Source: Pycnococcus provasolii (Eukaryota; Chlorophyta; Pseudoscourfieldiophyceae; Pseudoscourfieldiales; Pycnococcaceae). Taken from it: 64,000 nt of DNA. Positions 1-64,000 of this stretch are shown piece after piece. Under the pieces are notes generated by a model. That model was not told the DNA's origin. It ran no database searches and was given only the letters and a program-made list of their open reading frames with translations. The stretch is taken from positions 284,030 to 348,029 of the forward strand of contig OW568901.1 in assembly GCA_938743325.2 (NCBI GenBank). The letters run 5' to 3'. Position 1 is the stretch's first letter, and each line of letters begins with the position of its first letter. Both the position numbers and the translations under genes were made by a program.

Positions 1-42
1 CCTAACCCTAACCCCAACCCACTGTATTCTGTCGTTGTCCGG
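1..42 (+). repeat. Left terminal inverted repeat of the MULE
   Basis: This is the exact reverse complement of 2744-2785. It begins with CCTAACCCTAACCCC. It may continue to the left of the window. Confidence 0.85.
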
Positions 43-85
43 TTGTTGCCACTTCGGAAGGAACTCCTTATCCTCACCGTATCTC

Positions 86-2695
86 TCATTCTTCTCCAGA
101 TTCTTCTTGGGGCATCATGAACTCCTCCTCTTCATTCTCGTCGTCCTCATCTCCTCCAGGGAGCGCCAAAGTCGTGTCGTGAGCTGTGAGACTGAACTTT
201 GGGCACTGCTTTGAGCGTGCATTGTGGCCTTTCATGCCACACACTTTGCACTTGTGCTGCTTGGCTGCATCCTCCACGGCGCTGAGATGCCTCTTCGGCT
301 CTGCAGGACGGCCTTTTGGGCGAGGGCCTGCGACAGGATCCTTCAACGGGTGTTCAGGGAGTAGCGCAAGATCCGCTATGCACGGGATTGTTTTGCCTGC
401 ACGCCATTGGTGTACATACTCCCACTGCTCACGCCATCGCTTAGTAGTCTCCTGCGGCGGCAAAAACTTCGCAAGATCCACACCAGCAGACTTCGCGGCG
501 CTCGCAAGAGAAACGCAGAAAGGACCTCCCACAATTTCAGGACGACAGCAAGTACACGTACCGTCATTTAGGTTCACTGTTTGGCAGATCCCTGGATACG
601 ACTTGTGCCACACTTTGGCGACACGTCGCAGGTTGTTTTGAAACACAACGACGCGGTCGCGGACCTTCTTTTTCGCCTCGCCGCCTGAGTTGAGCAGGAG
701 ACGAATCTTTGGCGGAGCGGCGTCAGTTCGTTTAGCCGCCGCCGCAATTCTTTTCTCCGTCTGGTTCTCGATTCCGTCCATCAGGTTCAAGAAACTTTGC
801 ACCACGTTCGCGTTGTGACGGACGCTCTGGTTTGTCATCCAATTGTTCCAAGACTCAGCTGGGGAGGATACGGCATATCCGCGGAGATGCGCACCAGCTT
901 CAAAAGCCGCGCGAAGATACTGACATTTGTCCGGCAGCTTTTCCAAGTACGCCTTTGTTTGGGCGTTCATGATGCTCTTCGCGTGCGCGAGCTTCGCCGC
1001 AGAGTATCCGTACACAGCCTCACGATACGCGTCGCGCCCTGCCGAGCCGACGCCGGGCTGGACGCGTACGTTTTCGCTGCGGTGTCTTTCGCACGAAAAC
1101 CCAAGCATGTTCGGGAACACCTCCGCACGGGACGGCTTCAGGCCCTTATCTCCGTCGGTGATGTTTGCATGGGTGCTGACATCAAGAGCAGGATAATGTT
1201 CTTTCACGGCGCGGTAATGACTCGTCCAACTTTCCTTGTCTTCATTCATGATAGTCCAGGTGACACACATTGGAAGCAAATGGCGATTCGCGTCAAGTGT
1301 CGTAGTCGAGAGGAAAGTTCCTCCGAACGCACCCTCGCTATGCGCTCCATCTGCAAAGCTCGGAGTCTTCTCGACGAGCCCAGCGTTCCACAAAGCTTTG
1401 ATTGCACCTGGTACGTACGTGTACCCAGTGAGGTATTCACCCCCTTCGTCGGTTATGTGTTCTGTGTTAGGCTCGACGAATGGAGTCTTTGCTTTATCAG
1501 GTAGATCCTTCTCCTTGAGCTCATGCTCTGCCTTCATGCGCGCCTTGTAGATCTTTTTCATCCCCTCCGCGTTCGTCGTGTGCACCGTGAGGTGACCGAT
1601 GCCAGATGCGTTCACCAATTCAGCCAACGGCTTGAATTTGCTTGCAGATAAGGAGGCGGAGGCGAGCGCCTTCGCCTCCTTCAAGACCTTACCAGCGAAC
1701 GCGTTCGTGACATCCTTCCCCACGTACGGCTGTACGTGGGCGACTGCATCGTTCGGCTTCATGTTGGCGTTCCTCGCCAGGGCCTCGGTCAATACGGGCG
1801 CGAGTTCGGGAGCAGTGTAAGCGTGGAAGTTTCCTTTCTTCTTGAACTCCGGCAAGACAACGCAAGTGTGGGCCTCGTGGGCCTTGCACAACCACTTGCC
1901 GTGGCAAAGTCTGAAAGATGTTTTGAAGGCACAGCCCTTTACAGGGCAAAGTGCGCGAACAAAATCAGCACTTTTTTGGCCTTTTCCATTAGGTCCGTCA
2001 GAGAAAGACAAAGCTTTCTTGTCTCTCTCTGCACACGCCTTAATGTTCGCAAGTACTGCACTGCGGTGCGGATAAGTTGTTGACCCAGCCACAAAGGTAA
2101 CGTGCTCCGCCTCGCTGACTCTCATTGGCTTCAAAGGGCTTTCCATTTTCAAAATCTCAGCAGCCTCCTCCCGCCGCCTTTGCTGAAGCTCCTTCTTCAC
2201 CTTCTTCTTTTCCGGAGTTGAAATTGGGGATACTTGAGCTGGACGTCCACGTCGCCTTTGTGTACTAGCATCCTCAGGATCATGCGCACCGTCTGCCGGA
2301 GGATCATGCGCACCGTCTGCCGGAGGTTCAAGCGCACCGTCTGCCGGAGGATCATGTGCATCGTCTGCCGGAGGTTCAAGCGATTCCGCTGCCGGAGGAT
2401 CATGTGCATCGTCTGCCGGAGGTTCAAGCGCTTCCTTTGCAAGATCACCCCGCGTTTGAACTCCTCCACGTGCACGGCGCGTAGAGTGTGCCCGAGTCCT
2501 TGAAGCATCGTATTCTCCAACGCCACGACTTGAACCAGCTTGCGCGGTAAACAACGCGCGACTTGTAGCCGCAGATCGTCGTGTAGCTCCTCGCGATGTT
2601 GATGTCTGTGTGTTGTTCTCACGATTAAGTTGCAGCAATGTTGCTGCGACGTTCCCACTTGGACTAGCTAGTACGGCACGCTGCCTGGGTGCCAT
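86..2695 (-). CDS. MULE/Mutator-like transposase, 869 aa
   Basis: Probable cut-and-paste transposase of the element that surrounds it. The N-terminal 150 residues are low complexity and hold a degenerate run of EPPADDAHDP-like units. A Cys/His cluster near residues 250-280 (CPVKGC, then CKAHEAHTC) looks like the zinc-finger DNA-binding region of MuDR-type proteins. The MULE DDE core follows: FADGAH near residue 448, ITDGDKGLKPS near 515 with a downstream CERH, and SPAESWNNW near 615, giving the expected D-D-E order. A CCHC-like knuckle (CKVCGMKGHNARSKQC) and an acidic tail end the protein. The ATG at 2695 lies 48 bp inside the right inverted repeat, and the stop lies 43 bp inside the left one. 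There is no internal stop, so the gene looks intact. The family call is from motifs; activity is inference. Confidence 0.8.
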   Translation of the reverse strand: MAPRQRAVLASPSGNVAATLLQLNRENNTQTSTSRGATRRSAATSRALFTAQAGSSRGVGEYDASRTRAHSTRRARGGVQTRGDLAKEALEPPADDAHDPPAAESLEPPADDAHDPPADGALEPPADGAHDPPADGAHDPEDASTQRRRGRPAQVSPISTPEKKKVKKELQQRRREEAAEILKMESPLKPMRVSEAEHVTFVAGSTTYPHRSAVLANIKACAERDKKALSFSDGPNGKGQKSADFVRALCPVKGCAFKTSFRLCHGKWLCKAHEAHTCVVLPEFKKKGNFHAYTAPELAPVLTEALARNANMKPNDAVAHVQPYVGKDVTNAFAGKVLKEAKALASASLSASKFKPLAELVNASGIGHLTVHTTNAEGMKKIYKARMKAEHELKEKDLPDKAKTPFVEPNTEHITDEGGEYLTGYTYVPGAIKALWNAGLVEKTPSFADGAHSEGAFGGTFLSTTTLDANRHLLPMCVTWTIMNEDKESWTSHYRAVKEHYPALDVSTHANITDGDKGLKPSRAEVFPNMLGFSCERHRSENVRVQPGVGSAGRDAYREAVYGYSAAKLAHAKSIMNAQTKAYLEKLPDKCQYLRAAFEAGAHLRGYAVSSPAESWNNWMTNQSVRHNANVVQSFLNLMDGIENQTEKRIAAAAKRTDAAPPKIRLLLNSGGEAKKKVRDRVVVFQNNLRRVAKVWHKSYPGICQTVNLNDGTCTCCRPEIVGGPFCVSLASAAKSAGVDLAKFLPPQETTKRWREQWEYVHQWRAGKTIPCIADLALLPEHPLKDPVAGPRPKGRPAEPKRHLSAVEDAAKQHKCKVCGMKGHNARSKQCPKFSLTAHDTTLALPGGDEDDENEEEEFMMPQEESGEE
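2270..2445 (-). repeat. In-frame tandem repeat in the transposase N-terminus
   Basis: About 30-bp units such as GTCTGCCGGAGGATCATG are repeated roughly five times. They encode alternating DAHDPPA and EPPAD blocks. The repeat keeps the reading frame and probably forms a flexible linker. Confidence 0.75.
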
Positions 2696-2743
2696 GGGCT
2701 CGAAATGTTTTGGCGCGAGAAATGGACAAAAAGGTCCAAAAAA

Positions 2744-2785
2744 CCGGACAACGACAGAATACAGTGGGTTGGGGTTAGGGTTAGG
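2744..2785 (-). repeat. Right terminal inverted repeat of the MULE
   Basis: This is the exact reverse complement of 1-42. It ends in GGGTTGGGGTTAGGG. One further TTAG follows to 2790 and then the flank changes character. Confidence 0.85.
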
Positions 2786-2790
2786 GTTAG

Positions 2791-3131
2791 AATTTCAGAC
2801 CGGGGCGTACTGTAATTAGGATTTCTTTCCGGGGCGAACTAGGACGAAAACGGGGCGTACTGCAATTTCGATTTTCTGGCTCGGGGCGTACTGTATTTCT
2901 CCCAACAAGTTTTGTTCGAGGGGAGAGGAACGAGGTTCAAAAGGAGGGGGAGAAAAGAAAGGGTTAGGGTTGTAAGGGTTAGGGTTACGGGTTAGGGTTT
3001 AGTAGTCCTCCTTCATCGCAACCCCCTCCCCCGCCTGATATCAGTCCCCCTTTCCACGTGTCGATTACGAGTCTTGTCCCTTGAAATAAATGTTCCTCAT
3101 GCCGCTCTCATGTTCCGCCTCATTCTCATTC
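2791..3131. other. Intergenic region with a telomere-like patch
   Basis: No gene is seen. The phrase GGGGCGTACTG recurs at about 2802, 2852 and 2885 in a spaced array next to the transposon end. A degenerate telomere-like patch lies at about 2961-3000 (GGGTTAGGGTTGTAAGGG and variants). Confidence 0.6.
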
Positions 3132-4760
3132 TCATTCCGATTCGTGTTTCTTTGCTTTGCGTGTTCCTGTTTCTTTGTTGTTTCCTGTGCACGCGTGTTT
3201 GTGCCCGCCGCCATGTTCCTTCCAGTCGTTCAGCTGGCACTCGCGGCTGCAGTATGCGCGACTGCCGCACCCGCCGCACTTCTTCAAATCGGTCGACTCT
3301 GTGCCGCACATGTCGCAAAACGTCGTGTAGCGCTCAGGAACCTGAAGCCAGCGTGCCCACTGATTCAGCTCCGCATACATCTCCGCGGCTGATGCGCCGT
3401 CGTCATCGTCAGCTCCCACGCCGAAGTTGGAGCTGGAGTTCGGGTTTGAGTTTTCCCTTCCGCCGTCGAAAAACGCGATGTCCTGAAACCAAGGTAAATC
3501 CTTGGCGAAGGCAACGCGCACGCGCTGCTCCGAGTCACTATCGTCGTAGTAGATGACCTTGCCTATGCGGTTGTTCGGCGTTTGATGGGCACGCCGCCCA
3601 CCGCGTCGAGCACGTCCTGTGCCCAACAAGCGTTTAAAGGCGAACGCACGAAGACCGTTGGGAGAATTCTCACGGTCTATGCCGCCAGAAAACAAGTTTA
3701 CGCCGCCGAGTGCTGCACTCACGCGCCGCTCTCCGCCAAGCATCTTCGCGAGCGTCGACATGCCGGCAGCAGACAGAAGCCCTGCGGCGATGATGAGGTT
3801 GCTTCGCCTCTGTTGCATATCTATGCTCAGGTCGTCGTCCTCGCCTTGTAGTGCACGCGTGTACGCCTTCACGGCGCCCCTCTTGTCGCCAGTGCGTCGA
3901 AGTGCGACGCCCAGGTTGTTTAGTTGAGTACGTACGTCGGCTACCGGGTCGCCGTGCACTTCGGCGATTTTGCAAAGCTCTTGGTAGACGTCGACGGCAC
4001 GGCTTGGCTTTCCCATCGATTCGTACGATTCGCCGAGTATTTGTCTCATACAACACGAGTCGAATGTCACTTCTCCTTGCGCTGCTTCACAAAATGGCAA
4101 GCAGAGTGATATGAGAGACGCCACGGCAGCGTTCATGTGCATTTGTTGCATAATCCCCGTCGCCACTAGGACGAGCGCATCGCAAGTGCACATTTCGCCG
4201 TCGTCGAGGCGGTCAATCAGCGCGGTGAGAAGAACGGCGTCGCGGAATGTTTGCGCCTTGTGCACGCTCAGTCCCGAAGTGGAGAAGTCCGGCACAAGAG
4301 ACATTGGTCCACGACCACAACGTCCATTCGACACGCCAAGTTTTACGTCGATGTGCGCCTCGATTCCATTTTTATGAGTGCGTGTGACGCGGTAGACGGC
4401 GAACGCGTCGAGGTCCGTCGCGTCCTCTTCCCACGCCATGACAGCTTGTTTGCGCACGACAGCGTTTGACTCCGAGGCGTGGGCATTTTCGATGCGTGTG
4501 ATTCGCGCCTGCTCAAGAATGTGCTCGCGTGCCTTTTTGAGGTCTGCTTTCACGGCGTCGAAACGAGGCACTTCAGCGCTATTCATGCGACGGAAGAGAG
4601 CTTCCAACGAGTTGTTGAAAGACCTGTATCGTGAAGAACCTGGGCTACTTGGCGGCGACGCGGGCATTGATGCCGTCCCGCCATAGAGCCGAGGATTCAT
4701 GTCAGTGTGAAGAGTTGTTGTGTCACTGTCAGTCTCCCCACTACTACTCGTCGACGCCAT
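3132..4760 (-). CDS. TPR-like protein with C-terminal MYND zinc finger, 542 aa
   Basis: The C-terminus has a MYND-type cluster (CDMCGTESTDLKKCGGCG, then YCSRECQLNDWKEH and a final HxxxC), a zinc-binding protein-interaction module common in algae. Residues around 250-330 contain helical repeats in TPR style (GESYESMGKPSRAVDVYQEL, LNNLGVALRRTGDKRGAVKA). The N-terminus is Ser/Thr-rich. The start is placed at the ATG at 4760. In-frame codons upstream would add a Leu/Phe-rich stretch that lies over an A/T-rich leader and is probably not translated. The gene is divergent from the NLR-like gene and sits between two telomere-like patches. Its function is unknown; scaffolding or regulation is only a guess from the domains. 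Confidence 0.75.
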   Translation of the reverse strand: MASTSSSGETDSDTTTLHTDMNPRLYGGTASMPASPPSSPGSSRYRSFNNSLEALFRRMNSAEVPRFDAVKADLKKAREHILEQARITRIENAHASESNAVVRKQAVMAWEEDATDLDAFAVYRVTRTHKNGIEAHIDVKLGVSNGRCGRGPMSLVPDFSTSGLSVHKAQTFRDAVLLTALIDRLDDGEMCTCDALVLVATGIMQQMHMNAAVASLISLCLPFCEAAQGEVTFDSCCMRQILGESYESMGKPSRAVDVYQELCKIAEVHGDPVADVRTQLNNLGVALRRTGDKRGAVKAYTRALQGEDDDLSIDMQQRRSNLIIAAGLLSAAGMSTLAKMLGGERRVSAALGGVNLFSGGIDRENSPNGLRAFAFKRLLGTGRARRGGRRAHQTPNNRIGKVIYYDDSDSEQRVRVAFAKDLPWFQDIAFFDGGRENSNPNSSSNFGVGADDDDGASAAEMYAELNQWARWLQVPERYTTFCDMCGTESTDLKKCGGCGSRAYCSRECQLNDWKEHGGGHKHACTGNNKETGTRKAKKHESE

Positions 4761-5258
4761 CGTGTACAAAATAAATAAAATAAATAAAAATAATGAAATG
4801 GAATGAAGACGTGTGTTGTGTGACAGATGATTTGAATCCCGGATTTTATCCGTTCGGGACAAGTCACAAGCAAAAGGGCTAGGGTTACGGGTTAGGGTTA
4901 CGGGTTGTAAGGGTTAGGGTTGTAAGGGTTAGGGTTACGGGTTAGGGTTTCCATGGAGCCGTCCTTCCTCCTCCCTCCTCCTCCTTCCTCATAAGGTAGG
5001 CCACACCCTCCATCCCCCTGGAGCCATAATCAGCCCGAGGATTTTCGTGCAAGCAGCGTGCAGCGTGCAGCGTGCAACGTTCAAGTGCAAGTGTGAGTAA
5101 GTGTAGCAAGAAGTGCAAGTGTGAGTGGAAGTGTAAGTGCAAGTGCAAGTGTAAGTGTAAGTGATAGAGTACAGTAAGTGTAGCAAGTAAGTGCAGCTTT
5201 CAAGATTGATATTGGCCGGTGCTTGAAGCAATTATTGGCCGAGCAACTTGAAGCAATC
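4761..5258. promoter_or_regulatory. Divergent intergenic region between the MYND and NLR-like genes
   Basis: This 498-bp stretch must hold both 5' leaders. It contains an A/T-rich AAATAAATAAA segment next to the MYND start. A telomere-like block follows at about 4880-4950 with GGGTTAGGG, GGGTTACGGG and TTGTAAGGG variants. At about 5080-5200 there is a hexamer-like array of AAGTG(C/T) units just before the NLR-like start. No TATA box is obvious. Confidence 0.5.
4878..4950 (+). repeat. Interstitial telomere-like repeat
   Basis: Degenerate TTAGGG units with TTACGGG and TTGTAAGGG variants. The segment GTAAGGGTTAGGGTTACGGG and what follows also occurs at about 2971-3000, so the MYND gene is bracketed by direct copies. 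Confidence 0.8.
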
Positions 5259-8200
5259 ATGGGGTGTGCGTCGTCATCAGAGACATCAGTGGCGGCGGTA
5301 CACGGCATTGATGCGGCGTTGTTGGCGGAGTCAACAGCGGTGCCAGTCAAGCCACCTAGTAGGCAAATCTTCGATGATGATGCGAAGAATCAGGCGCAGG
5401 AACACTCGTCCGAGTCGCCCGTGTACCGCGCAGTCGCTTTAGCTTGGCTTGCACAGTTTGTTAAGGCGCACGACGGAACGACGCAAAGCTGGGACGTCGT
5501 CAAGGAGTTTATGAGTGAGGAGGATGGAGGTGGCCAGGATGCGGTCTTAACGGTGACACCGCACAATCTTGAGACGCACCGCGATAAGCGACGAGCTGCT
5601 GAGAAAGCAAAGAGTGGCAAGCCGGTTCCGGTGCAGTACCGTGACATTCCGTTCGAACAGATGTACACGACGGATATCGTCGAGTGCTTCGTGCGTTCGC
5701 TGGCACGCAAAGAGCACATGAGCTACGCGCAAGCGAAGAACCTTCCTGTGGGCGCGCCGTCGTACTTTGTCTCGCACGCGTGGGGAAGCACTTTCGTCGA
5801 CCTCGTGAAGAGCGTGACTGGGGCACTCGCAGGCGCTGCTCAAAACGATACGTACGTGTGGCTGGACATTTTCGCCATCAACCAGGACGATACGGGTGGC
5901 GTGTTTTCGGCGATGGCTGAACTAGATGATGGCAAGACGCTCGCAAGCACCGTGGAAACATCGCGCGCGACGCTCGTCGTGCTGGATAAGGAGCGCGTCA
6001 TCCCGCTGACGAGATTGTGGTGCCTATACGAGATCGGGTCGACACCACCGCAGAAGCTGCAACTCGTCACGCACGGGTTCTCGGAAAAGGACGTGTCGCA
6101 TCACATTCGTAATATCGACGCGGAGACGGCGCTGTGCTTTTCGGAAGACGATAAGAAGATGATTCGCGGCGAAATCACGGGCAAATTTAAGTTTGAGAGT
6201 CTGAAGCACTTCACGGAGGAGCTCAAGCTGCGTTTCATGCTCCGTCCGATGAGCTATGAGTCGGATTTGCAGGCGCTGCGAGAACGTGGACAGAGCAACA
6301 ACTACCAGCTGGACGAGCTGCGTGCACATGTGACGTCGACCGGTGGACGTCTTGCATGCATTGTTGGCGGACCAGGCGAGGGCAAGTCGAGCGTGGCTGC
6401 GGCAGCCCTCGACTTGGTTCACGCGTCACACTTCTGCAAACGTGCTGATGTCAGGCGCCAGGACGTGCTTGAGATGGTGAGGTCGCTTGGCTTTCAGCTT
6501 GGTCAACGATTTGACGTTGTTCGCGAATGCTTGATTGATCTAGAGGAAGATACCGCCGCGAAGGCGCTCGTTGACCCGGATGTCGCGGTGAATGCGCTTT
6601 TGGTGGATCCGCTGAAAAAACTTGCTAAAATTCAAAAGCATGCGGTGATTTTGCTGGATGCGCTCGACGAGGCGGACGATGACCGGCACATCTCCAATGC
6701 TGCAGTCGGGTTGCTTCGGCATCTCGCTCGTGATGTGCGCTCGAGTGTCTCTGTGCTTGTGACGACGCGCCCAGATGCGGATGGGGACTATCCTCGTCGA
6801 CGTGTGCTGGAGCACGATTGGGAGGGGGGCATGTGCGTGATGGAGCCTGCACAAGTTCTTGGACCGGCCCCGGTGGAAGTGAAAAAGGAGGAGAGTCGCC
6901 TTCCAGGACCCTGGGAAGAGGCGATGCGCAACATGCAGAGCATAAAGGTGTACCAGATTGTTGCTCGCGAGTTTGTCAAGCGGCATGGAACGAGCTCGAA
7001 GTCACCACCTGCGGACATTGATGCCGCGTATAAGCTTTGGTTTGATCGCGCAGCGAAGGATGACGAGGATGTTCGTCGGCTGATTGACATTGTGCTCGCT
7101 TCGCGTGAACCTCTCTCGTCAGCGCATGTTGATAGATTGCGTTTGCGAGAGACGTGTGAGCACCTACCTGGTTGGGGACTGCTGTTTGAAGAGCGCGATC
7201 ACCTGCTGCAGACGTTGCACTTGTCACTGCGTGAATTTTTAGGAGACGCGAAGCGATCAGGTGAGCACGCAGCAGACGTATTTCGTGGACATCGTGAGCT
7301 GGCGCGATCGTGCCTGGACATTTTGAAACGTGGCGACGACGAGAAGGGGCCGGCTGTGGCATATTCCTTGCGACATGCACACGCGCACTTGACCGAGGCG
7401 GTTGAGAAGATGCAGCATGGTGACGATGAGACGTTGGCGATAAATGTGATGAAGGAGTGGCATGCTGCGTTTATGGTTGATCGTGAAAAGGAGGCGTCGA
7501 TGATTCCTGAGGGATACGAGGCGTCACCGTGGTGTGCGACAGAGTTTGCGGGTCTGTGGTTGAAGCGTCAGATGGAGGCAGGTCGAAGAGGTGTGCTCGT
7601 GGTGGAATTGCTGCGCCTCGAGAAGGCGCTATTGGAAGCGAAAAACAAGTTCGCGAATGATGCTACTGGGTTGATGGCGACTGTGGAATCGATGCATGCC
7701 TTTGTTCGCGTACTTCGGTGGGGAGTTGGGACGTATTCGGAGGTTGGATTGATTGCGGCGAATCTGCCGTGTACGAGTGCATGGCATCAGAGTCCAGGAC
7801 AGAGGGTGCTGTCGTCTTGTACGCCAAGTCTTTGCATACCAGCTCGTGTGGATATTGATGCTACGATATTGAACAACATGAATAGCCATTCTTCTGGGGT
7901 GACTTCCGCATCGTATTCCGCGGATGGTACGCGCATCGTCTCCGCGAGCTTTGACACTACCGTTCGCGTCTGGGACGCGACGACAGGCGCGTGCATATCT
8001 GTGCTGGAAGGCCATTCTAGTGTGGTGACTTCCGCCTCGTATTCCGCGGATGGGACGCGCATCGTCTCCGCGAGCTGGGACAAGAGCGTTCGCGTCTGGG
8101 ACGCGACGACCGGCGCGTGTATATCAGTGCTGGAAGGCCATACTCGTGCGGTGAGTTCCGCCTCGTATTCCGCGGATGGGACGCGCATCGTCTCCGCGAG

Positions 8201-9620
8201 CGACGACTCGACCATTCGCATCTGGGACGCGACGACCGGCGCAAGTATATCTGTGCTGGAAGGCCATTCTGGTGTGGTGACTTCCGCATCGTATTCGGCG
8301 GATGGGACGCGCATCGTCTCCGCGAGCGTGGACAAGACCGTTCGCGTCTGGGACGCGACGACCGGCGCGTGTATATCTGTGCTGGAAGGCCATTCTAGTA
8401 CGGTGACTTCCGCATCGTATTTCGCGGATGGTACGCGCATCGTCTCCGCGAGTGACGACAAGACTGTTCGCGTGTGGGACGCGACGACCGGCGCGTGTGT
8501 ATCTCTGCTGGAAGGCCATTCTGATCGGGTGCTTTCCGCATCGTATTCGGCGGATGGGACGCGCATCGTCTCCGCGAGCGACGACTCGACCGTTCGCATC
8601 TGGGACGCGACGACCGGCGCAAGTATATCTGTGCTGGAAGGCCATTCTGGTGTGGTGAACTCAGCGTCGTATTCCGCGGATGGGACGCGCATCGTCTCCG
8701 CGAGCGACGACTCGACCGTTCGCATCTGGGACGCGACGACCGGCGCAAGTATATCTGTGCTGGAAGGCCATTCTCGTGCGGTGACTTCCGCATCGTATTC
8801 CGCGGATGGGTTGCGCATCATCTCCGCGAGCAAGGACAAGACCATTCGCGTGTGGGACGCGACGACCGGCGCGTGTTTATCAGTGCTGGAAGGCCATTCT
8901 GATCGGGTGCTTTCCGCATCGTATTCTGCGGATGGGACGCGCATCGTCTCCGCGAGCCACGATAAGACCGTTCGCATCTGGGACGCGACGACCGGCGCGT
9001 GTGTATCTGTGCTGATAGGCCATTCTGATTGGGTGTTTTCCGCCTCGTATTCCGCGGATGGGACGCGCATCGTCTCCGCGAGCGACGACTCGACCGTTCG
9101 CATCTGGGACGCGACGACCGGCGCAAGTATATCTGTGCTGGAAGGCCATTCTGGTGTGGTGAACTCAGCGTCGTATTCCGCGGATGGGACGCGCATCGTC
9201 TCCGCGAGCGACGACTCGACCGTTCGCATCTGGGACGCGACGACCGGCGCAAGTATATCTGTGCTGGAAGGCCGTTCTCGTGCGGTGACTTCCGCATCGT
9301 ATTCCGCGGATGGGTTGCGCATCATCTCCGCGAGCAAGGACAAGACCATTCGCGTCTGGGACGCGACGACCGGCGCGTGCATATCTGTGCTGGAAGGCCA
9401 TTCTGATATGGTGTATTCCGCATCGTATTCCGCGGATGGTACACGCATCGTCTCCGCGAGCGGGGACGAGACCGTTCGCGTGTGGGACGCGACGACGGGT
9501 GCGTGTCTATCTGTGCTGGAAGGCCATTCTGATGGCGTGACTTCCGCATCGTATTCCGCGGATGGGACGCGCATCGTCTCCGCGAGCGAGGACAAGACCG
9601 TTCGCGTGTGGGATGTATGA
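5259..9620 (+). CDS. NLR-like protein: TIR-like domain, NACHT NTPase, 14 WD40 repeats (1453 aa)
   Basis: The start is the ATG at 5259, giving MGCASSSET, a good N-myristoylation plus Cys-palmitoylation signal, so membrane attachment is likely. Residues about 165-260 look TIR-like: YFVSHAWGS, then VWLDIFAINQ, then RLWCLYEIGS, whose Glu matches the position of the NADase glutamate in plant TIRs. A NACHT/STAND NTPase follows, with P-loop GGPGEGKSS near 367 and Walker B VILLDALDEADDD near 463. A helical region leads to 14 WD40 units from residue 877 to the end, enough for two seven-blade propellers. Known NACHT-WD40 proteins oligomerise on ligand sensing and activate the N-terminal effector; that role here is inference. 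The codons look normal and no stop interrupts the gene. An NACHT-family ATPase without an immune role is the alternative. Confidence 0.85.
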   Translation: MGCASSSETSVAAVHGIDAALLAESTAVPVKPPSRQIFDDDAKNQAQEHSSESPVYRAVALAWLAQFVKAHDGTTQSWDVVKEFMSEEDGGGQDAVLTVTPHNLETHRDKRRAAEKAKSGKPVPVQYRDIPFEQMYTTDIVECFVRSLARKEHMSYAQAKNLPVGAPSYFVSHAWGSTFVDLVKSVTGALAGAAQNDTYVWLDIFAINQDDTGGVFSAMAELDDGKTLASTVETSRATLVVLDKERVIPLTRLWCLYEIGSTPPQKLQLVTHGFSEKDVSHHIRNIDAETALCFSEDDKKMIRGEITGKFKFESLKHFTEELKLRFMLRPMSYESDLQALRERGQSNNYQLDELRAHVTSTGGRLACIVGGPGEGKSSVAAAALDLVHASHFCKRADVRRQDVLEMVRSLGFQLGQRFDVVRECLIDLEEDTAAKALVDPDVAVNALLVDPLKKLAKIQKHAVILLDALDEADDDRHISNAAVGLLRHLARDVRSSVSVLVTTRPDADGDYPRRRVLEHDWEGGMCVMEPAQVLGPAPVEVKKEESRLPGPWEEAMRNMQSIKVYQIVAREFVKRHGTSSKSPPADIDAAYKLWFDRAAKDDEDVRRLIDIVLASREPLSSAHVDRLRLRETCEHLPGWGLLFEERDHLLQTLHLSLREFLGDAKRSGEHAADVFRGHRELARSCLDILKRGDDEKGPAVAYSLRHAHAHLTEAVEKMQHGDDETLAINVMKEWHAAFMVDREKEASMIPEGYEASPWCATEFAGLWLKRQMEAGRRGVLVVELLRLEKALLEAKNKFANDATGLMATVESMHAFVRVLRWGVGTYSEVGLIAANLPCTSAWHQSPGQRVLSSCTPSLCIPARVDIDATILNNMNSHSSGVTSASYSADGTRIVSASFDTTVRVWDATTGACISVLEGHSSVVTSASYSADGTRIVSASWDKSVRVWDATTGACISVLEGHTRAVSSASYSADGTRIVSASDDSTIRIWDATTGASISVLEGHSGVVTSASYSADGTRIVSASVDKTVRVWDATTGACISVLEGHSSTVTSASYFADGTRIVSASDDKTVRVWDATTGACVSLLEGHSDRVLSASYSADGTRIVSASDDSTVRIWDATTGASISVLEGHSGVVNSASYSADGTRIVSASDDSTVRIWDATTGASISVLEGHSRAVTSASYSADGLRIISASKDKTIRVWDATTGACLSVLEGHSDRVLSASYSADGTRIVSASHDKTVRIWDATTGACVSVLIGHSDWVFSASYSADGTRIVSASDDSTVRIWDATTGASISVLEGHSGVVNSASYSADGTRIVSASDDSTVRIWDATTGASISVLEGRSRAVTSASYSADGLRIISASKDKTIRVWDATTGACISVLEGHSDMVYSASYSADGTRIVSASGDETVRVWDATTGACLSVLEGHSDGVTSASYSADGTRIVSASEDKTVRVWDV
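7887..9617 (+). repeat. Homogenised WD40 repeat array (13 full units of 126 bp plus one partial)
   Basis: Each unit encodes 42 residues of the form H-S-x-x-V-x-SASYSADG...SASxDxx(V/I)RxWDATTGA. Units 7 (8643-8768) and 11 (9147-9272) are identical in DNA as read by eye. Units 6-8 and 10-12 correspond one to one, which points to a duplication with a 504-bp (four-unit) period. Differences cluster at unit positions 3, 4, 6, 22, 24, 25 and 28. The repetition also opens a long spurious antisense frame. Confidence 0.95.
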
Positions 9621-10590
9621 AGCACGATGTAATTTAGGGAGTGACGTGTTGTTCGCTTGTAAACATGTTTTGTTATGAACGAAAAAGCGCTCCAATAGGA
9701 TAGAAGAAAGATGTTAAGGGGAACTGATCTTGATCAGTCCCCCACCAAGGCACCAAACCTGTCGTATGTTTTGTCCCAAGAAGAAATATTCCGGACTATA
9801 TCATGAACCTGGCGGCGCGGTGTGTACGCTGAGTCACGAGCCATGTATGTATGTATAAAATAAAATAAATGAAAATAATGTATTGAAATGGACCGAGGAA
9901 TGAAGGAAGACGCGTGTTGTTGTGTGACAGGACTATTATTTGAGATGCGCGAAACGCCTCCGAATCCCCTCGAGAGAATTCCTCCTCGAGCGAGCCAGCC
10001 TGGTTTCCATGAATGAATGAGGGGCCCCCGTTGGAATAGACCGAAGAAGGAATAGACACTATCGTAAAGGGTACAGGAAGTAGGGACCCGTTCAGCAGCT
10101 CCGATCCGATCCCAATAAGGCAGCTCCGGCCTAATAAGCTCCTCCCTGACGGCATGACCATGACCATGATCAGGGAAGAGAGGACTTGCAGCTGAACGAG
10201 GTAGCTGAGCCCGGTCCCCAGGAGGCCGGAGAAGACGACCTGGGCACGGTTTCGGACTTGCAACACAACAAGGCGTGGTTCCATGGAAGGCCAGCCGTAC
10301 CATGGTAGTCTATTAGGGTCCGTTGGGAATTGGGATCCCTCCTTCTGGCAGGAAAAGAAACGAAATCTAAGAAGGGGACGCGGAGAGAACGGAGGAAACG
10401 AAACGAGTCATGCCAGCAAAGCAAGAGCAAGGCGAAAGCGCGTGTTCGGTTGATTTGAGGGGGGAATGCAGTTGCAGTCGGTTGCTTTGATTTGATTCCC
10501 AGGCACCAGGGGGGGGTATTCCAGGGGGGAGGAAATCCGACGTCGGTCGATTCTGAAACACGCCCCCCCCCCCTTCCCATTCAGACATCC
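9621..10590. other. Gene-poor region with a duplicated MYND-gene 5' fragment
   Basis: No convincing complete gene is seen. The first 100 bp are 3' flank of the NLR-like gene. Homology to the MYND gene leader lies at about 9838-9960. The rest is GC-rich and full of homopolymer runs, and holds a C10 tract just upstream of the DGAT2-like start. Confidence 0.5.
9734..9960 (-). pseudogene. Truncated copy of the 5' end of the MYND gene
   Basis: Read on the minus strand, 9960 to 9842 resembles the leader of the MYND gene (4830 to 4758). Both share TGTGTGACAG-like sequence on the plus strand, a CATTTCA-type segment and an A/T-rich ATTTTATTTTAT stretch, and both end at an ATG. Here the ATG at 9844 opens only a 36-codon frame (MARDSAYTPRRQ...) that is unrelated to the MYND protein. 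I read it as a promoter/leader duplication whose coding part was lost or replaced. Confidence 0.5.
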
Positions 10591-12297
10591 ATGTCGCGTC
10601 CTCCATCTCTGTCTCTGGGATCCTCGGAGGATGTCCGTCGTGCGTTGGTGCGTTCGTCGCGGTTGGCAGGGTTGGTTAAGAATGGTGGGGGAGATGACTC
10701 CTCCTCGAAGTCCTGTCTTAAGTCTTGTCGTGCTGCTTTACTTTTAGCGGATGCGGTTGTCCTGCGTGCGGCTTTGTCCTTGCGGCTCTTGAATCATCGT
10801 TCGTCTCGGGGGGGGTCATCCACATCTGCTTGGTCGTCAGGGTACTCGTCAGGGTCTTCGATCTCTGGGTCACGATTCTCATCTGGTGGTGGTGGTGCTA
10901 GTGGTGGGGGATCGCCGTCGTCAACAGGCAGTGGCGGCGGTGGCGACAACACCAACGTCAACGTCGGTGGAGGATCAGGTGGTTTTGTTGTTGGCTCACC
11001 ATCTTCAGCTTCAGCTTCATCATATTCATATTCAGGAGGGACTTCTCAAACTTCGATCGCTGCCGTGATTGCATCCGCGTGCGCGTCTGACGAAGACGCC
11101 GCGCTCGCGGCGCAGTGGCTTGAGAGAAGGAGACTAAGCTCTTCTCAGAAAGCCGTGTACAGACTTGCGGGATTTTCCGCAAAAACATCGTCGTCAAAAC
11201 TCGTCGAAGAAGGCACGGACGAAAACGAAGTCACAACCACCGCCGAACTCACCACCGCGCACGCAGCGAGCGGCGTGTTTCTCACGTACCTGCCACAGCA
11301 CGTCATGATTGCCCTGCTCGTCATTCCGCCCTTTTTGGTCTCTTTCCAGACGCTCGTGATCGCAATCACCGTCGTCGCGGCACTGTACCTGCCCACATAT
11401 CTAGGAAGGCCGTCAACGCGCCCGTGGCGCGCGTCAAAGCGAATTAAGCGATTCCTCACGCGGTGTGCCGAGGCGGCGAGCACGAGGTGGTACCCGTCGA
11501 TGTGGATCGCGTGCGACACGTGGCCAGAAACGACATTGTACGACTCGCAAAAGCTCATGTTCGGATACCACCCGCACGGACTCTGCCCCGCGCTGTGCAT
11601 CTGGGCGCCTCTGACGCGAGCTTGGGGTGGCGCACTTGCCGCGGCGGCGAGGTGGGATAAGGCACGCGCCGCACCTGCGCCGCTCGTCGCTTCCGTGCTT
11701 CACCGCATTCCGATTCTGCGCGACCTGCTGCAGGCGGTGGGAAGCTTGGAGGCTTCCAAGGAGGCGATCCGAGGTGTGCTGAGCAAAGAGGATAACAACG
11801 GTGTGCTCCTCGTCCCTGGAGGTATCTCCGAACTCATCGAGGACGGACGGGCGGGTCACGCCGCGGTGGTGCTCGTATGCAAGCACAAGGGGTTCGTGCG
11901 AGAGGCACTGCTGTCTGGTGCATCGCTCGTTCCCGTGTTCTGCTTCGGCGAGCATCGCGCACTGCGCAACCTCTTCCCCTGGCGTTCCGCGATGAGAGCC
12001 GCCTATAGGCTGTTCGGCATTCCCCTGCCATACCTGCCAAGTGGACACGGCATGGGTCTGCTCCCTCTGCCCGCGACGGATCCCATCGCCGTCGTCGTTG
12101 GCGCACCTCTGCCTCCGCCGAGTGACGTGACGCCTGAGCAGCTGCGCGACGACCCGCAGCTCCTCACGCGCACGATTGATGCCCACCACTACCGATACTA
12201 CTGCAAGCTATCAGCGTTGTACTATCGCCACCGCGCCGCGTTTGGATACGGCGACGTTGGGCTCGTGCTCGATCATCTATCGTCAGCCTCTTCCTGA
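10591..12297 (+). CDS. DGAT2/MGAT-family acyltransferase, 568 aa
   Basis: Probable acyl-CoA:diacylglycerol (or monoacylglycerol) acyltransferase making triacylglycerol at the ER. Diagnostic motifs are YHPHG near residue 326, the PGGISE block near 407, and the C-terminal GLLPLPATDPIAVVVGAPL segment. A hydrophobic hairpin near 230-270 (MIALLVIPPFLVSFQTLVIAITVVAALYL, split here only by a few residues from the catalytic part) is the usual DGAT2 membrane anchor. The first 180 residues are Ser/Gly-rich low complexity, unusually long for the family. The start is the first ATG, at 10591, just after a poly-C tract. It ends 58 bp from the convergent nuclease gene. Wax ester synthase of the same fold is the alternative. 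Confidence 0.85.
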   Translation: MSRPPSLSLGSSEDVRRALVRSSRLAGLVKNGGGDDSSSKSCLKSCRAALLLADAVVLRAALSLRLLNHRSSRGGSSTSAWSSGYSSGSSISGSRFSSGGGGASGGGSPSSTGSGGGGDNTNVNVGGGSGGFVVGSPSSASASSYSYSGGTSQTSIAAVIASACASDEDAALAAQWLERRRLSSSQKAVYRLAGFSAKTSSSKLVEEGTDENEVTTTAELTTAHAASGVFLTYLPQHVMIALLVIPPFLVSFQTLVIAITVVAALYLPTYLGRPSTRPWRASKRIKRFLTRCAEAASTRWYPSMWIACDTWPETTLYDSQKLMFGYHPHGLCPALCIWAPLTRAWGGALAAAARWDKARAAPAPLVASVLHRIPILRDLLQAVGSLEASKEAIRGVLSKEDNNGVLLVPGGISELIEDGRAGHAAVVLVCKHKGFVREALLSGASLVPVFCFGEHRALRNLFPWRSAMRAAYRLFGIPLPYLPSGHGMGLLPLPATDPIAVVVGAPLPPPSDVTPEQLRDDPQLLTRTIDAHHYRYYCKLSALYYRHRAAFGYGDVGLVLDHLSSASS

Positions 12298-12354
12298 AGC
12301 GCTTTCTTTTGTTTCATTATATATTACATTTTAGAAAAAAAGTGTTACATTGTT

Positions 12355-14019
12355 TTACATTTTCTGTTCCACACGGCGCTCCTGTGCTTCTTCCTCGTCG
12401 TCGCCATCGTCGGCGGCGTCAGCCACTAGTCCGGCTGCGCGCCTCTTTGCGCGCTTCTTTTCGATCCCTCGTTCCCATCGAATGCGAAACTTTAGGTACA
12501 GGAGTAGAGCAGCACGCGCATCCTCCGCAGGATGGTGGCCTTGGTCGCTCGTCTGAATGCGGTGCCCGAGAAAGCTGAGAGTGAGGTTCTTTAGCCGACG
12601 TGGACGGCCACGGTACGTCAAAGGGCCGTACGTCGCGGTGTCGCGCGTCTGCGATTTCGGGTGTGTCATCTGAAGAGCCTTTAGGTCACTGTCAAGCTGA
12701 TGTCCGACGAGCAGCTTGCCGCGAAGAAGGGCACGAACGCGCGCCTGCACGTCGTCGAACGGCGGTGCGCCGCGCACGTGCTTTTGCTCGACTCCCGAGC
12801 ACCACGTGCGATAGTCCGTGATGAGCCGAAGATCGCCTACAGCATTGCAGTACGTGTCGATCAAAATCGTTCCCGCGCCATCAATCACACACGCTCGCGC
12901 AAGAACGCTGTCAATGCCGCCAGGACCGACGCCCACCATTTCGCAGTCGAGAGCGACGACTTCGCTCGCAAATGCCAGCGTCGTGCGTGGTATCAGATGC
13001 GAGAGACTGTCACCCGATGACGCATCATCGGCGTCATCGTCATGCTTACCTTGACTACTTGTGCGCGACTTTGGCGTGACGAAGCTTGCGGCATCGCGGC
13101 ACTCCGTCTCAAGCAACGATCCTTGTTCCTTTTCACCACCACCAAGGGTGCCCATGATGAGCGATGTGAGGCATGCACGCGAGCACGTGCGATTTCCTGC
13201 TTGCAGATCACCCGGGGCACGCTTGCCGATAGCCACGCGCGACGCAGCCGCCTTTGCAAGCTGATCAGCCATCTCGTTGCGCGTCACACCCTTGTGAGCC
13301 GTGACGTACGCAAACCGCGTGGATGCGCCGCACGTCGCGCGCAGCTCGAGCAGAAGAGCGAGTTCCGCGAGCAGCGCGTAGTGCGCGGCACGAGTGTGCT
13401 CAGGTACAGCGCCAAGTTTCCCTCGTCCAGTCCCATCGCCGTGGCGGTCGCTGTTGTCGTTGGCGTACGCAACCGCCGCGACGGACAGAAGGGTGGTTCT
13501 TGAGTCGCTTAAGATTCGCACGTTCTGATGGAGCGGTTGTCTGGCGAGGCTGAGGAGCACCGCGAACATCTCGACGACGTTGTTGTCGCTGGTTTCGTGA
13601 CGTCTGCAGCTGTGGCTCCCAAGTGGCGTGAGCGTGTGGTCGTGCAGCGCCACGGACGCGTTTGCACTGTGTGATCGCGCCACGAAGATTCCCACGCCGC
13701 CGTGCGCCTCTTGGTTGACGGACCCGTCAACGAATATGTCGAGGAGGGAGGAGGGTGAGACTTTTCCTCCTCCATGACCATGACTCGCTGATGCGACAGC
13801 TTTCGACGCCGACTTCGCATTCACCTTAATGCGAGAGGAGGCGGATGATGAGATGGAATTTAGATGTAACCCCAGACATCGAAACTGGGAAAGCGAGAGA
13901 GAGAGAGAAAGCAGGTACGAAGCCAAATACCCTAGTGAACATGATGACCTGACGAGGGCGAGGTGCACCAAGTACACGCCTAAAAGACGGACAACATCGT
14001 TGGCATTGGCGCGGAGCAT
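12355..14019 (-). CDS. RNase H domain fused to a REX4/ISG20-type 3'-5' exonuclease, 554 aa
   Basis: Two nuclease modules lie in one uninterrupted frame. Residues about 80-270 look like RNase HI: IFVDGS, NVVEMFAVL, ILSDSRT and a final TRNEMADQLA supply the D-E-D-D carboxylates expected to cleave RNA in RNA-DNA hybrids. After a linker, residues about 355-535 form a DEDDh exonuclease: VALDCEMVGVG, LLVGHQLDSDLKAL and HHPAEDARAAL, as in REX4/ISG20 proteins that trim rRNA or other RNA. The start is the ATG at 14019. The first 60 residues are basic, Leu/Ser-rich and possibly an organelle-targeting peptide. Fusion of these two folds in one chain is unusual. The substrate is unknown. Confidence 0.8.
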   Translation of the reverse strand: MLRANANDVVRLLGVYLVHLALVRSSCSLGYLASYLLSLSLSLSQFRCLGLHLNSISSSASSRIKVNAKSASKAVASASHGHGGGKVSPSSLLDIFVDGSVNQEAHGGVGIFVARSHSANASVALHDHTLTPLGSHSCRRHETSDNNVVEMFAVLLSLARQPLHQNVRILSDSRTTLLSVAAVAYANDNSDRHGDGTGRGKLGAVPEHTRAAHYALLAELALLLELRATCGASTRFAYVTAHKGVTRNEMADQLAKAAASRVAIGKRAPGDLQAGNRTCSRACLTSLIMGTLGGGEKEQGSLLETECRDAASFVTPKSRTSSQGKHDDDADDASSGDSLSHLIPRTTLAFASEVVALDCEMVGVGPGGIDSVLARACVIDGAGTILIDTYCNAVGDLRLITDYRTWCSGVEQKHVRGAPPFDDVQARVRALLRGKLLVGHQLDSDLKALQMTHPKSQTRDTATYGPLTYRGRPRRLKNLTLSFLGHRIQTSDQGHHPAEDARAALLLYLKFRIRWERGIEKKRAKRRAAGLVADAADDGDDEEEAQERRVEQKM

Positions 14020-14296
14020 GCTGGTACCACCACTGGTGTGCGACACTGTCAGAGCGAAAACGACGAAAATGGCGGAAATGGGTGTCGGCGGCGAAACCTA
14101 CTGGTGACTGGGGGATCTGTAACCCCTAATCGTTACCCGAAACCCGAATCGATATATGTACCATTTGGGATTTTTGTTGTTTTTCTATATATTTTTATAA
14201 ATATGTTTCTTGTTTGATAGACTATCTTACACAAGGAATATTCAAAGGGTCTATGCACTCCTTTTTCATATCATAGATTATTCTCGTTGTAGTATT
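14020..14296. other. Short intergenic region
   Basis: Contains AACCCCTAATCGTTACCCG and related CCCGAA motifs upstream of the nuclease gene, then an A/T-rich segment that is probably the 3' flank of the LRR gene. Confidence 0.4.
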
Positions 14297-17200
14297 CTAC
14301 GCAAGCTCTGCTGTGCCAGCCTTGCTCGAACCGCCGAAGGATTCCAGACGCGGCTCCAAAGGCTCGTCTCGCTTGAAAGCAGGAGTAGGAGAAAATGAGG
14401 CAAACTCGGAGAGACGACTTGATGGTAGAGTCGTATTCTCGCGCAGGTCGACGTCCACGCCATTCGCAACGTGCGAAGCGAGCAGATCGCGAGCGGAAGA
14501 CACGCCGGATGCGCTCGCGTTCACATTGGAAAGCTTCAGGCTGCGCAACGAAGAAAGGGACGCCGCAGCTGCGGCGACGACAGCCAAGCCTTCGTCACAC
14601 AACGAATTCCAGCTCAGATCAAGGCGCTGCAGAGCGCAATCGCTGCCCCCGACGTCCGCCATCAGAGTTTCAGCGTGCACGGTACTGAAGCTATTCCAGC
14701 GCGCGGCTATCGACTTCAGGTGATTCTTCTGCACCTCCAGGAGCTTTCCAAGACTTCGCGCGCTTGCCACGGCGGCGCGATTCGAAGAAATGTCCAACTC
14801 CTCCAGGGTACCAAGAAGCTGCATCGAATCGATAAGAGGACTTAGCGACGCGTCCGTGAGATTGTTTTCGGCAACGGAAAATCGACGAATGCGCTGGTGG
14901 TGATGCCGCGCGCCCTCGTGACCTCTGCGCACGCGCCCGGCGTGAGTGACAAAATCAAAAAATTGCGTGAGCGCATTTGCGCCGCGGCTGCCGATCAGGT
15001 TCCCGTCAAGCACGAGAACCTCGAGAGGGAAGTGGTCGCAGTCAAGAAGTGCCTTGACGAGTGCCTCACATCCGTCCGGCCCGATTTTCGTGTGCACGAG
15101 CTCAATGTGAGTGAGATCGAACCGCAGGTTGTACCCTTGCGCGTAACCAGCCTTCATGAAACGATCCATCGGATTTAAGTGCGTGCTTTCCTCTTGCACG
15201 TCCGTGTGATCGGCAATGGCAGCTCCAAGCTTTGCCCGTGCCTCGTACTCATGTTCCGTTTGCTGCACCGTGTTGCGCACTAACAGCGACGTGTCATTCA
15301 TGTAGCGCGCACGCTCGATGAGGGAGACGCTGCCGTTCCTGCTCGACTCTGCGGCAAGGCTATCATTCGCCGGGAGATTCGTTGTGTCAGGAGGAAGCCC
15401 CACATCCTTTCGCCAGGCGTCTGTGAGATTGGGCACCTTCGGTGCCTGTTTCGCCCGACTCCCTGTACGCTGTCCGCTGCGCCGCGTCAAGTCAAGGTGC
15501 CACTCAGCCTCGCCAAACTCTTCGTGAATGTTGATATTCTCGTCCGAAACTCGAATGAGCGTCGATGCAGCCGACGCGCCATCACCGATGTGTGTCTCGC
15601 TGAGCGCCTCTGCCAGCGCCTTCATGCCAGACGGGCCGAGATGATAGCCTGTGACGCGCAGCTCGTTCTTCTCGAGCTGCCGCACGATCGAATTCGACGG
15701 CGCAACGCCGTGACGATTGCACGCCCTGCCGTAAGCCGCGAACGGCGCGCACCACGCGTCGTATTCCTCGCAGCTGTCGTTGTCGATATCAGCGAGAAAG
15801 TCGAATGCGATTTTCTTGTCCTTCTCGTCGTGTCTTCCGTCATTGGTGCTCCACTGCCTGCGCAGGTGCGCGTACGGCTTATTGTTGACGCCCTTATGTA
15901 TGGCATCTTGTATCCTTTGGATTTTCTCGTCATTCTCCTTCAGCTTATCCACGCCGATGTGCAAGGTTGCACCGATTGCACGCAGCGCGCGCAATTTCTT
16001 GAAGTGCGCCCACTGGCCGATTCCAATTTCGTCCAGCGCGCCTTTCCACTTGCTACCGCCTGCTTCTTCCGAAGGCTCCGAGCTGTCGCCCGTCGGCGAA
16101 TTGGGCACGGGAAGCATCATCGTGCCCAGCGCCTCCTTCTTCCTCCTTTCGTGATCGAGCTGCCGCTGCCTCGCCTGCTCGTCGTACTTGGCACGGTCGA
16201 TGAACAGCAGCGAGTCGACGACGCGCGCCGCATTCCACGGCGCCCAGAGCGCGGAGTGCTTCTCTCCCTCCTCGCGGCGGTGGGGTGAAGTCTCACGCGC
16301 CATCGACGCGGAGCGGTATTTGCGCTCCAAGCGCGCGACGATGCTTCCTCGCCTTTCGCGCCTCGTTCCTGGATCTGCCTGCGCCTGCGCGTTGTTTTCT
16401 TTCGCGGCGGTTCGCGCCTCCTCGTTCTTCGCGAGCCGCTCTCTCGCGCCCCCGTGTCCTTGGTGGGTGGCAGCAGCCATGAGCGCCTGACGGCGCCGTC
16501 TGCTCGCCTCCTCGCTTTCTCTGGCTGTGAGTGCGCCGTATGCGGCGGCGAGCACCCTGGCTGGCCTCTTCGCTGCGCGCGACGTCGAGTCTGCGGCTGT
16601 TGCGGATGCGTGCATAGACCTCACAAAGTCGGAGAAGGAGAAGTTCTTGAGTCGGTCAAGCAGCTCGCAGAGCGCGTCGAGTTCTTCGCGCGTCATGGTT
16701 TTGCACAGTTTCCCGAGTTGCGCCGCCGCGAACTTGTCTCCCGTGCACAGTACGTGTAGCTGCGCCTGAACGTGCGTGACAGACTTGAGTGCAAGTTGTC
16801 CGACTTGAAGTTCCGTTTCCTTGTCCATTTGTTCGTTGTTTGCGGATGGCGTCCCAAGTCTTTGGAATGCGATGTGCGCGGCGTTGTTTCCGATTCCGAT
16901 TGCGTTATCTTCCGCCGCTAGCGCGACGGCGAGCGCTTCCCTCGCTCGCCTGAGGTGTTTGACCGCGTGCGGAATCGCGACTCGCATTTGCTCGAACGCC
17001 GCAGTCACCACCTTACGCGTGTCAAGCGCGACAGTTCCCGGACGACACGAGAAGCCAGGAACATGCGTACGCGAGTGTGTCCTGCCTGCTGCAGGACCGT
17101 AAGTTCGGTCTGTGAGGGAACCACCGCCACCACCACCCGTGGCCTTCTTCTTCCCCATCAACATCCTCCTCGTGGAACTTCCAGGGGTACGAGACGAAAT

Positions 17201-17398
17201 CGAAAAGGCCCCCCTGGAAGACCCGGACGAAGCGGGCGGGTGCGGCTGCCGAGAAGGAGGACGACTGCCGCCAGCAGTGCCCGTGCGTGCGGGACCAGTA
17301 CCAGACTCTGCATAAGCACCATTACCACTAGGTAGTTGAAGACGAGGCAACACAGGCTTGGCAGTGACGGCACCACTGGGACCACTGGGCGGCGCCAT
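14297..17398 (-). CDS. Leucine-rich-repeat protein, 1033 aa
   Basis: The C-terminal third (about 720-1000) carries RanGAP/ribonuclease-inhibitor-type LRRs, for example LEVLVLDGNLIGSRGANALT, LEELDISSNRA and LQRLDLSWNSLCDEGL. The N-terminus is Pro/Gly/Ser-rich. A middle region has charged, Ala-rich helices (residues about 300-420) that may be coiled coil, and a stretch near 560-590 (FDFLADIDNDSCEEYDAW) of unknown type. No NTPase motif is present, so this is not an NLR. Similar long LRR proteins in algae are often axonemal or scaffold proteins, but nothing here proves that. The start ATG at 17398 is the first in frame. Confidence 0.75.
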   Translation of the reverse strand: MAPPSGPSGAVTAKPVLPRLQLPSGNGAYAESGTGPARTGTAGGSRPPSRQPHPPASSGSSRGAFSISSRTPGSSTRRMLMGKKKATGGGGGGSLTDRTYGPAAGRTHSRTHVPGFSCRPGTVALDTRKVVTAAFEQMRVAIPHAVKHLRRAREALAVALAAEDNAIGIGNNAAHIAFQRLGTPSANNEQMDKETELQVGQLALKSVTHVQAQLHVLCTGDKFAAAQLGKLCKTMTREELDALCELLDRLKNFSFSDFVRSMHASATAADSTSRAAKRPARVLAAAYGALTARESEEASRRRRQALMAAATHQGHGGARERLAKNEEARTAAKENNAQAQADPGTRRERRGSIVARLERKYRSASMARETSPHRREEGEKHSALWAPWNAARVVDSLLFIDRAKYDEQARQRQLDHERRKKEALGTMMLPVPNSPTGDSSEPSEEAGGSKWKGALDEIGIGQWAHFKKLRALRAIGATLHIGVDKLKENDEKIQRIQDAIHKGVNNKPYAHLRRQWSTNDGRHDEKDKKIAFDFLADIDNDSCEEYDAWCAPFAAYGRACNRHGVAPSNSIVRQLEKNELRVTGYHLGPSGMKALAEALSETHIGDGASAASTLIRVSDENINIHEEFGEAEWHLDLTRRSGQRTGSRAKQAPKVPNLTDAWRKDVGLPPDTTNLPANDSLAAESSRNGSVSLIERARYMNDTSLLVRNTVQQTEHEYEARAKLGAAIADHTDVQEESTHLNPMDRFMKAGYAQGYNLRFDLTHIELVHTKIGPDGCEALVKALLDCDHFPLEVLVLDGNLIGSRGANALTQFFDFVTHAGRVRRGHEGARHHHQRIRRFSVAENNLTDASLSPLIDSMQLLGTLEELDISSNRAAVASARSLGKLLEVQKNHLKSIAARWNSFSTVHAETLMADVGGSDCALQRLDLSWNSLCDEGLAVVAAAAASLSSLRSLKLSNVNASASGVSSARDLLASHVANGVDVDLRENTTLPSSRLSEFASFSPTPAFKRDEPLEPRLESFGGSSKAGTAELA

Positions 17399-17724
17399 AG
17401 ATGGTTGTTATTGCTATGAAGTGCTTCTTAGTGCGCCTTAACGACTGTATCCGAGCAAGCGAGCTCGAAATACTCACACAGCTCACACACAAGCAAGCCA
17501 GAGCTCACACAGCACACAATGAAGAGCTCACAGCTCACACACAGGAGTGATGCTCGCAGCTCCCGCACGAAACGACAGCAAGAGGTACGTTCCTGTACGT
17601 AACACGCCGGCCACGGTATCACGAGTGTGTCTCGAATGAGTGTCGCTCGCTCGCTCGCTTAGATACACACGGGGCACCCAGTACTGATACACTGATGAGC
17701 CGAGTGTGTCTCGAATACACTTAA

Positions 17725-17829
17725 GGAGGGAGGCTCAACAAGACTCGAGAGCCACAACAAGGCTGCTTGAGCCAAATGTTCGAGCTGGACCGATGCTGTG
17801 GTTGCTGCTGCTCGCTGCTGCCGCTGCTC

Positions 17830-17868
<39 letters not shown>

Positions 17869-18065
17869 TGCTCCAAAGCTGCTGCTAAAAAGTTGCTGTA
17901 AGGAGGCTCAACAAGACACCAGGCTGCAACTTAAGCGCTCGCCCTCAAGTAATACGCCTTAAGAGACTCGCACAACAAGGCCGCACAATAAGCCGAGGCT
18001 CGCACGTAATACGCCGAGAACAGATTCGCACAGCAAGGCTGCTTATATAAGCCGTTGAGAGGCTC
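17725..18065 (+). repeat. Degenerate repeat units with (CTG)n tract
   Basis: Units with GAGGCTCAACAAGAC occur at about 17729 and 17902, and ACAACAAGGC at about 17754 and 17971, with further decayed copies. They flank a trinucleotide CTG run at 17830-17860. CCTTAAG/CTTAAG hexamers recur among them. Confidence 0.6.
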
Positions 18066-18605
18066 GCCACAACGATGTTGTTGTTGACAAATCAAGACGT
18101 TCCGGAGGGCGGTCCCCCTGGGGTGGAGTGTTTTTTCTTCCCCCTGCGGTTGGTTTCTTCAACCTCGTGCTTCTGTGCCAGGACTCCAGGAGCCTGTTTT
18201 CTTGCGTGGGAAGAAACAGTCCCGTGGGAATATCCCCCCTTGAGAATACTTCTCGCTTGGTTGGGGCCCGCCCATGACCGGCATGGAGGAGCTCCCAATT
18301 GCAATTGGGATGGACAGAACGGCAAAAGAAAGAAAGAAAAAAACAAGGGAACGGGTTGACCGGAATAATACAGTAATAAACGACACGGAATACTACCTTA
18401 AACGACATGCATGGATGAAACAAACGACTGATGATAGACTAATAATTTACTGTAAGGGCCTTTTATCATCCGACGGATCAGAGCAACATCAGGCTGGCTG
18501 TCAGGAGGTCGGTCCTTTGGGCCTTTTTTAAGGTAGTGTTTTTTTTCTTCGAAGGGTCACGTCGGATGGAAATCATCTGCCCAGGCGGTGAGGACGGATC
18601 CTCGC

Positions 18606-18693
18606 ATTAGGGTTAGGGTATTAGGGTTAGGGTTAGGGTTAGGGTTAGGGTTAGGGTTAGGGTTAGGGTTAGGGTTAGGGTTAGGATTAGGGT
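18606..18693 (+). repeat. Interstitial telomeric repeat (TTAGGG)n
   Basis: About fourteen TTAGGG units with two small interruptions (GGGTATTAGGG near the start, GGATTAGGG at the end). It lies about 120 bp upstream of the kinase start, in the same orientation as the chromosome-end telomere. Confidence 0.95.
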
Positions 18694-18811
18694 CCGGCCT
18701 GCTTTGCCAAAATTGGTTTCCCTCCCAACCTTCCGGACCCTGTCCTGTCCAAACGCACGCTCGTGCTCCATCATCGTTTCGCTTTTTTTATTAAGCTTAG
18801 CTCGAGCTGCC

Positions 18812-21800
18812 ATGGAGCAGGAGCAGTCGTCGTCGCCTGCGTCATCGTCGTCGGCGTCTTTGCCTTTGTCACGTGCTCGCAGTGAAGTGCGTCGTCATTC
18901 TGAACCTGTGTCAGAAAGACACGTGTTTGTGTTTGGCGACGACGACGACGGTAATGGTGGTGGTGGTTTTTCCAGTTCTCGGTATCAGCCGGTATCAGCC
19001 GCTCTCAGTGAACCTCGACAACCTCGGCGCAACATCGCGGACCTGCGCTTCGAACGCAACAATTCGGACAGCAGCGAGAATAATATCAGCAACCCAGCCA
19101 CGCCGGTGTCGCCAGCATCAGTCAGCCTCACCACGTCTCCGGAGACAAACCGGAAGTCCCCCGCAAACCTGCACCACCCGCTCTCGCGACGGAAAAGCAG
19201 CCAGAGCCCAGGGGGCATGTCGTTCGTTCGCGACGTCGCTCCGCACGCGAAAGCACGACTGCTGGAACCCGACTTCTGGAGCAACCTGCCGCTCGCATCG
19301 CAGGCGTTCCTCATGCTGTGCGCCGCTGGAACCATCATGTGCCTCGTGTACGCCGTTTACCTGCTGACAAACAAAGACGTGCGAGCACGACACCCAGGAT
19401 CCGTCGCCGACCAGCTTGCCACATTTCTCATCGCCACCGCCGTCGCGTACATGTGCCTCGTGCTTGACGCCGTGCGCAACGAGAACGCGTTCCAGCTCTT
19501 GCTCAGCGTCGGTTTCGAGCTCGCGATGGCGCTGCGCGCAGCCCTGCTCATTCTCAGCTATGAGCCAACGGATGCAGAGGCGGGAATCCTCGTCGTCGGC
19601 TCGCTCATGCAAGTGGGCGTCATCATGCTCGCGAGAACGACGTATCGGCAATTCGGATGGCGCATCTACTCGCGATGTGCCGTGGACCTGAGAGATCACG
19701 ACGCAGAACAGCTCAGGGAGAGATTTCTCAACACGCAGCGCCTGTACACAGCCATCAAGGTGGACATTGCCCTGCTCTTGCTCACGTGCCTTGTGGGAGC
19801 GACGGGCGCGATTTACGACGAGACGATCGCACGCGAGGACTCGACGTGGCTTGCGCTCCTGCTTGCAGGTGTTGGCGCAAACACCGTGCAGGCTGCGTGC
19901 GCAATCTGCGCCGCACGCCTTGAGAGTCGCGCGTTTCTTCGCGCCGCGCTCATCTTGGCGCCGCTCGCGCTGGCTTACACGGCGATGTGCATCTCCGCCG
20001 CCGTCATGCAAAAACTCATCAGCAGCGACCTCAGTCCGGCATACATGGTTGTCGCGTGCATCCTCTTCACCGCGAACCGCGTTCTCGTGCTGCACACTCT
20101 GCTGCAGCGCGCAAAGACGTGGCGTATTGACTCTCTGAGTAATGTGGAGTCGCTCGTGGGCATGGGATTCAAAAAGTCTCTGGCGGCTGTGCTTGGGATC
20201 GGATCGACAGGGCGCACGTCACCATCGTCGTCGCGAAAAAATGGCGAAGAGAAGATCTCGCCACGCGATAAGTCGTCGCCGCCTGGCGAGTTCTCGCAGG
20301 CTGTGGCAGGGACGCTCATGGACGAGCCGAAAGGCCCGCGTCTCACGTTCTACTCAGCAGCCCAAATGGCGCGCACGGTTGCCATCTTTCAGTCCGCCGT
20401 CAAGCGAGGTAAGGTTGACACCGAGCGCAAACGTCGGGTCAGCGATCACATGAAAAGCCGCGGCTTGATGGAGCGCCTGAAAAGCTTGCCAAAGGTTCTG
20501 AGACCGCTCGTCTTTGGCGTGTGGGTGCGCAAGCTAAATGCCAGGCAGTACGCTCAGATCTTGAACGAGGCGCAGGTTGGTGAACTGCCGACTGTGGCGC
20601 CAGACGCACGGTATTCGTCGGACGGAAGCGACAACAACGATCCATCTGTGCTTTCGCGCTTCAAGGCATTGTGGCGTCGCGCATTCGCCGGCAGCGCCTC
20701 CGGTGAGCTTTCGCGTGCAGTCTCTCGCCGCATAACATCTGCATTTGGGGTTGCTTCTGCCCACGTGGGCAAGCGCCGCTTCTTCCAGCTTGCCGCCGAC
20801 GGCACGATGCTTCGCTGGGCGTGGGAAAAGTACGTTCTTCTGCACTACATCGACGATGTTGCTTCTGACGAGGATACACGGACCATTTCCATCTCGTTCG
20901 TGCTCGGCGTTGATCCTCCTCTCAACCTTCAATTTGACGACGCGAAGACGCACTTGGCGTGGGCTGCAGGCTTGATGTATCTGCTAAGTGTCGGCGGCGA
21001 GATACACGGCATTAACGAGGAGGAAGGGGAGGATGGCGGCGGCAAGCAGGAGTGGCAAGCTGACTTGCCATCAGCCATACAGCTTGATGCTATGCTCAAG
21101 TCTCAGCGCAAGGAAAAGGTTAGTCAGGTTTGGAACAATAAGCCGTCGACGCGCCTTTCGAGCTATCTGAATATAGACGTTCTGCGAGACAAGGATAAGG
21201 GAAGCAGGGGTCCTACGCCTAAGCATGGAAGCACTCCCACGAAATTTTCACAGCGTTCGTTGAGATCGAATAGCGCGATCATGAAGGCCAACAGCATCAG
21301 GGAGGATGAGGAGGAAGGTGGTGATGGTGGTGGTGACGGGAGTGAGCGTGCTGAACGGGAGAATGATGATGGCACCGAAGCGAAGCAGGATTTGGGTAAG
21401 CCGCCTTCTGTGCCAGGCTTGCGGCCAATCAAGACGAAAGCTGACTCCTTGCCGTCCGGTGCGTCGTCGCGACGCTCTGACACATCTTCTGACGAGGGCA
21501 GCGGCATGCTTTCGCCGTCGCGGTCGTCGTCCGGCCTTACGGTGTTTCAGCCGCCGAGTCCGAGAACGGCGTACAGGCAGTACGTTGCCGCCAGCTTGCA
21601 GGTGCTGCGCACATCATCGAATGATGTCAAACTCGGCCGATTTTTGGGTGGTGGAGCGGAGGGTCAGGTGTTCACCGCTACGCTGAAAGGCTCGCCTGTG
21701 GTGGTGAAGTTCACCGGCCCTGCCGAGGCGACGATGAGCGCTTTTGCAACGCATCCACCTCACGAAAATATCGTGGCGATGCGCGGCGTTCTCTTCGAGG

Positions 21801-22600
21801 AGGAGGCTGCTGAGGTGGTTCAAAGGCACGGCGTGATGGTGGACGAGGACACGGTTGGTATCGTTTTCGAGTACTGCACGCGTGGAAGCCTTCGTAGTTT
21901 AATTTCGCATACGAAGGGTGCTCTGCTGAAGGATTCCTTCAAGACGGCGAAGCTTGTTCAGGACATTGCCGTGGCGATGGCGCATCTGCACGACCGCGCG
22001 ATTCCTATTTTGCATCGGGACTTGAAGACTGCAAATGTTTTTGTGAGCCGAGGTCTTGGATTGAAAGTCGGCGACTACGGGCAGGCGAGGACGCTGGACT
22101 ATAGCGGCGCCGACGACGGCAGCGGTGGTGGTGGTGGCGGCGGTGGCGGGAAAAATAACGCAAATTCGATTCTGCGACGTTCGCTTACCGCGGGCACGGT
22201 GGGAACGTGCGCGTACGCAGCCCCTGAACTGATTAGTCCTCCGGATGAGCGAGGTGCTACCACAGTTCACGACGCTCGCGCGGCTGACGTGTACTCGTTT
22301 GGATGCGTGGTGTACGAGATGCTTACCGGCAACATTCCATTCGGTGGTAAGGACACGTGGGAAATCCAGCGTGACTATGCCATGGCGGCGGACGACGTTC
22401 ATCCACTCAGCAATTGTGGTGGGTCGAGCTTACCTGCACCCACTTTTGAGAATCCGGATGAGGCGCATCCTGCAAAGCTTATGATGTGGGATTTGGTCAC
22501 TCGGTGTACGCAGATGGACCTCAAGAAGCGGCCGACGTTTAACGACATCGTGGCTGTGATTGGAGATGGCTTGAGCCAAGGAACACCTGGTGGTATTTAA
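18812..22600 (+). CDS. Multi-pass membrane protein with C-terminal protein kinase domain, 1262 aa
   Basis: Residues about 165-440 contain seven or eight hydrophobic helices (such as FLMLCAAGTIMCLVYAVYLL and VDIALLLLTCLVGATGAIY). A long cytoplasmic region with phosphorylation-prone Ser/Arg linkers follows. The kinase domain is at about 936-1255: glycine loop LGGGAEGQVF, catalytic lysine in VVVKF, HRDLKTANVF, a DYG in place of DFG (VGDYGQAR), activation segment with TVGTCAYAAPE, and DVYSFGCVVYEML. Sequence style suggests a TKL-type or receptor-like Ser/Thr kinase. A Gly-rich insert (GGGGGGGGG) expands the activation loop. The start is the ATG at 18812. The ligand is unknown, and so is whether the N-terminus is a true 7TM receptor. 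Confidence 0.8.
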   Translation: MEQEQSSSPASSSSASLPLSRARSEVRRHSEPVSERHVFVFGDDDDGNGGGGFSSSRYQPVSAALSEPRQPRRNIADLRFERNNSDSSENNISNPATPVSPASVSLTTSPETNRKSPANLHHPLSRRKSSQSPGGMSFVRDVAPHAKARLLEPDFWSNLPLASQAFLMLCAAGTIMCLVYAVYLLTNKDVRARHPGSVADQLATFLIATAVAYMCLVLDAVRNENAFQLLLSVGFELAMALRAALLILSYEPTDAEAGILVVGSLMQVGVIMLARTTYRQFGWRIYSRCAVDLRDHDAEQLRERFLNTQRLYTAIKVDIALLLLTCLVGATGAIYDETIAREDSTWLALLLAGVGANTVQAACAICAARLESRAFLRAALILAPLALAYTAMCISAAVMQKLISSDLSPAYMVVACILFTANRVLVLHTLLQRAKTWRIDSLSNVESLVGMGFKKSLAAVLGIGSTGRTSPSSSRKNGEEKISPRDKSSPPGEFSQAVAGTLMDEPKGPRLTFYSAAQMARTVAIFQSAVKRGKVDTERKRRVSDHMKSRGLMERLKSLPKVLRPLVFGVWVRKLNARQYAQILNEAQVGELPTVAPDARYSSDGSDNNDPSVLSRFKALWRRAFAGSASGELSRAVSRRITSAFGVASAHVGKRRFFQLAADGTMLRWAWEKYVLLHYIDDVASDEDTRTISISFVLGVDPPLNLQFDDAKTHLAWAAGLMYLLSVGGEIHGINEEEGEDGGGKQEWQADLPSAIQLDAMLKSQRKEKVSQVWNNKPSTRLSSYLNIDVLRDKDKGSRGPTPKHGSTPTKFSQRSLRSNSAIMKANSIREDEEEGGDGGGDGSERAERENDDGTEAKQDLGKPPSVPGLRPIKTKADSLPSGASSRRSDTSSDEGSGMLSPSRSSSGLTVFQPPSPRTAYRQYVAASLQVLRTSSNDVKLGRFLGGGAEGQVFTATLKGSPVVVKFTGPAEATMSAFATHPPHENIVAMRGVLFEEEAAEVVQRHGVMVDEDTVGIVFEYCTRGSLRSLISHTKGALLKDSFKTAKLVQDIAVAMAHLHDRAIPILHRDLKTANVFVSRGLGLKVGDYGQARTLDYSGADDGSGGGGGGGGGKNNANSILRRSLTAGTVGTCAYAAPELISPPDERGATTVHDARAADVYSFGCVVYEMLTGNIPFGGKDTWEIQRDYAMAADDVHPLSNCGGSSLPAPTFENPDEAHPAKLMMWDLVTRCTQMDLKKRPTFNDIVAVIGDGLSQGTPGGI

Positions 22601-22731
22601 CTTCTAAAAAAAGTGCTGCTTGCTTGCTTGCTTGCTTGCTGATGTGTGAGAAGTGAGAGTAGTGCTTCATTGTAGAAATAATTTGTATCTGAAATTAAAG
22701 TATAAATTTATTTCCTTCTATACTTCTCAGA

Positions 22732-22973
22732 TTAGATAGACCCCTTCCTCGCCTTCTTTCCCCCACCCTGGCAGTGCCTCGAAAAACACGGTCGTCCGGT
22801 CTGCGGACTGCAAATGTAGATGCACGTCGCTCTGCGGTTTAGACACTCCGGGCAATGCCACGGCGTCTCTTGCGAGCAATACGAGCAATGCGTGCAAGCG
22901 TTTGCCGCCGTTTTCGCCAGTGAGTGATCTTCCGGCGCTTGCGACGCGTTGTCCTGCTGCGGGCCATCGGCGG

Positions 22974-23004
<31 letters not shown>

Positions 23005-24434
23005 GGCGGCGAGCTCATCCATGGCCTTTGATCCCCTTTTCGATGTTGCTCTGGCAACGTCGTTCGCAGGAACTCCGCGTAGCACTCCTAGACTTTCCAA
23101 ACGACTTTGCAACGCCGCACGCACGTCATCCTCTTGCGACATCTTATTTGCTTTCAAGAGACTTTCAACCTTTCCTATCAACCAATCAACGTCGCTCTGC
23201 GTTTTAGATAGTTTCGCGATTCTTGGATTTACCAAGAGTGCGAACGCCTCTACTCGCACAGTGAAATGCAAGGTTTTGTCGTCATGTTCCGACGGAGAGT
23301 CGACGAGGGTGCGGTAGCCGTTGCCTTTGCTGGCTTCCTCCTCGCCCTCGTGCGCCGGTACCTTCGGATTGATCTTTGACCATTTGCTTGTGCCGGCGCT
23401 TTGCTTTAGCGACGGGCCACGCGACAGTCGCGCAATGTGCTCGGCCACCACCTCCATCAGATTTTCCAAGAGAGATTTCGCATAGTAGGCAACGTCTTCT
23501 TGCTTAGCAGGGATCGCGTTCACCTCCGTTTGTAGGATGAGAAGTTTTTTGACGAACGATGCCACGTTGTGCTGCAAACCCACGCCCAACTCTCTCAAGA
23601 AGTCTTGCGGCGTTCCTTTCAAAGCTTTCAACCGTTGTACCAGGACATCCTTGAACGCTCCAAGGTCCGGCGGCGGACGAACCGTTTCGCTTATGAGGTT
23701 GTGCCCTTCTGCGATCACAAGTGCGTCGTTCTCGTCTTCAACAACGCGGACCCATGGCCCCTTACACGGCCGTAGTAGAACTACTAATTAGGGCCCTAAT
23801 TAGTAGAACTACTACAGTATTTTCGACCCACTAAGGCCACTATAAAAACCCTTAGATTAGGTGCAAACATAGCGGCGCGTACTGCAAATGAAAGCCCTTG
23901 ATGTGTACTTTCAGCTACACAAGAGATCATAACGATTGCATGCTTTCGTGAAAAGTTACTAAATGTTGAAGTGCATGCACTCAATTTGCGTAGTAGAACT
24001 ACTACGCAAAACGTGTGATTAGCCACCCACCCATGCGTGTAGCGTTTGTCGTTGTTGCCAGCGGTTGCCAGGTGGTCGAGCATGAGGTACCGCGTGTTCC
24101 CTGCTAACAGCTTGTACTCCACGTCCTCGCCCTCGCCGACTTTAAGGGCGAAGCCTGGCATACTAGAGTCCCAACCTTGCACTGTGAGGGACTCGTACAT
24201 GTCGCAGAGCCTGTACTCTTCGGTGCCTTGCTCGTGTGTTTGGCGTGCACTGTGAGGAAGTTGCTTGATGAAGGCGTCGGCGACCTTTCGGTCCCGTGTA
24301 CGCTGGCGTTCCCCGAACACCATGCGCCCAACTTCAACCTCTATAGGTTCTCCAACCTTCTTCTCAGCCGCCCAAAACTCATCTATGAGTCTCTTGCGGT
24401 CGTCGGTGGTGGTGTTGTCGTTCGCGTCAGACAT
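22732..24434 (-). CDS. ParB-like domain protein with C-terminal Cys-rich zinc finger, two exons (about 478 aa)
   Basis: Best model: exon 1 at 24434-24027, intron 24026-23761, exon 2 at 23760-22732, both phase 0. Exon 1 gives MSDANDNTTT, then GRMVFGERQRTRDRKVADAF and LLAGNTRYLMLDHLA. Exon 2 resumes with WVRVVEDENDALVIAEGHNL. Together these resemble the ParB/Sulfiredoxin-fold core (a GxRR-like box, then the IxxNL segment). The middle is helical. The C-terminus has an alanine run followed by CTHCSYC, HCPEC, CIYIC and CFSRHC, a zinc-binding cluster reminiscent of the cysteine tail of piggyBac-type transposases. The GT-AG ends (GTGGCT...TAAG) are plausible but unproven, and the intron could instead be a disruptive insertion. 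Function unknown; a mobile-element origin is possible. Confidence 0.5.
23761..24026 (-). other. Putative intron, hairpin-bounded (introner-like)
   Basis: This 266-bp interruption separates two parts of one ParB-like domain. It has hairpins near both ends based on GTAGTAGAACTACTAC: one at about 23990-24007, and a pair at about 23772-23816 around the palindrome CTAATTAGGGCCCTAATTAG. The minus-strand sequence starts GTGGCTAATC and ends GTGTAAG. Confidence 0.4.
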
Positions 24435-24449
24435 TATGAGGCCGGGTGC

Positions 24450-24615
24450 AAGGTGCAAAAGTGAGCTCGGTCGGCCAAGGGGGAGGTGCAAGGTGCAAAA
24501 GTGAGCTCGGTCGGCCAAGGGGGAGGTGCAAGGTGCAAAAGTGAGCTCGGTCGGCCAAGGGGGAGGTGCAAGGTAGGTGCAAGGTGAGACCAAGGGGAGA
24601 TGCATGGTGCAAGGT
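24450..24615 (+). repeat. 40-bp tandem repeat upstream of the ParB-like gene
   Basis: Three near-perfect 40-bp copies contain GTGAGCTCGGTCGGCCAAGG followed by GGGAGGTGCAAGGTGCAAAA. Shorter decayed units follow to about 24615. It sits in the 5' leader or promoter of the minus-strand gene. Confidence 0.9.
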
Positions 24616-24654
24616 GAGCTCGGCCAAGGGCTCTTGATCCACGATCAAGAGCCC

Positions 24655-24937
24655 CCAAACTAACCCCCAAACTGGGTCTCTGGTTCGTCTTGTTTCGGGG
24701 TTAGTTAGCCATGGCTAACACTAACCCCCAATCTGGGTCTCTGGTTCGTCTTGTTTCGGGGTTGAATGCGAGCATGCGCCGGGGCGAAATGCAACAGTGT
24801 ATCCCTTCGCGTGACGCAATCAACGGGAATTTAAGACGGAAGTGTAGCCGGACACAACGAGTTTTTTCTCCCAACCCATGTCCTATACTAAACCCCAATC
24901 TGTTCTCTGGTTCGTCTTGTTTCGGGGTTAGTTAGCC
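24655..24937 (+). repeat. Dispersed ~45-bp repeat with inverted telomere-like ends (three copies)
   Basis: Copies at about 24658-24710, 24719-24763 and 24892-24937 share CTGGTTCGTCTTGTTTCGGG. They begin with CTAACCCC and end with GGGGTTAG, so each copy has short inverted ends. The remainder to 25256 is unique sequence with no gene seen. Confidence 0.75.
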
Positions 24938-25256
24938 GTTTGTATCGGGTAGACCATGTTGGTATTACATTTCCTCTTGGACCTTTTTGGTCGGGAACCG
25001 CGGGGACCTCACTCGAGAGAGCAAACTGCCACTCAATCGACTTGACCACCTTAATCAACGTGATGCAACACCGGCCGCGAACGTGCATTCGTGCAAGCCT
25101 CCTGAAAGCTCGCGGCCGGTGTGCAAGGTAAGTACGACCGTGTGATCAAGAAAGCGTTTTTACGAAAGTTGTCCGGACAGACGAGAGATTATTTGGTCAC
25201 AAAATTCCAAAGCGTCGTTTTTACAAAACGTGTGCAACAATCCTCATTCCCACCTT

Positions 25257-28200
25257 TCACTCGAAGTCGCTGTCATCACCGTCCTCCTCCTCGCTGTCAT
25301 CATCAAAGTCGTCGTCGTCAGATTCTTCGACGACCACCGCCTTTTTCGCCGCACGCTTCGGCGCCGCCGCGCGCGGCGGCGGCGGCGAGACTACCATGCA
25401 GTCGTCGTCGTCGTCCTCCTCCTCATCAGAGTCCTCCACCTCCACCACTACCGCAGCCTTCGCGGCGCGCTTCTTCGCCGCAGGCTTCGCGGACGGCGAC
25501 GGCGAGTCGCCGCCACGCTTCGTCGCAGCCGGCTTTTTCGTCGCAGCAGCCGGCTTCTTTGCTGCAGCCTTCTTCGCCACTGGCATGGGCGGTGGCGGAG
25601 CCGCCTTCAGCGCCACCGCGTGCTCCACCATCGCGGCGTCCCAGGCTTGTGTGAACGATTCGAGGTCGTCCATCCACGCCTCCTTCGGCGTGCGCGCGCG
25701 CAACGTCGCCACCAGCGCCTCCTGCTCTCCACGCTTCGCGAGGAGTGCGTCGACCCGCTCACGCGTGAGCGACGACAGCGGCAGCTTCAGCAGGTACTCG
25801 TAGCTGCCACCGCTTTTGCTGCCCTCGTCCTCCTCCTCCTCGTCGTCGTCCTCATCAGCAGCAGCCTTCTTCTTCTTTCCATTCTCAAGCCTCGGCAGAC
25901 CCATCTTCTCGAGTTCCTTCTCGATCTGCGCCTTGGCCTTCTTGGCCAGCGTCAGCTTCCCGTCGCAAACCGCGAGAATGAATTTCGCCATCGCGCTCAA
26001 CTTGACCATCTCCGCCTCCGCGCTGGCGAGCTGAGCAGCCTTGCGTGCCTCGTACAGCTTCAGGCGAGCGTTGTAGAAGTCTTCGATGATCGCCTCGGGC
26101 GTCGCGTACTTCTTGATGCGACCGTCGGCTGCAAACAGGTTCATGTTGCTCGTGCTCATCTGCGTGCTGAGCTTGAACGTCTTCCACAGGCCAGTAGCCT
26201 CCACCTTCTCCATCTGCGCCTCCGTCATCGTCACCGTGAACGACACCATCGTGTCCGTGTGGTTCTCCTTGAAGTCGATGATGCTCGCAGGCTCGCCCTT
26301 CTCGCCAGGCTTCATCATGCCCTCAAGCATGTCTTTCGTGCCCTGCGTCCAGCTCCTCACAGGCAACTCTGTGATGATCACCGTCGTCGCATCCTTCTTC
26401 TCGACGCAGCCACTCACGGTGTAGCTGCGGCTGCCCTTCTGATCAGCCTCGTTGCGCACGACGTGCCCCGCAAAGCCGCGCCACCACGGCGTCATCTCCT
26501 CCATCTCCTCGCCGAGCATGAGCCTCTTCAGGTTGTCGACGATGTCCTTCGGGTTGTAGTTCGGAACCTGCGTGCTCCATCCCGTTCCAATGCCGTCTGC
26601 GCCATTCACGAGCACCATGGGCAGAATCGGCGCGTACCACTCAGGCTCGATGCTCTGTCCCTCCTCCGTCAGGATCTTCAGCTGGTTGTCATCCGCCTCG
26701 GGGAAAAGCAGCCTTGTCATAGGTGCAAGTCGCGTGAACACGTAACGCGGGCTCGCGGCATCTTTGCCACCCTGCAGGCGCGTTCCAAACTGGCCGCTCG
26801 GAACCAGCAGGTTTACGTTGTTAGATCCCACGAAGTCCTGAGCCATCTGAATGATCGCCTGAGCAAGACTCGTCTCGCCGTGGTGATACGCGGCGTGCTC
26901 GCTGACGTAACCCGCAAGCTGCGCCACCTTGATGTCCTTCGTAAGCTTGCGACGGAAGCATGAAAACAAAATCTTGCGCTGCCCCGGCTTCAGTCCATCC
27001 ATCACGCTGGGAATCGAGCGCTGCAGATCCGCCAAGCTGAACAGGATCAGCTCCTTGTTGACAAACTCCTTGTACGTCATCGAGTCGCACTCATTGTCCA
27101 GAAACGTGCCCGGCTCGTGCGCCATCATCCACTCCTTACGATCTTCGACACGCTTCTTGCTGAATGCCAGATCAATCGCATTCGAGTCCTGCGCATCCTC
27201 GTAGACGAAATCCTTGCGGTGCTGGTCAAACGCCTTGAAGTACTGCTTCGCTTCCGCGGCTGTGGAGGTACCGAGACCCTTGTAGTACTTCAGGTTCCAT
27301 CCTCGTGTGTTTGTGTTCTCGCACCACGCCTCGTACTCAGGCATTGTGTAGAACGTTTTCGTCTGCGATCCCTTCGTCGCCTTGACGATCGGCGTAACGA
27401 ACTCCTGCAAAAAGTTGTTGCGCTGCAGCAGCGAAGGGAAGTGCGAGTCGAACATGTTGATCAGCAGACCCTTGATGTGCGAACCGTCGTGATCCTGGTC
27501 CGTCATGATGAGCACCTTGCCGTAGCGCAGGCTCTTCGTGTCCTCGTACTTGTGGCCATGCTTCAGTCCCAAGATCTGCTTGAGGTAGTTCAGCTCGGCA
27601 TTCGCCATCACCTGCGTGTGCGTCGCCTCACGCACGTTCAGCAGCTTACCGCGCAGGGGGAACACGCCGTAGTGGTCACGCCCGACGACGCCGAGGCCGC
27701 TGACTGCAAGCGACTTGGCGCTGTCACCCTCCGTGAGAATGAGCGTGCACTTCTGGCTGTTGCGTCCACCCGCGTCGTTCGCGTCGTCGAGCTTGGGGAT
27801 TCCCGTGAGACGCGTCGTCTTCTTGCCGTCGTTCTTCTTCAGGTCCTTGTTCTGCTTCAGGCTCGCAAACGAAAGAATGGCGTCGATGATGCCGCTCTTG
27901 CTGATGACATCCTTGAGAAACTTCTCGCTCAGCTCGCACGTCGAACCGAAACGATCCTTGCGCAGCGTCATCGTCTCCTTCGTCTGGCTGTCAAAGGACG
28001 GGTTATCAACCAAGCTGTTGACGAACACCCAGCAGTGGTTCTTCACCTGGTGCGGCTTCAGCTCCGTTCCGTTCTTGTTCTTTTTCTTCACCATCGCCGT
28101 GACCTTGGAGGTGATCTGCGACATGACGTAGTCGACGTGCGTGCCCCCGCGCGTCGTGGCGATGTTGTTCGCGAACGACACCTGGTGGAACTGTCCGTCG

Positions 28201-29405
28201 CTGACGACGATGCCCACCTCCCATCGATCGTTCACGCGCTCGGTGATCAGCTTGGGTTCCGCACCATTCTCGCACGCGCCAAACGCTGGCGTGATGCTGC
28301 CCGACTTGACGTACAGGTTCATGTAGTCGACGAATGTTTTCACTGCAAGCTTCTCTCCGTTGAACGACACTTTGAGCGTCTTTCCGAGGCAGCCGGACAC
28401 GTCGTACACGCGTCGTCGGAACATGCTGACGATATCCTCGTCCAAAGTGGTCATGCCGAATCGCTCGAGGTCAGGCGTGAAGGTGATGCGCGTGTAGTTC
28501 TCCGACGCCTTGCACTTCGTGATGACAGGCTCCTCGACGACGGACATGTTGTCGCGGAACGTCTGCCTGTACTTCTTCTGCCGCGACCCGTCAGCCGTCT
28601 CGACGACAAATTCCGTGCTGAAGATGTTTGCGAGCTTGGCGCCGTATCCGTTTCGACCACCCGTTGTTTTCTTCTCGCTGTCGTCGTAGTTGCTCGAAGT
28701 GAGCAGGTGTCCGAAGATGAGCTCGGGAACGTACACGCCCTCCTCCTTGTGCATGTCGACGGGTATGCCCGATCCGTTGTTGTATACGCTGATGGTGTTC
28801 AGAGCGGTGTCAATGTCGACTGCGATGGTGTCCTGCTTGGCGTCGCGCACCTTGTTGTCTGCGGCGTTGACAAGAATCTCGTCGAATATCTTGTAGAGTC
28901 CAGGAACGTACGTGACGTTTTTGAGCACCATGCGTTCGCTGTCGTGCACCCACATGGTCGCCGTTGACTTTTCGATGGAGCCCACGTACGTGTCCGGTCG
29001 GAGTAGGATGTGCTCGAGCTGAGTTTTTTTCTGGTACCTCTCTTCGATGGACATGTCGTCTGAGGGCGTAGGGTCCGCGGCGTTCGCCTTGGCGGATGCA
29101 GCGAGAGGTTTCGTAGCAGCAGCTGCTTTTGGTTTCGCGGACGCAGGTCGCGCCACTGCAGAGGACGAAGCTGAAGCTTTCGCCGACTTGGGAGCAGATG
29201 CAGCAGCAGCAGCCGAGTTTTTCTTAGGAGCAGCCGTTTTCTTCTTCGATGCTGCCTGCTTAGGAGCCGCAGCCGCAACAGGGGCCGCAGGTGCGACATT
29301 CTCCTGCGATGCCTCCAACTCCATCGGGAAGTCAAAACCACCAGAGCCAGAGCCACCAGAGCAGTCACCGCCACCGAGGAGTGCGAGCGCGTCGTCGAGG
29401 TCCAT
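25257..29405 (-). CDS. TOP2: DNA topoisomerase II, 1382 aa
   Basis: Nuclear type IIA topoisomerase that passes one duplex through another using ATP. The order is complete. The GHKL ATPase has GGRNGYGAKLANIFS. The TOPRIM domain has LTEGDSAKS near residue 560, the downstream PLRGKLLNVREA, and the metal-binding DQDHDGSHIKGL. The winged-helix core has ASPRYVFTRLAP near 887, whose Tyr is the catalytic residue that attacks DNA. The C-terminal 200 residues are Lys/Ala/Asp-rich, typical of the nuclear-localisation and regulatory tail. The N-terminal 100 residues are also Ala/Lys-rich. The start is the ATG at 29405. No intron is seen despite the length. Confidence 0.97.
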   Translation of the reverse strand: MDLDDALALLGGGDCSGGSGSGGFDFPMELEASQENVAPAAPVAAAAPKQAASKKKTAAPKKNSAAAAASAPKSAKASASSSAVARPASAKPKAAAATKPLAASAKANAADPTPSDDMSIEERYQKKTQLEHILLRPDTYVGSIEKSTATMWVHDSERMVLKNVTYVPGLYKIFDEILVNAADNKVRDAKQDTIAVDIDTALNTISVYNNGSGIPVDMHKEEGVYVPELIFGHLLTSSNYDDSEKKTTGGRNGYGAKLANIFSTEFVVETADGSRQKKYRQTFRDNMSVVEEPVITKCKASENYTRITFTPDLERFGMTTLDEDIVSMFRRRVYDVSGCLGKTLKVSFNGEKLAVKTFVDYMNLYVKSGSITPAFGACENGAEPKLITERVNDRWEVGIVVSDGQFHQVSFANNIATTRGGTHVDYVMSQITSKVTAMVKKKNKNGTELKPHQVKNHCWVFVNSLVDNPSFDSQTKETMTLRKDRFGSTCELSEKFLKDVISKSGIIDAILSFASLKQNKDLKKNDGKKTTRLTGIPKLDDANDAGGRNSQKCTLILTEGDSAKSLAVSGLGVVGRDHYGVFPLRGKLLNVREATHTQVMANAELNYLKQILGLKHGHKYEDTKSLRYGKVLIMTDQDHDGSHIKGLLINMFDSHFPSLLQRNNFLQEFVTPIVKATKGSQTKTFYTMPEYEAWCENTNTRGWNLKYYKGLGTSTAAEAKQYFKAFDQHRKDFVYEDAQDSNAIDLAFSKKRVEDRKEWMMAHEPGTFLDNECDSMTYKEFVNKELILFSLADLQRSIPSVMDGLKPGQRKILFSCFRRKLTKDIKVAQLAGYVSEHAAYHHGETSLAQAIIQMAQDFVGSNNVNLLVPSGQFGTRLQGGKDAASPRYVFTRLAPMTRLLFPEADDNQLKILTEEGQSIEPEWYAPILPMVLVNGADGIGTGWSTQVPNYNPKDIVDNLKRLMLGEEMEEMTPWWRGFAGHVVRNEADQKGSRSYTVSGCVEKKDATTVIITELPVRSWTQGTKDMLEGMMKPGEKGEPASIIDFKENHTDTMVSFTVTMTEAQMEKVEATGLWKTFKLSTQMSTSNMNLFAADGRIKKYATPEAIIEDFYNARLKLYEARKAAQLASAEAEMVKLSAMAKFILAVCDGKLTLAKKAKAQIEKELEKMGLPRLENGKKKKAAADEDDDEEEEDEGSKSGGSYEYLLKLPLSSLTRERVDALLAKRGEQEALVATLRARTPKEAWMDDLESFTQAWDAAMVEHAVALKAAPPPPMPVAKKAAAKKPAAATKKPAATKRGGDSPSPSAKPAAKKRAAKAAVVVEVEDSDEEEDDDDDCMVVSPPPPRAAAPKRAAKKAVVVEESDDDDFDDDSEEEDGDDSDFE

Positions 29406-30467
29406 GAGAGCTATATTCACAAGCTAAGAACAATGCTGTTGCTGGCGAATGTGAAGAGTGAAGAATGAAGAATGAAGAATGAGGGGGAAAGCAGGCTAAT
29501 GAAGCTGTCACCGGGGGAGTTTGAGCGGGGGGGGGGAAAAAGGCCACCTAGGGGAAAAAGGGGGGGAGGGGGAGGGACAAAACGTTCCGGGAGGGGGAGG
29601 GAGTTCAGGGAGGAACAAGAATACTTCCGAGTCAACAATCCCTCCCTGTTTCTTCCCTTCCCTCCCCCTGGCAGCCTGGGACATGTTTTTTTTGACCGGT
29701 TTATTACAGGGGAAAGCCTCAGTCAGGTGTCAGGGCGCCCCTTTGCCCTTGGTTTTGGAATCCTCTTTGGTCAAGGGTTCCAGAAGGCTTTATGGAGTCT
29801 CAGGGGAGGGAAATTAACAACCACTTGCTTGCTTGGTCGGTCGGTTAGGGTTCGGGTTAGGGTTACTGGGTTCGGGTTCGGGTTAGGGTTAGGGTTACTG
29901 GGTTACTGGGTTAGGGTTACTGGGTTCGGGTTAGGGTTAGGGTTACTGGGTTCGGGTTACTGGGTTCGGGTTACTGGGTTCCGGGTTCCCCAGTTTCAGT
30001 TGAGCCTGTTGGGTCGGTCTGCAAGGGGTTCCCTCTTTTTTTGGTTTCTTCGAGCACAACAACGTTCATCACAATTGCTGATGGCCGTGCGTGCGGGTGT
30101 TGCAACGGCCGTCCGGAGGTAATACCTTTAAATAGGATGTTGCTGAGCTCAGTGGTTCGCATGGATGGCCTCGTAAGAAGTATTCATAAGTAAGTAAGTA
30201 AGAAACCTTTTTTATAAGGCGAAGATACCTTCTTTCGCGTCACTGGCATTTGGTGGCGGCTCCTATTAATAAGATTCAAGCGCCTGGCCGCCTCCTGCAT
30301 TATTTATTTGCTCCCTTGGAAGTCTGATATCAGCGAAAGAAAGCAACGGCGTCGTCGCGACTCGTCGCCGGGCGACCTGCATCCGGTCGCGAACACAACA
30401 AGTTACCCAAAGTTGCCTCAGCAGCTACAACAACAACAACTCTCGTCTCGAGACTCTTAATAATAAG
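29406..30467. other. Intergenic region with G-runs and telomere-like repeats
   Basis: No gene is seen. Positions 29520-29660 are rich in poly-G/AG runs. A degenerate telomere-like block spans 29842-29991. From about 30100 the sequence is mixed, with a GTAAGTAAGTAAG run at 30188, and forms the 5' flank of the small Cys-rich gene. Confidence 0.5.
29842..29991 (+). repeat. Degenerate telomere-like repeat
   Basis: Alternating GGGTTAGGGTTA, CTGGGTTCGGGTT and GGGTTACTGGG units. The TTCGGG and TTACTGGG variants are not found in the terminal telomere. Confidence 0.85.
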
Positions 30468-30848
30468 ATGGAGTACTGGTCGGTATCCCGTGGTGTTGCG
30501 GCGCGTCATATGACGTGCCGCGAGTGCCGTGCCATCATTACCATGGGTGCGCCCATAGTCGCCCGAGACGGAAGGAAAATCAGACTCGTGTACCACGCCT
30601 CCTGCTTCTCCGGATCCGCCGACCCGCGAACGCAAACAGCCTCCTCGTTCAACCAAGGACGTCTGCCTTCGCGCAGCTTCGCAGACGCCGCGCCAGCCAC
30701 GAAAGGATATGGGAAGTGGTCAACCTCCTACGGCTTATCAGGTGCGCACAAAATGCCAACGAACCACAAGGTGCCTCTTAAGGAAGGACGGAAGGAGGAG
30801 AAAAATAATACGAACGAGCACGAAGTTCCCAAAAACGTGAGTGGGTGA
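30468..30848 (+). CDS. Small Cys-rich zinc-binding-like protein, 126 aa
   Basis: Residues 17-50 hold a compact putative zinc site: CRECRAIITMG, then RDGRKIRLVYHASCFSG. This gives a CxxC...HxxC pattern, like a short PARP-type or treble-clef finger. It is followed by ADPRTQ. I recall similar short proteins in green plants and algae, but cannot name the family with certainty. The rest is polar and low complexity. The ATG at 30468 is the first in frame. No signal peptide or membrane helix is present. The conserved-looking Cys/His block is the main reason to accept so short a gene. Confidence 0.6.
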   Translation: MEYWSVSRGVAARHMTCRECRAIITMGAPIVARDGRKIRLVYHASCFSGSADPRTQTASSFNQGRLPSRSFADAAPATKGYGKWSTSYGLSGAHKMPTNHKVPLKEGRKEEKNNTNEHEVPKNVSG

Positions 30849-31189
30849 CGTATCGATGTAAACATACTTCTCGTACTGTACAACTGGTGCAAACAAACAG
30901 CTCGGCCTTTTCATCAAAGGCCTGGCAATAAACGGCCGAGTGAGTCACGTGTACTTCGTTCATCATCAGTTTGCACGTTGGCATTCTAACTAAACTGCGT
31001 TACATCATGGCGTTGCGTTGCGCCGCTTGGTGTTGTGCGTGCCCACCCTTCCCTGGGACCTTCCGTTCTTGCCTTATCTCCACCACAGGGATATGATCCA
31101 AGTGCTCCTCCTCTCGCTCATTCGCATGAAGATAGTCGCCTGATGAACGAGCGAGTGAATAGACGATGCGTGAAATCATGAATATTCCA
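30849..31189. other. Intergenic region, nothing recognised
   Basis: About 340 bp between convergent 3' ends. No repeat, RNA or coding signal stands out. Confidence 0.5.
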
Positions 31190-32137
31190 TCAGAGCTTAT
31201 TGATTTCAGCCACGAGGCGTCGTTTGGCTAAGCTGTTGAGTCCCACGTCGTCCATGTCCGCGTCGGTGAGCTCCTTAAGATCCTCCGCCGTGCTGACGCC
31301 TAGCCCTTGCAAAATACCAAGGTACTTCGCCTTGTCCACGCGAGCCGCGTCCAGAACGCTCTCAACGGTCGGCGGCATAATATTTATGGGAACCACAGTA
31401 GCTGCTGGTGGTGGGTTGCTCACCACTCGCTCATGAGCAGCGGCCAGCTCCTGCTCCGCGACAAATGGTGGTGACGTTGATCCCGGCATGACAACAGGCT
31501 GCGGGGTGCCCACTACTGCGGACGGTGGTGGTGTGACAGTGACAGTAGTAGTGTTCGTATAAGGAGGGACGGCCATACCCATAGCCACCGGTTGCGTCGC
31601 AGGCGCTGCCATCATCACCTGTCCAGCCATGGGAATCGTCGGAACCGCGAGTTGGCGACGATACGAAAAGCAGCAAGTCTTGCCAAAGTAGCACCCGAGC
31701 ATTCCACCTACGATGGCAACGATAATGGAAATGACGATGCCAACGATGGCTCCAGCGGAGAGCTCTTCTGATTCGCAGCACGTTTCCCAACCTCCGCAGC
31801 ACACCTGATCCGGCCAACCGGACGCATGCTGCTTGAACGAGTACGGTATCTTGCACCACTCGCCAGACTTAGTCTTGCCATTGTCGCACCCCCTGCCGCA
31901 TGTTTTGACGTTTGAGAACGACTGGCTATCGACAATTCTCCCTAGCTCGCTCGCCACGCGTTTGCACGCTGGCGTGGAGGGGAGGAGCCACGCGAGGCAC
32001 GCCGACGAGGTACTGGACGACGAGCACGGGTCGTAACCCGAGCCAGAGTAGTAGCCGTGCACCACCGAAGCTTGCATCATCATCATCACCACGCCGACGA
32101 ACGACGGCGTCAACGAGACGAGGAAGATATTCGTCAT
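31190..32137 (-). CDS. Single-pass membrane protein with cytoplasmic SAM domain, 315 aa
   Basis: The start at 32137 (MTNIFLVSLTPSFVGVVMM) gives a signal-peptide-like N-terminus. A Cys-rich extracellular part follows (CKRVASELG, CGRGCDNG, CCGGWETCC). One membrane helix comes next (AGAIVGIVISIIVAIVGGML), flanked by CYFGKTCCF. A Pro/Val-rich cytoplasmic linker leads to a C-terminal SAM-like domain at about residues 255-315 (VESVLDAARVDK, ILQGLGVSTAEDLKELTDAD, GLNSLAKRRLVAEI). SAM domains mediate homo- or hetero-oligomerisation, so a receptor or adaptor role is plausible. I do not recognise an orthologue. Confidence 0.7.
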   Translation of the reverse strand: MTNIFLVSLTPSFVGVVMMMMQASVVHGYYSGSGYDPCSSSSTSSACLAWLLPSTPACKRVASELGRIVDSQSFSNVKTCGRGCDNGKTKSGEWCKIPYSFKQHASGWPDQVCCGGWETCCESEELSAGAIVGIVISIIVAIVGGMLGCYFGKTCCFSYRRQLAVPTIPMAGQVMMAAPATQPVAMGMAVPPYTNTTTVTVTPPPSAVVGTPQPVVMPGSTSPPFVAEQELAAAHERVVSNPPPAATVVPINIMPPTVESVLDAARVDKAKYLGILQGLGVSTAEDLKELTDADMDDVGLNSLAKRRLVAEINKL

Positions 32138-33988
32138 CGTGGTGGTAATGAGGCCCGAGGACGTCGCAGAGTGCACTTGTAAGAAGTAAGCTCGCGGGAA
32201 TCACTATCACTACACTCACTGTCACTTACTCCCTTGTGAGAAAACACTTGTAAGTCGTCAAGTCGTCCGGACCCGGCCGGGAGGGCAAAACGTTCCCGTT
32301 CCCAAAAGCCCTGGGAGGGAGTGTGATTATTATTTATTATTACGTGATTACGTTCGTGGTTTGTGCATATATGTACGTAGACCTGCGGCGTTATTATTAC
32401 AGGTATGTTACCCCAACCAATTAATTGCGTGATTGCGTGAAAACGTTCGTTCAAAGCCTTCGTTGCACGTTCAGGGACACGTTGAAGAAAGCCTTCGTTG
32501 TCTCCTCCTCAACACTTGCTTGTCCGATACTCCGTCCGATGAAATGTCCCTTATGTCCGGGTCAATATAGTTCTATTATCCCGAGCAAAACTGTGGAATA
32601 TTCTTCTTCTCTAGGGTAAGTTCTCTACATAGTTGGTAGTTGGAGTGGATTCAACAGTGGTGGCCACTATCAGTGGTTATAACTTATGAGTATGACTACT
32701 ACTACACACTTATTCCAGTGTGAACTACTTACTTAAGGCCTCTTAAGGTAAGCAGCCGCTTTTACGTTCTTCACCTTGTTAAGCACGCGGCCACGCTTAG
32801 CCAAGTTCGTCACTCTTTACTTTAAGACCTTGTAACTGTCTTAAGACTCTTTTGCCTCTAATAAACGTACCTTAAGGTCGACCTCCCTGACCCTTAAGGC
32901 CTTAAGTTGTTGTACGTCTGCTACAGGTACATCTCATACGGTACAGCCTTGCTCACTCGCCGCCGACGCCGGGGTGCACAACGGATGGCCGGATGGCCAA
33001 AAACTACAAACCACAAACCCAACTAGCTCCAGCGATTGTCAAGTCAGTAACTCACCCACCCGAACAAGCCCAATGGACAAAAGGCGCGACGGCGCGTCGC
33101 CTCAAGCAACGAACGCAAGTAATGAAGCTATAGCTGCGCAGAGACAGCACAACCACTACATGGAGTGATGGAGGAGGTGGCGCACTGGCGCGGAAAGACG
33201 CCATTGCCGGGAGGGCCCCCGGTTTTTTTGAAGAATTCTACTAAAATGAAGGCGCGTGCGCGTGCGCGTGCAAGACGATGCATCTCCGTCCATTCAAGCC
33301 GAATGCCGACGCGAAAGCCTCAGGAGTCTCGACGAGTGTTCCAACCCCCCACGGCGAGTTGTTTGCGTAATTGCGTTCATCACTCATCAGCGAAGACACA
33401 AACGTACAAGATGGATGAAGACTCGAGCACGGTAAATTATGCATGCATCGCCCACTGATCTGTGCAAATTAATTGCAATGTCGAGCGCACCGAAGCTTTG
33501 GTGGCCGAACAAGTGCATTGGAATACTGCGCAGGCAAATTAGACCGACCGTGGTGGTGGCATCGAGCCATCGAGACATGAGAAGGGCAAGCGCATTATTC
33601 ACGTCGTCGGGGAACAACAAGGCGTCGTGTGGTGGAACAGATGCTCCGTCACGTCACGTGTAGCGAGGTTGGCAGCAGCTTGGCAAAGCCCCGTAAGAGC
33701 TTGCGAGCTAGCGGCCGGGCTCTTGACCACCTCATTGATGATGAACCTGGTCGTTGTCGCCGCACTCAGATCAGGTGGTAATCATCACTCGCTTGGCGCT
33801 TCTTCGAAGCGACGACGGGACTGGGCGTCGCATACTCGCATGCTAGGTATGTACTACAACCTTCAACAACGGCCAGGCGCCTCCCGACGGCGACACCCGT
33901 CTATTTTTTGTCCAAAAAAGATAAAAAGTAATAATTCATTCACGTTGATAACATTATTATTATACTGAATGTAACTATTATTATGATC
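32138..33988. other. 1.85-kb gene-free region
   Basis: No convincing gene is seen on either strand. A lone fragment resembling a Tc1-like transposon end lies at about 32569-32607. CTTAAG and CCTTAAGG hexamers are dense from 32735 to 32910. A GCGTGC purine/pyrimidine run lies at 33250-33275. The segment from 33900 is A/T-rich 3' flank of the next gene. Confidence 0.5.
32569..32607 (+). mobile_element. Solo remnant resembling the outer end of the 51358-53570 transposon
   Basis: TAGTTCTATTATCCCGAGCA followed by AAACTGTGGAATATTC matches the transposon terminus (TAGTTCTATCCCGAGAAAAA, then CTCTGGAATACAC) except for a 3-base insertion and a few substitutions. It includes the preceding TA. No partner end is visible nearby. 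Confidence 0.45.
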
Positions 33989-35998
33989 TTACAGCTCTTC
34001 CGATGCGGGGGCGGGGTTGGTGGTTTCGTGACACGGCGGTTTGGGTTTGTGTGAACACGACGACGTTTTTGCCGTCAGCTCGCCGGGACAGCACGGATCG
34101 AGCAGAACCTCCTCCACCATTTCTAATATCTGCTCCTCCTTCTCCTCCAGCTCCTCCTGCCCCTTCTCTTCATCCCACGTTTTCCTTCTTATCGTCGTAG
34201 GAAAGCATGCACGATAATTCATGAATGCCACGTGCCCGATGGAAAGGCCAACCACCACACCCATGAACAGTTCCACCTGATACGACATTGCAACGAGCAT
34301 CAGGAAGTACGCGCACACCATTGCACTCATATGTAGAAGGAGTTCCACGCAGTAACGAAGCCATCTCACGTGGCCAGCTAGGCGTTTACGCATATACATG
34401 CGCGTGAATGTAATTGCATGCAGAATAACGCCAAGCAAGATGGTGCCAAACACAGCCGCAGTCATCTGCGCCTGCGTCTCAATGGCCCACGAGTTGAATA
34501 AGTACAGCACGCAAGGTTCCCGCCAGTCCGCACCCGCGAGAAAGCCGTCCATGCGCATCGACAGCGATGGAACGTTCGCGTTGCAGTACGCGTTGCGATC
34601 CAATGTGACCGCATTCCGTGTGCTCGAAGACAATGTGCTGGCAGACTCTTCGGAGACAGGCGCACTTTGCACCTGTATCACCGGTGGAGGCGGTGGAGGC
34701 GGGGGCAACGGGCACGTCACGGCGCAGTCGTCGCAGTGCGACGGATTTTGGAACCCACCAAAATCCTCCGGCCATGTTTTCGACGAGCTCGTGGACTGGC
34801 AGACTGCCACGTCAGCCGTGCACCCGTGCTTTTTCTCGTCCACGACCACGCACGACATCCAGCAGTAGATGGCATCGCTTCCGCAACTCCCCTCGTCGCT
34901 GAGTTGACGGCGTGCTGCAGCTGCTGCTCCTGGTGTCGTCGTCGTCGTCGTCGTCGTCGCTGAGACGGACCCGCAACCCACGGTGTCTTCGACGTTGTCC
35001 CCATGCCTTTGAAACAGGGCGTGCGCACCGTCGCGCCATGCGCCGAACGTCACGTCGGGTGCAGAGGGAAGTGTGGTGGCTCGGTGTGGCAGAATCATGC
35101 GGCCGTACCACGCACGTCCTCCTGCGGGCACGCGCATCGAGTGAAGCGCAGGCTTGAGGTTGGACGCGGCTGCACCCGGCGCCCACGTCGACGCGCCTTG
35201 GCCGAGCAGGATGACCACCGCGTCAGAAGGAAGGGTCGGTTCCCACGTGTTGCCTTCGTCGTCGAACAGCACAAGGCCGCGGCTTGACGGCGTGCTGTCA
35301 TTGTCGTTGCCGTTGTCGTTGTCGTCGCCGAGTTGCAGCGCGGGAACCATGGCGATGGCGACGCCCACGTCAACGTGCGCGTGCAACCCGTCGTGTTCGT
35401 CGTCGTCGACGCCGCCGCCACCACCACCACCACCACCGGGGTACACGTGGAAGTGGTCGAGTCCATCCGGCTGTGTTGCCGCGTTCGCGAAGAATCTGTT
35501 TGTGGACGTGCCCAGTACGTCGTCGAGTCGCGCTAGCGCGGCGCTGGACGCGTCTCCGACGGAAGCGCGCAGTGTTTCCATGGCTTGTAGAGTCTGTTCG
35601 TCGCACGCGTCCGTTCGTATTGCCTGTCCCGTGTTCGCCGCGACGGTGTGTCTCTTCGTGCGTCCGTCCCCGAGCGTCGTTGTTTTCAGCGACGTGCGGT
35701 TGCACTTTGCGAGTCCGTTGAGTGCACTTTTCCTCGCGTCGACGTACTCGGGTACGTTACGGACGAGGAGCACACCAGGCGCCCGCGGGATGACGAACGC
35801 CTTTCTCACCGCCGATTCCCACGAAGCGGCGTCGGATGATGCGTAGTCCACAGATGGCAAAGACAAAGAAGCCGAAGACGTCTGATGCGCAGAGACTATT
35901 GACAGCAGCATCACGATGAATATGAAGAATGGCATACTCACCACCCTCATTTTCATTCTCATGAAACAACAAGGACGAGATAAACGCGGCGGCGGCAT
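33989..35998 (-). CDS. Membrane-anchored 2OG-Fe(II)-oxygenase-like protein, 669 aa
   Basis: The N-terminus (MRVVSMPFFIFIVMLLSIVS) is a signal peptide or anchor. Residues about 45-330 resemble an isopenicillin-N-synthase-like oxygenase: a GLHAHVDVGVA segment gives the HxD iron ligands, and KPALHSMRVPAGGRAWYGRM gives the distal His and a plausible 2-oxoglutarate-binding Arg. A Cys-containing segment follows (GSCGSDAIYCWMSCVVV, CDDCAVTCPLPP). Three or four hydrophobic helices lie at about 520-610 (AAVFGTILLGVILHAITF, LLHMSAMVCAYFLMLVAMSY). The tail is acidic then Cys/Pro-rich. A poly-Gly insert sits beside the HxD motif. The substrate is unknown, and the joining of this fold to a multi-helix membrane part is uncommon. 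Confidence 0.65.
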   Translation of the reverse strand: MPPPRLSRPCCFMRMKMRVVSMPFFIFIVMLLSIVSAHQTSSASLSLPSVDYASSDAASWESAVRKAFVIPRAPGVLLVRNVPEYVDARKSALNGLAKCNRTSLKTTTLGDGRTKRHTVAANTGQAIRTDACDEQTLQAMETLRASVGDASSAALARLDDVLGTSTNRFFANAATQPDGLDHFHVYPGGGGGGGGGVDDDEHDGLHAHVDVGVAIAMVPALQLGDDNDNGNDNDSTPSSRGLVLFDDEGNTWEPTLPSDAVVILLGQGASTWAPGAAASNLKPALHSMRVPAGGRAWYGRMILPHRATTLPSAPDVTFGAWRDGAHALFQRHGDNVEDTVGCGSVSATTTTTTTTPGAAAAARRQLSDEGSCGSDAIYCWMSCVVVDEKKHGCTADVAVCQSTSSSKTWPEDFGGFQNPSHCDDCAVTCPLPPPPPPPPVIQVQSAPVSEESASTLSSSTRNAVTLDRNAYCNANVPSLSMRMDGFLAGADWREPCVLYLFNSWAIETQAQMTAAVFGTILLGVILHAITFTRMYMRKRLAGHVRWLRYCVELLLHMSAMVCAYFLMLVAMSYQVELFMGVVVGLSIGHVAFMNYRACFPTTIRRKTWDEEKGQEELEEKEEQILEMVEEVLLDPCCPGELTAKTSSCSHKPKPPCHETTNPAPASEEL

Positions 35999-37120
35999 GA
36001 GCCAATATCAGTATACACAAGCGCTGTGACTGAGTGGTTAGCAAAGTGTCTTGTCAGAGCCCTGTTACTGACACCGAATAAGTGGGACCCCGGGTCTCTG
36101 ACACAGGCTCGAAGGATGCTCTGACACAACACGAGCACAACAACAACGAGACTAGTACTACCCTATCCTCGCAATATATCCCAAGTCCCAACAACAACAA
36201 CGTGTGCTGCTGATGGTGGTGATGGTGGTGGTATTGGTGGTGCTTGTGATGGTGGTGGTGATGGAGCTGGTGGTGGTGCTGGTGATGGTGGTGATGGATC
36301 AAGGGAGGCACGTGCTGATGGAGTGATGGGGCGAGTGAATGGAGTGATGGGTGGGCCCCTGTGATAAGTTCCTGATGGTTGGTTGGTGCTCCCCAGTTGT
36401 GCTCCCCCCCCTGTTATTTTTGTTTTTTTGGTCCTGGTTTTGCACTCTCAAGTACCCGGTAGTCTATGTGATGTCACACTTTCCCTCTTTCCCTCCCTCC
36501 TAACTCCTTGCTTCTTTGGAACCAAACTACCGGGTATGTAAACGGTATTGAATAGGGAGCCGCGTGATCCGAGAGAAATCGATCATACCTTTATAAGGCT
36601 TGCGTAGTATTGTAATTTTACCGTCCTGTTCGGGTTTGGTTCGGGTTCGGGTTTCGGGTTTCGGGTTTTGGTTTGGGGGTTCTTTCCGAAGTTTGGTCAC
36701 TTGTTGGGTACAAATAGAAGAACTTACATATCAAGGGCGCATCGCTGAAATGTGCACGACGAACTCGTGTCGTGTGAAAATTTATACCTATAGGTAGGAG
36801 TCGAAGGAAAAAGTCGCGACGACCGGTGTTTCGTCTTAACAGGCATACACACCCTTGGAAGCGTCACGCCAACAAAGGAGGAGGGGATTCGCATTTATCT
36901 TTGTCGCGATCGATGACCCATCCAAATGCATGGGTGGACGGACGGAGTGCGTCGCGATTCGGCGTGCTGTATGCGACATGTGTGATGTGATTTGAGCCTC
37001 GGGCTCTTCCTTCTCTTCGAGCCTTCTTCGTGTGACAAGCTTCACCATAAACAAATCCAACCAAAGTTCGGAGTTACAGGACGTCGTTGCATTGATTGGT
37101 CGCTTGATGGATCCGCCTTT
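35999..37120. other. Intergenic region with (CACCAT)-type and telobox-like repeats
   Basis: No gene is seen in 1.1 kb. A GGTGATGGTGGT run spans 36210-36300. A GGGTTTCGGGTTT-type stretch lies at 36630-36685. The segment 36010-36110 has weak resemblance to tRNA promoter boxes but does not fold as a tRNA. Confidence 0.5.
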
Positions 37121-38371
37121 CTATTTGCCCCACTTCACAATCATGCCAGCCCACGTCAAGCCCGCGCCAAAGCCAGCCAGCGCAAGCACGTCGCCGTCCT
37201 TGATGCGACCGTCGCTCACAGCCTCGCTGAGCGCGAGAGGAACGCTAGCGGCACTCGTGTTGCCGTACTTCGCCAAATTCGACACGACGCGGTCGGATGG
37301 AAGCTTCATGCGCTTCGCCGCGGCGTCAAGAATGCGCTGATTCGCCTGGTGCATGACAAGCCAGTCGACATCCTCCTTTTCAACACCCGCCTTGTCCAGC
37401 GCACTTTCAATCACAACCGGCACGGTGCTGACTGCAAACTTGAACACCTCCTGTCCGTTCATCGTGATATCTCCGAAACGTCCTGCGGCATTTGTCGCTG
37501 GTCGACCACCCTCCGGCGCCGCCGTCGTCGCCTCGTCACCCTCGCCGGTGACGTACGCGCTGTACGGGCTCACGAGGTGCATGTTTCTCGACCCGTCGCT
37601 CTTCATGTCGTACCCAAGAACGTTGCACCCTTCCTCGCTGGGTGCGGCTGTCAGCACGGCGGCACCCGCGCCATCTCCGAACAGAACGCACACGGTTCGA
37701 TCGCGCCAGTCCGTTTGCCTGCTGAGTGCGTCCGCGCCAACGACCAGCACGGTTTTGTACGCGCCACTTCGAATGAAGCTCGTCGCCGTGGCGAGGCTGA
37801 CGACGAACCCGCTGCACGCCGCGGTGATGTCGAACGCGACGGCGTTGCTCGCCCCGATCGCGCCCTGGAGGAGGCACGCCCCCCCGAACAGGTCGTCGGG
37901 CGTGGACGTCGCGAAGAGGATGAGGTCGACGTCCTCGGGCGTCACACCCGCCATTTCCATCGCCTCGCGCGAGGCATCCGCGGCAAGCTGCGTGACCGTC
38001 TCCCCTCCGCTGAGTACGCGCCGCGCGCCGATTCCCGTTCGTGTTCTGATCCACTCGTCGTTCGTCTCAACGTACTGCGAGAGGTCGTCGTTGGAGAGCG
38101 AGAGCGCGGGTGCGGCTGCCCCGCACCCGGCAAAGCGCACGCCCGCGGCGTACTTGTGTGCGTTTTCACTGTTTGCCGTTTTCGTCGCTGCAGATGCGGC
38201 CGCCGCCGACGACGACGACGATGCCGCTGCTTGTGCTGCCGACGCCGTGGTCGTTTGGTATCTGGAAGGAACGGACCCTGGTTGTGTCCTGTACCGACGC
38301 ACGGACGACGACGAGTCTAAGCATCGCGAGGCACACGTATGCTGAGGTCTGTGCTGAGCGAGATACGCCAT
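37121..38371 (-). CDS. 3-oxoacyl-[ACP] synthase III (KAS III), plastid-targeted, 416 aa
   Basis: Condenses acetyl-CoA with malonyl-ACP to start type II fatty acid synthesis in the plastid. The catalytic triad is in place: Cys in DITAACSGF near residue 185, His in VMHQANQRI near 342, Asn in YGNTSAASVP near 375. NDEWIRTRTGIGARR is the usual FabH N-terminal signature. About 75 extra N-terminal residues, Ser/Ala/Arg-rich and nearly free of acids, look like a chloroplast transit peptide. The ATG at 38371 is the first in frame. It is divergent from the UHM-TPR gene. Confidence 0.95.
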   Translation of the reverse strand: MAYLAQHRPQHTCASRCLDSSSSVRRYRTQPGSVPSRYQTTTASAAQAAASSSSSAAAASAATKTANSENAHKYAAGVRFAGCGAAAPALSLSNDDLSQYVETNDEWIRTRTGIGARRVLSGGETVTQLAADASREAMEMAGVTPEDVDLILFATSTPDDLFGGACLLQGAIGASNAVAFDITAACSGFVVSLATATSFIRSGAYKTVLVVGADALSRQTDWRDRTVCVLFGDGAGAAVLTAAPSEEGCNVLGYDMKSDGSRNMHLVSPYSAYVTGEGDEATTAAPEGGRPATNAAGRFGDITMNGQEVFKFAVSTVPVVIESALDKAGVEKEDVDWLVMHQANQRILDAAAKRMKLPSDRVVSNLAKYGNTSAASVPLALSEAVSDGRIKDGDVLALAGFGAGLTWAGMIVKWGK

Positions 38372-39041
38372 GGTAAAATAAGGAGAGTGCTAATGAGGTT
38401 GTGATCGAGAAGAACCACCTGGGGAGATGAAAAGATAGTGTGCGGTCCCCAGAGGCTCCCTGGGGGGAAGATAAACTAGACTATAAAGGGGGGGGGACCG
38501 GACGATCATCTTACCCGCCTCCTTTTGGGGCCACCTCGATTAGTCGGGATGGATGGGGGAACTTGGTGACCCGGGGTGCAATTTGATGGGTCCACCGTCC
38601 ACCCCGGGTGGGGTGCCACTTCTTGTCGCTTGAATTCCTCCCTTCCTTCCTTCCTTCTCCTTCAATTCAAGGGAGGGAGTTTGAGCCTGAGTTTGAGCCA
38701 GTTTTGTGTCAGCTACATACGAATAGTTGGTTGATAGTTGGAGATATCCGTAGTTGGTGGGAGTTTGGGCTGTTTGGGGGTTTGGGCTGTTTGTTTCGGG
38801 GTGTTCGTTTTTCCTTTTTCGTTTGGATGATGACATTCGGGGTTTTTACATTCGGGGTTTTTACATTCGGGGTTTTTACATTTCGGGGTTTTTATTTACA
38901 TTCGGGGTTTTTATTTACATTCGGGGTTTTTACATTTCGGGGTTTGGGATTTTGACCGTTTCTTTTGGGATTGCCCATTGGGGAAGGTTCGATTTCGTTC
39001 TTCTTGTCGGCCGGTGGGAGTATATAAGGAATCTATATATC
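38372..39041. promoter_or_regulatory. Divergent promoter region with GGGGTTTTT minisatellite and TATA box
   Basis: Between KAS III and the UHM-TPR gene. A roughly 15-bp repeat (CATTCGGGGTTTTTA) occupies 38830-38945. A TATATAAGGA box starts at 39021, only 21 bp before the UHM-TPR ATG, so the leader would be very short or the box may not be the one used. G-runs and CCTTCCTT lie further left. Confidence 0.5.
38830..38945 (+). repeat. 15-bp minisatellite (CATTCGGGGTTTTTA)n
   Basis: Seven or so units, some extended by TTTA or an extra T. Its reverse complement reads AAAAACCCCGAATG, akin to the AAACCCC motifs in neighbouring promoters. Confidence 0.9.
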
Positions 39042-40007
39042 ATGGCGCCGTCCCAACAACAATACGCAGAAGAAGAAGAAGAAGAAAAGAGTGACGAGTA
39101 CAATGGTGGTGGTGGTGCCTTGGTGGTCTCAACTTCATCATCTGCGCCATCCTCATCCTACGGCGTGCTTTTGTTGAACCTCTGTGACTGTGCGGATATG
39201 ATGGACGCGTCCATAAGAAATGACATGGTGCGAGAAGTCGAGGGGGAGTGCGGAAAATGGGGTAACGTTCTTGGCGTATCCACGCCGAAAGTGCCGGAAT
39301 CTCTCGCGAGCTCGAACGAATCACAAAAAGAGTCAACGCCATCCCGCATCTACGTGTACTTCGACTCGTTGGATGTCGCCTCGCGAGTGGCACGCGCTTT
39401 TGACCAGAGAGCGTTCGAGCAACGAGTCATCTCCGCACGGCTGTTAGAAGCTAGCGAAAAGGAAGGGTACGAGCACGACGACGCCGACGAGCCTTCTCGG
39501 GGTGGTGAGCACCACCAGCAGCAGAACCACCTGGACGATTCGCCTTCTCGTTCTTCGCGCGAGTCGGCGATGAGTTTTCACGCACGTGGTGCATATGAGG
39601 TGGGTGACTTTGCAAACGCGTGTCGACTGTACACGGACACGATCCGTGCGGAACCGTCGAACGCCCTGTTGTTCGTGCAGAGGTCGAAGTGCCACGCTGC
39701 GTTGCTGCTGCACGACCGCGCGTCGGAAGATGCCGCCACGGCTGTGAGAATGGCGCCAAACAGTCACTTGGCACATATCCAGGTAGGTGACGTGCTCACG
39801 TCGCAGGGACGAAACGCCATGGCAGCACGCTCGTACGCGGTCGCATACAAGCTCAAGCCTGACGACGTCGAGATTCAGGCACGTCTGCGCGCATCCTTAG
39901 CAGCTGCGAAGAAAAGTCCGGGTGCGTCCGTGTCACTGCAAACGACAACCGCTACAACCGCGGCGACGATGAAACGTAACGAGCACGGTTTGATGCGAAA
40001 GGTGTAA
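39042..40007 (+). CDS. UHM-type RRM plus TPR protein, 321 aa
   Basis: Residues about 40-140 resemble a U2AF-homology motif, the RRM variant in splicing factors: VLLLNLCDCADMMDASIRND, VREVEGECGKWGNVLGV, then IYVYFDSLDVASRVARAFDQ and FEQRVISARL. An acidic linker follows. Residues about 180-300 contain three TPR-like units (RGAYEVGDFANACRLYTDTI, RSKCHAALLLHDRASEDAAT, GDVLTSQGRNAMAARSYAVA). The combination suggests a spliceosome-linked adaptor, which is inference. The start is the ATG at 39042, close to a TATA box. I do not know a named orthologue. Confidence 0.7.
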   Translation: MAPSQQQYAEEEEEEKSDEYNGGGGALVVSTSSSAPSSSYGVLLLNLCDCADMMDASIRNDMVREVEGECGKWGNVLGVSTPKVPESLASSNESQKESTPSRIYVYFDSLDVASRVARAFDQRAFEQRVISARLLEASEKEGYEHDDADEPSRGGEHHQQQNHLDDSPSRSSRESAMSFHARGAYEVGDFANACRLYTDTIRAEPSNALLFVQRSKCHAALLLHDRASEDAATAVRMAPNSHLAHIQVGDVLTSQGRNAMAARSYAVAYKLKPDDVEIQARLRASLAAAKKSPGASVSLQTTTATTAATMKRNEHGLMRKV

Positions 40008-40057
40008 AACAATATTAGGTAATTTTTTTTTCTACAGGTGCTGTCTATTCTATTCAA

Positions 40058-40828
40058 TCACGCCGAGTTGATGAGCCTCTGCTGCTCGTTCGCCTCCGCG
40101 GTTGCGTTCGCCTCCACGTCGTCTGGTCGCTTCGTTCCATAGGAGATTGAGAAGTACGCATAAACGGACAGCTGCGCGATTCCCAGGAGAACGCCACACG
40201 CGTTGGGTGTCATGATTGGAACGTCGCGAATCATGTACCCGTACGTGAGCCACAGCAGGCTGCACACAAGTGTGAGCACGAGAGGTGCGAGTGGCATGCG
40301 CGCGACGCTCTTCTCACGCACGACCGTCGCGAACGCGGCAAGTGGGCTGTAGTACATGATGATGTTCATGACCATGGCAAAGTCTCCAAACGGCTTGAAG
40401 CTGTGCATGCTTTCGCATACGGCGAACGCGACAACGACGATGAACGCGCCCCCGAAGAAGGCTCGTCGACAGCTGACGAGGTCGTCCTTCTCGGTGGCGT
40501 AGTACCAGTAGCACGTGAGGAAGCTGAGTTGCAGCGACACGCCCAGAATATTGATTGCGAGAGGCTGCATAAGTTTTGGCAGGTCCCCCGCGGCGTACAT
40601 CACCCACAGGGCACAGTTGTAGAAGGATGCAAAGTACGGGAACCCGGTTGCGAGGTTTGCGTTGGTTCTCGTTTTCACGATTCCGTTTTCGCCGAACACG
40701 TCCTTGATGGGTGCGGCGAAGTAGAAGAGCGTCGCGACGACGGCGGCCCACCCCACAGCTTGCTGGACGAACGCGGAGTCGTTGAGGTGATGACCGTCAC
40801 CACTAGAGATGTCTGTGGCTGACGACAT
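40058..40828 (-). CDS. SWEET-family sugar transporter, 256 aa
   Basis: Seven-helix (3+1+3) MtN3/saliva protein that moves sugars down their gradient. The first repeat has the PIKDVFGENGIVKTRTNANL segment and ALWVMYAAGDL. The second has YYSPLAAFATVVREKSVARM, LLWLTYGYM and TPNACGVLLGIAQL, which include the conserved Pro and Asn of the transport site. Length and topology fit the family. It is divergent from the LSF1-like gene with AAACCCCNAAA motifs between. It could act at the plasma membrane or an internal membrane. Confidence 0.95.
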   Translation of the reverse strand: MSSATDISSGDGHHLNDSAFVQQAVGWAAVVATLFYFAAPIKDVFGENGIVKTRTNANLATGFPYFASFYNCALWVMYAAGDLPKLMQPLAINILGVSLQLSFLTCYWYYATEKDDLVSCRRAFFGGAFIVVVAFAVCESMHSFKPFGDFAMVMNIIMYYSPLAAFATVVREKSVARMPLAPLVLTLVCSLLWLTYGYMIRDVPIMTPNACGVLLGIAQLSVYAYFSISYGTKRPDDVEANATAEANEQQRLINSA

Positions 40829-41483
40829 GACGGGACTGGGGTGGAGTGCGCCGAGGAAAAAGAAACCAAAAAGAGGAAGGAGGAAGGAGGACGCGTTACC
40901 TTCGAAAAATCAAACATCTCAACCCCTAAACCCATCCTATAAACCCCTAAACAGAAGAAAGAAAAAATCGACCAAACCCCCAAATGCCAAACCCCCAAAT
41001 TCCAAACCCCCAAATGCTTCACCCCCCCCCTGGACCTTCACCCAGTGCACTCCTCCTCCGATGTCCGAGTTTCCTGCTTCTTGGTGCCAGGTCAGCGTTT
41101 CTTTCCGCCTCTTTTTTACTCTTTTTCGCTTCGAAGCCTGTTTTTGTTTCTGCATTTGCATTTCGTGGTCCAGACGGGGTCGCCCTTTTTTTTTGATATT
41201 TCAAAGCGTTTCTCCGCCCCCCACAGACGTCTTATTTTCACACCTCCCCCCCTTTCCCCTTATCTTATCCGAACTTGTCATTGGCAAACCTCCTCCTGTT
41301 ATTGTGTTTCTTGTTTGTGCTCTTGTGTGTTCGTGTGTTTGTGCTCTTGTGTTAGTTACTACATACACCACAGCGGTTGTTATTCACTACTGTAGAGCTC
41401 TTCGTTGGCTCTTGGTTTCTTCCTCTGATCTTTTTTTTTACTTCAGAAGAAGGAAGCAAGTCTGAGTACAACAACTGCGAGAC
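40829..41483. promoter_or_regulatory. Divergent promoter region with repeated AAACCCC motifs
   Basis: Between SWEET and LSF1-like genes. Motifs AACCCCTAAACCC and AAACCCCCAAAT recur at least five times at 40918-41015, followed by a CCCCCCCCC run. The right part is pyrimidine-rich leader sequence of the LSF1-like gene. Confidence 0.5.
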
Positions 41484-43655
41484 ATGTTTGTGCAAACGAC
41501 GTTATTGACGTGCAAGCGTACTTCTGGGCTTCACCACCGGAATCATCATCACCACCATCGGAATCAGACGACGACGACGACGACAAGAAGCTGCTGTAGA
41601 TGTGCGAGCTGTAGTAGTAGGGCGTGCTCTTCTGCCGCACCTCATTTCCCGCGCTCAGTCAAAAAAGCCGGCGCCGTAGCGTCCTCCTCCTCCTCATCGT
41701 CATCATCATCACATCGTCGTCCCATCCAAACTCAGTGCGCCGTCCAAGAACCTCTCCAAACAAACACGACCGAGGCGTCGGTCATGGAAGCGCCTGAACA
41801 AGTGTTTCACAGCCCCGACACGCAACCTGCGGGAAACATGTTCAGCTTTGAGGCGTACCACATCGAGCTGGACAAACCGGTTGGCATACGCTTCGCGAAA
41901 AGCCCGCTCGGACACGTCGTCGTCGGCGAACTCGACCCACACGGACCTGCGGCGGAGTCCAAGCTCGTCGCTGTTGGGGATATCGTGCGAAGCGTGTCGA
42001 GCGTATTCGGGAGTGAGATGTGGGACGCCGAGGATTTCAGCCGTGTGCTCTATGCGATACGAAATAGGTGTGGAAATTCAGTGCACCTCGTTCTCGAGCG
42101 ACCTACGCCAGCTGTCAGCAACGAGGGTGGTGCCTCGCCCGCAACGCCGCCTACGACGATCGAGCGAGTCGACGGGATCAGTGACGACGACGACGACCCA
42201 GAACTAGATGTGCACGACGACGCAGGCGGCGCAAACGCAGCTCGCACGAAAACGATCCAAAATCAGAGGAAGCAGCGGCGTGACGGAGGAACAGGCGGCA
42301 GCAGCTCACCCTCATCGTCATCATCAGCTCTTGGTGCTCCAGCACAGAACGGTATTGTCAAGCACCGCGTGATGACCCTTCCCAAGTCTGCTCGAAATAG
42401 GCGTGTGGAGGCACTGAGGCTGTGCCAAAATGTGCTGGGTACTCCTGTCGCAGATGCACCCTTGTGCGCAATGCCTGAGCTGACTCGAGATGGCGTTGTT
42501 CGCGTCTTGCCAGGCATTGCCATCGCGCGAGATCCAGATTGGCAGCCAAATGGAGATACGCTCGCTGCTGGCATCGTAGACCTCGCGATGGGGAAAACAC
42601 CCACCGACAATTCCCAGCAGAATGACAACGAACGCCACAAACGTCTTGTCGTGAGCTTCGAACCCAACAACGGCGCGCTTCGTGCGGCTCTTCCGCTGAT
42701 TGTCGCCAGCCTGTGCCGACTTCTTCCTCCTCACAAGTTCCTCAAGGCGATGCGTGACGAGGCGGAACAGGAGAATGAGTCGGAGGAGGACAAGAAAATG
42801 ACCGACCCGATCCTCGTGCTTCGTCGAGGATGCTTCGGCGCGTACGAGGATGAGCTGTGCTCGTATCACCGATGGGCCTTTGCGTCGGCATGCGCGCTAA
42901 CGGCTTACGTGAGCTGGGCCATGGGCCTCGACGCCGCAAGCGCAAGCCGGTACGTGACGGCGAACAGCATGTTCTACGAGTACGACATCGTGTCGGAGGA
43001 CGTCAGTCGGCTCGTGAACGGCGCGACGAACGACATGCTGAAGAGTGGCCGTCGATTCCAGCACATCGCCTCAAGCCACAAACACCGCATGACGTCTGAG
43101 CTGAAGTGGTGTGGAGGTGGCAAACACGTGCAGGTGGCTGGCGACGTGCTCGGTCCTGGAGGATGGTCACGTCCCGTTTCCATGATGCCAGTGGAGCCGA
43201 CGATTCACGCGAGGAGTCCAACGCACGTGCTGAAAGTGTCGAACCTGCCCCCGGGAACGTACCGCTACAAGTACGTCGTCGATGAAGAGTGGACGATTGA
43301 CGACTCCAGCCCCGTCGCCGATGATGGGCATTACAACTTCAACAACGTGCTGGATGTACGCATTCCCAACGAGCTCGGCCCGGGACGCTACGACTCTGCT
43401 TACATCTTGATGCTCGAGCTTGCCTGGCTTGCGCTTCGCATCAAGGCGTGCCGTGGCGTGAATGTTACAGACGTGCTCGTAGGCAACGAAGGTCGACGCA
43501 TGCTGATCAGCAACTGGGCCGATGGATACGCGCAGCTTGGCTCGAGGATGGCAGCGTTGGAGAAGAAAGAGAGTGAGAAGAAGAACGAGGACGAGGACGA
43601 GGACGAGAAGGACGACGGTGGCGAGGAGGAGCTTGGCGTGCACCGCTACGCGTGA
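41484..43655 (+). CDS. LSF1-like protein: PDZ-like domain, degenerate phosphatase region, CBM48 (723 aa)
   Basis: The plant plastid protein LSF1 has PDZ, a dual-specificity-phosphatase fold and a C-terminal CBM48, and supports beta-amylase in starch breakdown. Here residues about 115-210 match the PDZ-like part (IELDKPVGIRFAKS, VAVGDIVRSVS, VHLVLERP). The middle (about 400-520) can be matched to the phosphatase fold (LPLIVASLCRLLPP, then YHRWAFASACALTAYVSW) but lacks a CX5R active-site loop. Residues about 545-630 form a CBM48 (GKHVQVAGDVLGPGGWSRPV, LPPGTYRYKYVVDEEWTID). The N-terminus is basic and Ser-rich, suiting plastid import. The tail is Lys/Glu-rich. A non-catalytic starch-bound scaffold is the likely role. 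Confidence 0.7.
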   Translation: MFVQTTLLTCKRTSGLHHRNHHHHHRNQTTTTTTRSCCRCASCSSRACSSAAPHFPRSVKKAGAVASSSSSSSSSSHRRPIQTQCAVQEPLQTNTTEASVMEAPEQVFHSPDTQPAGNMFSFEAYHIELDKPVGIRFAKSPLGHVVVGELDPHGPAAESKLVAVGDIVRSVSSVFGSEMWDAEDFSRVLYAIRNRCGNSVHLVLERPTPAVSNEGGASPATPPTTIERVDGISDDDDDPELDVHDDAGGANAARTKTIQNQRKQRRDGGTGGSSSPSSSSSALGAPAQNGIVKHRVMTLPKSARNRRVEALRLCQNVLGTPVADAPLCAMPELTRDGVVRVLPGIAIARDPDWQPNGDTLAAGIVDLAMGKTPTDNSQQNDNERHKRLVVSFEPNNGALRAALPLIVASLCRLLPPHKFLKAMRDEAEQENESEEDKKMTDPILVLRRGCFGAYEDELCSYHRWAFASACALTAYVSWAMGLDAASASRYVTANSMFYEYDIVSEDVSRLVNGATNDMLKSGRRFQHIASSHKHRMTSELKWCGGGKHVQVAGDVLGPGGWSRPVSMMPVEPTIHARSPTHVLKVSNLPPGTYRYKYVVDEEWTIDDSSPVADDGHYNFNNVLDVRIPNELGPGRYDSAYILMLELAWLALRIKACRGVNVTDVLVGNEGRRMLISNWADGYAQLGSRMAALEKKESEKKNEDEDEDEKDDGGEEELGVHRYA

Positions 43656-43731
43656 TCAAATTTGTTGCTGAAATACATTTTAAGTTTTGTAATTTTTTTC
43701 ACATTCCGTTTTTTTCCTACAGTATTGTATG

Positions 43732-44568
43732 TTATATGCGGCTCAACAGAACTGCTTTCTTTTCGTCAAATTCGCGTTGCGTGAGCACGCCGGAGTCAAG
43801 CAGGCTCTTGAGCTGCTTCAGCTGGTCGATCGGACCTGACGTTTGGACTGTGGGCGGTGGCTGCATTGGGCCTGCACCACGCAATCTGCTGTCCGCCGCA
43901 TCCTTCGCCTTGCGAATGATGTCGCTCACAGTCTGTGGATCGTCGCAGGGCATGTTGCAAGTTAAGTTGAGTCGATTTTTTTTGCCGCCCCCACTAATGA
44001 GCGGACTCCCGAGAGGAACGCCGACGTTGACCGACGACGCGCCGCACGCGCCTGCGCACCCCTCCCCCTTGTTGTTGACGTATATGCCCGATATGTCGGT
44101 TAATTTGACAAAGCCCGAGTCCCTTCCCGTCGAGCAGCACTTACTTTCGACGTGCGACTCGACGTAGAGATTTTCGTTGGTGACGAAGAACGTCAGTCCG
44201 TCTAAGGATGCCCTTTGTCCGTAGTACATCGCGCAGAATAGTGGCGAGCACATGAGCAGGTGCGGCCAGAAGCACGGGCAAACGAACGGCGCAAAGAATG
44301 AGTTCGCCATGGCTCTTTTGGAATCTTCGTCCACCTTCCACACAACGAGTATGCGTTCGTTGGCCGTCAGAGATGCGGAGACACGCGTCAAGTCGTCGTG
44401 CGTTGCGCCAGACAGAAGGCGGGCGGAGGGTGACGACGACGACGAGTACATGGCACGCTTGTTAAGGCGCGATGGCGACCTGTTGTCTTTTCTGGGCGCG
44501 GCGGGAAACACTTTGGGGGTTTTGTTTGGGGGTTTTGATTGGGGGTTCACTGGGGCATCTTGCGCCAT
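43732..44568 (-). CDS. Membrane-associated protein with C-terminal SHOCT domain, 278 aa
   Basis: The C-terminus has a clear SHOCT motif (IDQLKQLKSLLDSGVLTQRE followed by FDEKKAVLL), a short oligomerisation module. The middle has a Cys-rich hydrophobic segment (FFAPFVCPCFWPHLLMCSPL) and a PH-like beta region (LTFFVTNENLYVESHV, FVKLTDISGIYV), so it may bind a membrane. Similar Cys-rich-plus-PH-like proteins are common in protists. The ATG at 44568 is the first in frame, and the start codons sit on AAACCCCC-type sequence. Function unknown. Confidence 0.7.
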   Translation of the reverse strand: MAQDAPVNPQSKPPNKTPKVFPAAPRKDNRSPSRLNKRAMYSSSSSPSARLLSGATHDDLTRVSASLTANERILVVWKVDEDSKRAMANSFFAPFVCPCFWPHLLMCSPLFCAMYYGQRASLDGLTFFVTNENLYVESHVESKCCSTGRDSGFVKLTDISGIYVNNKGEGCAGACGASSVNVGVPLGSPLISGGGKKNRLNLTCNMPCDDPQTVSDIIRKAKDAADSRLRGAGPMQPPPTVQTSGPIDQLKQLKSLLDSGVLTQREFDEKKAVLLSRI

Positions 44569-44699
44569 GGCGTGCTACATATGTGACTATCAAAAAATCT
44601 TTCATTATTACATCATTTGATGAAATACACCTAGTATCATGGCGCGCCTGGGCGACTCCAATCGAGCCGCGCAACAAAGCGCGATGGCGCTGCTGGAAC

Positions 44700-46469
44700 T
44701 CACGCGGGCGCGCTTGGCTTGGGGCCGCCGCCGCCGCGGCCGCGGCGTGGCCTGCGGCGCTTCCCGGGGGCGGCTTCCGGGGGCGCCGCATCGGCGGAGC
44801 CAGCGGGCGACGGAGCGGAAGCGGCCGCCGCCCCCGCCGGAGGAAGTCCAGATGGCTGCGGAGGCGGCGGCGGGCGCTTGGGCGCACGCGGCTGGCGCGA
44901 AGGCGCCTTCTGCTGCGCCTCCGAGCGCGTGTCCGTGAACGGCGCCGGCGCCAGCGGCGCAGCAGGCGCGCGCACCTGGCTAAGGAAGGGAGGGCAAAGC
45001 TGCCCCGTCTCCTGCAGCAGCTGCGCAAGCAGCGGGGCGATCTTGCCGTTCCCGGTCTTCGGGTCGTACCCCGGCACGAAGAAGGAGACTGCCTTGCCCT
45101 CCCTGCCCGCCCTCCCCGTGCGCCCGATGCGGTGCACGTAGCTGTCGAAGTCATCCTTCGTCGTAGGGAGGTCGAAGTTTACGACGAGGGCGACGCCGGG
45201 CACGTCGATGCCGCGCGCGGCGACGTCGGTCGCGACGAGGACGGGCGAGGCGCCCGAGCGGAAGGCGGCGAGCGCGGCCTCGCGCTGTGACTGCGAGCGG
45301 TCGCCGTGGATGGACTCCGCCGAGACGCCCATTTCCTTGCAGAGCTGGTTCGCGACCCACCTGGCGACGTGCTTCTTTTGCACGAAGACGAGGGCAAGCG
45401 CCGAGGGCGAGTCCCGCTTGGTGGCGAGCGCCTGGCACAGCAGCTGGAGCTTGTGCCTCTTGTCGTTTGTCGCGAGCTCGAACTCCTGCGTTATGGCGCT
45501 CACCGTGCTTCCGACGCGGCCCACGCCGATCCATGTGTAATGTCGCATGAACTCACGCGCCAGCTGCTGGATGCTGTGCGGGAACGTCGCGGAGAACAGC
45601 AGCGTCTGACGGCGGCTCTTGGGCGGCATGTCACGCTGCAACACGAGTCGGCGGATCTGGGGCTCGAAGCCCATGTCGAGCATTCTGTCCGCCTCGTCGA
45701 GCACTAGGAACCGCGTCCCGGCCAGCGACACGACGCCCGAGTCGACGAACTCCGTGAGCCTCCCCGGCGTCGCGACGAGGACGTCGCAACCGTGCGCGAG
45801 CTCCTGCAGCTGGGGCCTAGGCTTGGCGCCGCCGTAGACAACCACCGCGCGAATCGCGCCGCCGCCGAACGAGAGCCGCTGCGCCTCGAGGTGGATCTGT
45901 GCCGCGAGCTCGCGCGTCGGGGCCATGATCACGGCGGAAGGCGCGCACGGCGCGTCCGCCGCGATCGGCGCCGGCTGCACGGCGCCGAGCTGGGCGAGGA
46001 TGGGCAGAAGGAAACCCGCCGTCTTTCCGCTCCCCGTCTGGGCGCAGCACATGAGGTCGTTGCGTCCGTCGAGCGCGAGCGGCACGGCGTGGGCTTGGAT
46101 CGGCGTCGGCTTGGCGTAGTTCATGCGCTGCACGTTGGCTCGCAGCCAGCCCGGCACCGCCAGTTCCGCGAAGCTCGCGAGCGCCGGCGGCGACGCCTGC
46201 CCGGGCCCCGAGCGCTCCACGGGCACCTCCTTGTAGTCGTCGAATCGGATCCCGGATTTGCTCATGCCGTCGAATAGCCCGGTTGTCGGCGTCGAACTCC
46301 TCGCGGGGCGCGCCGCCGCCTGTGCGCGGCACTGCCAGAAGTACTCGGCCTGTGCGCTCACCTTCGCCGCGACCGTCGCCGCCTGCGCGTCGCGGCGGCG
46401 CTGCTTCCGGTCGCCCTTGCCCCCAACCTGCTGGCTGCTGACTGCTGGCTGGTTGCCTCCCCCGGGCAT
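44700..46469 (-). CDS. DEAD-box RNA helicase of the DED1/DDX3 type, 589 aa
   Basis: ATP-dependent RNA helicase. Motifs run in order: Q-motif region (YAKPTPIQAHAVP), I (AQTGSGKTAGF) near residue 146, Ia (PTRELAAQ), Ib, II (VLDEADRMLD) near 258, III (LFSATFP), IV, V (TDVAARGIDVPGV) and VI (HRIGRTGRAGREG). The tail is Pro/Ala/Arg-rich and ends in an RGRGGGG-type box. Such helicases remodel mRNA for translation initiation or ribosome assembly. The start could be the ATG at 46469 or the one at 46477 (MWKMPGGG); further upstream in-frame codons are probably not used. GC content is higher than in its neighbours. Confidence 0.93.
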   Translation of the reverse strand: MPGGGNQPAVSSQQVGGKGDRKQRRRDAQAATVAAKVSAQAEYFWQCRAQAAARPARSSTPTTGLFDGMSKSGIRFDDYKEVPVERSGPGQASPPALASFAELAVPGWLRANVQRMNYAKPTPIQAHAVPLALDGRNDLMCCAQTGSGKTAGFLLPILAQLGAVQPAPIAADAPCAPSAVIMAPTRELAAQIHLEAQRLSFGGGAIRAVVVYGGAKPRPQLQELAHGCDVLVATPGRLTEFVDSGVVSLAGTRFLVLDEADRMLDMGFEPQIRRLVLQRDMPPKSRRQTLLFSATFPHSIQQLAREFMRHYTWIGVGRVGSTVSAITQEFELATNDKRHKLQLLCQALATKRDSPSALALVFVQKKHVARWVANQLCKEMGVSAESIHGDRSQSQREAALAAFRSGASPVLVATDVAARGIDVPGVALVVNFDLPTTKDDFDSYVHRIGRTGRAGREGKAVSFFVPGYDPKTGNGKIAPLLAQLLQETGQLCPPFLSQVRAPAAPLAPAPFTDTRSEAQQKAPSRQPRAPKRPPPPPQPSGLPPAGAAAASAPSPAGSADAAPPEAAPGKRRRPRRGRGGGGPKPSAPA

Positions 46470-46477
46470 CTTCCACA

Positions 46478-46878
46478 TTCTTCTGAGAAACTCCCTCCTC
46501 GCAGAGAGATGCCCAAGAGGGACCAAACCCCCAAAACACAAAATCAAATGAGCACATTCCCTTTTGTGGTTTGCCCTGGGGACCCGCCGTGGCATGGGTT
46601 TGGAAGACTGTGTTGTTTCGGGACACCGGTTCTTCGCTCCCCTTTTTCTGGCGGCTCTTTTAGTCTTTTTCTGGCGGGCGGCCTTTTTATTTTTCCCCTG
46701 AATAGTTTCCCGGTGTGGATTGGATTGGGTCACCGCCGCACACTAATAATCTCGATCACAGTAGTGTTTGTTACCTCACATTCGTTGTCGTTTGTATTGG
46801 CTGCACCTCACTTATATCTTATATTCACTGATATCTACTCGCGTCTTTGCCTCACACACGACCTGATTTCATACCACC
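46478..46878. promoter_or_regulatory. Divergent promoter region between the helicase and DRG1
   Basis: Contains ACCAAACCCCCAAAACACAA at about 46526, matching the AAACCCC motif found in other divergent promoters here. The DRG1 side is A/T- and C/T-rich leader. Confidence 0.45.
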
Positions 46879-47988
46879 ATGTCGACGACCATCGTAAAGA
46901 TCAAGGAGATCGAGGAGGAGATGGCGCGAACGCAGAAAAACAAGGCGACGGAAGGGCACCTGGGTATGCTCAAGGCGAAGCTGGCGAAGCTGAAGCGTGA
47001 GCTGTTCGAGCCGGCGCCAGGAGCAGGGGGGGGCAAGGGCGAGGGATTCGACGTCAGCAAGACGGGTGACTGTCGCATTGGACTCGTCGGCTTCCCCAGC
47101 GTGGGGAAGTCCACCCTCCTCAACAAACTCACGGGCACGTTCAGCGAGGTGGCGTCGTACGAATTCACAACCTTGACGTGCATACCTGGAGTCATCCGAT
47201 TCAACGGCGCAAAAATTCAGCTCCTCGACTTGCCTGGTATCATCGAGGGTGCGAAAGACGGAAAGGGGCGCGGGCGACAGGTCATCAGCACGGCACGAAC
47301 GTCGGACGTCATTCTCATCGTGCTGGACAGCCTAAAACCCATCACGCACAAGCAGCTCATCGAGAAGGAGCTTGACGGGTTTGGCATACGGCTGAACAAG
47401 GAACCGCCGAAGCTTGACTTCCGACGCAAGGAGAAGGGTGGCGTGAGCATGTCGACGATGGTTCCCGGAGTTACGCTCACGCTCGAGACGTGCCAGACAA
47501 TCTGCAAGGAGTACAAGATTCACAACGCGGATGTCATGGTCAAAGATGCGAACGTGACCGAGGACGACCTCATCGACGTCATCGAGGGAAACCGTATCTA
47601 CATCCCCGCCATCTACGTCTGCAACAAGATTGACGCCATCACACTCGAGGAACTCGATGTGCTCGACAAGCTTCCAAACTACTGCCCCATCAGCGCACAC
47701 CTCGAGTGGAATCTCGACGGCCTGCTTGATCAAGCTTGGGAAAAGCTTGCGCTCGTTCGCATCTACACCAAACCGAAGGGTCTGATGCCCGACTACGGCG
47801 AACCTGTGATTTTGAAGAAAGATCGCCGAACAGTGGAGGATTTCTGCAACCGCATCCACAGAAGTCTCCTCAAGGACTTCAAGTACGCGCTCGTTTGGGG
47901 ATCATCCGCGAAGCACAAACCTCAGCGCGTTGGCAAGGAACACGTTCTCGAAGATGAGGATGTCGTTCAAATTGTCAAGAAGGTTTGA
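46879..47988 (+). CDS. DRG1: Developmentally regulated GTP-binding protein 1 (DRG1), 369 aa
   Basis: OBG-HflX-like GTPase that associates with ribosomes, usually with a DFRP partner. The N-terminal helix-turn-helix ([20 protein letters not shown]), G1 (GFPSVGKST near residue 72), the FTTLTCIPG switch, G3 ([16 protein letters not shown]), G4 (NKID), the S5D2L insert and the C-terminal TGS domain ([30 protein letters not shown]) are all present. Length and the RTQKNKAT signature fit DRG1 better than DRG2. The ATG at 46879 matches the family start. No intron. Confidence 0.96.
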
Positions 47989-48190
47989 CCTGAGATGTTG
48001 TAATAACCCCTTACCATGAAAATCAAGGCAACCGCGTGCCGTCGTCGTCTACGGGGGAATGAATGCGACACAAAACACACAACCGACTGTTTGTCCCCAT
48101 ACTTTGAGAAATACGGATTGGTTTTGGTTTTGTTTTGAGAAAAAATCTTCGGTTTCATCAACTTACACTTTCTTTGGTTTTTTTCTAAGC

Positions 48191-48729
48191 TTACCCGAGA
48201 AGATCTGCGAATGGATCCTTCGACTTCTGCGGCGGTGGTGGTGACATTTGCGGGGGTGGTGGTCTCGCACCGCCCATAGGCTGCATAGGCTGCTGCATCT
48301 GCATCATGCCACCCATTGGCTGCTGCATCTGCATCATGCCACCCATTGGCTGCTGCATCGGCATCATGCCACCCATAGGGTCCATTGGTTGCTGCGGCGG
48401 TATCTGAGGCATCTGTGCACCCATCTCACCCATCTGTGCGAACGGATCTACCGGTGGCGCGGGCGGTGCGGCGTCAAGGCTGCTCAACATCGCGAACGGA
48501 TCCACGGGAGAGGGTTGTGCCGCAGCAGCCACAGGAGCGGGCGGCGGCGGTGGTGGTGGTGGCTCCGCCGCCACCGCTGATGCTGCAGTCGCCACGGGAG
48601 CAGGGGTCCCACCTCCGCCAAACAATGCCGCTGCCAGTGACGCACGTTCGTCTGGCATGGCGGGCTCGATCGCCGGCTGCACCGAAGGCACCGCCGACGC
48701 AGCGGCAGCAACCTGCGGCGCCTGCACCT

Positions 48730-48760
<31 letters not shown>

Positions 48761-50932
48761 AACGCCGCCCCATTGCTGCCGAGCGCCCGCGCCGCTCTTC
48801 CGCAAGCCTGCCGACGCCGACGCACGCGCTTCCTTCGCCGCCTGCAAGACTGCCTGGCGCTCCAAGTAGCTTTGCGGAGGAGGCGCACTTGCACTCGCCT
48901 CCTGCACACTCACGCCTCCTGCCGCGACCGCCTCGGCCAGCTTCCGTCGCCTCCTCTCCTCCACTGGCACATACGTGGATCCACCGCGCGTCGCGGCGTA
49001 TGCGCTCGCGCCCGCAAGAGCGGCGGCAACGTTTGCACCGCTTCCAGCACCAGGCGAGGCTGTTGCCACCTTCGTGTGCAACAGCTCTTTCAGCTCTCCA
49101 CACCTCTGCGCGAGCTCGGTGCTCCTGCTCCTCATTCCCGCCGCGGCAAACTCGCTCACCTCCGTCACCGCCATCGAGTCGTTCTTGCTCACAAGCTTCC
49201 CCATCGCGCTCGCGACCAACGCCCTTTCGGCATCGTCAAGACGAACGTTCTCCTCCACGGTGCTGATCAAGCACCGAGCAGTACTTGCCGCGGCATCTGC
49301 TCCACTGATGTGCTCGCCCAGGACGGCAGCCGCTACCCTGAAGAAAGGTGCATGCACATCGCAGCCTCGCTCCCGAAGCGCGGAGCCGTACGCTTGGCAC
49401 GCAGCGTTCGCAACGCCGTCGTCACTTGCACACGCTGCGATGACGCGATCGCACAGTTGCACGGGTACGTCGTCCCCACCCAGTTCAAGCAGCTCGCGCA
49501 TCTTCTCGACATACCAGCCCACACTCGGCGCGTGCCTCTCGGCCAGATTCGCAATCTCCGTAAGGATCCTCGAACGAATTAGCTTCGCATCCATGCCACT
49601 GAGATGGTTCAAGTCCGTCAGATACGCGCTCATCTTTTCCACCACCACCTCGACATTCTGCTGCGTCGTCATCGCCGCAAGCAGGTCAAATGTCTTGCGT
49701 CGGATCGTGTCGTCGCTGTCCTCGAGACAGTCCACGACAGCCATCTGGTGCTCCTGCGCGTACGACGGGTTCACGCGCGTGATGTGCATGAGCGAGTCTA
49801 TGCCGACGAACTTCAGGTTGCGGTGCTTGGAGCGTAGCAGCGCTGACGTGCTCTGCGCCGCCAACGTCAGCAGTTCCGTCGACGGATAAATCGTCGCAAT
49901 CGTCCTGATGGTCTCGAACACGAGCGCGCTCTGGATCGTCGACGTGTGGCTCTGCGCCGACGGCTGCCTTCCGTTCGCCTTCAGCACCTCCGATAGCACC
50001 TGGTACATGTGCTCGGAGCTCGCCTGGTCATTTTGACCCAGCTTCGCGAGCATCTTCAAGAGCTTGATTTGGATGAATGGTGCGGGCGTTCGATGGTACT
50101 CGTACGAGCGAGGGAGGCGACGCTGCGTGATCTGCTTCAGGATAGAGACCAAGCTCGGAACTAGATTTTTCATGCGAATCAAGTCCTCCCCCTCCATGTG
50201 GGTGCACAGCGCGTCGTGCAGGCCGTTGAGCGACGCGCCCATGACGCTCGGGTCCTTGTCGCACAGCATGAGGCAAAACTTCTGCTGAAGCATTTGCTTC
50301 GTCGTCGCATCGGACGTGACTTTCTGAAACTTGCTGAGAACCATAACAGCTTTCTTGCGCACCAGTTGGCTCTTGTGGTTGAGCAGTTCGACAACCGTCG
50401 GCAGCACGGCGGGTATCGTGTCCTCCGACGTCAGCCTCGCGAGCGTGTGCAAGGCTGCGCACACGACGAGCACGTCGGCACTCTTCAGGTCTTGGTGGCA
50501 CGTGTTAATGAGCAGGAGCATAAGAGGGTCCTTGCTCGTCAAGAAGAGCTGCACGAGCAGGTGTCCAAGTCGCTTCGTCTGCAGGTGCGAGCTGTGCGTC
50601 GCCTTGACTGCGTGAATGTACGCGAACGACGCATCCGCGCCTAGCATTTCTGCGTACAGCAGCCTGATGAGCACCTCAGGCGTCGCTTCGTTTTTTGCGA
50701 GCACTCCCTTGAGGTACGCCGCCTCCTTGGTTGCGATTGTGATTTCTTCCGTGCGTGACTTGCACTCTCCGATGCGCCTCACGAGCGTGTAGAAGTGCGC
50801 GCTATGCGTTTGCGCGAGAGCGGTTGTTTGCAGTTGCTGCGCCGCCGACGAGGATCCTCCGCGAGACGACGAACTTCCGCGCGGCGGAGGAGTTGCGGAC
50901 GCGCTGTGTCCGTTGTTCGGTCGCATGTTCAT
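48191..50932 (-). CDS. AP-4 adaptor complex epsilon subunit-like adaptin, 913 aa
   Basis: Large adaptin trunk built of HEAT/ARM repeats. Residues about 40-600 follow AP-4 epsilon closely in style: YAEMLGADASFAYIHAVKAT, KSADVLVVCAALHTLARLTS, EDTIPAVLPTVVELLNHKSQ, RKKAVMVLSKFQK and APFIQIKLLKMLAKLG. AP-4 packages cargo at the trans-Golgi. The C-terminal 250 residues are not a recognisable ear domain. They are Ala/Pro-rich with three DPF motifs (DPFAMLSSL, DPFAQMG, DPFADLLG) and a MQQPMGGMM repeat. The ATG at 50932 is the first in frame. AP-1 gamma or AP-2 alpha are less likely. Confidence 0.8.
48280..48375 (-). repeat. In-frame MQQPMGGM repeat
   Basis: About three 33-bp units containing GCATCATGCCACCCATTGGC within the AP-4 epsilon-like tail. 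Confidence 0.85.
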
Positions 50933-51357
50933 GGTTCGCTGTGTGGTCTACGGAGCGCGCTTGTGCCAGTGTGCGTGTGCAAGTGTGCGTGTGCGTGAGG
51001 AGGCGCGGCTGACACGGCACGAACCCGAACCCGAACCCGACGAGCGAGCGAGTTGTGCGCGGCGCAGGTGCGCAGGTGCGTGTGGTTGTTGGCGGATGAC
51101 GACGAGGGGAGGATGCAGGCTGCAGCACGCCACAGGGAGGGAGAACCCTAACTAACCTGGGGCGTCAAACTCCTCGAAGTGGTTTTCGGGGTTGGATAAC
51201 GCTCGTCCATCGGCTCTTTGGCCTGGGAGGTAAGAAAATTTGTGTTTGTTTGCAGACTTTAAAAAACATAGGTTATATTTCGTGGACTGCGCCGGACAAG
51301 AACAAGAAATGGGAAAGGTGCGCACAAGGTGACAGGTATCTGGCCGAAGCCTTATTA
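50933..51357. other. Upstream region of the AP-4 gene up to the transposon
   Basis: Contains a GTGTGCGTGTGC run (50970-51000) and a GAACCCGAACCCGAACCCGA telobox-like run at about 51021. No gene. Confidence 0.45.
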
Positions 51358-51567
51358 GTTCTATCCCGAGAAAAACTCTGGAATACACAAGGTTTGCACA
51401 GGTGAACGGCGGCCTTAACGACGTCAGTTCGGTGTTCTGAGACTTGCAAATGAAAGCCCTAACTAAACTACACATGCAACTCTTTTTCGAATTCACCAAC
51501 GAACACCCACCCGGTCCACAGGCATCCCCCATGACGTTCACAATTTTCACCCATTTTTTTCAAATCA
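51358..51567 (+). repeat. Left terminal inverted repeat (210 bp)
   Basis: Perfect inverted partner of 53361-53570. Its last base is the A of the transposase start codon. Confidence 0.92.
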
Positions 51568-53363
51568 TGCCCTTCGTCAAGGGGGATGCGAACAATCCAT
51601 CTGTGGTGCGGCAGAGCGCCAAGAAGCGCCAACGTGAGGATAGACTCAAGCAATACGCCCAGCGTAATGCCAAGAAGCGCAAAGAAGTTGCTGAGCGCCG
51701 CGCGTTGCCAACATCACCCCCAGTAATGGACCGCAAGGGCGTCACGAACCTTAACGACCGTCACATAAAGCAGATGAACGAGATGTTGAAGCGCCATCAA
51801 GAGCTCGACCAGTGGGACCTTGCCATCGCGTTTGGCATCGGTCAGGCCACGGTCTCTAGGCGCCTTAACGGCGATAGCAGGTTGACGGGAGGTCACGTCG
51901 GCCGACCGTACGGCTTGACCCCGGCCCACGTGGAAATAATCTGTGACGCGAAACGCGTGGACCCTCGGTCAAGGCACAAGGACTTGTCGAAACGCCTCCG
52001 GCGTATGGGTGTTCCACTAGGACGGGGATGGCGCGGCACACAGCTCATCGGCCGCGTACTCCGCGAACATGGGTTCACGATTCGAGGGACGAACCGGTAC
52101 TGCTATTTCGAGAAACGACTTTGGTACACACACATGGGATGGAGGGATGGCATGCTGTACATGCTCGGTTGGCATCCAAAGCAAAAAAGGAGATTGGCCT
52201 TTCGCATCGAGTACAAGCACTTGTATTACACGGACCAGACGCCATTATACTACGGCTTGGCGGCAGACGTCGTCTACAACGATAGGGAGACGTTCATGGA
52301 GGAGGCGCATAAGAAGGGTGCGGGATACCTCAACTTACACGCGACGATTGGATGCCGTGGGTGTGTGAAAGTGGCAGTGTTCCCGTCGTCGACGACGGAC
52401 GCCGAAGTCGTGGCGTACACGACAGGCACCCAAGCCGTCACGCACCGCCATATCGGCGGCGGCCCGCTCGTGGATCGCTTACCGGCTGGAACCGTGCACT
52501 TGTGGGACCGACTTGGACGCTCAGGTAGAGCTTGGAACCCAAAGAAGATGCATTACAATCCGCAAGTGCGCGCGGCGTTTCTGGAACGCGGCATCGGCGT
52601 CGACCTACTACCTGCCAAGGGAGCCGAGTTCAATCCGATTGAACTATTCAACGGATGGCTGCAACGATATTTGCTCCGTTGGACGCCACGAGGGCGGCCG
52701 AAAGACGCGTACGGGCAGGTTATCCACGGCGTGCGCACGCGCGAAGAGGCACTCGTCGCGCTCGACCAAGCCCTCCACGAGCTTCAATCGCGCCCGAAGA
52801 AGACTGCGCGGTTATTCCGCCATTGGTATCACCGACGAGTCTGCGGATCCGACGCGTTACGACGGTGGCTCTCTTCACCGGTGGGTGAGAAAATGCTGAA
52901 GACACGCCAACGACTTGGTGAGTCCGCGCCGATGCCAAACATCCTTCAGCGCGCGTTTTCCCGCGTGCTGTACAACGTGCATGCTCCGCCACCACCAGCA
53001 CCGAGCGACGTTGCCGGAACGACCACCACTCAGCTTCAACCGCCGCCGCCGCCGCCAAGCAGTGTGCCGCCAAGCAGTGTGCCAAGCAGTGTGCCGCCAA
53101 GCAGTGTGCCACCACCTCCGCCGCCGCCTCAGCCTCAGCCGCCGCCGCCTCCTCCGCCGCCTCCTCCGCCGCCTCCTCCGCCGCCGTCATCAGCGCCGCA
53201 TGATGCGCGCTTGAGTGCGGAAGAACGCGAGGCGCTTATGACGCTGACGCCGGACGTAAGCGACGACGAGGCTGAAGAAGGTGCGGCTGCTATGCTCGCG
53301 TTTCTGGACGAGTCATATGACACCGAAGAAAACGATTTCTTCATTGGTGATGACGACGAGTGA
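51567..53363 (+). CDS. DDE transposase, IS630/Tc1-mariner-like, 598 aa
   Basis: Probable transposase of the surrounding element. The start at 51567 (MPFVKGDANN) sits where the left arm ends; codons further upstream fall inside the inverted repeat. A basic N-terminus leads to a helix-turn-helix region (LAIAFGIGQATVSRRLNGDS) and a second DNA-binding part (DLSKRLRRMGVPLGRGWRGT, LIGRVLREHGFTIRG). The catalytic core has Asp in YYTDQTP near residue 221, Asp in HLWDRLGRSG near 313, and Glu in KGAEFNPIELFNGWL near 358. By my count 44 residues separate the last two, more than the usual 34-39. The C-terminal 120 residues are Pro/Ser-rich with long proline runs, then acidic. No stop interrupts it. Confidence 0.85.
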   Translation: MPFVKGDANNPSVVRQSAKKRQREDRLKQYAQRNAKKRKEVAERRALPTSPPVMDRKGVTNLNDRHIKQMNEMLKRHQELDQWDLAIAFGIGQATVSRRLNGDSRLTGGHVGRPYGLTPAHVEIICDAKRVDPRSRHKDLSKRLRRMGVPLGRGWRGTQLIGRVLREHGFTIRGTNRYCYFEKRLWYTHMGWRDGMLYMLGWHPKQKRRLAFRIEYKHLYYTDQTPLYYGLAADVVYNDRETFMEEAHKKGAGYLNLHATIGCRGCVKVAVFPSSTTDAEVVAYTTGTQAVTHRHIGGGPLVDRLPAGTVHLWDRLGRSGRAWNPKKMHYNPQVRAAFLERGIGVDLLPAKGAEFNPIELFNGWLQRYLLRWTPRGRPKDAYGQVIHGVRTREEALVALDQALHELQSRPKKTARLFRHWYHRRVCGSDALRRWLSSPVGEKMLKTRQRLGESAPMPNILQRAFSRVLYNVHAPPPPAPSDVAGTTTTQLQPPPPPPSSVPPSSVPSSVPPSSVPPPPPPPQPQPPPPPPPPPPPPPPPPSSAPHDARLSAEEREALMTLTPDVSDDEAEEGAAAMLAFLDESYDTEENDFFIGDDDE

Positions 53364-53570
53364 TTTGAAAAAAATGGGTGAAAATTGTGAACGTCATGGG
53401 GGATGCCTGTGGACCGGGTGGGTGTTCGTTGGTGAATTCGAAAAAGAGTTGCATGTGTAGTTTAGTTAGGGCTTTCATTTGCAAGTCTCAGAACACCGAA
53501 CTGACGTCGTTAAGGCCGCCGTTCACCTGTGCAAACCTTGTGTATTCCAGAGTTTTTCTCGGGATAGAAC
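53361..53570 (-). repeat. Right terminal inverted repeat (210 bp)
   Basis: Perfect inverted partner of 51358-51567. Its first three bases are the transposase stop codon TGA. Confidence 0.92.
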
Positions 53571-54090
53571 TACCTACCGTATGTACCGGACACTCCACCG
53601 TAAGAAGTAACCCTAACCCTAACCCTAACCCTCTGCCCGACTGCCAGACACCAGACGTACTGTATGTGATGGCGTGTTAACGGTGCTCACCGAATACCAT
53701 CCACGTGCTCTGCTACGATAATAAGTTCTGAAGAGGGAAGACGCTGATGAGGAACGACGATGTTTCGTTCCCACTTTATTCTTTCTGGGGCTGGGCGAAA
53801 TTATCACAGTCCATCGAAGCGTGAGGATGGATGGCTCCTACGGTACTATCGTAGTCTAATGAAGGCTCCTTCAGCTCGCCTTCAGGAGACCAGACCTCCC
53901 CTTTCCCCCTTGGCTTCGTCTCGTCTCCTTACCCACCCACGCACAACACGACGCGACTCCACAACATCTCCAAGTTCGCGGACCCGCTCTCACGCGCACT
54001 TTGCCGTCTCTCGCCTGCCGTCGCGCTCGGGGCCATATCGCACTTACTTCACTTAAGCTTAAGGCTTACCATCCGCAGAAGCAATTAGCC
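53571..54090. other. Intergenic region with inverted-orientation telomeric repeat
   Basis: An array of four CCCTAA units lies at 53608-53632, 36 bp beyond the transposon. It is on the opposite strand sense to the chromosome-end telomere. The rest is leader/promoter of the RSPH14-like gene. Confidence 0.6.
53608..53632 (-). repeat. Short interstitial telomeric repeat (CCCTAA)4
   Basis: TAACCCTAACCCTAACCCTA and one more CCCT, perfect units. Confidence 0.9.
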
Positions 54091-55152
54091 ATGCAGACGC
54101 ACGCGTCGCGCCACGTCGTGGGCGAGGCGCTCAAGGACAGACACCCGTTCAAAGGGCCTCTCATGCCCTCGGACGTCATACCGTCGGAAATTGCCGTCGC
54201 GTACGACCGACGCGCCATACCGAAGCTGTGCGACGTCATCGCGCTGCCCGACGAGGAGCTGCCGGCGGACCAGCAGGCGCACTGCCTGCGTGTGCTTCTC
54301 AGCTTGCTCTCCAACCAGGAGCGCAAGAACGACTGCGTGCTCAACGGCGCATCCGTCTCCCTTGTGAGACTTATCAGCAAGTCAACCGCGCCGACCGTGC
54401 GCGCTCTCGCGGCGCGCGTCGTCGCAAGTCTCAGTCAGCTTCTCTTTGGAAGGCAGGCACTTGTCAAGGCGGAGGCGCTCGCGTGCCTCACCGCAAGGCT
54501 CGCTGACGAAGTCACGGAGGTGCGCGACGAGGTGTCGCTCGCGCTCGCCGCGCTGACAAACGCACGAGACGGGGACGCCGCGGCGCGCGCAGACCCGTGC
54601 GGCGTCGTGCAGCACTGCCGCACGTGTGCGGCCGACGGCGCGTCGAGCTTGACGGCGAAGCTTGGCGCGGTCTTAACGCTATCGCACTGCACGCGTTCCG
54701 ACGACGGGATCGTGCAAGCGTTGGAAGCTCACGTCCCTGCGGCGATCATTCCTATGTTGAACGTTCCTACGCCGAACAGCGCGGAGCTCTACGAGGCGGT
54801 GTGCAACTGCGTGCGCAACATATGCCACCACTCGCCGTATGGAAAGGTGCAGTGCTTGGAGGAGGGCGCATTGCCCGCTCTCGCGAGCATGTTAGGTCAC
54901 CGCGAGGCGGCGGTGAGGCGGCAGGCGACGTCCGCCCTCACGGGCCTCGCATTGGAGGAGGATGCGAAGTTTGCCGTCATTGAGGTGGCAGGTGCGCGGC
55001 TTGTCAAGCTGCTGCACGACGCCGACGTGGATGTTGCGGAGAATGCGCTAATGGCAATTCACCACGCAAGCGAGCTTCCTCGCGCACACGCCATGGTGTG
55101 TGACCAGATGTCGCCTGATGAGCTCAAGCTGGCATTCAACATCGGCGAATGA
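54091..55152 (+). CDS. Armadillo-repeat protein resembling radial spoke protein RSPH14/RSP8, 353 aa
   Basis: ARM/HEAT repeats throughout (for example LRVLLSLLSNQERKNDCVLN, AVRRQATSALTGLALEEDAK, VDVAENALMAIHHASELP). The N-terminal segment with an IAVAYDRRAIPKLCDVIALP stretch is reminiscent of RSPH14 (Chlamydomonas RSP8), which opens with an A(F/Y)xxRALPKL block. That protein is part of the radial spoke of motile cilia. If right, it implies a flagellate stage. The start is the ATG at 54091, preceded in frame by a non-conserved leader. A generic ARM protein is the alternative. Confidence 0.65.
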   Translation: MQTHASRHVVGEALKDRHPFKGPLMPSDVIPSEIAVAYDRRAIPKLCDVIALPDEELPADQQAHCLRVLLSLLSNQERKNDCVLNGASVSLVRLISKSTAPTVRALAARVVASLSQLLFGRQALVKAEALACLTARLADEVTEVRDEVSLALAALTNARDGDAAARADPCGVVQHCRTCAADGASSLTAKLGAVLTLSHCTRSDDGIVQALEAHVPAAIIPMLNVPTPNSAELYEAVCNCVRNICHHSPYGKVQCLEEGALPALASMLGHREAAVRRQATSALTGLALEEDAKFAVIEVAGARLVKLLHDADVDVAENALMAIHHASELPRAHAMVCDQMSPDELKLAFNIGE

Positions 55153-55374
55153 CAAAACCCCGCTTTTTGTGTTTCGCTGTGTTACAAATCTCTCCCTATA
55201 AATAATTCGAGTCTGGGCCGAACCGGGATCCCAAAACTCATACCTCAGCTACACTACTTCCGAGAATTTTCAATTTTTTTCTTTTTCCATAGATGCTTTT
55301 GATTGATTTTGGGGACACACACGTAGGCACACTCATCATCGCTCGTTCAGACGCGTCATTTTTTCTCTCGTAAA

Positions 55375-56940
55375 ATGCACGCGTTGTCAACCGCCGCGGG
55401 CGCGGCTGTTGTAGCGTCAACGGCGTACAATGCTGTCGCCGTCGTCGAACCACTTCCGCCTCCGGCTGTGGCAAATCGGGAAAAGATTCGCCTGCGCAGT
55501 CGTCGTCGAACATACATGCATCTCACTGGCATCGCGTTCATGGTGATTGCTTTGATTTGCATGACAGTCTCGATCTTTCAGCATGTCGTGCATTTAGCAC
55601 CGACAAAAATACAAGCAGGTGGCGCCGCACTCGTGCTACCATACAACTTCGTCGTCGCGCTCGGAGGAGAAGATGGATATGCGCGTGTATCATTCACGAC
55701 GAAGGCTCCAGCAGAATGCACGGTATCGTTCGGAAACGACGCTGCGCATCTCGTCGGCAAGGTGAGCTTGAGCTGGGGTGATGATGTGGCTTCGTACGCG
55801 TGCCAAGATACAGATCCGTCGTGGCTTTGGCCCTTTGCATGGAGCAAGTGTGGTCCGATTGGCTATCACAGCGGATACGTGAATGTCGTGAAGATTGGCC
55901 CATTGCAGGTGAACCGATTCGCGTACTACCAGGTGAGATGTGGGAGCGACGGAACGAGCTCTGTGCAACGCTTCTTCATGCCTGCCGCGACCGTGCCGGC
56001 TGCGGGCGACAAACCCGTTACGCTCGCGCTCATCGGCGACGTCGGGCAAACCATCCATAGCAACCTGACTTATCATCGCGTTGCAGCCATGAAGCCGCAT
56101 GCCATCATTGACGCAGGCGACCTGTCGTATGCCGATTGCTGGCAACCGCGATGGGACTCGTACGCGAACATGGTCGAACACCTCTCGCAGACTACGCCGT
56201 GGCACAGTGTGCCAGGTAATCATGAAATTGAGGGAGTTGAGGACTGCGGATATGCTATGATGGGAGGCGAATTCGTGCCATACAAGGTGCGACGCGCTCG
56301 CGCGATGCCCTTCGTCGAGAGCGGCAGCAGCGATCCTCTGTACTACAGCTTCGATGTTGGCGGCGTGCACTTCGTGATGCTTTCTTCGTATTCGGACTAC
56401 TCGCCGCTGTCGGCGCAGCACGCCTGGCTGCGCCGCGACCTGAGCCGCGTCAACCACACACGCACGCCGTTTATTGTGGCTGTGACGCACGCGCCGTGGT
56501 ACCAGACCAACATCATGCACCAGGGAGAGGGCGATGCGATGAAGGCGTCGATGGAGGGCGTGCTTCTCGAGTATGGAGTACACTTGGTCGTGTCCGGACA
56601 CGTTCACGCGTATGAGAGGGTACACGCCGTGTCGAGCGGCGCCGTTCTGAATCAGACGTGTGGCATACAGTACGTCGTCGTGGGCGATGGGGGGAATCGC
56701 GAGGGTGTTTACCCTTTCCCGAGCGCGGATACTGCGCCCGAGTGGAGTGCATACCGCGAAGCCGCGTACGGCCACGGAAGCCTTAAGGTGTTCAACAGCA
56801 CGCACGCGCAGTTTCAGTGGCATCGTGGTGCGGATGCGGCAACCGCGACGCCTGCTGATGAAAGTTGGTTGGTCAACAACCAGGTCCACGACCGCCACCA
56901 CCCCGAGGCGAGGAGGTCGTCCTTGTGTCACCACGTGTAG
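55375..56940 (+). CDS. Purple acid phosphatase, membrane-anchored, 521 aa
   Basis: Metallophosphatase releasing phosphate from organic esters at acid pH. An N-terminal cytosolic tail, a transmembrane helix near residues 48-70 (GIAFMVIALICMTVSIFQHV) and an N-terminal beta domain precede the catalytic domain. The five metal-binding blocks are all visible: IGDVGQT, GDLSYADC, PGNHEIE, VTHAPWY and SGHVHAYER. The type II topology would place the enzyme in the secretory lumen or outside the cell, useful for phosphate scavenging. The ATG at 55375 is the first in frame. Its last 30 residues are His/Arg-rich. Confidence 0.94.
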   Translation: MHALSTAAGAAVVASTAYNAVAVVEPLPPPAVANREKIRLRSRRRTYMHLTGIAFMVIALICMTVSIFQHVVHLAPTKIQAGGAALVLPYNFVVALGGEDGYARVSFTTKAPAECTVSFGNDAAHLVGKVSLSWGDDVASYACQDTDPSWLWPFAWSKCGPIGYHSGYVNVVKIGPLQVNRFAYYQVRCGSDGTSSVQRFFMPAATVPAAGDKPVTLALIGDVGQTIHSNLTYHRVAAMKPHAIIDAGDLSYADCWQPRWDSYANMVEHLSQTTPWHSVPGNHEIEGVEDCGYAMMGGEFVPYKVRRARAMPFVESGSSDPLYYSFDVGGVHFVMLSSYSDYSPLSAQHAWLRRDLSRVNHTRTPFIVAVTHAPWYQTNIMHQGEGDAMKASMEGVLLEYGVHLVVSGHVHAYERVHAVSSGAVLNQTCGIQYVVVGDGGNREGVYPFPSADTAPEWSAYREAAYGHGSLKVFNSTHAQFQWHRGADAATATPADESWLVNNQVHDRHHPEARRSSLCHHV

Positions 56941-57398
56941 GGTAGTAACAAGAACGCGCGAGCTCACTACTGTCTGTCTGTCTGTCCCCGTCATCGTTAT
57001 GATTCGCGGGAACCACCTGGACCCCTGCTTCCCAGTCAGCCAGTGCGGTGAAGGGTCACACACAGCAGGGGTCTCAGCAGGGGGAGGGAACCTTCGGGTT
57101 TTCGCCGAGAGGGTTCGGGGTTTCCCCTCCCCCGCGGTGAATGTGCGTGTTTGTCGGGGGAAACCGACGACCCGTCCGGTTGGGGAGACCGGATCGGCCT
57201 GGGACCATTGACTGTGGGAGTTTCGTGGTCAGTTGGTGGATGCCCAATGTGTGGTTATGCCGAGGCCCCAGGTCTCCCGGTCTCGTGCTGAGTCCCCAAA
57301 CGCCGCTCGCTGCCCCCTCACAACAACCTCCCTCGGCAAACAACCCGACTGCCCACCACAAACCAACACTCACACGCAACACAGCGAGAGAGCACAGG
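56941..57398. other. Intergenic region upstream of OHP2
   Basis: No gene is seen. Contains a CTGTCTGTCTGTC run at 56970 and a CA-rich leader just before the ATG. Confidence 0.5.
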
Positions 57399-58043
57399 AT
57401 GGCGTCCAACGTTGCGGCAGCAAAACAACGACCGGCGGCGCTGAAGAGCAACCGCAGGTGTCCGCAGCGAGTTCAGCGCAACGGAACGGCGCCGTCGTTC
57501 CTTTGTCTGGCGGAGGCTGAGGCGCGCGCCGTTCCCGCAGCGGCATCGAGCGGAGATGATACTCCAGGTGGTGTGACTGTGGAGTACCAGAGGAAGGTAC
57601 GTCAATACTGGATCCGTGTCAAGTCTTTTCTGGCGACGATCGCTACGTCGCGTCGGTCGACACATTTTCTCACACGTCAAGATTCTAACCTCTTTTGTTT
57701 GCACGATATACTTTACACACCACAGGTGGCGAAGGAGCTGATTCAGTACTTCAAGGAGAAGGAGTACGAGAAGCAGGTGCTTGAAAATCAGGTGCGCTAT
57801 TGAGACGGGACCGTCTCCTACATACTTTCTTTTTTTTGCTGGAAATTGAAAACTCACTCAGAACACACACGCACGCACGCACAGGCTTTCGGCTGGGTGA
57901 AGAAGGCTGAGATTAGCAACGGCAGGTGGGTGATGTTTGGCCTACTTGTCGGCATGATGACAGAGTACGCGACGGGAAAGAGCTTCACGGATCAGGTGGC
58001 TATCACGCTCACGTACATGGGCTTCGCAAACTTCGACGTCTAA
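57399..58043 (+). CDS. OHP2: One-helix protein 2 (OHP2), three exons, 140 aa
   Basis: Exons at 57399-57596, 57726-57791 and 57885-58043, all joined in phase 0. The first intron starts GTACGT and the second GTGCGC; both end in CAG. The mature part is VEYQRKVAKELIQYFKEKEY, then EKQVLENQAFGWVKKAEISN and a single LHC-type helix with NGRWVMFGLLVGMMTEYATG, which supplies the chlorophyll-binding Glu/Asn/Arg set. The C-terminus has the DQVAITLTYMGFANFD segment typical of OHP2. OHP2 works with OHP1 and HCF244 in photosystem II assembly. The first ~50 residues look like a plastid transit peptide. Confidence 0.9.
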
Positions 58044-58308
58044 GCTACAGTAACTAACGAACGACAGACACTCATTTTTGGTAATCATACATACACAGTC
58101 TGACAGTAGAATGCTGTCGTCCGCGAAACCCCGAATAATCGGTGGATTCATTGGGAGAGGAGTGGGTGCGATTTCTCCCCCTCCCCACCTCCACCTCTCA
58201 GGAGGCTCTGCCCGTTTGTTTGTGGCTCAGAGACGAGCTTTCTTTCTTCCCCGTCACGCACAGCACAGCCTTGCCCGGTCACAACTCCAACTTACCTCAA
58301 AAGTCGCG

Positions 58309-59490
58309 ATGGCCAAGGTGCGGTTCCGCACAGCAAGCATCACGCGAAGAGCCGTTGGCCACAGACTTGCTGCGGCGTTCGCCTTTGCGGTACTTTTCTC
58401 TGTCTTGCTACTGACTGCGTCGGATACGGGCCGCGGCCTTCTTGCCGTACTATGTCCCGTGCACCTCAGCTTCACGCACCTGCCTTGGTGGTTGACGCGA
58501 ACACTTTACCAAAAGGATGGCAAGCCAGCTTACGATGCAGATGAGCTTGCGAGGCGGTGGACCTCTATGCGTGAAGATGCGCCGGGAGCACCTAGCAAAA
58601 ACGTGACGTCTATCTGCAACGAACACTCCAACGTCGTTTCTTTTAATGCGCTTGTTAAGCGTCGCATGCGTGTCGAGCGACGCGACGAGGTTGCTTCTCT
58701 TTGTGACAAGGCTGCGTCGCGTCTTGTCGCGCTCGAAAGTGGTGCGCAGCTCGTGCCTGTGACATATGTGGGTAGCGATTGCGATGCCCTGCCGAATATC
58801 TCATCTCTTCCACGCGCGTTTGCCCTCAAGGCGACTCACTTGAGTGGTTGCGGCCTGCTCGTTCGCGACGGCGTCGTGGCAACCAGTCTTCCCGGCTGTG
58901 GTTGGCTTGGACGCACTTTACCATACATAGTCTCGGATGTCCTTGGCGTGCCTCGTGCAGGTGCGCCGGTGACAGACAACATGCTTCGTCGTTCGTGTCG
59001 CCGGTACATGTCCCTGCTCCACTCTACAGAAGAGTGGGGGTACACGCGTCTCACACCTCGTGTGATTGTTGAGGAGCTGCTCTTTCTCCCGAACAATCAG
59101 CAGCTTGCGGAGGACGTCAAGTGCTTTGTATTTCAAGGACGCACGGAATACGTTGCGCACGTACGCCGTCGCTTTGGTCATGGCAAGTCAGACACGATCT
59201 TTACTCGCGACGGGACAAATGCGAACGTGACGCTCGTTGGTTCGCAGGCGGAGCTGTCAGAAGTACGTTGGGAAGATGCGGCGCCACGTCCTGCGCTTGA
59301 CGACGTCGTTCGCCAGTGCGACGGAATTGCACGTGGACTGGAGTTTGCGCGCGTTGACCTTCTGTATCATCAAGGAGGCTTGTCGTTCGGCGAAGTCACG
59401 CTGTATCCCAACGGAGGCCGTGCACGTTGGACGCAGCCCGACTTTGACACGACACTGGGGAAGCTTTGGTGCCCGAAAAACAAAAGCTAG
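58309..59490 (+). CDS. TupA-like ATP-grasp protein, type II membrane anchor, 393 aa
   Basis: One hydrophobic helix near residues 20-45 (LAAAFAFAVLFSVLLLTASD) puts the rest in the secretory lumen. Residues about 170-390 fit the TupA-like ATP-grasp group: FALKATHLSGCGLLV (nucleotide-binding strand), PRVIVEELL, VKCFVFQGRTEYVAHV, and the C-terminal FARVDLLYHQGGLSFGEVTL plus YPNGG and TTLGKLW. Family members are linked to polysaccharide or peptide-like polymer synthesis in bacteria; the algal role is unknown. The start is the ATG at 58309, since upstream in-frame codons lie in a C/T-rich leader. Confidence 0.75.
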   Translation: MAKVRFRTASITRRAVGHRLAAAFAFAVLFSVLLLTASDTGRGLLAVLCPVHLSFTHLPWWLTRTLYQKDGKPAYDADELARRWTSMREDAPGAPSKNVTSICNEHSNVVSFNALVKRRMRVERRDEVASLCDKAASRLVALESGAQLVPVTYVGSDCDALPNISSLPRAFALKATHLSGCGLLVRDGVVATSLPGCGWLGRTLPYIVSDVLGVPRAGAPVTDNMLRRSCRRYMSLLHSTEEWGYTRLTPRVIVEELLFLPNNQQLAEDVKCFVFQGRTEYVAHVRRRFGHGKSDTIFTRDGTNANVTLVGSQAELSEVRWEDAAPRPALDDVVRQCDGIARGLEFARVDLLYHQGGLSFGEVTLYPNGGRARWTQPDFDTTLGKLWCPKNKS

Positions 59491-60335
59491 TATCGTCACA
59501 TGATTATACGTATTGGCAAAATTACAATTGTATGCTGTAAAATACTTTCGTTATGTACTTTGCATTTGTGAATGAAACATCCGTGTCTTGCATGGAGCCT
59601 TAAGGTTGTTGTTGCCAAGAGGCCGCTTTAGTCTTTCGTTACTGATTGTTGTATATAGAGAACCTTGCCACGTTGATGGATCGCGACGCTGCGCGCCGGT
59701 ACAACGTGTGCGGGCCCTGCCACTGCTTCAACAGAAAAAAGACCACCGTGCGGGCTACGATATGAGTAGTACGCCACTATTCCGTTGTCGGTTGGAGCGC
59801 TAAGAAGCGATTGGTGGGCCTAACCCCTAAACTTTTCCTGACTGATGGCGACATGCTCCTCATTCCTTTGCTAACAAGCTCCATGGAGGCCAACCCCCAA
59901 CCGTTTTTTGTAACCATCCCGGTATACCCAACCGTTTGCGTTTGACCCAGCCTTCAGCTCCAGCCTTCCCCCCTGCCTTCCTGCTGCCTTGTGCTCCCTG
60001 CCTTTCGGATGCCAATCAGATTTACAAATCTATCTAATCTTTTGCAATCGATCGAATCTCCCCCCCCCTATGGGAAAACGCGGATTGCACGGCATGCTGT
60101 GCTGTAGAAAATCTGCCAAAGGGGCGCCTGGTCGTCGTCCCCCGGCTCTCTTTTGGATTTTCCGAAGAAAAAAGGCTCCAGCGCGCGCCCCTCGGTGCTC
60201 GCCCCTCGGTCCCGCGTGCTGCGATCTCCCCTCCTCCCCCTGCACCTGCCCTGCCCAGCACACCACAGCACGGCACGCACACACAAACTGGCGTCCGCCA
60301 TTGGGATATGGCTCGCACACTTTACAAGTCCTCAT
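59491..60335. other. Intergenic region with AACCCC motifs
   Basis: No gene is seen in 845 bp. GGCCTAACCCCTAAACTTTT at about 59817 and CAACCCCCAACCGTTTTTTG at about 59893 match the promoter motif seen elsewhere. A C/T-rich leader precedes the next gene. Confidence 0.5.
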
Positions 60336-61922
60336 ATGAACAGCAACACTGAAAGGCAAGACGACACAATGGAGGGGGCGGTCGGTGGTGTCATCGCATC
60401 AACGCCGTCAGCCTTGGAACGCGCGACGGAGGGCGCACAGCAAGGTGCGCGAGTCGAGGACGTGCCGTCGCACCCCATCGCGGACATCGGCGACGTGACG
60501 CCCAAGAAACAGGCGGGGACGAGTGGGGTGCAGGCGGTGGAAGAGACGACGGCGGGGATGCCGCCCACAGCGGCGGCGGCGGCAACACCAGCAGCAACAA
60601 CAGCAGCAACAGCAACAGCAACAACAGCAGCAACAGCACCTGGACCTCTCGCAGCATGTGCCGCCGCGGCGGCGGAGGGTGCGCGCGCCAGCTCGCCGCC
60701 AAAGGCAAGTGAGCTGCTGTTGGGATCGGCAGGAGAACGTGGTACTGAAGCGACTGAGCAGGGTACTGGTGACGGCGCAAAGACCGGACCACCGTCTCCC
60801 ACGAACAAAGCTGGTTTGCCAAATCTGCTCGGCGAGTGCCAAGCTACGGGACGAGATGACAGCACAGCACCACCGCATCAGTCGGCTGCAGAAGCCTGTA
60901 AGGACCCGTGCCGAAAACGCGACTCTCAAGGTGAGGTGGTCGAAGAAAGGAGCGACATGACAGCAGGTACTGCAGCGGCACAACAGCAGCAACGTCCAGC
61001 AACTCATGACAAAGACTCCGACAGGTCTGAGCAGGATATGGTACCACAGCAGACATTGTCGGGGGATCAGCAGGCGGAGACAGGCGCCGGCGTTCGTCTC
61101 AGCAAGAAGCCGAGGCTTGTCTGGACGCCTGAGCTGCATACGCGATTCATGAATGCGGTGAATCACCTCGGCGTGAAGAATGCCGTGCCTAAAACCATCT
61201 TGCAGTTGATGAATGTCGAGGGTATGACACGCGAGAATGTCGCCAGCCACCTGCAGAAGTATCGCCTGTACCTTAAGCGCATGCACGGCCTCGGGCCGAG
61301 CGACCGTCTGCCGGAGGAGGTCAACTTTGCACCTGGTGCCGCCGCCGCTGCTGCGCTGCAACTTGCCGCGGCAACGGGAGGCATGCCCCAGGACGCGTCG
61401 GCGAACGTCTCTGCTGCGATGTTTTCGGCGGCGGGTGCGCCGAGCGTGTCTTCCGGAATTCCCATGCAGGGGGCTGCCGCCGCGGCTGTGTCGAACCCTG
61501 CTGCCGCAGCCGCGATGTGGAACCCTGCAGCCGCCGCGATGATGTGGCCGACGCCGGAGTTCTGGAACACCGCCGGAGGCCAGTCTGCCAATCAGTCTGC
61601 CGCCGCCGCAACACCGTCTGTTGCCCGAACGGACGCGGTTGACGCCGCAGGCATGTTGCAGCATCAGCAGCAGCAGTACGCTGCACTCATGGCTCAGCAA
61701 CAGCGCCAGTGGATGGCGAGCATGGCGAGCATGGCAGCAGGCATGCCGGGTGGCAATCCATTTGGCAATCCGTTCGGCAATCCTGCAGCTCTACAGCAGC
61801 CACCACCACATATGCCGCCAACATTACCATTGACATCGACATTACCGACATCTGCTGGCCATAATCAGCACCAACATCACTTACCACCACCAGCACCACC
61901 ACCGCCCCCGCCTCCATCTTAA
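60336..61922 (+). CDS. GARP (Myb-like) transcription factor of the LUX/PCL type, 528 aa
   Basis: Residues about 254-312 are a GARP DNA-binding domain: [40 protein letters not shown], then [20 protein letters not shown]. The exact [23 protein letters not shown] form is characteristic of LUX ARRHYTHMO/PCL1 and the algal ROC15-type clock factors rather than PHR or ARR-B proteins. The rest is low-complexity Ala, Gln, Gly and Pro, with an alanine/threonine-rich run at about 80-105 encoded by CAG/ACA-type codons. The start is the ATG at 60336. A circadian or light-related role follows from the family. Confidence 0.88.
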
Positions 61923-62563
61923 ATAAGATGGATTACGATTACGATTTACAAAAGATTTTAAACTTTGTTGATATACTTTCATCCTAGACTTAAGATCGCT
62001 CTTCTTGGTTGTAGTAGTTTTTTTGGCCGACACCAGGGCTTCCTAAGAATCTCCTTGTGGTGTGTGGTCTTGGTCTTTCCTCCGTCCCTCCCTGGTAGGC
62101 AGGTACGTGTGGGGGTCAAATAATGAAGGAGGGAACGGATTTTTGCAAGAGCCTGCGATCGACACCGAATAAGCGCGCCTTGGCCGTCGCTTACGCGGTC
62201 GGGCAGGATTCGCATAAATTTGGCAGCATGCGTGCTGCCACAGTTTCCCAACGAACCGCGCGTGAGTGTCTGACGTCGTGCGCGTAGGTCGCAGAGGTCT
62301 ACTAGAGGAGAGACGCGTGCACCGCACGCACACGCTGTGTGTGACAAAATATTATGCGTGGGCAAGTGAGTTGTTCGGGGGATTGGTAGGATAAGCCCAC
62401 CCTCTGTGCTAGCTCATACTACGTGACGGCGACGGTAACGCGTTGGACGTTCAACGGGGTTTTGTGGGAGTACGCCGTTATGCCTCGTGGGAACCTATTC
62501 TTCTTCTTGCGTTTTTTGCCTATTCTTTTAACGGCAGAATTTTTGATTGTGAGACGATGTGAG
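61923..62563. other. Start of the subtelomere, no gene seen
   Basis: About 640 bp of 3' flank and unique sequence. GACACCGAATAAG at about 62159 also occurs at about 36070; I could not assign either to an RNA gene. Confidence 0.5.
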
Positions 62564-62734
62564 TATAGTTGCCACATTACCTAGTCATACGATTTTCGGG
62601 GTGGTCATGACGCGTCATGTGACGGTCATGACCCCGACGTCATGACGTTACCTCGTCATGACCCCCTCCTCAGAAAAAAAAGGGTTAGGACTAACCCCGA
62701 ATCCAAACCCCGAATCCGCCGCCGACCATTTTCA
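62564..62734 (+). repeat. 171-bp subtelomeric direct repeat, copy 1
   Basis: Near-identical to 62865-63035. Contains four GTCATGAC palindromes within about 60 bp, then AAAAAAAAGGGTTAGGACTA and two CCCCGAATCC units. Confidence 0.95.
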
Positions 62735-62864
62735 TAGATGTGAGAAACAATTTTTTGCAATCAATCTGACCAAAAGAAAAATATGTTTTAAATTGCACCT
62801 AAATAAAAATGGCCCGCACATATGTTAAAGATTTAATCATGCATTTCGTGAATCTTGTAATGCA

Positions 62865-63035
62865 TATAGTTGCCACATTACCTAGTCATACGATTTTCGG
62901 GGTGGTCATGACGCGTCATGTGACGGTCATGGCCCCGACGTCATGACGTTACCTCGTCATGACCCCCTCCTCAGAAAAAAAAGGGTTAGGACTAACCCCG
63001 AATCCAAACCCCGAATCCACCGCCGACCATTTTCA
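62865..63035 (+). repeat. 171-bp subtelomeric direct repeat, copy 2
   Basis: Differs from copy 1 at only a couple of sites (for example GGTCATGGCCCC for GGTCATGACCCC, and CCACCGCC for CCGCCGCC). The 130 bp between the copies are A/T-rich and unlike the repeat. Confidence 0.95.
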
Positions 63036-63222
63036 GGGTATGCTGAAGGTGGAGCTCATAGGCGAGTGTATGTCGGGATCTGGGTTGACAGAGTATTGCA
63101 ACATCAGGTCTTCGACGTATTTGCGCTGACTGAGCTTGAGATTGCCATCTTTTCTGAATTCGAGTTTCAGATTGAAGATGCGATCGATGCCCACCTAGGC
63201 GTGAATAGCATGACTCTTCTTT

Positions 63223-63660
63223 TTGATGGCGTACGGGAAAGTGCAGCGCGTAGCCACGCACTGTGCACTCGGACACCGCTCAAAAGAGTCCCTAGCGCAA
63301 ATGCAGAAAATGGGAATGCTATCGTCCCGGCAATGGTATAAGGACGCGGCCCTTCCTTTCTGTGAAGCATGTGCAAGAGGATCGCTTCGAGAAAATGCAA
63401 ACCGCCTAAGATTCCATACAGCTTCACTACCTAAGGAAGTAGTACCTGGCAGCTTGCTATGTATGGATATGCTTCCATTGCAACGTAAAAGTCTTGGCGG
63501 ATACACAAACTTGCTAATAGCAGTTGACGCATCATCTCGTTACATATTGGTCAAACCACTAAGAAAGGCATCAGATCAGGATCTAGGTGGGGCAGTACCA
63601 CCTTGTCTTAAGTCTCTTTTTGCCCCCCGATTTTCTCTCAGTGCTTTGAATCAAACCTAA
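63223..63660 (+). mobile_element. Fragment of a Ty1/copia retrotransposon polyprotein (GAG-pre-integrase and integrase)
   Basis: The frame encodes an integrase zinc-binding HHCC (ATHCALGHRS, FCEACARG) followed by the start of the catalytic core (LLCMDMLPLQRK, YTNLLIAVDASSRY). It ends at a stop after about 45 more residues, before the expected third catalytic residue. There is no in-frame start, protease or reverse transcriptase nearby, so this is a dead fragment just inside the telomere. Confidence 0.8.
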
Positions 63661-63778
63661 TTGCCAAAAAAATTGCTGTTGTTATTGGCTTCGTTCTGCA
63701 CGACACTGGCCGACGGTCGGCCGCATACCGGAGGCAAAATTTTTTTTTTCAACATGTGGGTCAAACTGCCAGCCTGGC

Positions 63779-63828
63779 AATTAGGGTTACAATTAGGGTT
63801 ACAATTAGGGTTACAATTAGGGTTACAA
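63779..63828 (+). repeat. Telomere-proximal variant repeats (TTACAATTAGGG)n
   Basis: Four to five 12-bp units alternating TTAGGG with TTACAA, directly before the canonical array. Confidence 0.95.
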
Positions 63829-64000
63829 TTAGGGTTAGGGTTAGGGTTAGGGTTAGGGTTAGGGTTAGGGTTAGGGTTAGGGTTAGGGTTAGGGTTAGGG
63901 TTAGGGTTAGGGTTAGGGTTAGGGTTAGGGTTAGGGTTAGGGTTAGGGTTAGGGTTAGGGTTAGGGTTAGGGTTAGGGTTAGGGTTAGGGTTAGGGTTAG
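63829..64000 (+). repeat. Terminal telomere (TTAGGG)n
   Basis: About 28 perfect TTAGGG units to the window edge, G-rich strand running 5' to 3' outward. Confidence 0.97.

What the first reader, a model, noticed from the sequence alone, without database searches (positions are those of the whole stretch)
5259..9620. Algal NLR-like receptor with TIR-like effector, NACHT switch and WD40 sensor in one intact gene
The sequence shows an MGC lipid-anchor start, a TIR-like domain with a WCLYE motif, a NACHT P-loop and Walker B, and 14 WD40 repeats. This tripartite effector-switch-sensor layout is that of plant, animal, fungal and bacterial immune or self-recognition NLRs. Green algae are usually described as poor in canonical NLRs, and a TIR-NACHT-WD40 order is unusual. 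An antiviral, antibacterial or allorecognition role is inference.
Basis: partly seen in the sequence, partly recalled or inferred. Interest (0 to 1): 0.9.

Follow-up and report, generated by a model that had tools for sequence, protein, structure and literature searches.

The report
Algal TIR-like NACHT-WD40 receptor family
A single-celled marine green alga carries a family of about a dozen immune-type receptor genes with a TIR-like front end, a molecular switch and a 14-unit sensor whose likely contact residues are far more variable than the rest, much like the self/non-self recognition genes of filamentous fungi.

Summary
In detail: window 5259-9620 is one intact 1453-aa frame with an MGCASS start, a TIR-like domain, a NACHT-type NTPase, a possible winged helix and 14 WD40 units. 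Contig sizes match the Pycnococcus provasolii assembly. No Pfam model claims the N-terminal domain, but profile-profile comparison puts it in the TIR superfamily (93%; best of 200 shuffles 7.9%); Foldseek's 20 best rows are TIR-type proteins, each weak. The gene is one of 12 dispersed loci, 11 open through the array, with N-part dN/dS 0.22-0.29. WD40 units evolve in concert. Five positions per 42-aa unit are hypervariable (pN/pS 1.67 against 0.32), all within the seven reported for fungal HNWD receptors. Bacterial arrays can show the same positions, and one bacterial frame has the same domain order with a canonical TIR. So the architecture is not new; such a diversifying family in a unicellular green alga was not found in the papers searched. 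NAD cleavage, cell death and ligand are inferred.

The parts
5259..9620 (+). Whole gene: TIR-like / NACHT-type NTPase / possible winged helix / 14 WD40 units, 1453 aa, no intron needed
   Evidence: 11 related loci
5259..5276 (+). MGCASS start, candidate N-myristoylation (G2, S6) and palmitoylation (C3) signal; MGC start with S6 in 10 of 12 members, the other two begin with EF-hands
   Evidence: the lipid-anchor motif itself is recalled
5412..6293 (+). TIR-superfamily domain region (residues 52-345) used for profile and fold work
5772..5786 (+). SHAWG block, aligned with the first block (FISY) of the TIR profile
5859..5885 (+). WLDIFAINQ block, aligned with the vWxD block of the TIR profile; HET-like (WIDALCINQ in a recalled HET consensus)
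6018..6032 (+). WCLYE block: C255 invariant in the 27 rows of alignment A2, E258 kept in at least 90% of them and aligned with the E of the TIR profile's C..E block
6333..6770 (+). NACHT-type STAND NTPase (Pfam NPHP3_N)
   Evidence: E=7e-15
6366..6389 (+). P-loop GGPGEGKS
6648..6671 (+). Walker B ILLDALDE
7065..7400 (+). Winged-helix-like region (HTH_TANC1, below its curated cut-off)
   Evidence: E=1.1e-4
7890..9617 (+). WD40 array, 13 full 42-aa units plus a shorter 14th; probably two 7-blade propellers (inferred)
8520..8897 (+). Units 6-8, 97.6% identical in DNA to units 10-12: recent exchange or duplication inside the array
9024..9401 (+). Units 10-12, partner of units 6-8

Best explanation
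It is a NOD-like receptor of the TIR/HET-NACHT-WD40 type. The WD40 sensor, probably a double propeller, binds a non-self or modified-self protein through the top-face residues of its blades (inferred). Binding releases the NACHT switch for nucleotide exchange and oligomerisation (inferred from the STAND class). The clustered TIR-like domains, held at a membrane by the lipidated MGC start (inferred), then cleave NAD+ or nucleic acid through E258 and C255 and trigger a death or defence response (inferred). Shown here: intact frame, motifs, TIR-superfamily membership by profile, a family under purifying selection in its N-part, unit exchange between loci, and an excess of replacement changes at five positions per unit.
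For: Profile-profile match of the N-domain to 25 TIRs: 93.2% with alignment A2, 90.5% with A1, 92.5% after trimming; 200 column shuffles at most 7.9%, reversed 0.4%. Top 20 Foldseek rows are TIR or SEFIR structures or proteins known to hold a TIR. E258 aligns with the glutamate of the TIR profile; C255 invariant in 27 rows. NPHP3_N E=7e-15 with P-loop and Walker B. Family of 12 loci; N-part dN/dS 0.22-0.29 to the window gene. WD40 units dS 0.18 within and 0.20 between genes (10 genes) against a median 0.30 for the N-part (11 genes). L033/L034, on different contigs: N-part pS 0.139, array pS 0.012. pN/pS 1.67 (gene bootstrap 1.53-1.88) at positions 2, 3, 5, 21, 23 against 0.32 (0.28-0.36) elsewhere. 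The HNWD positions 10, 11, 12, 14, 30, 32, 39 (PMC12222747) minus 9 contain all five. 14 units in 9 of 11 open copies, as in the two 7-blade propellers modelled for HET-E.
Against: No Pfam family over its cut-off for the N-domain and no PADLOC or NCBIfam hit for the N-part. The AlphaFold model is moderate (best mean pLDDT 70.5, the other four 58.7-64.0), no Foldseek hit reaches E 0.001 and superpositions are poor (rmsd 5.6-16 A, target TM 0.17-0.47 in the top 20). Some TIRs lack catalysis. The same variable positions appear in bacterial arrays, so the pattern marks a sensor class and does not show descent from fungal HNWD. Eight other positions of the unit also have pN/pS above 1, on lower pN. 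No expression, strain polymorphism, ligand or activity data.
Confidence: 0.62

Rival explanations
1. The TIR-like domain is a non-enzymatic adaptor: activation clusters it and recruits other TIR proteins, which do the chemistry.
For: 18 TIR_2 matches at E<=0.001 in the genome, 16 over Pfam's cut-off, at places other than these 12 loci; one protein on C44 carries both TIR_2 and this domain. Not all TIRs keep the catalytic glutamate or show NAD+ hydrolysis (PMC9153377 passage).
Against: The glutamate of the WCLYE block is kept in at least 90% and the cysteine in all of 27 rows.
Confidence: 0.22
2. Recognition of conspecific cells (mating or fusion control) rather than of viruses or bacteria, as fungal HNWD genes do.
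For: Same architecture type, 14-blade layout and variable positions as HET-D/HET-E.
Against: Nothing was sought on cell fusion or mating of this alga; most fungal NLR and HET genes are not allorecognition genes (PMC10197012 and PMC12881547 passages).
Confidence: 0.12
3. A non-immune STAND signalling or scaffold protein, like animal NWD1 or TEP1 (names recalled).
For: The NTPase and winged-helix matches are to models named after animal nephrocystin 3 and TANC1.
Against: Multi-copy family, concerted evolution and excess of replacement changes at contact positions are not expected of a scaffold.
Confidence: 0.1
4. A selfish or decaying repeat family kept by palindromic duplication, with no cell function.
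For: Broken copies exist: seven places hold one truncated fragment in dispersed blocks, and one of the 12 long members stops at the start of its WD40 array. Long inverted arms at several loci.
Against: 11 of 12 long copies stay open through the array and the N-part dN/dS is 0.22-0.29.
Confidence: 0.05

Closest known systems
Fungal HNWD receptors (HET-D, HET-E, HET-R of Podospora anserina)
   Same: N-terminal TIR-related domain, NACHT, WD40; 42-aa units with high internal identity; concerted evolution; high dN/dS positions that include all five seen here; 14 blades (11 conserved plus 3 cryptic in the modelled fungal allele) (PMC12222747, PMC2873952, PMC1805685, passages seen)
   Different: The algal N-domain is not recognised by Pfam HET (0 of 25 members); in 9 of 11 algal copies 14 units match the conserved unit; MGC start or EF-hands in front, not mentioned in the fungal passages seen; different kingdom; no function tested
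Bacterial TIR-STAND-WD40, example L062 of Oligosphaera ethanolica
   Same: TIR, NPHP3_N, HTH_TANC1, WD40 in the same order; internal identity 84%; same five most variable positions
   Different: Canonical TIR_2 recognised at E=2e-19; no BLAST match to the algal TIR-like domain up to E 10, NACHT part 30% identical over 166 query residues
Red algal (Chondrus crispus) TIR-containing NB-WD40 proteins
   Same: TIR, nucleotide-binding and WD40 in one algal protein family (PMC7145615, section 17 read)
   Different: Said there to include a transmembrane-type domain too; repeat evolution not described in the parts read
Chlamydomonas NACHT-WD40 proteins
   Same: NACHT with C-terminal WD40 in a green alga (PMC4773052 passages)
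   Different: No TIR-like effector or diversifying family in the passages seen
Plant TIR-NB-ARC-LRR (TNL) receptors
   Same: TIR effector, STAND switch, repeat sensor
   Different: NB-ARC instead of NACHT type, LRR instead of WD40 (established knowledge; also PMC9153377 passage)

Membership tests
TIR superfamily | Profile similarity over the TIR core | tested here: met
   hhalign 93.2% (A2) and 90.5% (A1), E 2.9e-7 and 1.3e-6 for a single comparison; 200 shuffles at most 7.9%. Pfam TIR models themselves: no hit in 25 members
TIR superfamily | TIR fold | tested here: inconclusive
   Top 20 Foldseek rows are TIR-type but best E is 0.010 and superpositions are poor; mean pLDDT 70.5; a second fold job did not complete
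TIR superfamily | Conserved glutamate of the active site | tested here: met
   E258 aligned with the glutamate of the TIR profile; at least 90% of 27 rows
TIR superfamily | NAD+ cleavage | not testable with these tools
   needs an assay
HET domain (PF06985) | Match to the Pfam HET model | tested here: not met
   0 of 25 members at E<=10, 0 of 4 further copies; 0 in the genome search, in which no control rang either
HET domain (PF06985) | HET sequence blocks | tested here: inconclusive
   18 columns align at 44% identity with a recalled HET consensus: 32.7% probability against 1.4% for the best of 100 shuffles and 4.1% for canonical TIRs
STAND NTPase, NACHT clade (NLR) | P-loop, Walker B and family profile | tested here: met
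   NPHP3_N over cut-off; motifs in 12 of 12 members; Pfam NACHT itself under its cut-off for this gene, over it in three other members
STAND NTPase, NACHT clade (NLR) | Ligand-driven oligomerisation | not testable with these tools
   needs biochemistry
HNWD family | HET-NACHT-WD40 order | tested here: inconclusive
   order met, but the N-domain is TIR-superfamily without a Pfam HET match
HNWD family | High internal repeat identity and exchange between loci | tested here: met
   mean internal identity 0.81-0.86 in 10 of 11 members, 0.68 in L041; L033/L034 array pS 0.012 against N-part 0.139
HNWD family | Excess of replacement changes at the HNWD contact positions | tested here: met
   pN/pS 1.67 at five positions, all within the HNWD seven; counting method, no recombination-aware codon model. 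Bacterial arrays: all top five within the seven in 3 of 54, four in 19
HNWD family | Allele-specific cell death | not testable with these tools
   needs genetics

The most novel reading that the evidence does not exclude
Some members sit in switchable loci: inverted arms made of upstream DNA plus part of the coding start flank the rest of the gene at both ends, so recombination between the arms would flip the sensor-bearing segment from one promoter copy to the other and, with array exchange between chromosomes, let clones of a single-celled alga vary their receptor repertoire. Inverted repeats were seen at 6 of 12 loci; in four the arms include coding sequence (1.5-3.3 kb, 97.6-99.9% identical), in two only short upstream pieces. 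The window gene has none within the window. Inverted gene copies also occur in other families of this genome (LHC), which argues for a general genome habit.
Probability: 0.06. Interest if true: 0.9.

Novelty: new variant of a known kind. Interest (0 to 1): 0.67.

Why it matters
Among eukaryotes, repeat sensors with such internal conservation were reported as specifically enriched in fungal NLRs and rare in green plants (PMC4986451), and the lack of NLRs in yeasts was read as a tie to multicellularity. A family of about a dozen in a free-living green alga 1.5-4 micrometres wide (size from PMC11130579) would loosen that tie, give a marine system for asking what such receptors detect, and offer a bridge between bacterial TIR-STAND-WD40 proteins and eukaryotic NLRs. 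It also shows one TIR-like domain reused with WD40, ankyrin and TPR repeats in one genome.

Tried and rejected
Canonical TIR or HET by Pfam: neither among the matches of 25 members plus 4 further copies; what appeared were matches below cut-off to unrelated families, chiefly TY-Chap2 in 11 of 25 (best E 0.0034). Relatives of the N-domain in viral contigs and in bacterial and archaeal genomes: none confirmed (28 and 55 pattern matches); the method uses two short peptide patterns. Foldseek against viral models: 123 matches, none at E<=0.001. HET in bacteria as a comparison set: 0 of 13 and 0 of 296 genomes, with no control ringing, so a recalled consensus had to serve. The idea that the variable positions prove kinship with HNWD was dropped after the bacterial control. 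Haplotype copies as the source of the family: closest pair 94.0% in the N-part. An E-value of 3.6e-4 for an ankyrin member in the iterated TIR search rested on three weak stretches, each insignificant alone, and is not used. Assembly artefact for the inverted arms: not excluded; arms over 70 bp differ by 0.1-2.7%.

Full report
Observation. Window 5259-9620 (+) is one open frame of 1453 residues. It begins MGCASS and carries SHAWG, WLDIFAINQ and WCLYE in the first 260 residues, then a P-loop, a Walker B and VTTRPD. Pfam gives NPHP3_N (E=7e-15) over its cut-off, NACHT, AAA_16, HTH_TANC1 and others below theirs, and 14 WD40 stretches. The first 344 residues match no Pfam family over a cut-off.

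Organism. The genome has 32,333,900 bases in 46 contigs and the window ends on TTAGGG repeats. It has four strong rbcS matches on contig C2 and 51 LHC-type matches. Contig lengths 1,490,684 and 757,545 equal the longest scaffold and the N50 of the Pycnococcus provasolii CCAP190/2 assembly (PMC11130579, part 1 of 3 of the text read). The identification rests on these sizes.

Family. A search with the N-part found 52 matches, fragments included. Twelve loci, the window's included, have N-parts 79-90% identical to it with long frames on 11 contigs; one (L037) stops at the start of its WD40 array. Ten of the 12 start MGC with serine at position 6; two have EF-hands instead. A further protein has EF-hands, the domain (56% identical), NPHP3_N and ankyrin repeats. 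Twelve more distant copies match at 31-37% identity. Two of these were read beyond the domain: L052/L138 has a weak EF-hand match and TPR repeats, and the C44 protein has TIR_2, a helicase-type NTPase region and, by eye in the translation, TPR-like repeats.

N-terminal domain. The AlphaFold model from 25 own-genome sequences has mean pLDDT 70.5, with parts of the core at 80-95. Its 20 best Foldseek rows in the PDB are TIR or SEFIR structures by title or proteins I know to hold a TIR (TcpB, ThsB, RPP1, TRIF: recalled), led by TcpB (E 0.010) and PdTIR (0.016); none reaches 0.001 and superpositions are poor. A profile of the same alignment has PdTIR as best PDB sequence hit at E 0.12, not significant. 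PdTIR and TcpB were also the two best HHpred hits reported for the fungal HET-e1 domain (PMC4986451 passages). A TIR profile was then grown from the L062 TIR over the loci at hand, ending with 25 sequences; one is the canonical TIR_2 of the C44 protein, none is the divergent domain. hhalign against it gives 93.2% with alignment A2 (27 copies) and 90.5% with A1 (25 copies). After trimming A2 it is 92.5%; 200 column shuffles reach at most 7.9%, the reversed alignment 0.4%, the family's NACHT region 3.7%; subsets alone give 63.7% (11 WD40 members), 51.9% (12 distant copies) and 84.5% (three remote copies). WCLYE falls on the C..E block of the TIR profile. A recalled HET consensus aligns over 18 columns at 32.7%, against 4.1% for canonical TIRs and 1.4% for the best of 100 shuffles. 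So the domain is a TIR-superfamily member with a HET-like second block, but not a Pfam HET.

Sensor. Of 11 open copies 9 have 14 units, L031 has 12 and L041 is irregular with 15 matches, several partial. In 132 units from 11 copies, five positions carry 10-16 amino acids each; most others vary little, position 36 being the next. pN/pS is 1.67 (1.53-1.88) at positions 2, 3, 5, 21, 23 and 0.32 (0.28-0.36) over the other 37, by bootstrap over genes. These are counts without a recombination-aware model; positions 4, 14, 15, 17, 25, 36, 38 and 42 also exceed 1 taken singly, at pN 0.02-0.31 against 0.41-0.68 for the five. In the numbering of PMC12222747 the high dN/dS positions of HNWD units are 10, 11, 12, 14, 30, 32, 39; its printed HET-E unit sets the register, minus 9, giving 1, 2, 3, 5, 21, 23, 30. 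All five of ours fall within these seven; by arithmetic a random five would do so about once in 40,000. Our positions 1 and 30 are not hypervariable. The four strongest fungal codons (7, 9, 25, 27 in PMC1805685) have the same spacing as our 3, 5, 21, 23. PMC12222747 models active fungal alleles as two 7-blade propellers.

Control. Of 80 bacterial WD40 loci chosen by similarity to this array, 54 gave at least six units. Their internal identity has median 0.64 and maximum 0.85, against 0.81-0.86 for 10 of 11 algal copies. The five most variable positions are exactly ours in 7 of 11 algal copies and four of five in the other 4. In the bacteria the top five lie within the HNWD seven all five times in 3, four in 19, three in 17, two in 12 and one in 3 of 54. 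The pattern is therefore a property of sensors of this class and not proof of common descent with the fungal genes.

Concerted evolution. N-part dS between 11 paralogs has median 0.30 (0.16-0.51); WD40 units of 10 genes differ by dS 0.18 within and 0.20 between genes, and units at the same place in two genes are hardly closer (pS 0.159) than any two from different genes (0.173). Within the window gene units 6-8 and 10-12 are 97.6% identical. L033 and L034, on contigs C21 and C32, have N-part pS 0.139 but array pS 0.012, best read as a recent transfer of the whole array.

Inverted arms. Inverted repeats flank the sensor end at L039 (2.1 kb, 99.9%), L040 (2.5 kb, 99.2%), the C23 pair L042/L035 (3.3 kb, 99.8%), L034 (1.5 kb, 97.6%), L037 (287 bp, 99.3%) and L033 (74 bp, 97.3%). 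None was found for the window gene within the window, nor for L031, L032, L036, L038, L041 within the short flanks held.

Prior work. Searches for HET domain+NACHT+WD40+alga, NLR+microalga+NACHT+WD40, NLR+green algae+immune receptor+TIR+Chlorophyta, Pycnococcus+immun+virus (12 of 17 listed), WD40+NACHT+concerted evolution+hypervariable+allorecognition, four of five, NACHT+WD40+green alga and NOD-like receptor+prasinophyte listed no title or abstract on such a family in Pycnococcus or another green alga; of the papers only the parts cited were seen. HET homologues in green algae are mentioned in PMC4986451, NACHT-WD40 in Chlamydomonas in PMC4773052, an APAF1_C/WD40 gene in Ulva in PMC8891106 (abstract start and passages).

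Reading. The gene is a TIR/HET-NACHT-WD40 receptor whose sensor diversifies at contact positions while the rest is conserved, which is the signature of recognition. Mechanism beyond that is inferred from the families.

Noticed in passing
L062:535-4977 (Oligosphaera ethanolica): Bacterial frame with TIR_2, NPHP3_N, HTH_TANC1 (below cut-off) and a WD40 array of 84% internal identity with the same five most variable positions: same plan as the algal gene.
   Followed up: partly
G000:C44 about 32900-39400 (L140, L055, L139): One protein carries canonical TIR_2, a helicase-type NTPase region, the divergent TIR-like domain and TPR-like repeats.
   Followed up: partly
whole genome G000: 18 canonical TIR_2 matches at E<=0.001 (16 over cut-off), one about 6.3 kb left of the window start (C41:277351-277728); none lies in the 12 loci of this family.
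   Followed up: no
L017-L023, L044: Seven places hold a truncated, broken copy of the gene's start in dispersed blocks of 2.3-2.5 kb, 98.7-99.3% identical to the C4 copy in the six others (L044 and L017 are the same place).
   Followed up: partly
window 51356-51567 and 53361-53572: Perfect 212-bp inverted repeats at both ends of a 639-aa frame (51444-53363) with no Pfam match at E<=0.001; perhaps a small mobile element.
   Followed up: partly
window 12358-14046 (-): One frame joins RNase H and an RNase T-type exonuclease.
   Followed up: no
window 86-2692 (-): Frame with a MULE transposase match below cut-off and a zinc knuckle, two genes left of the receptor.
   Followed up: no
window 4875-4949, 18607-18693, 63781-64000: TTAGGG-like arrays inside the window besides the terminal one; one lies just upstream of the receptor gene.
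   Followed up: no
G000:C2:263603-264289: A conserved 18S stretch matches as two exact halves about 0.6 kb apart, again in an inverted copy at C2:245498-246184: probable insertion or intron in 18S rRNA.
   Followed up: no
BFVD A0A2P0VP16: Among weak viral Foldseek rows (E 0.58) is a protein named TIR/WD40 domain-containing of Tetraselmis virus 1, a green-algal virus.
   Followed up: no
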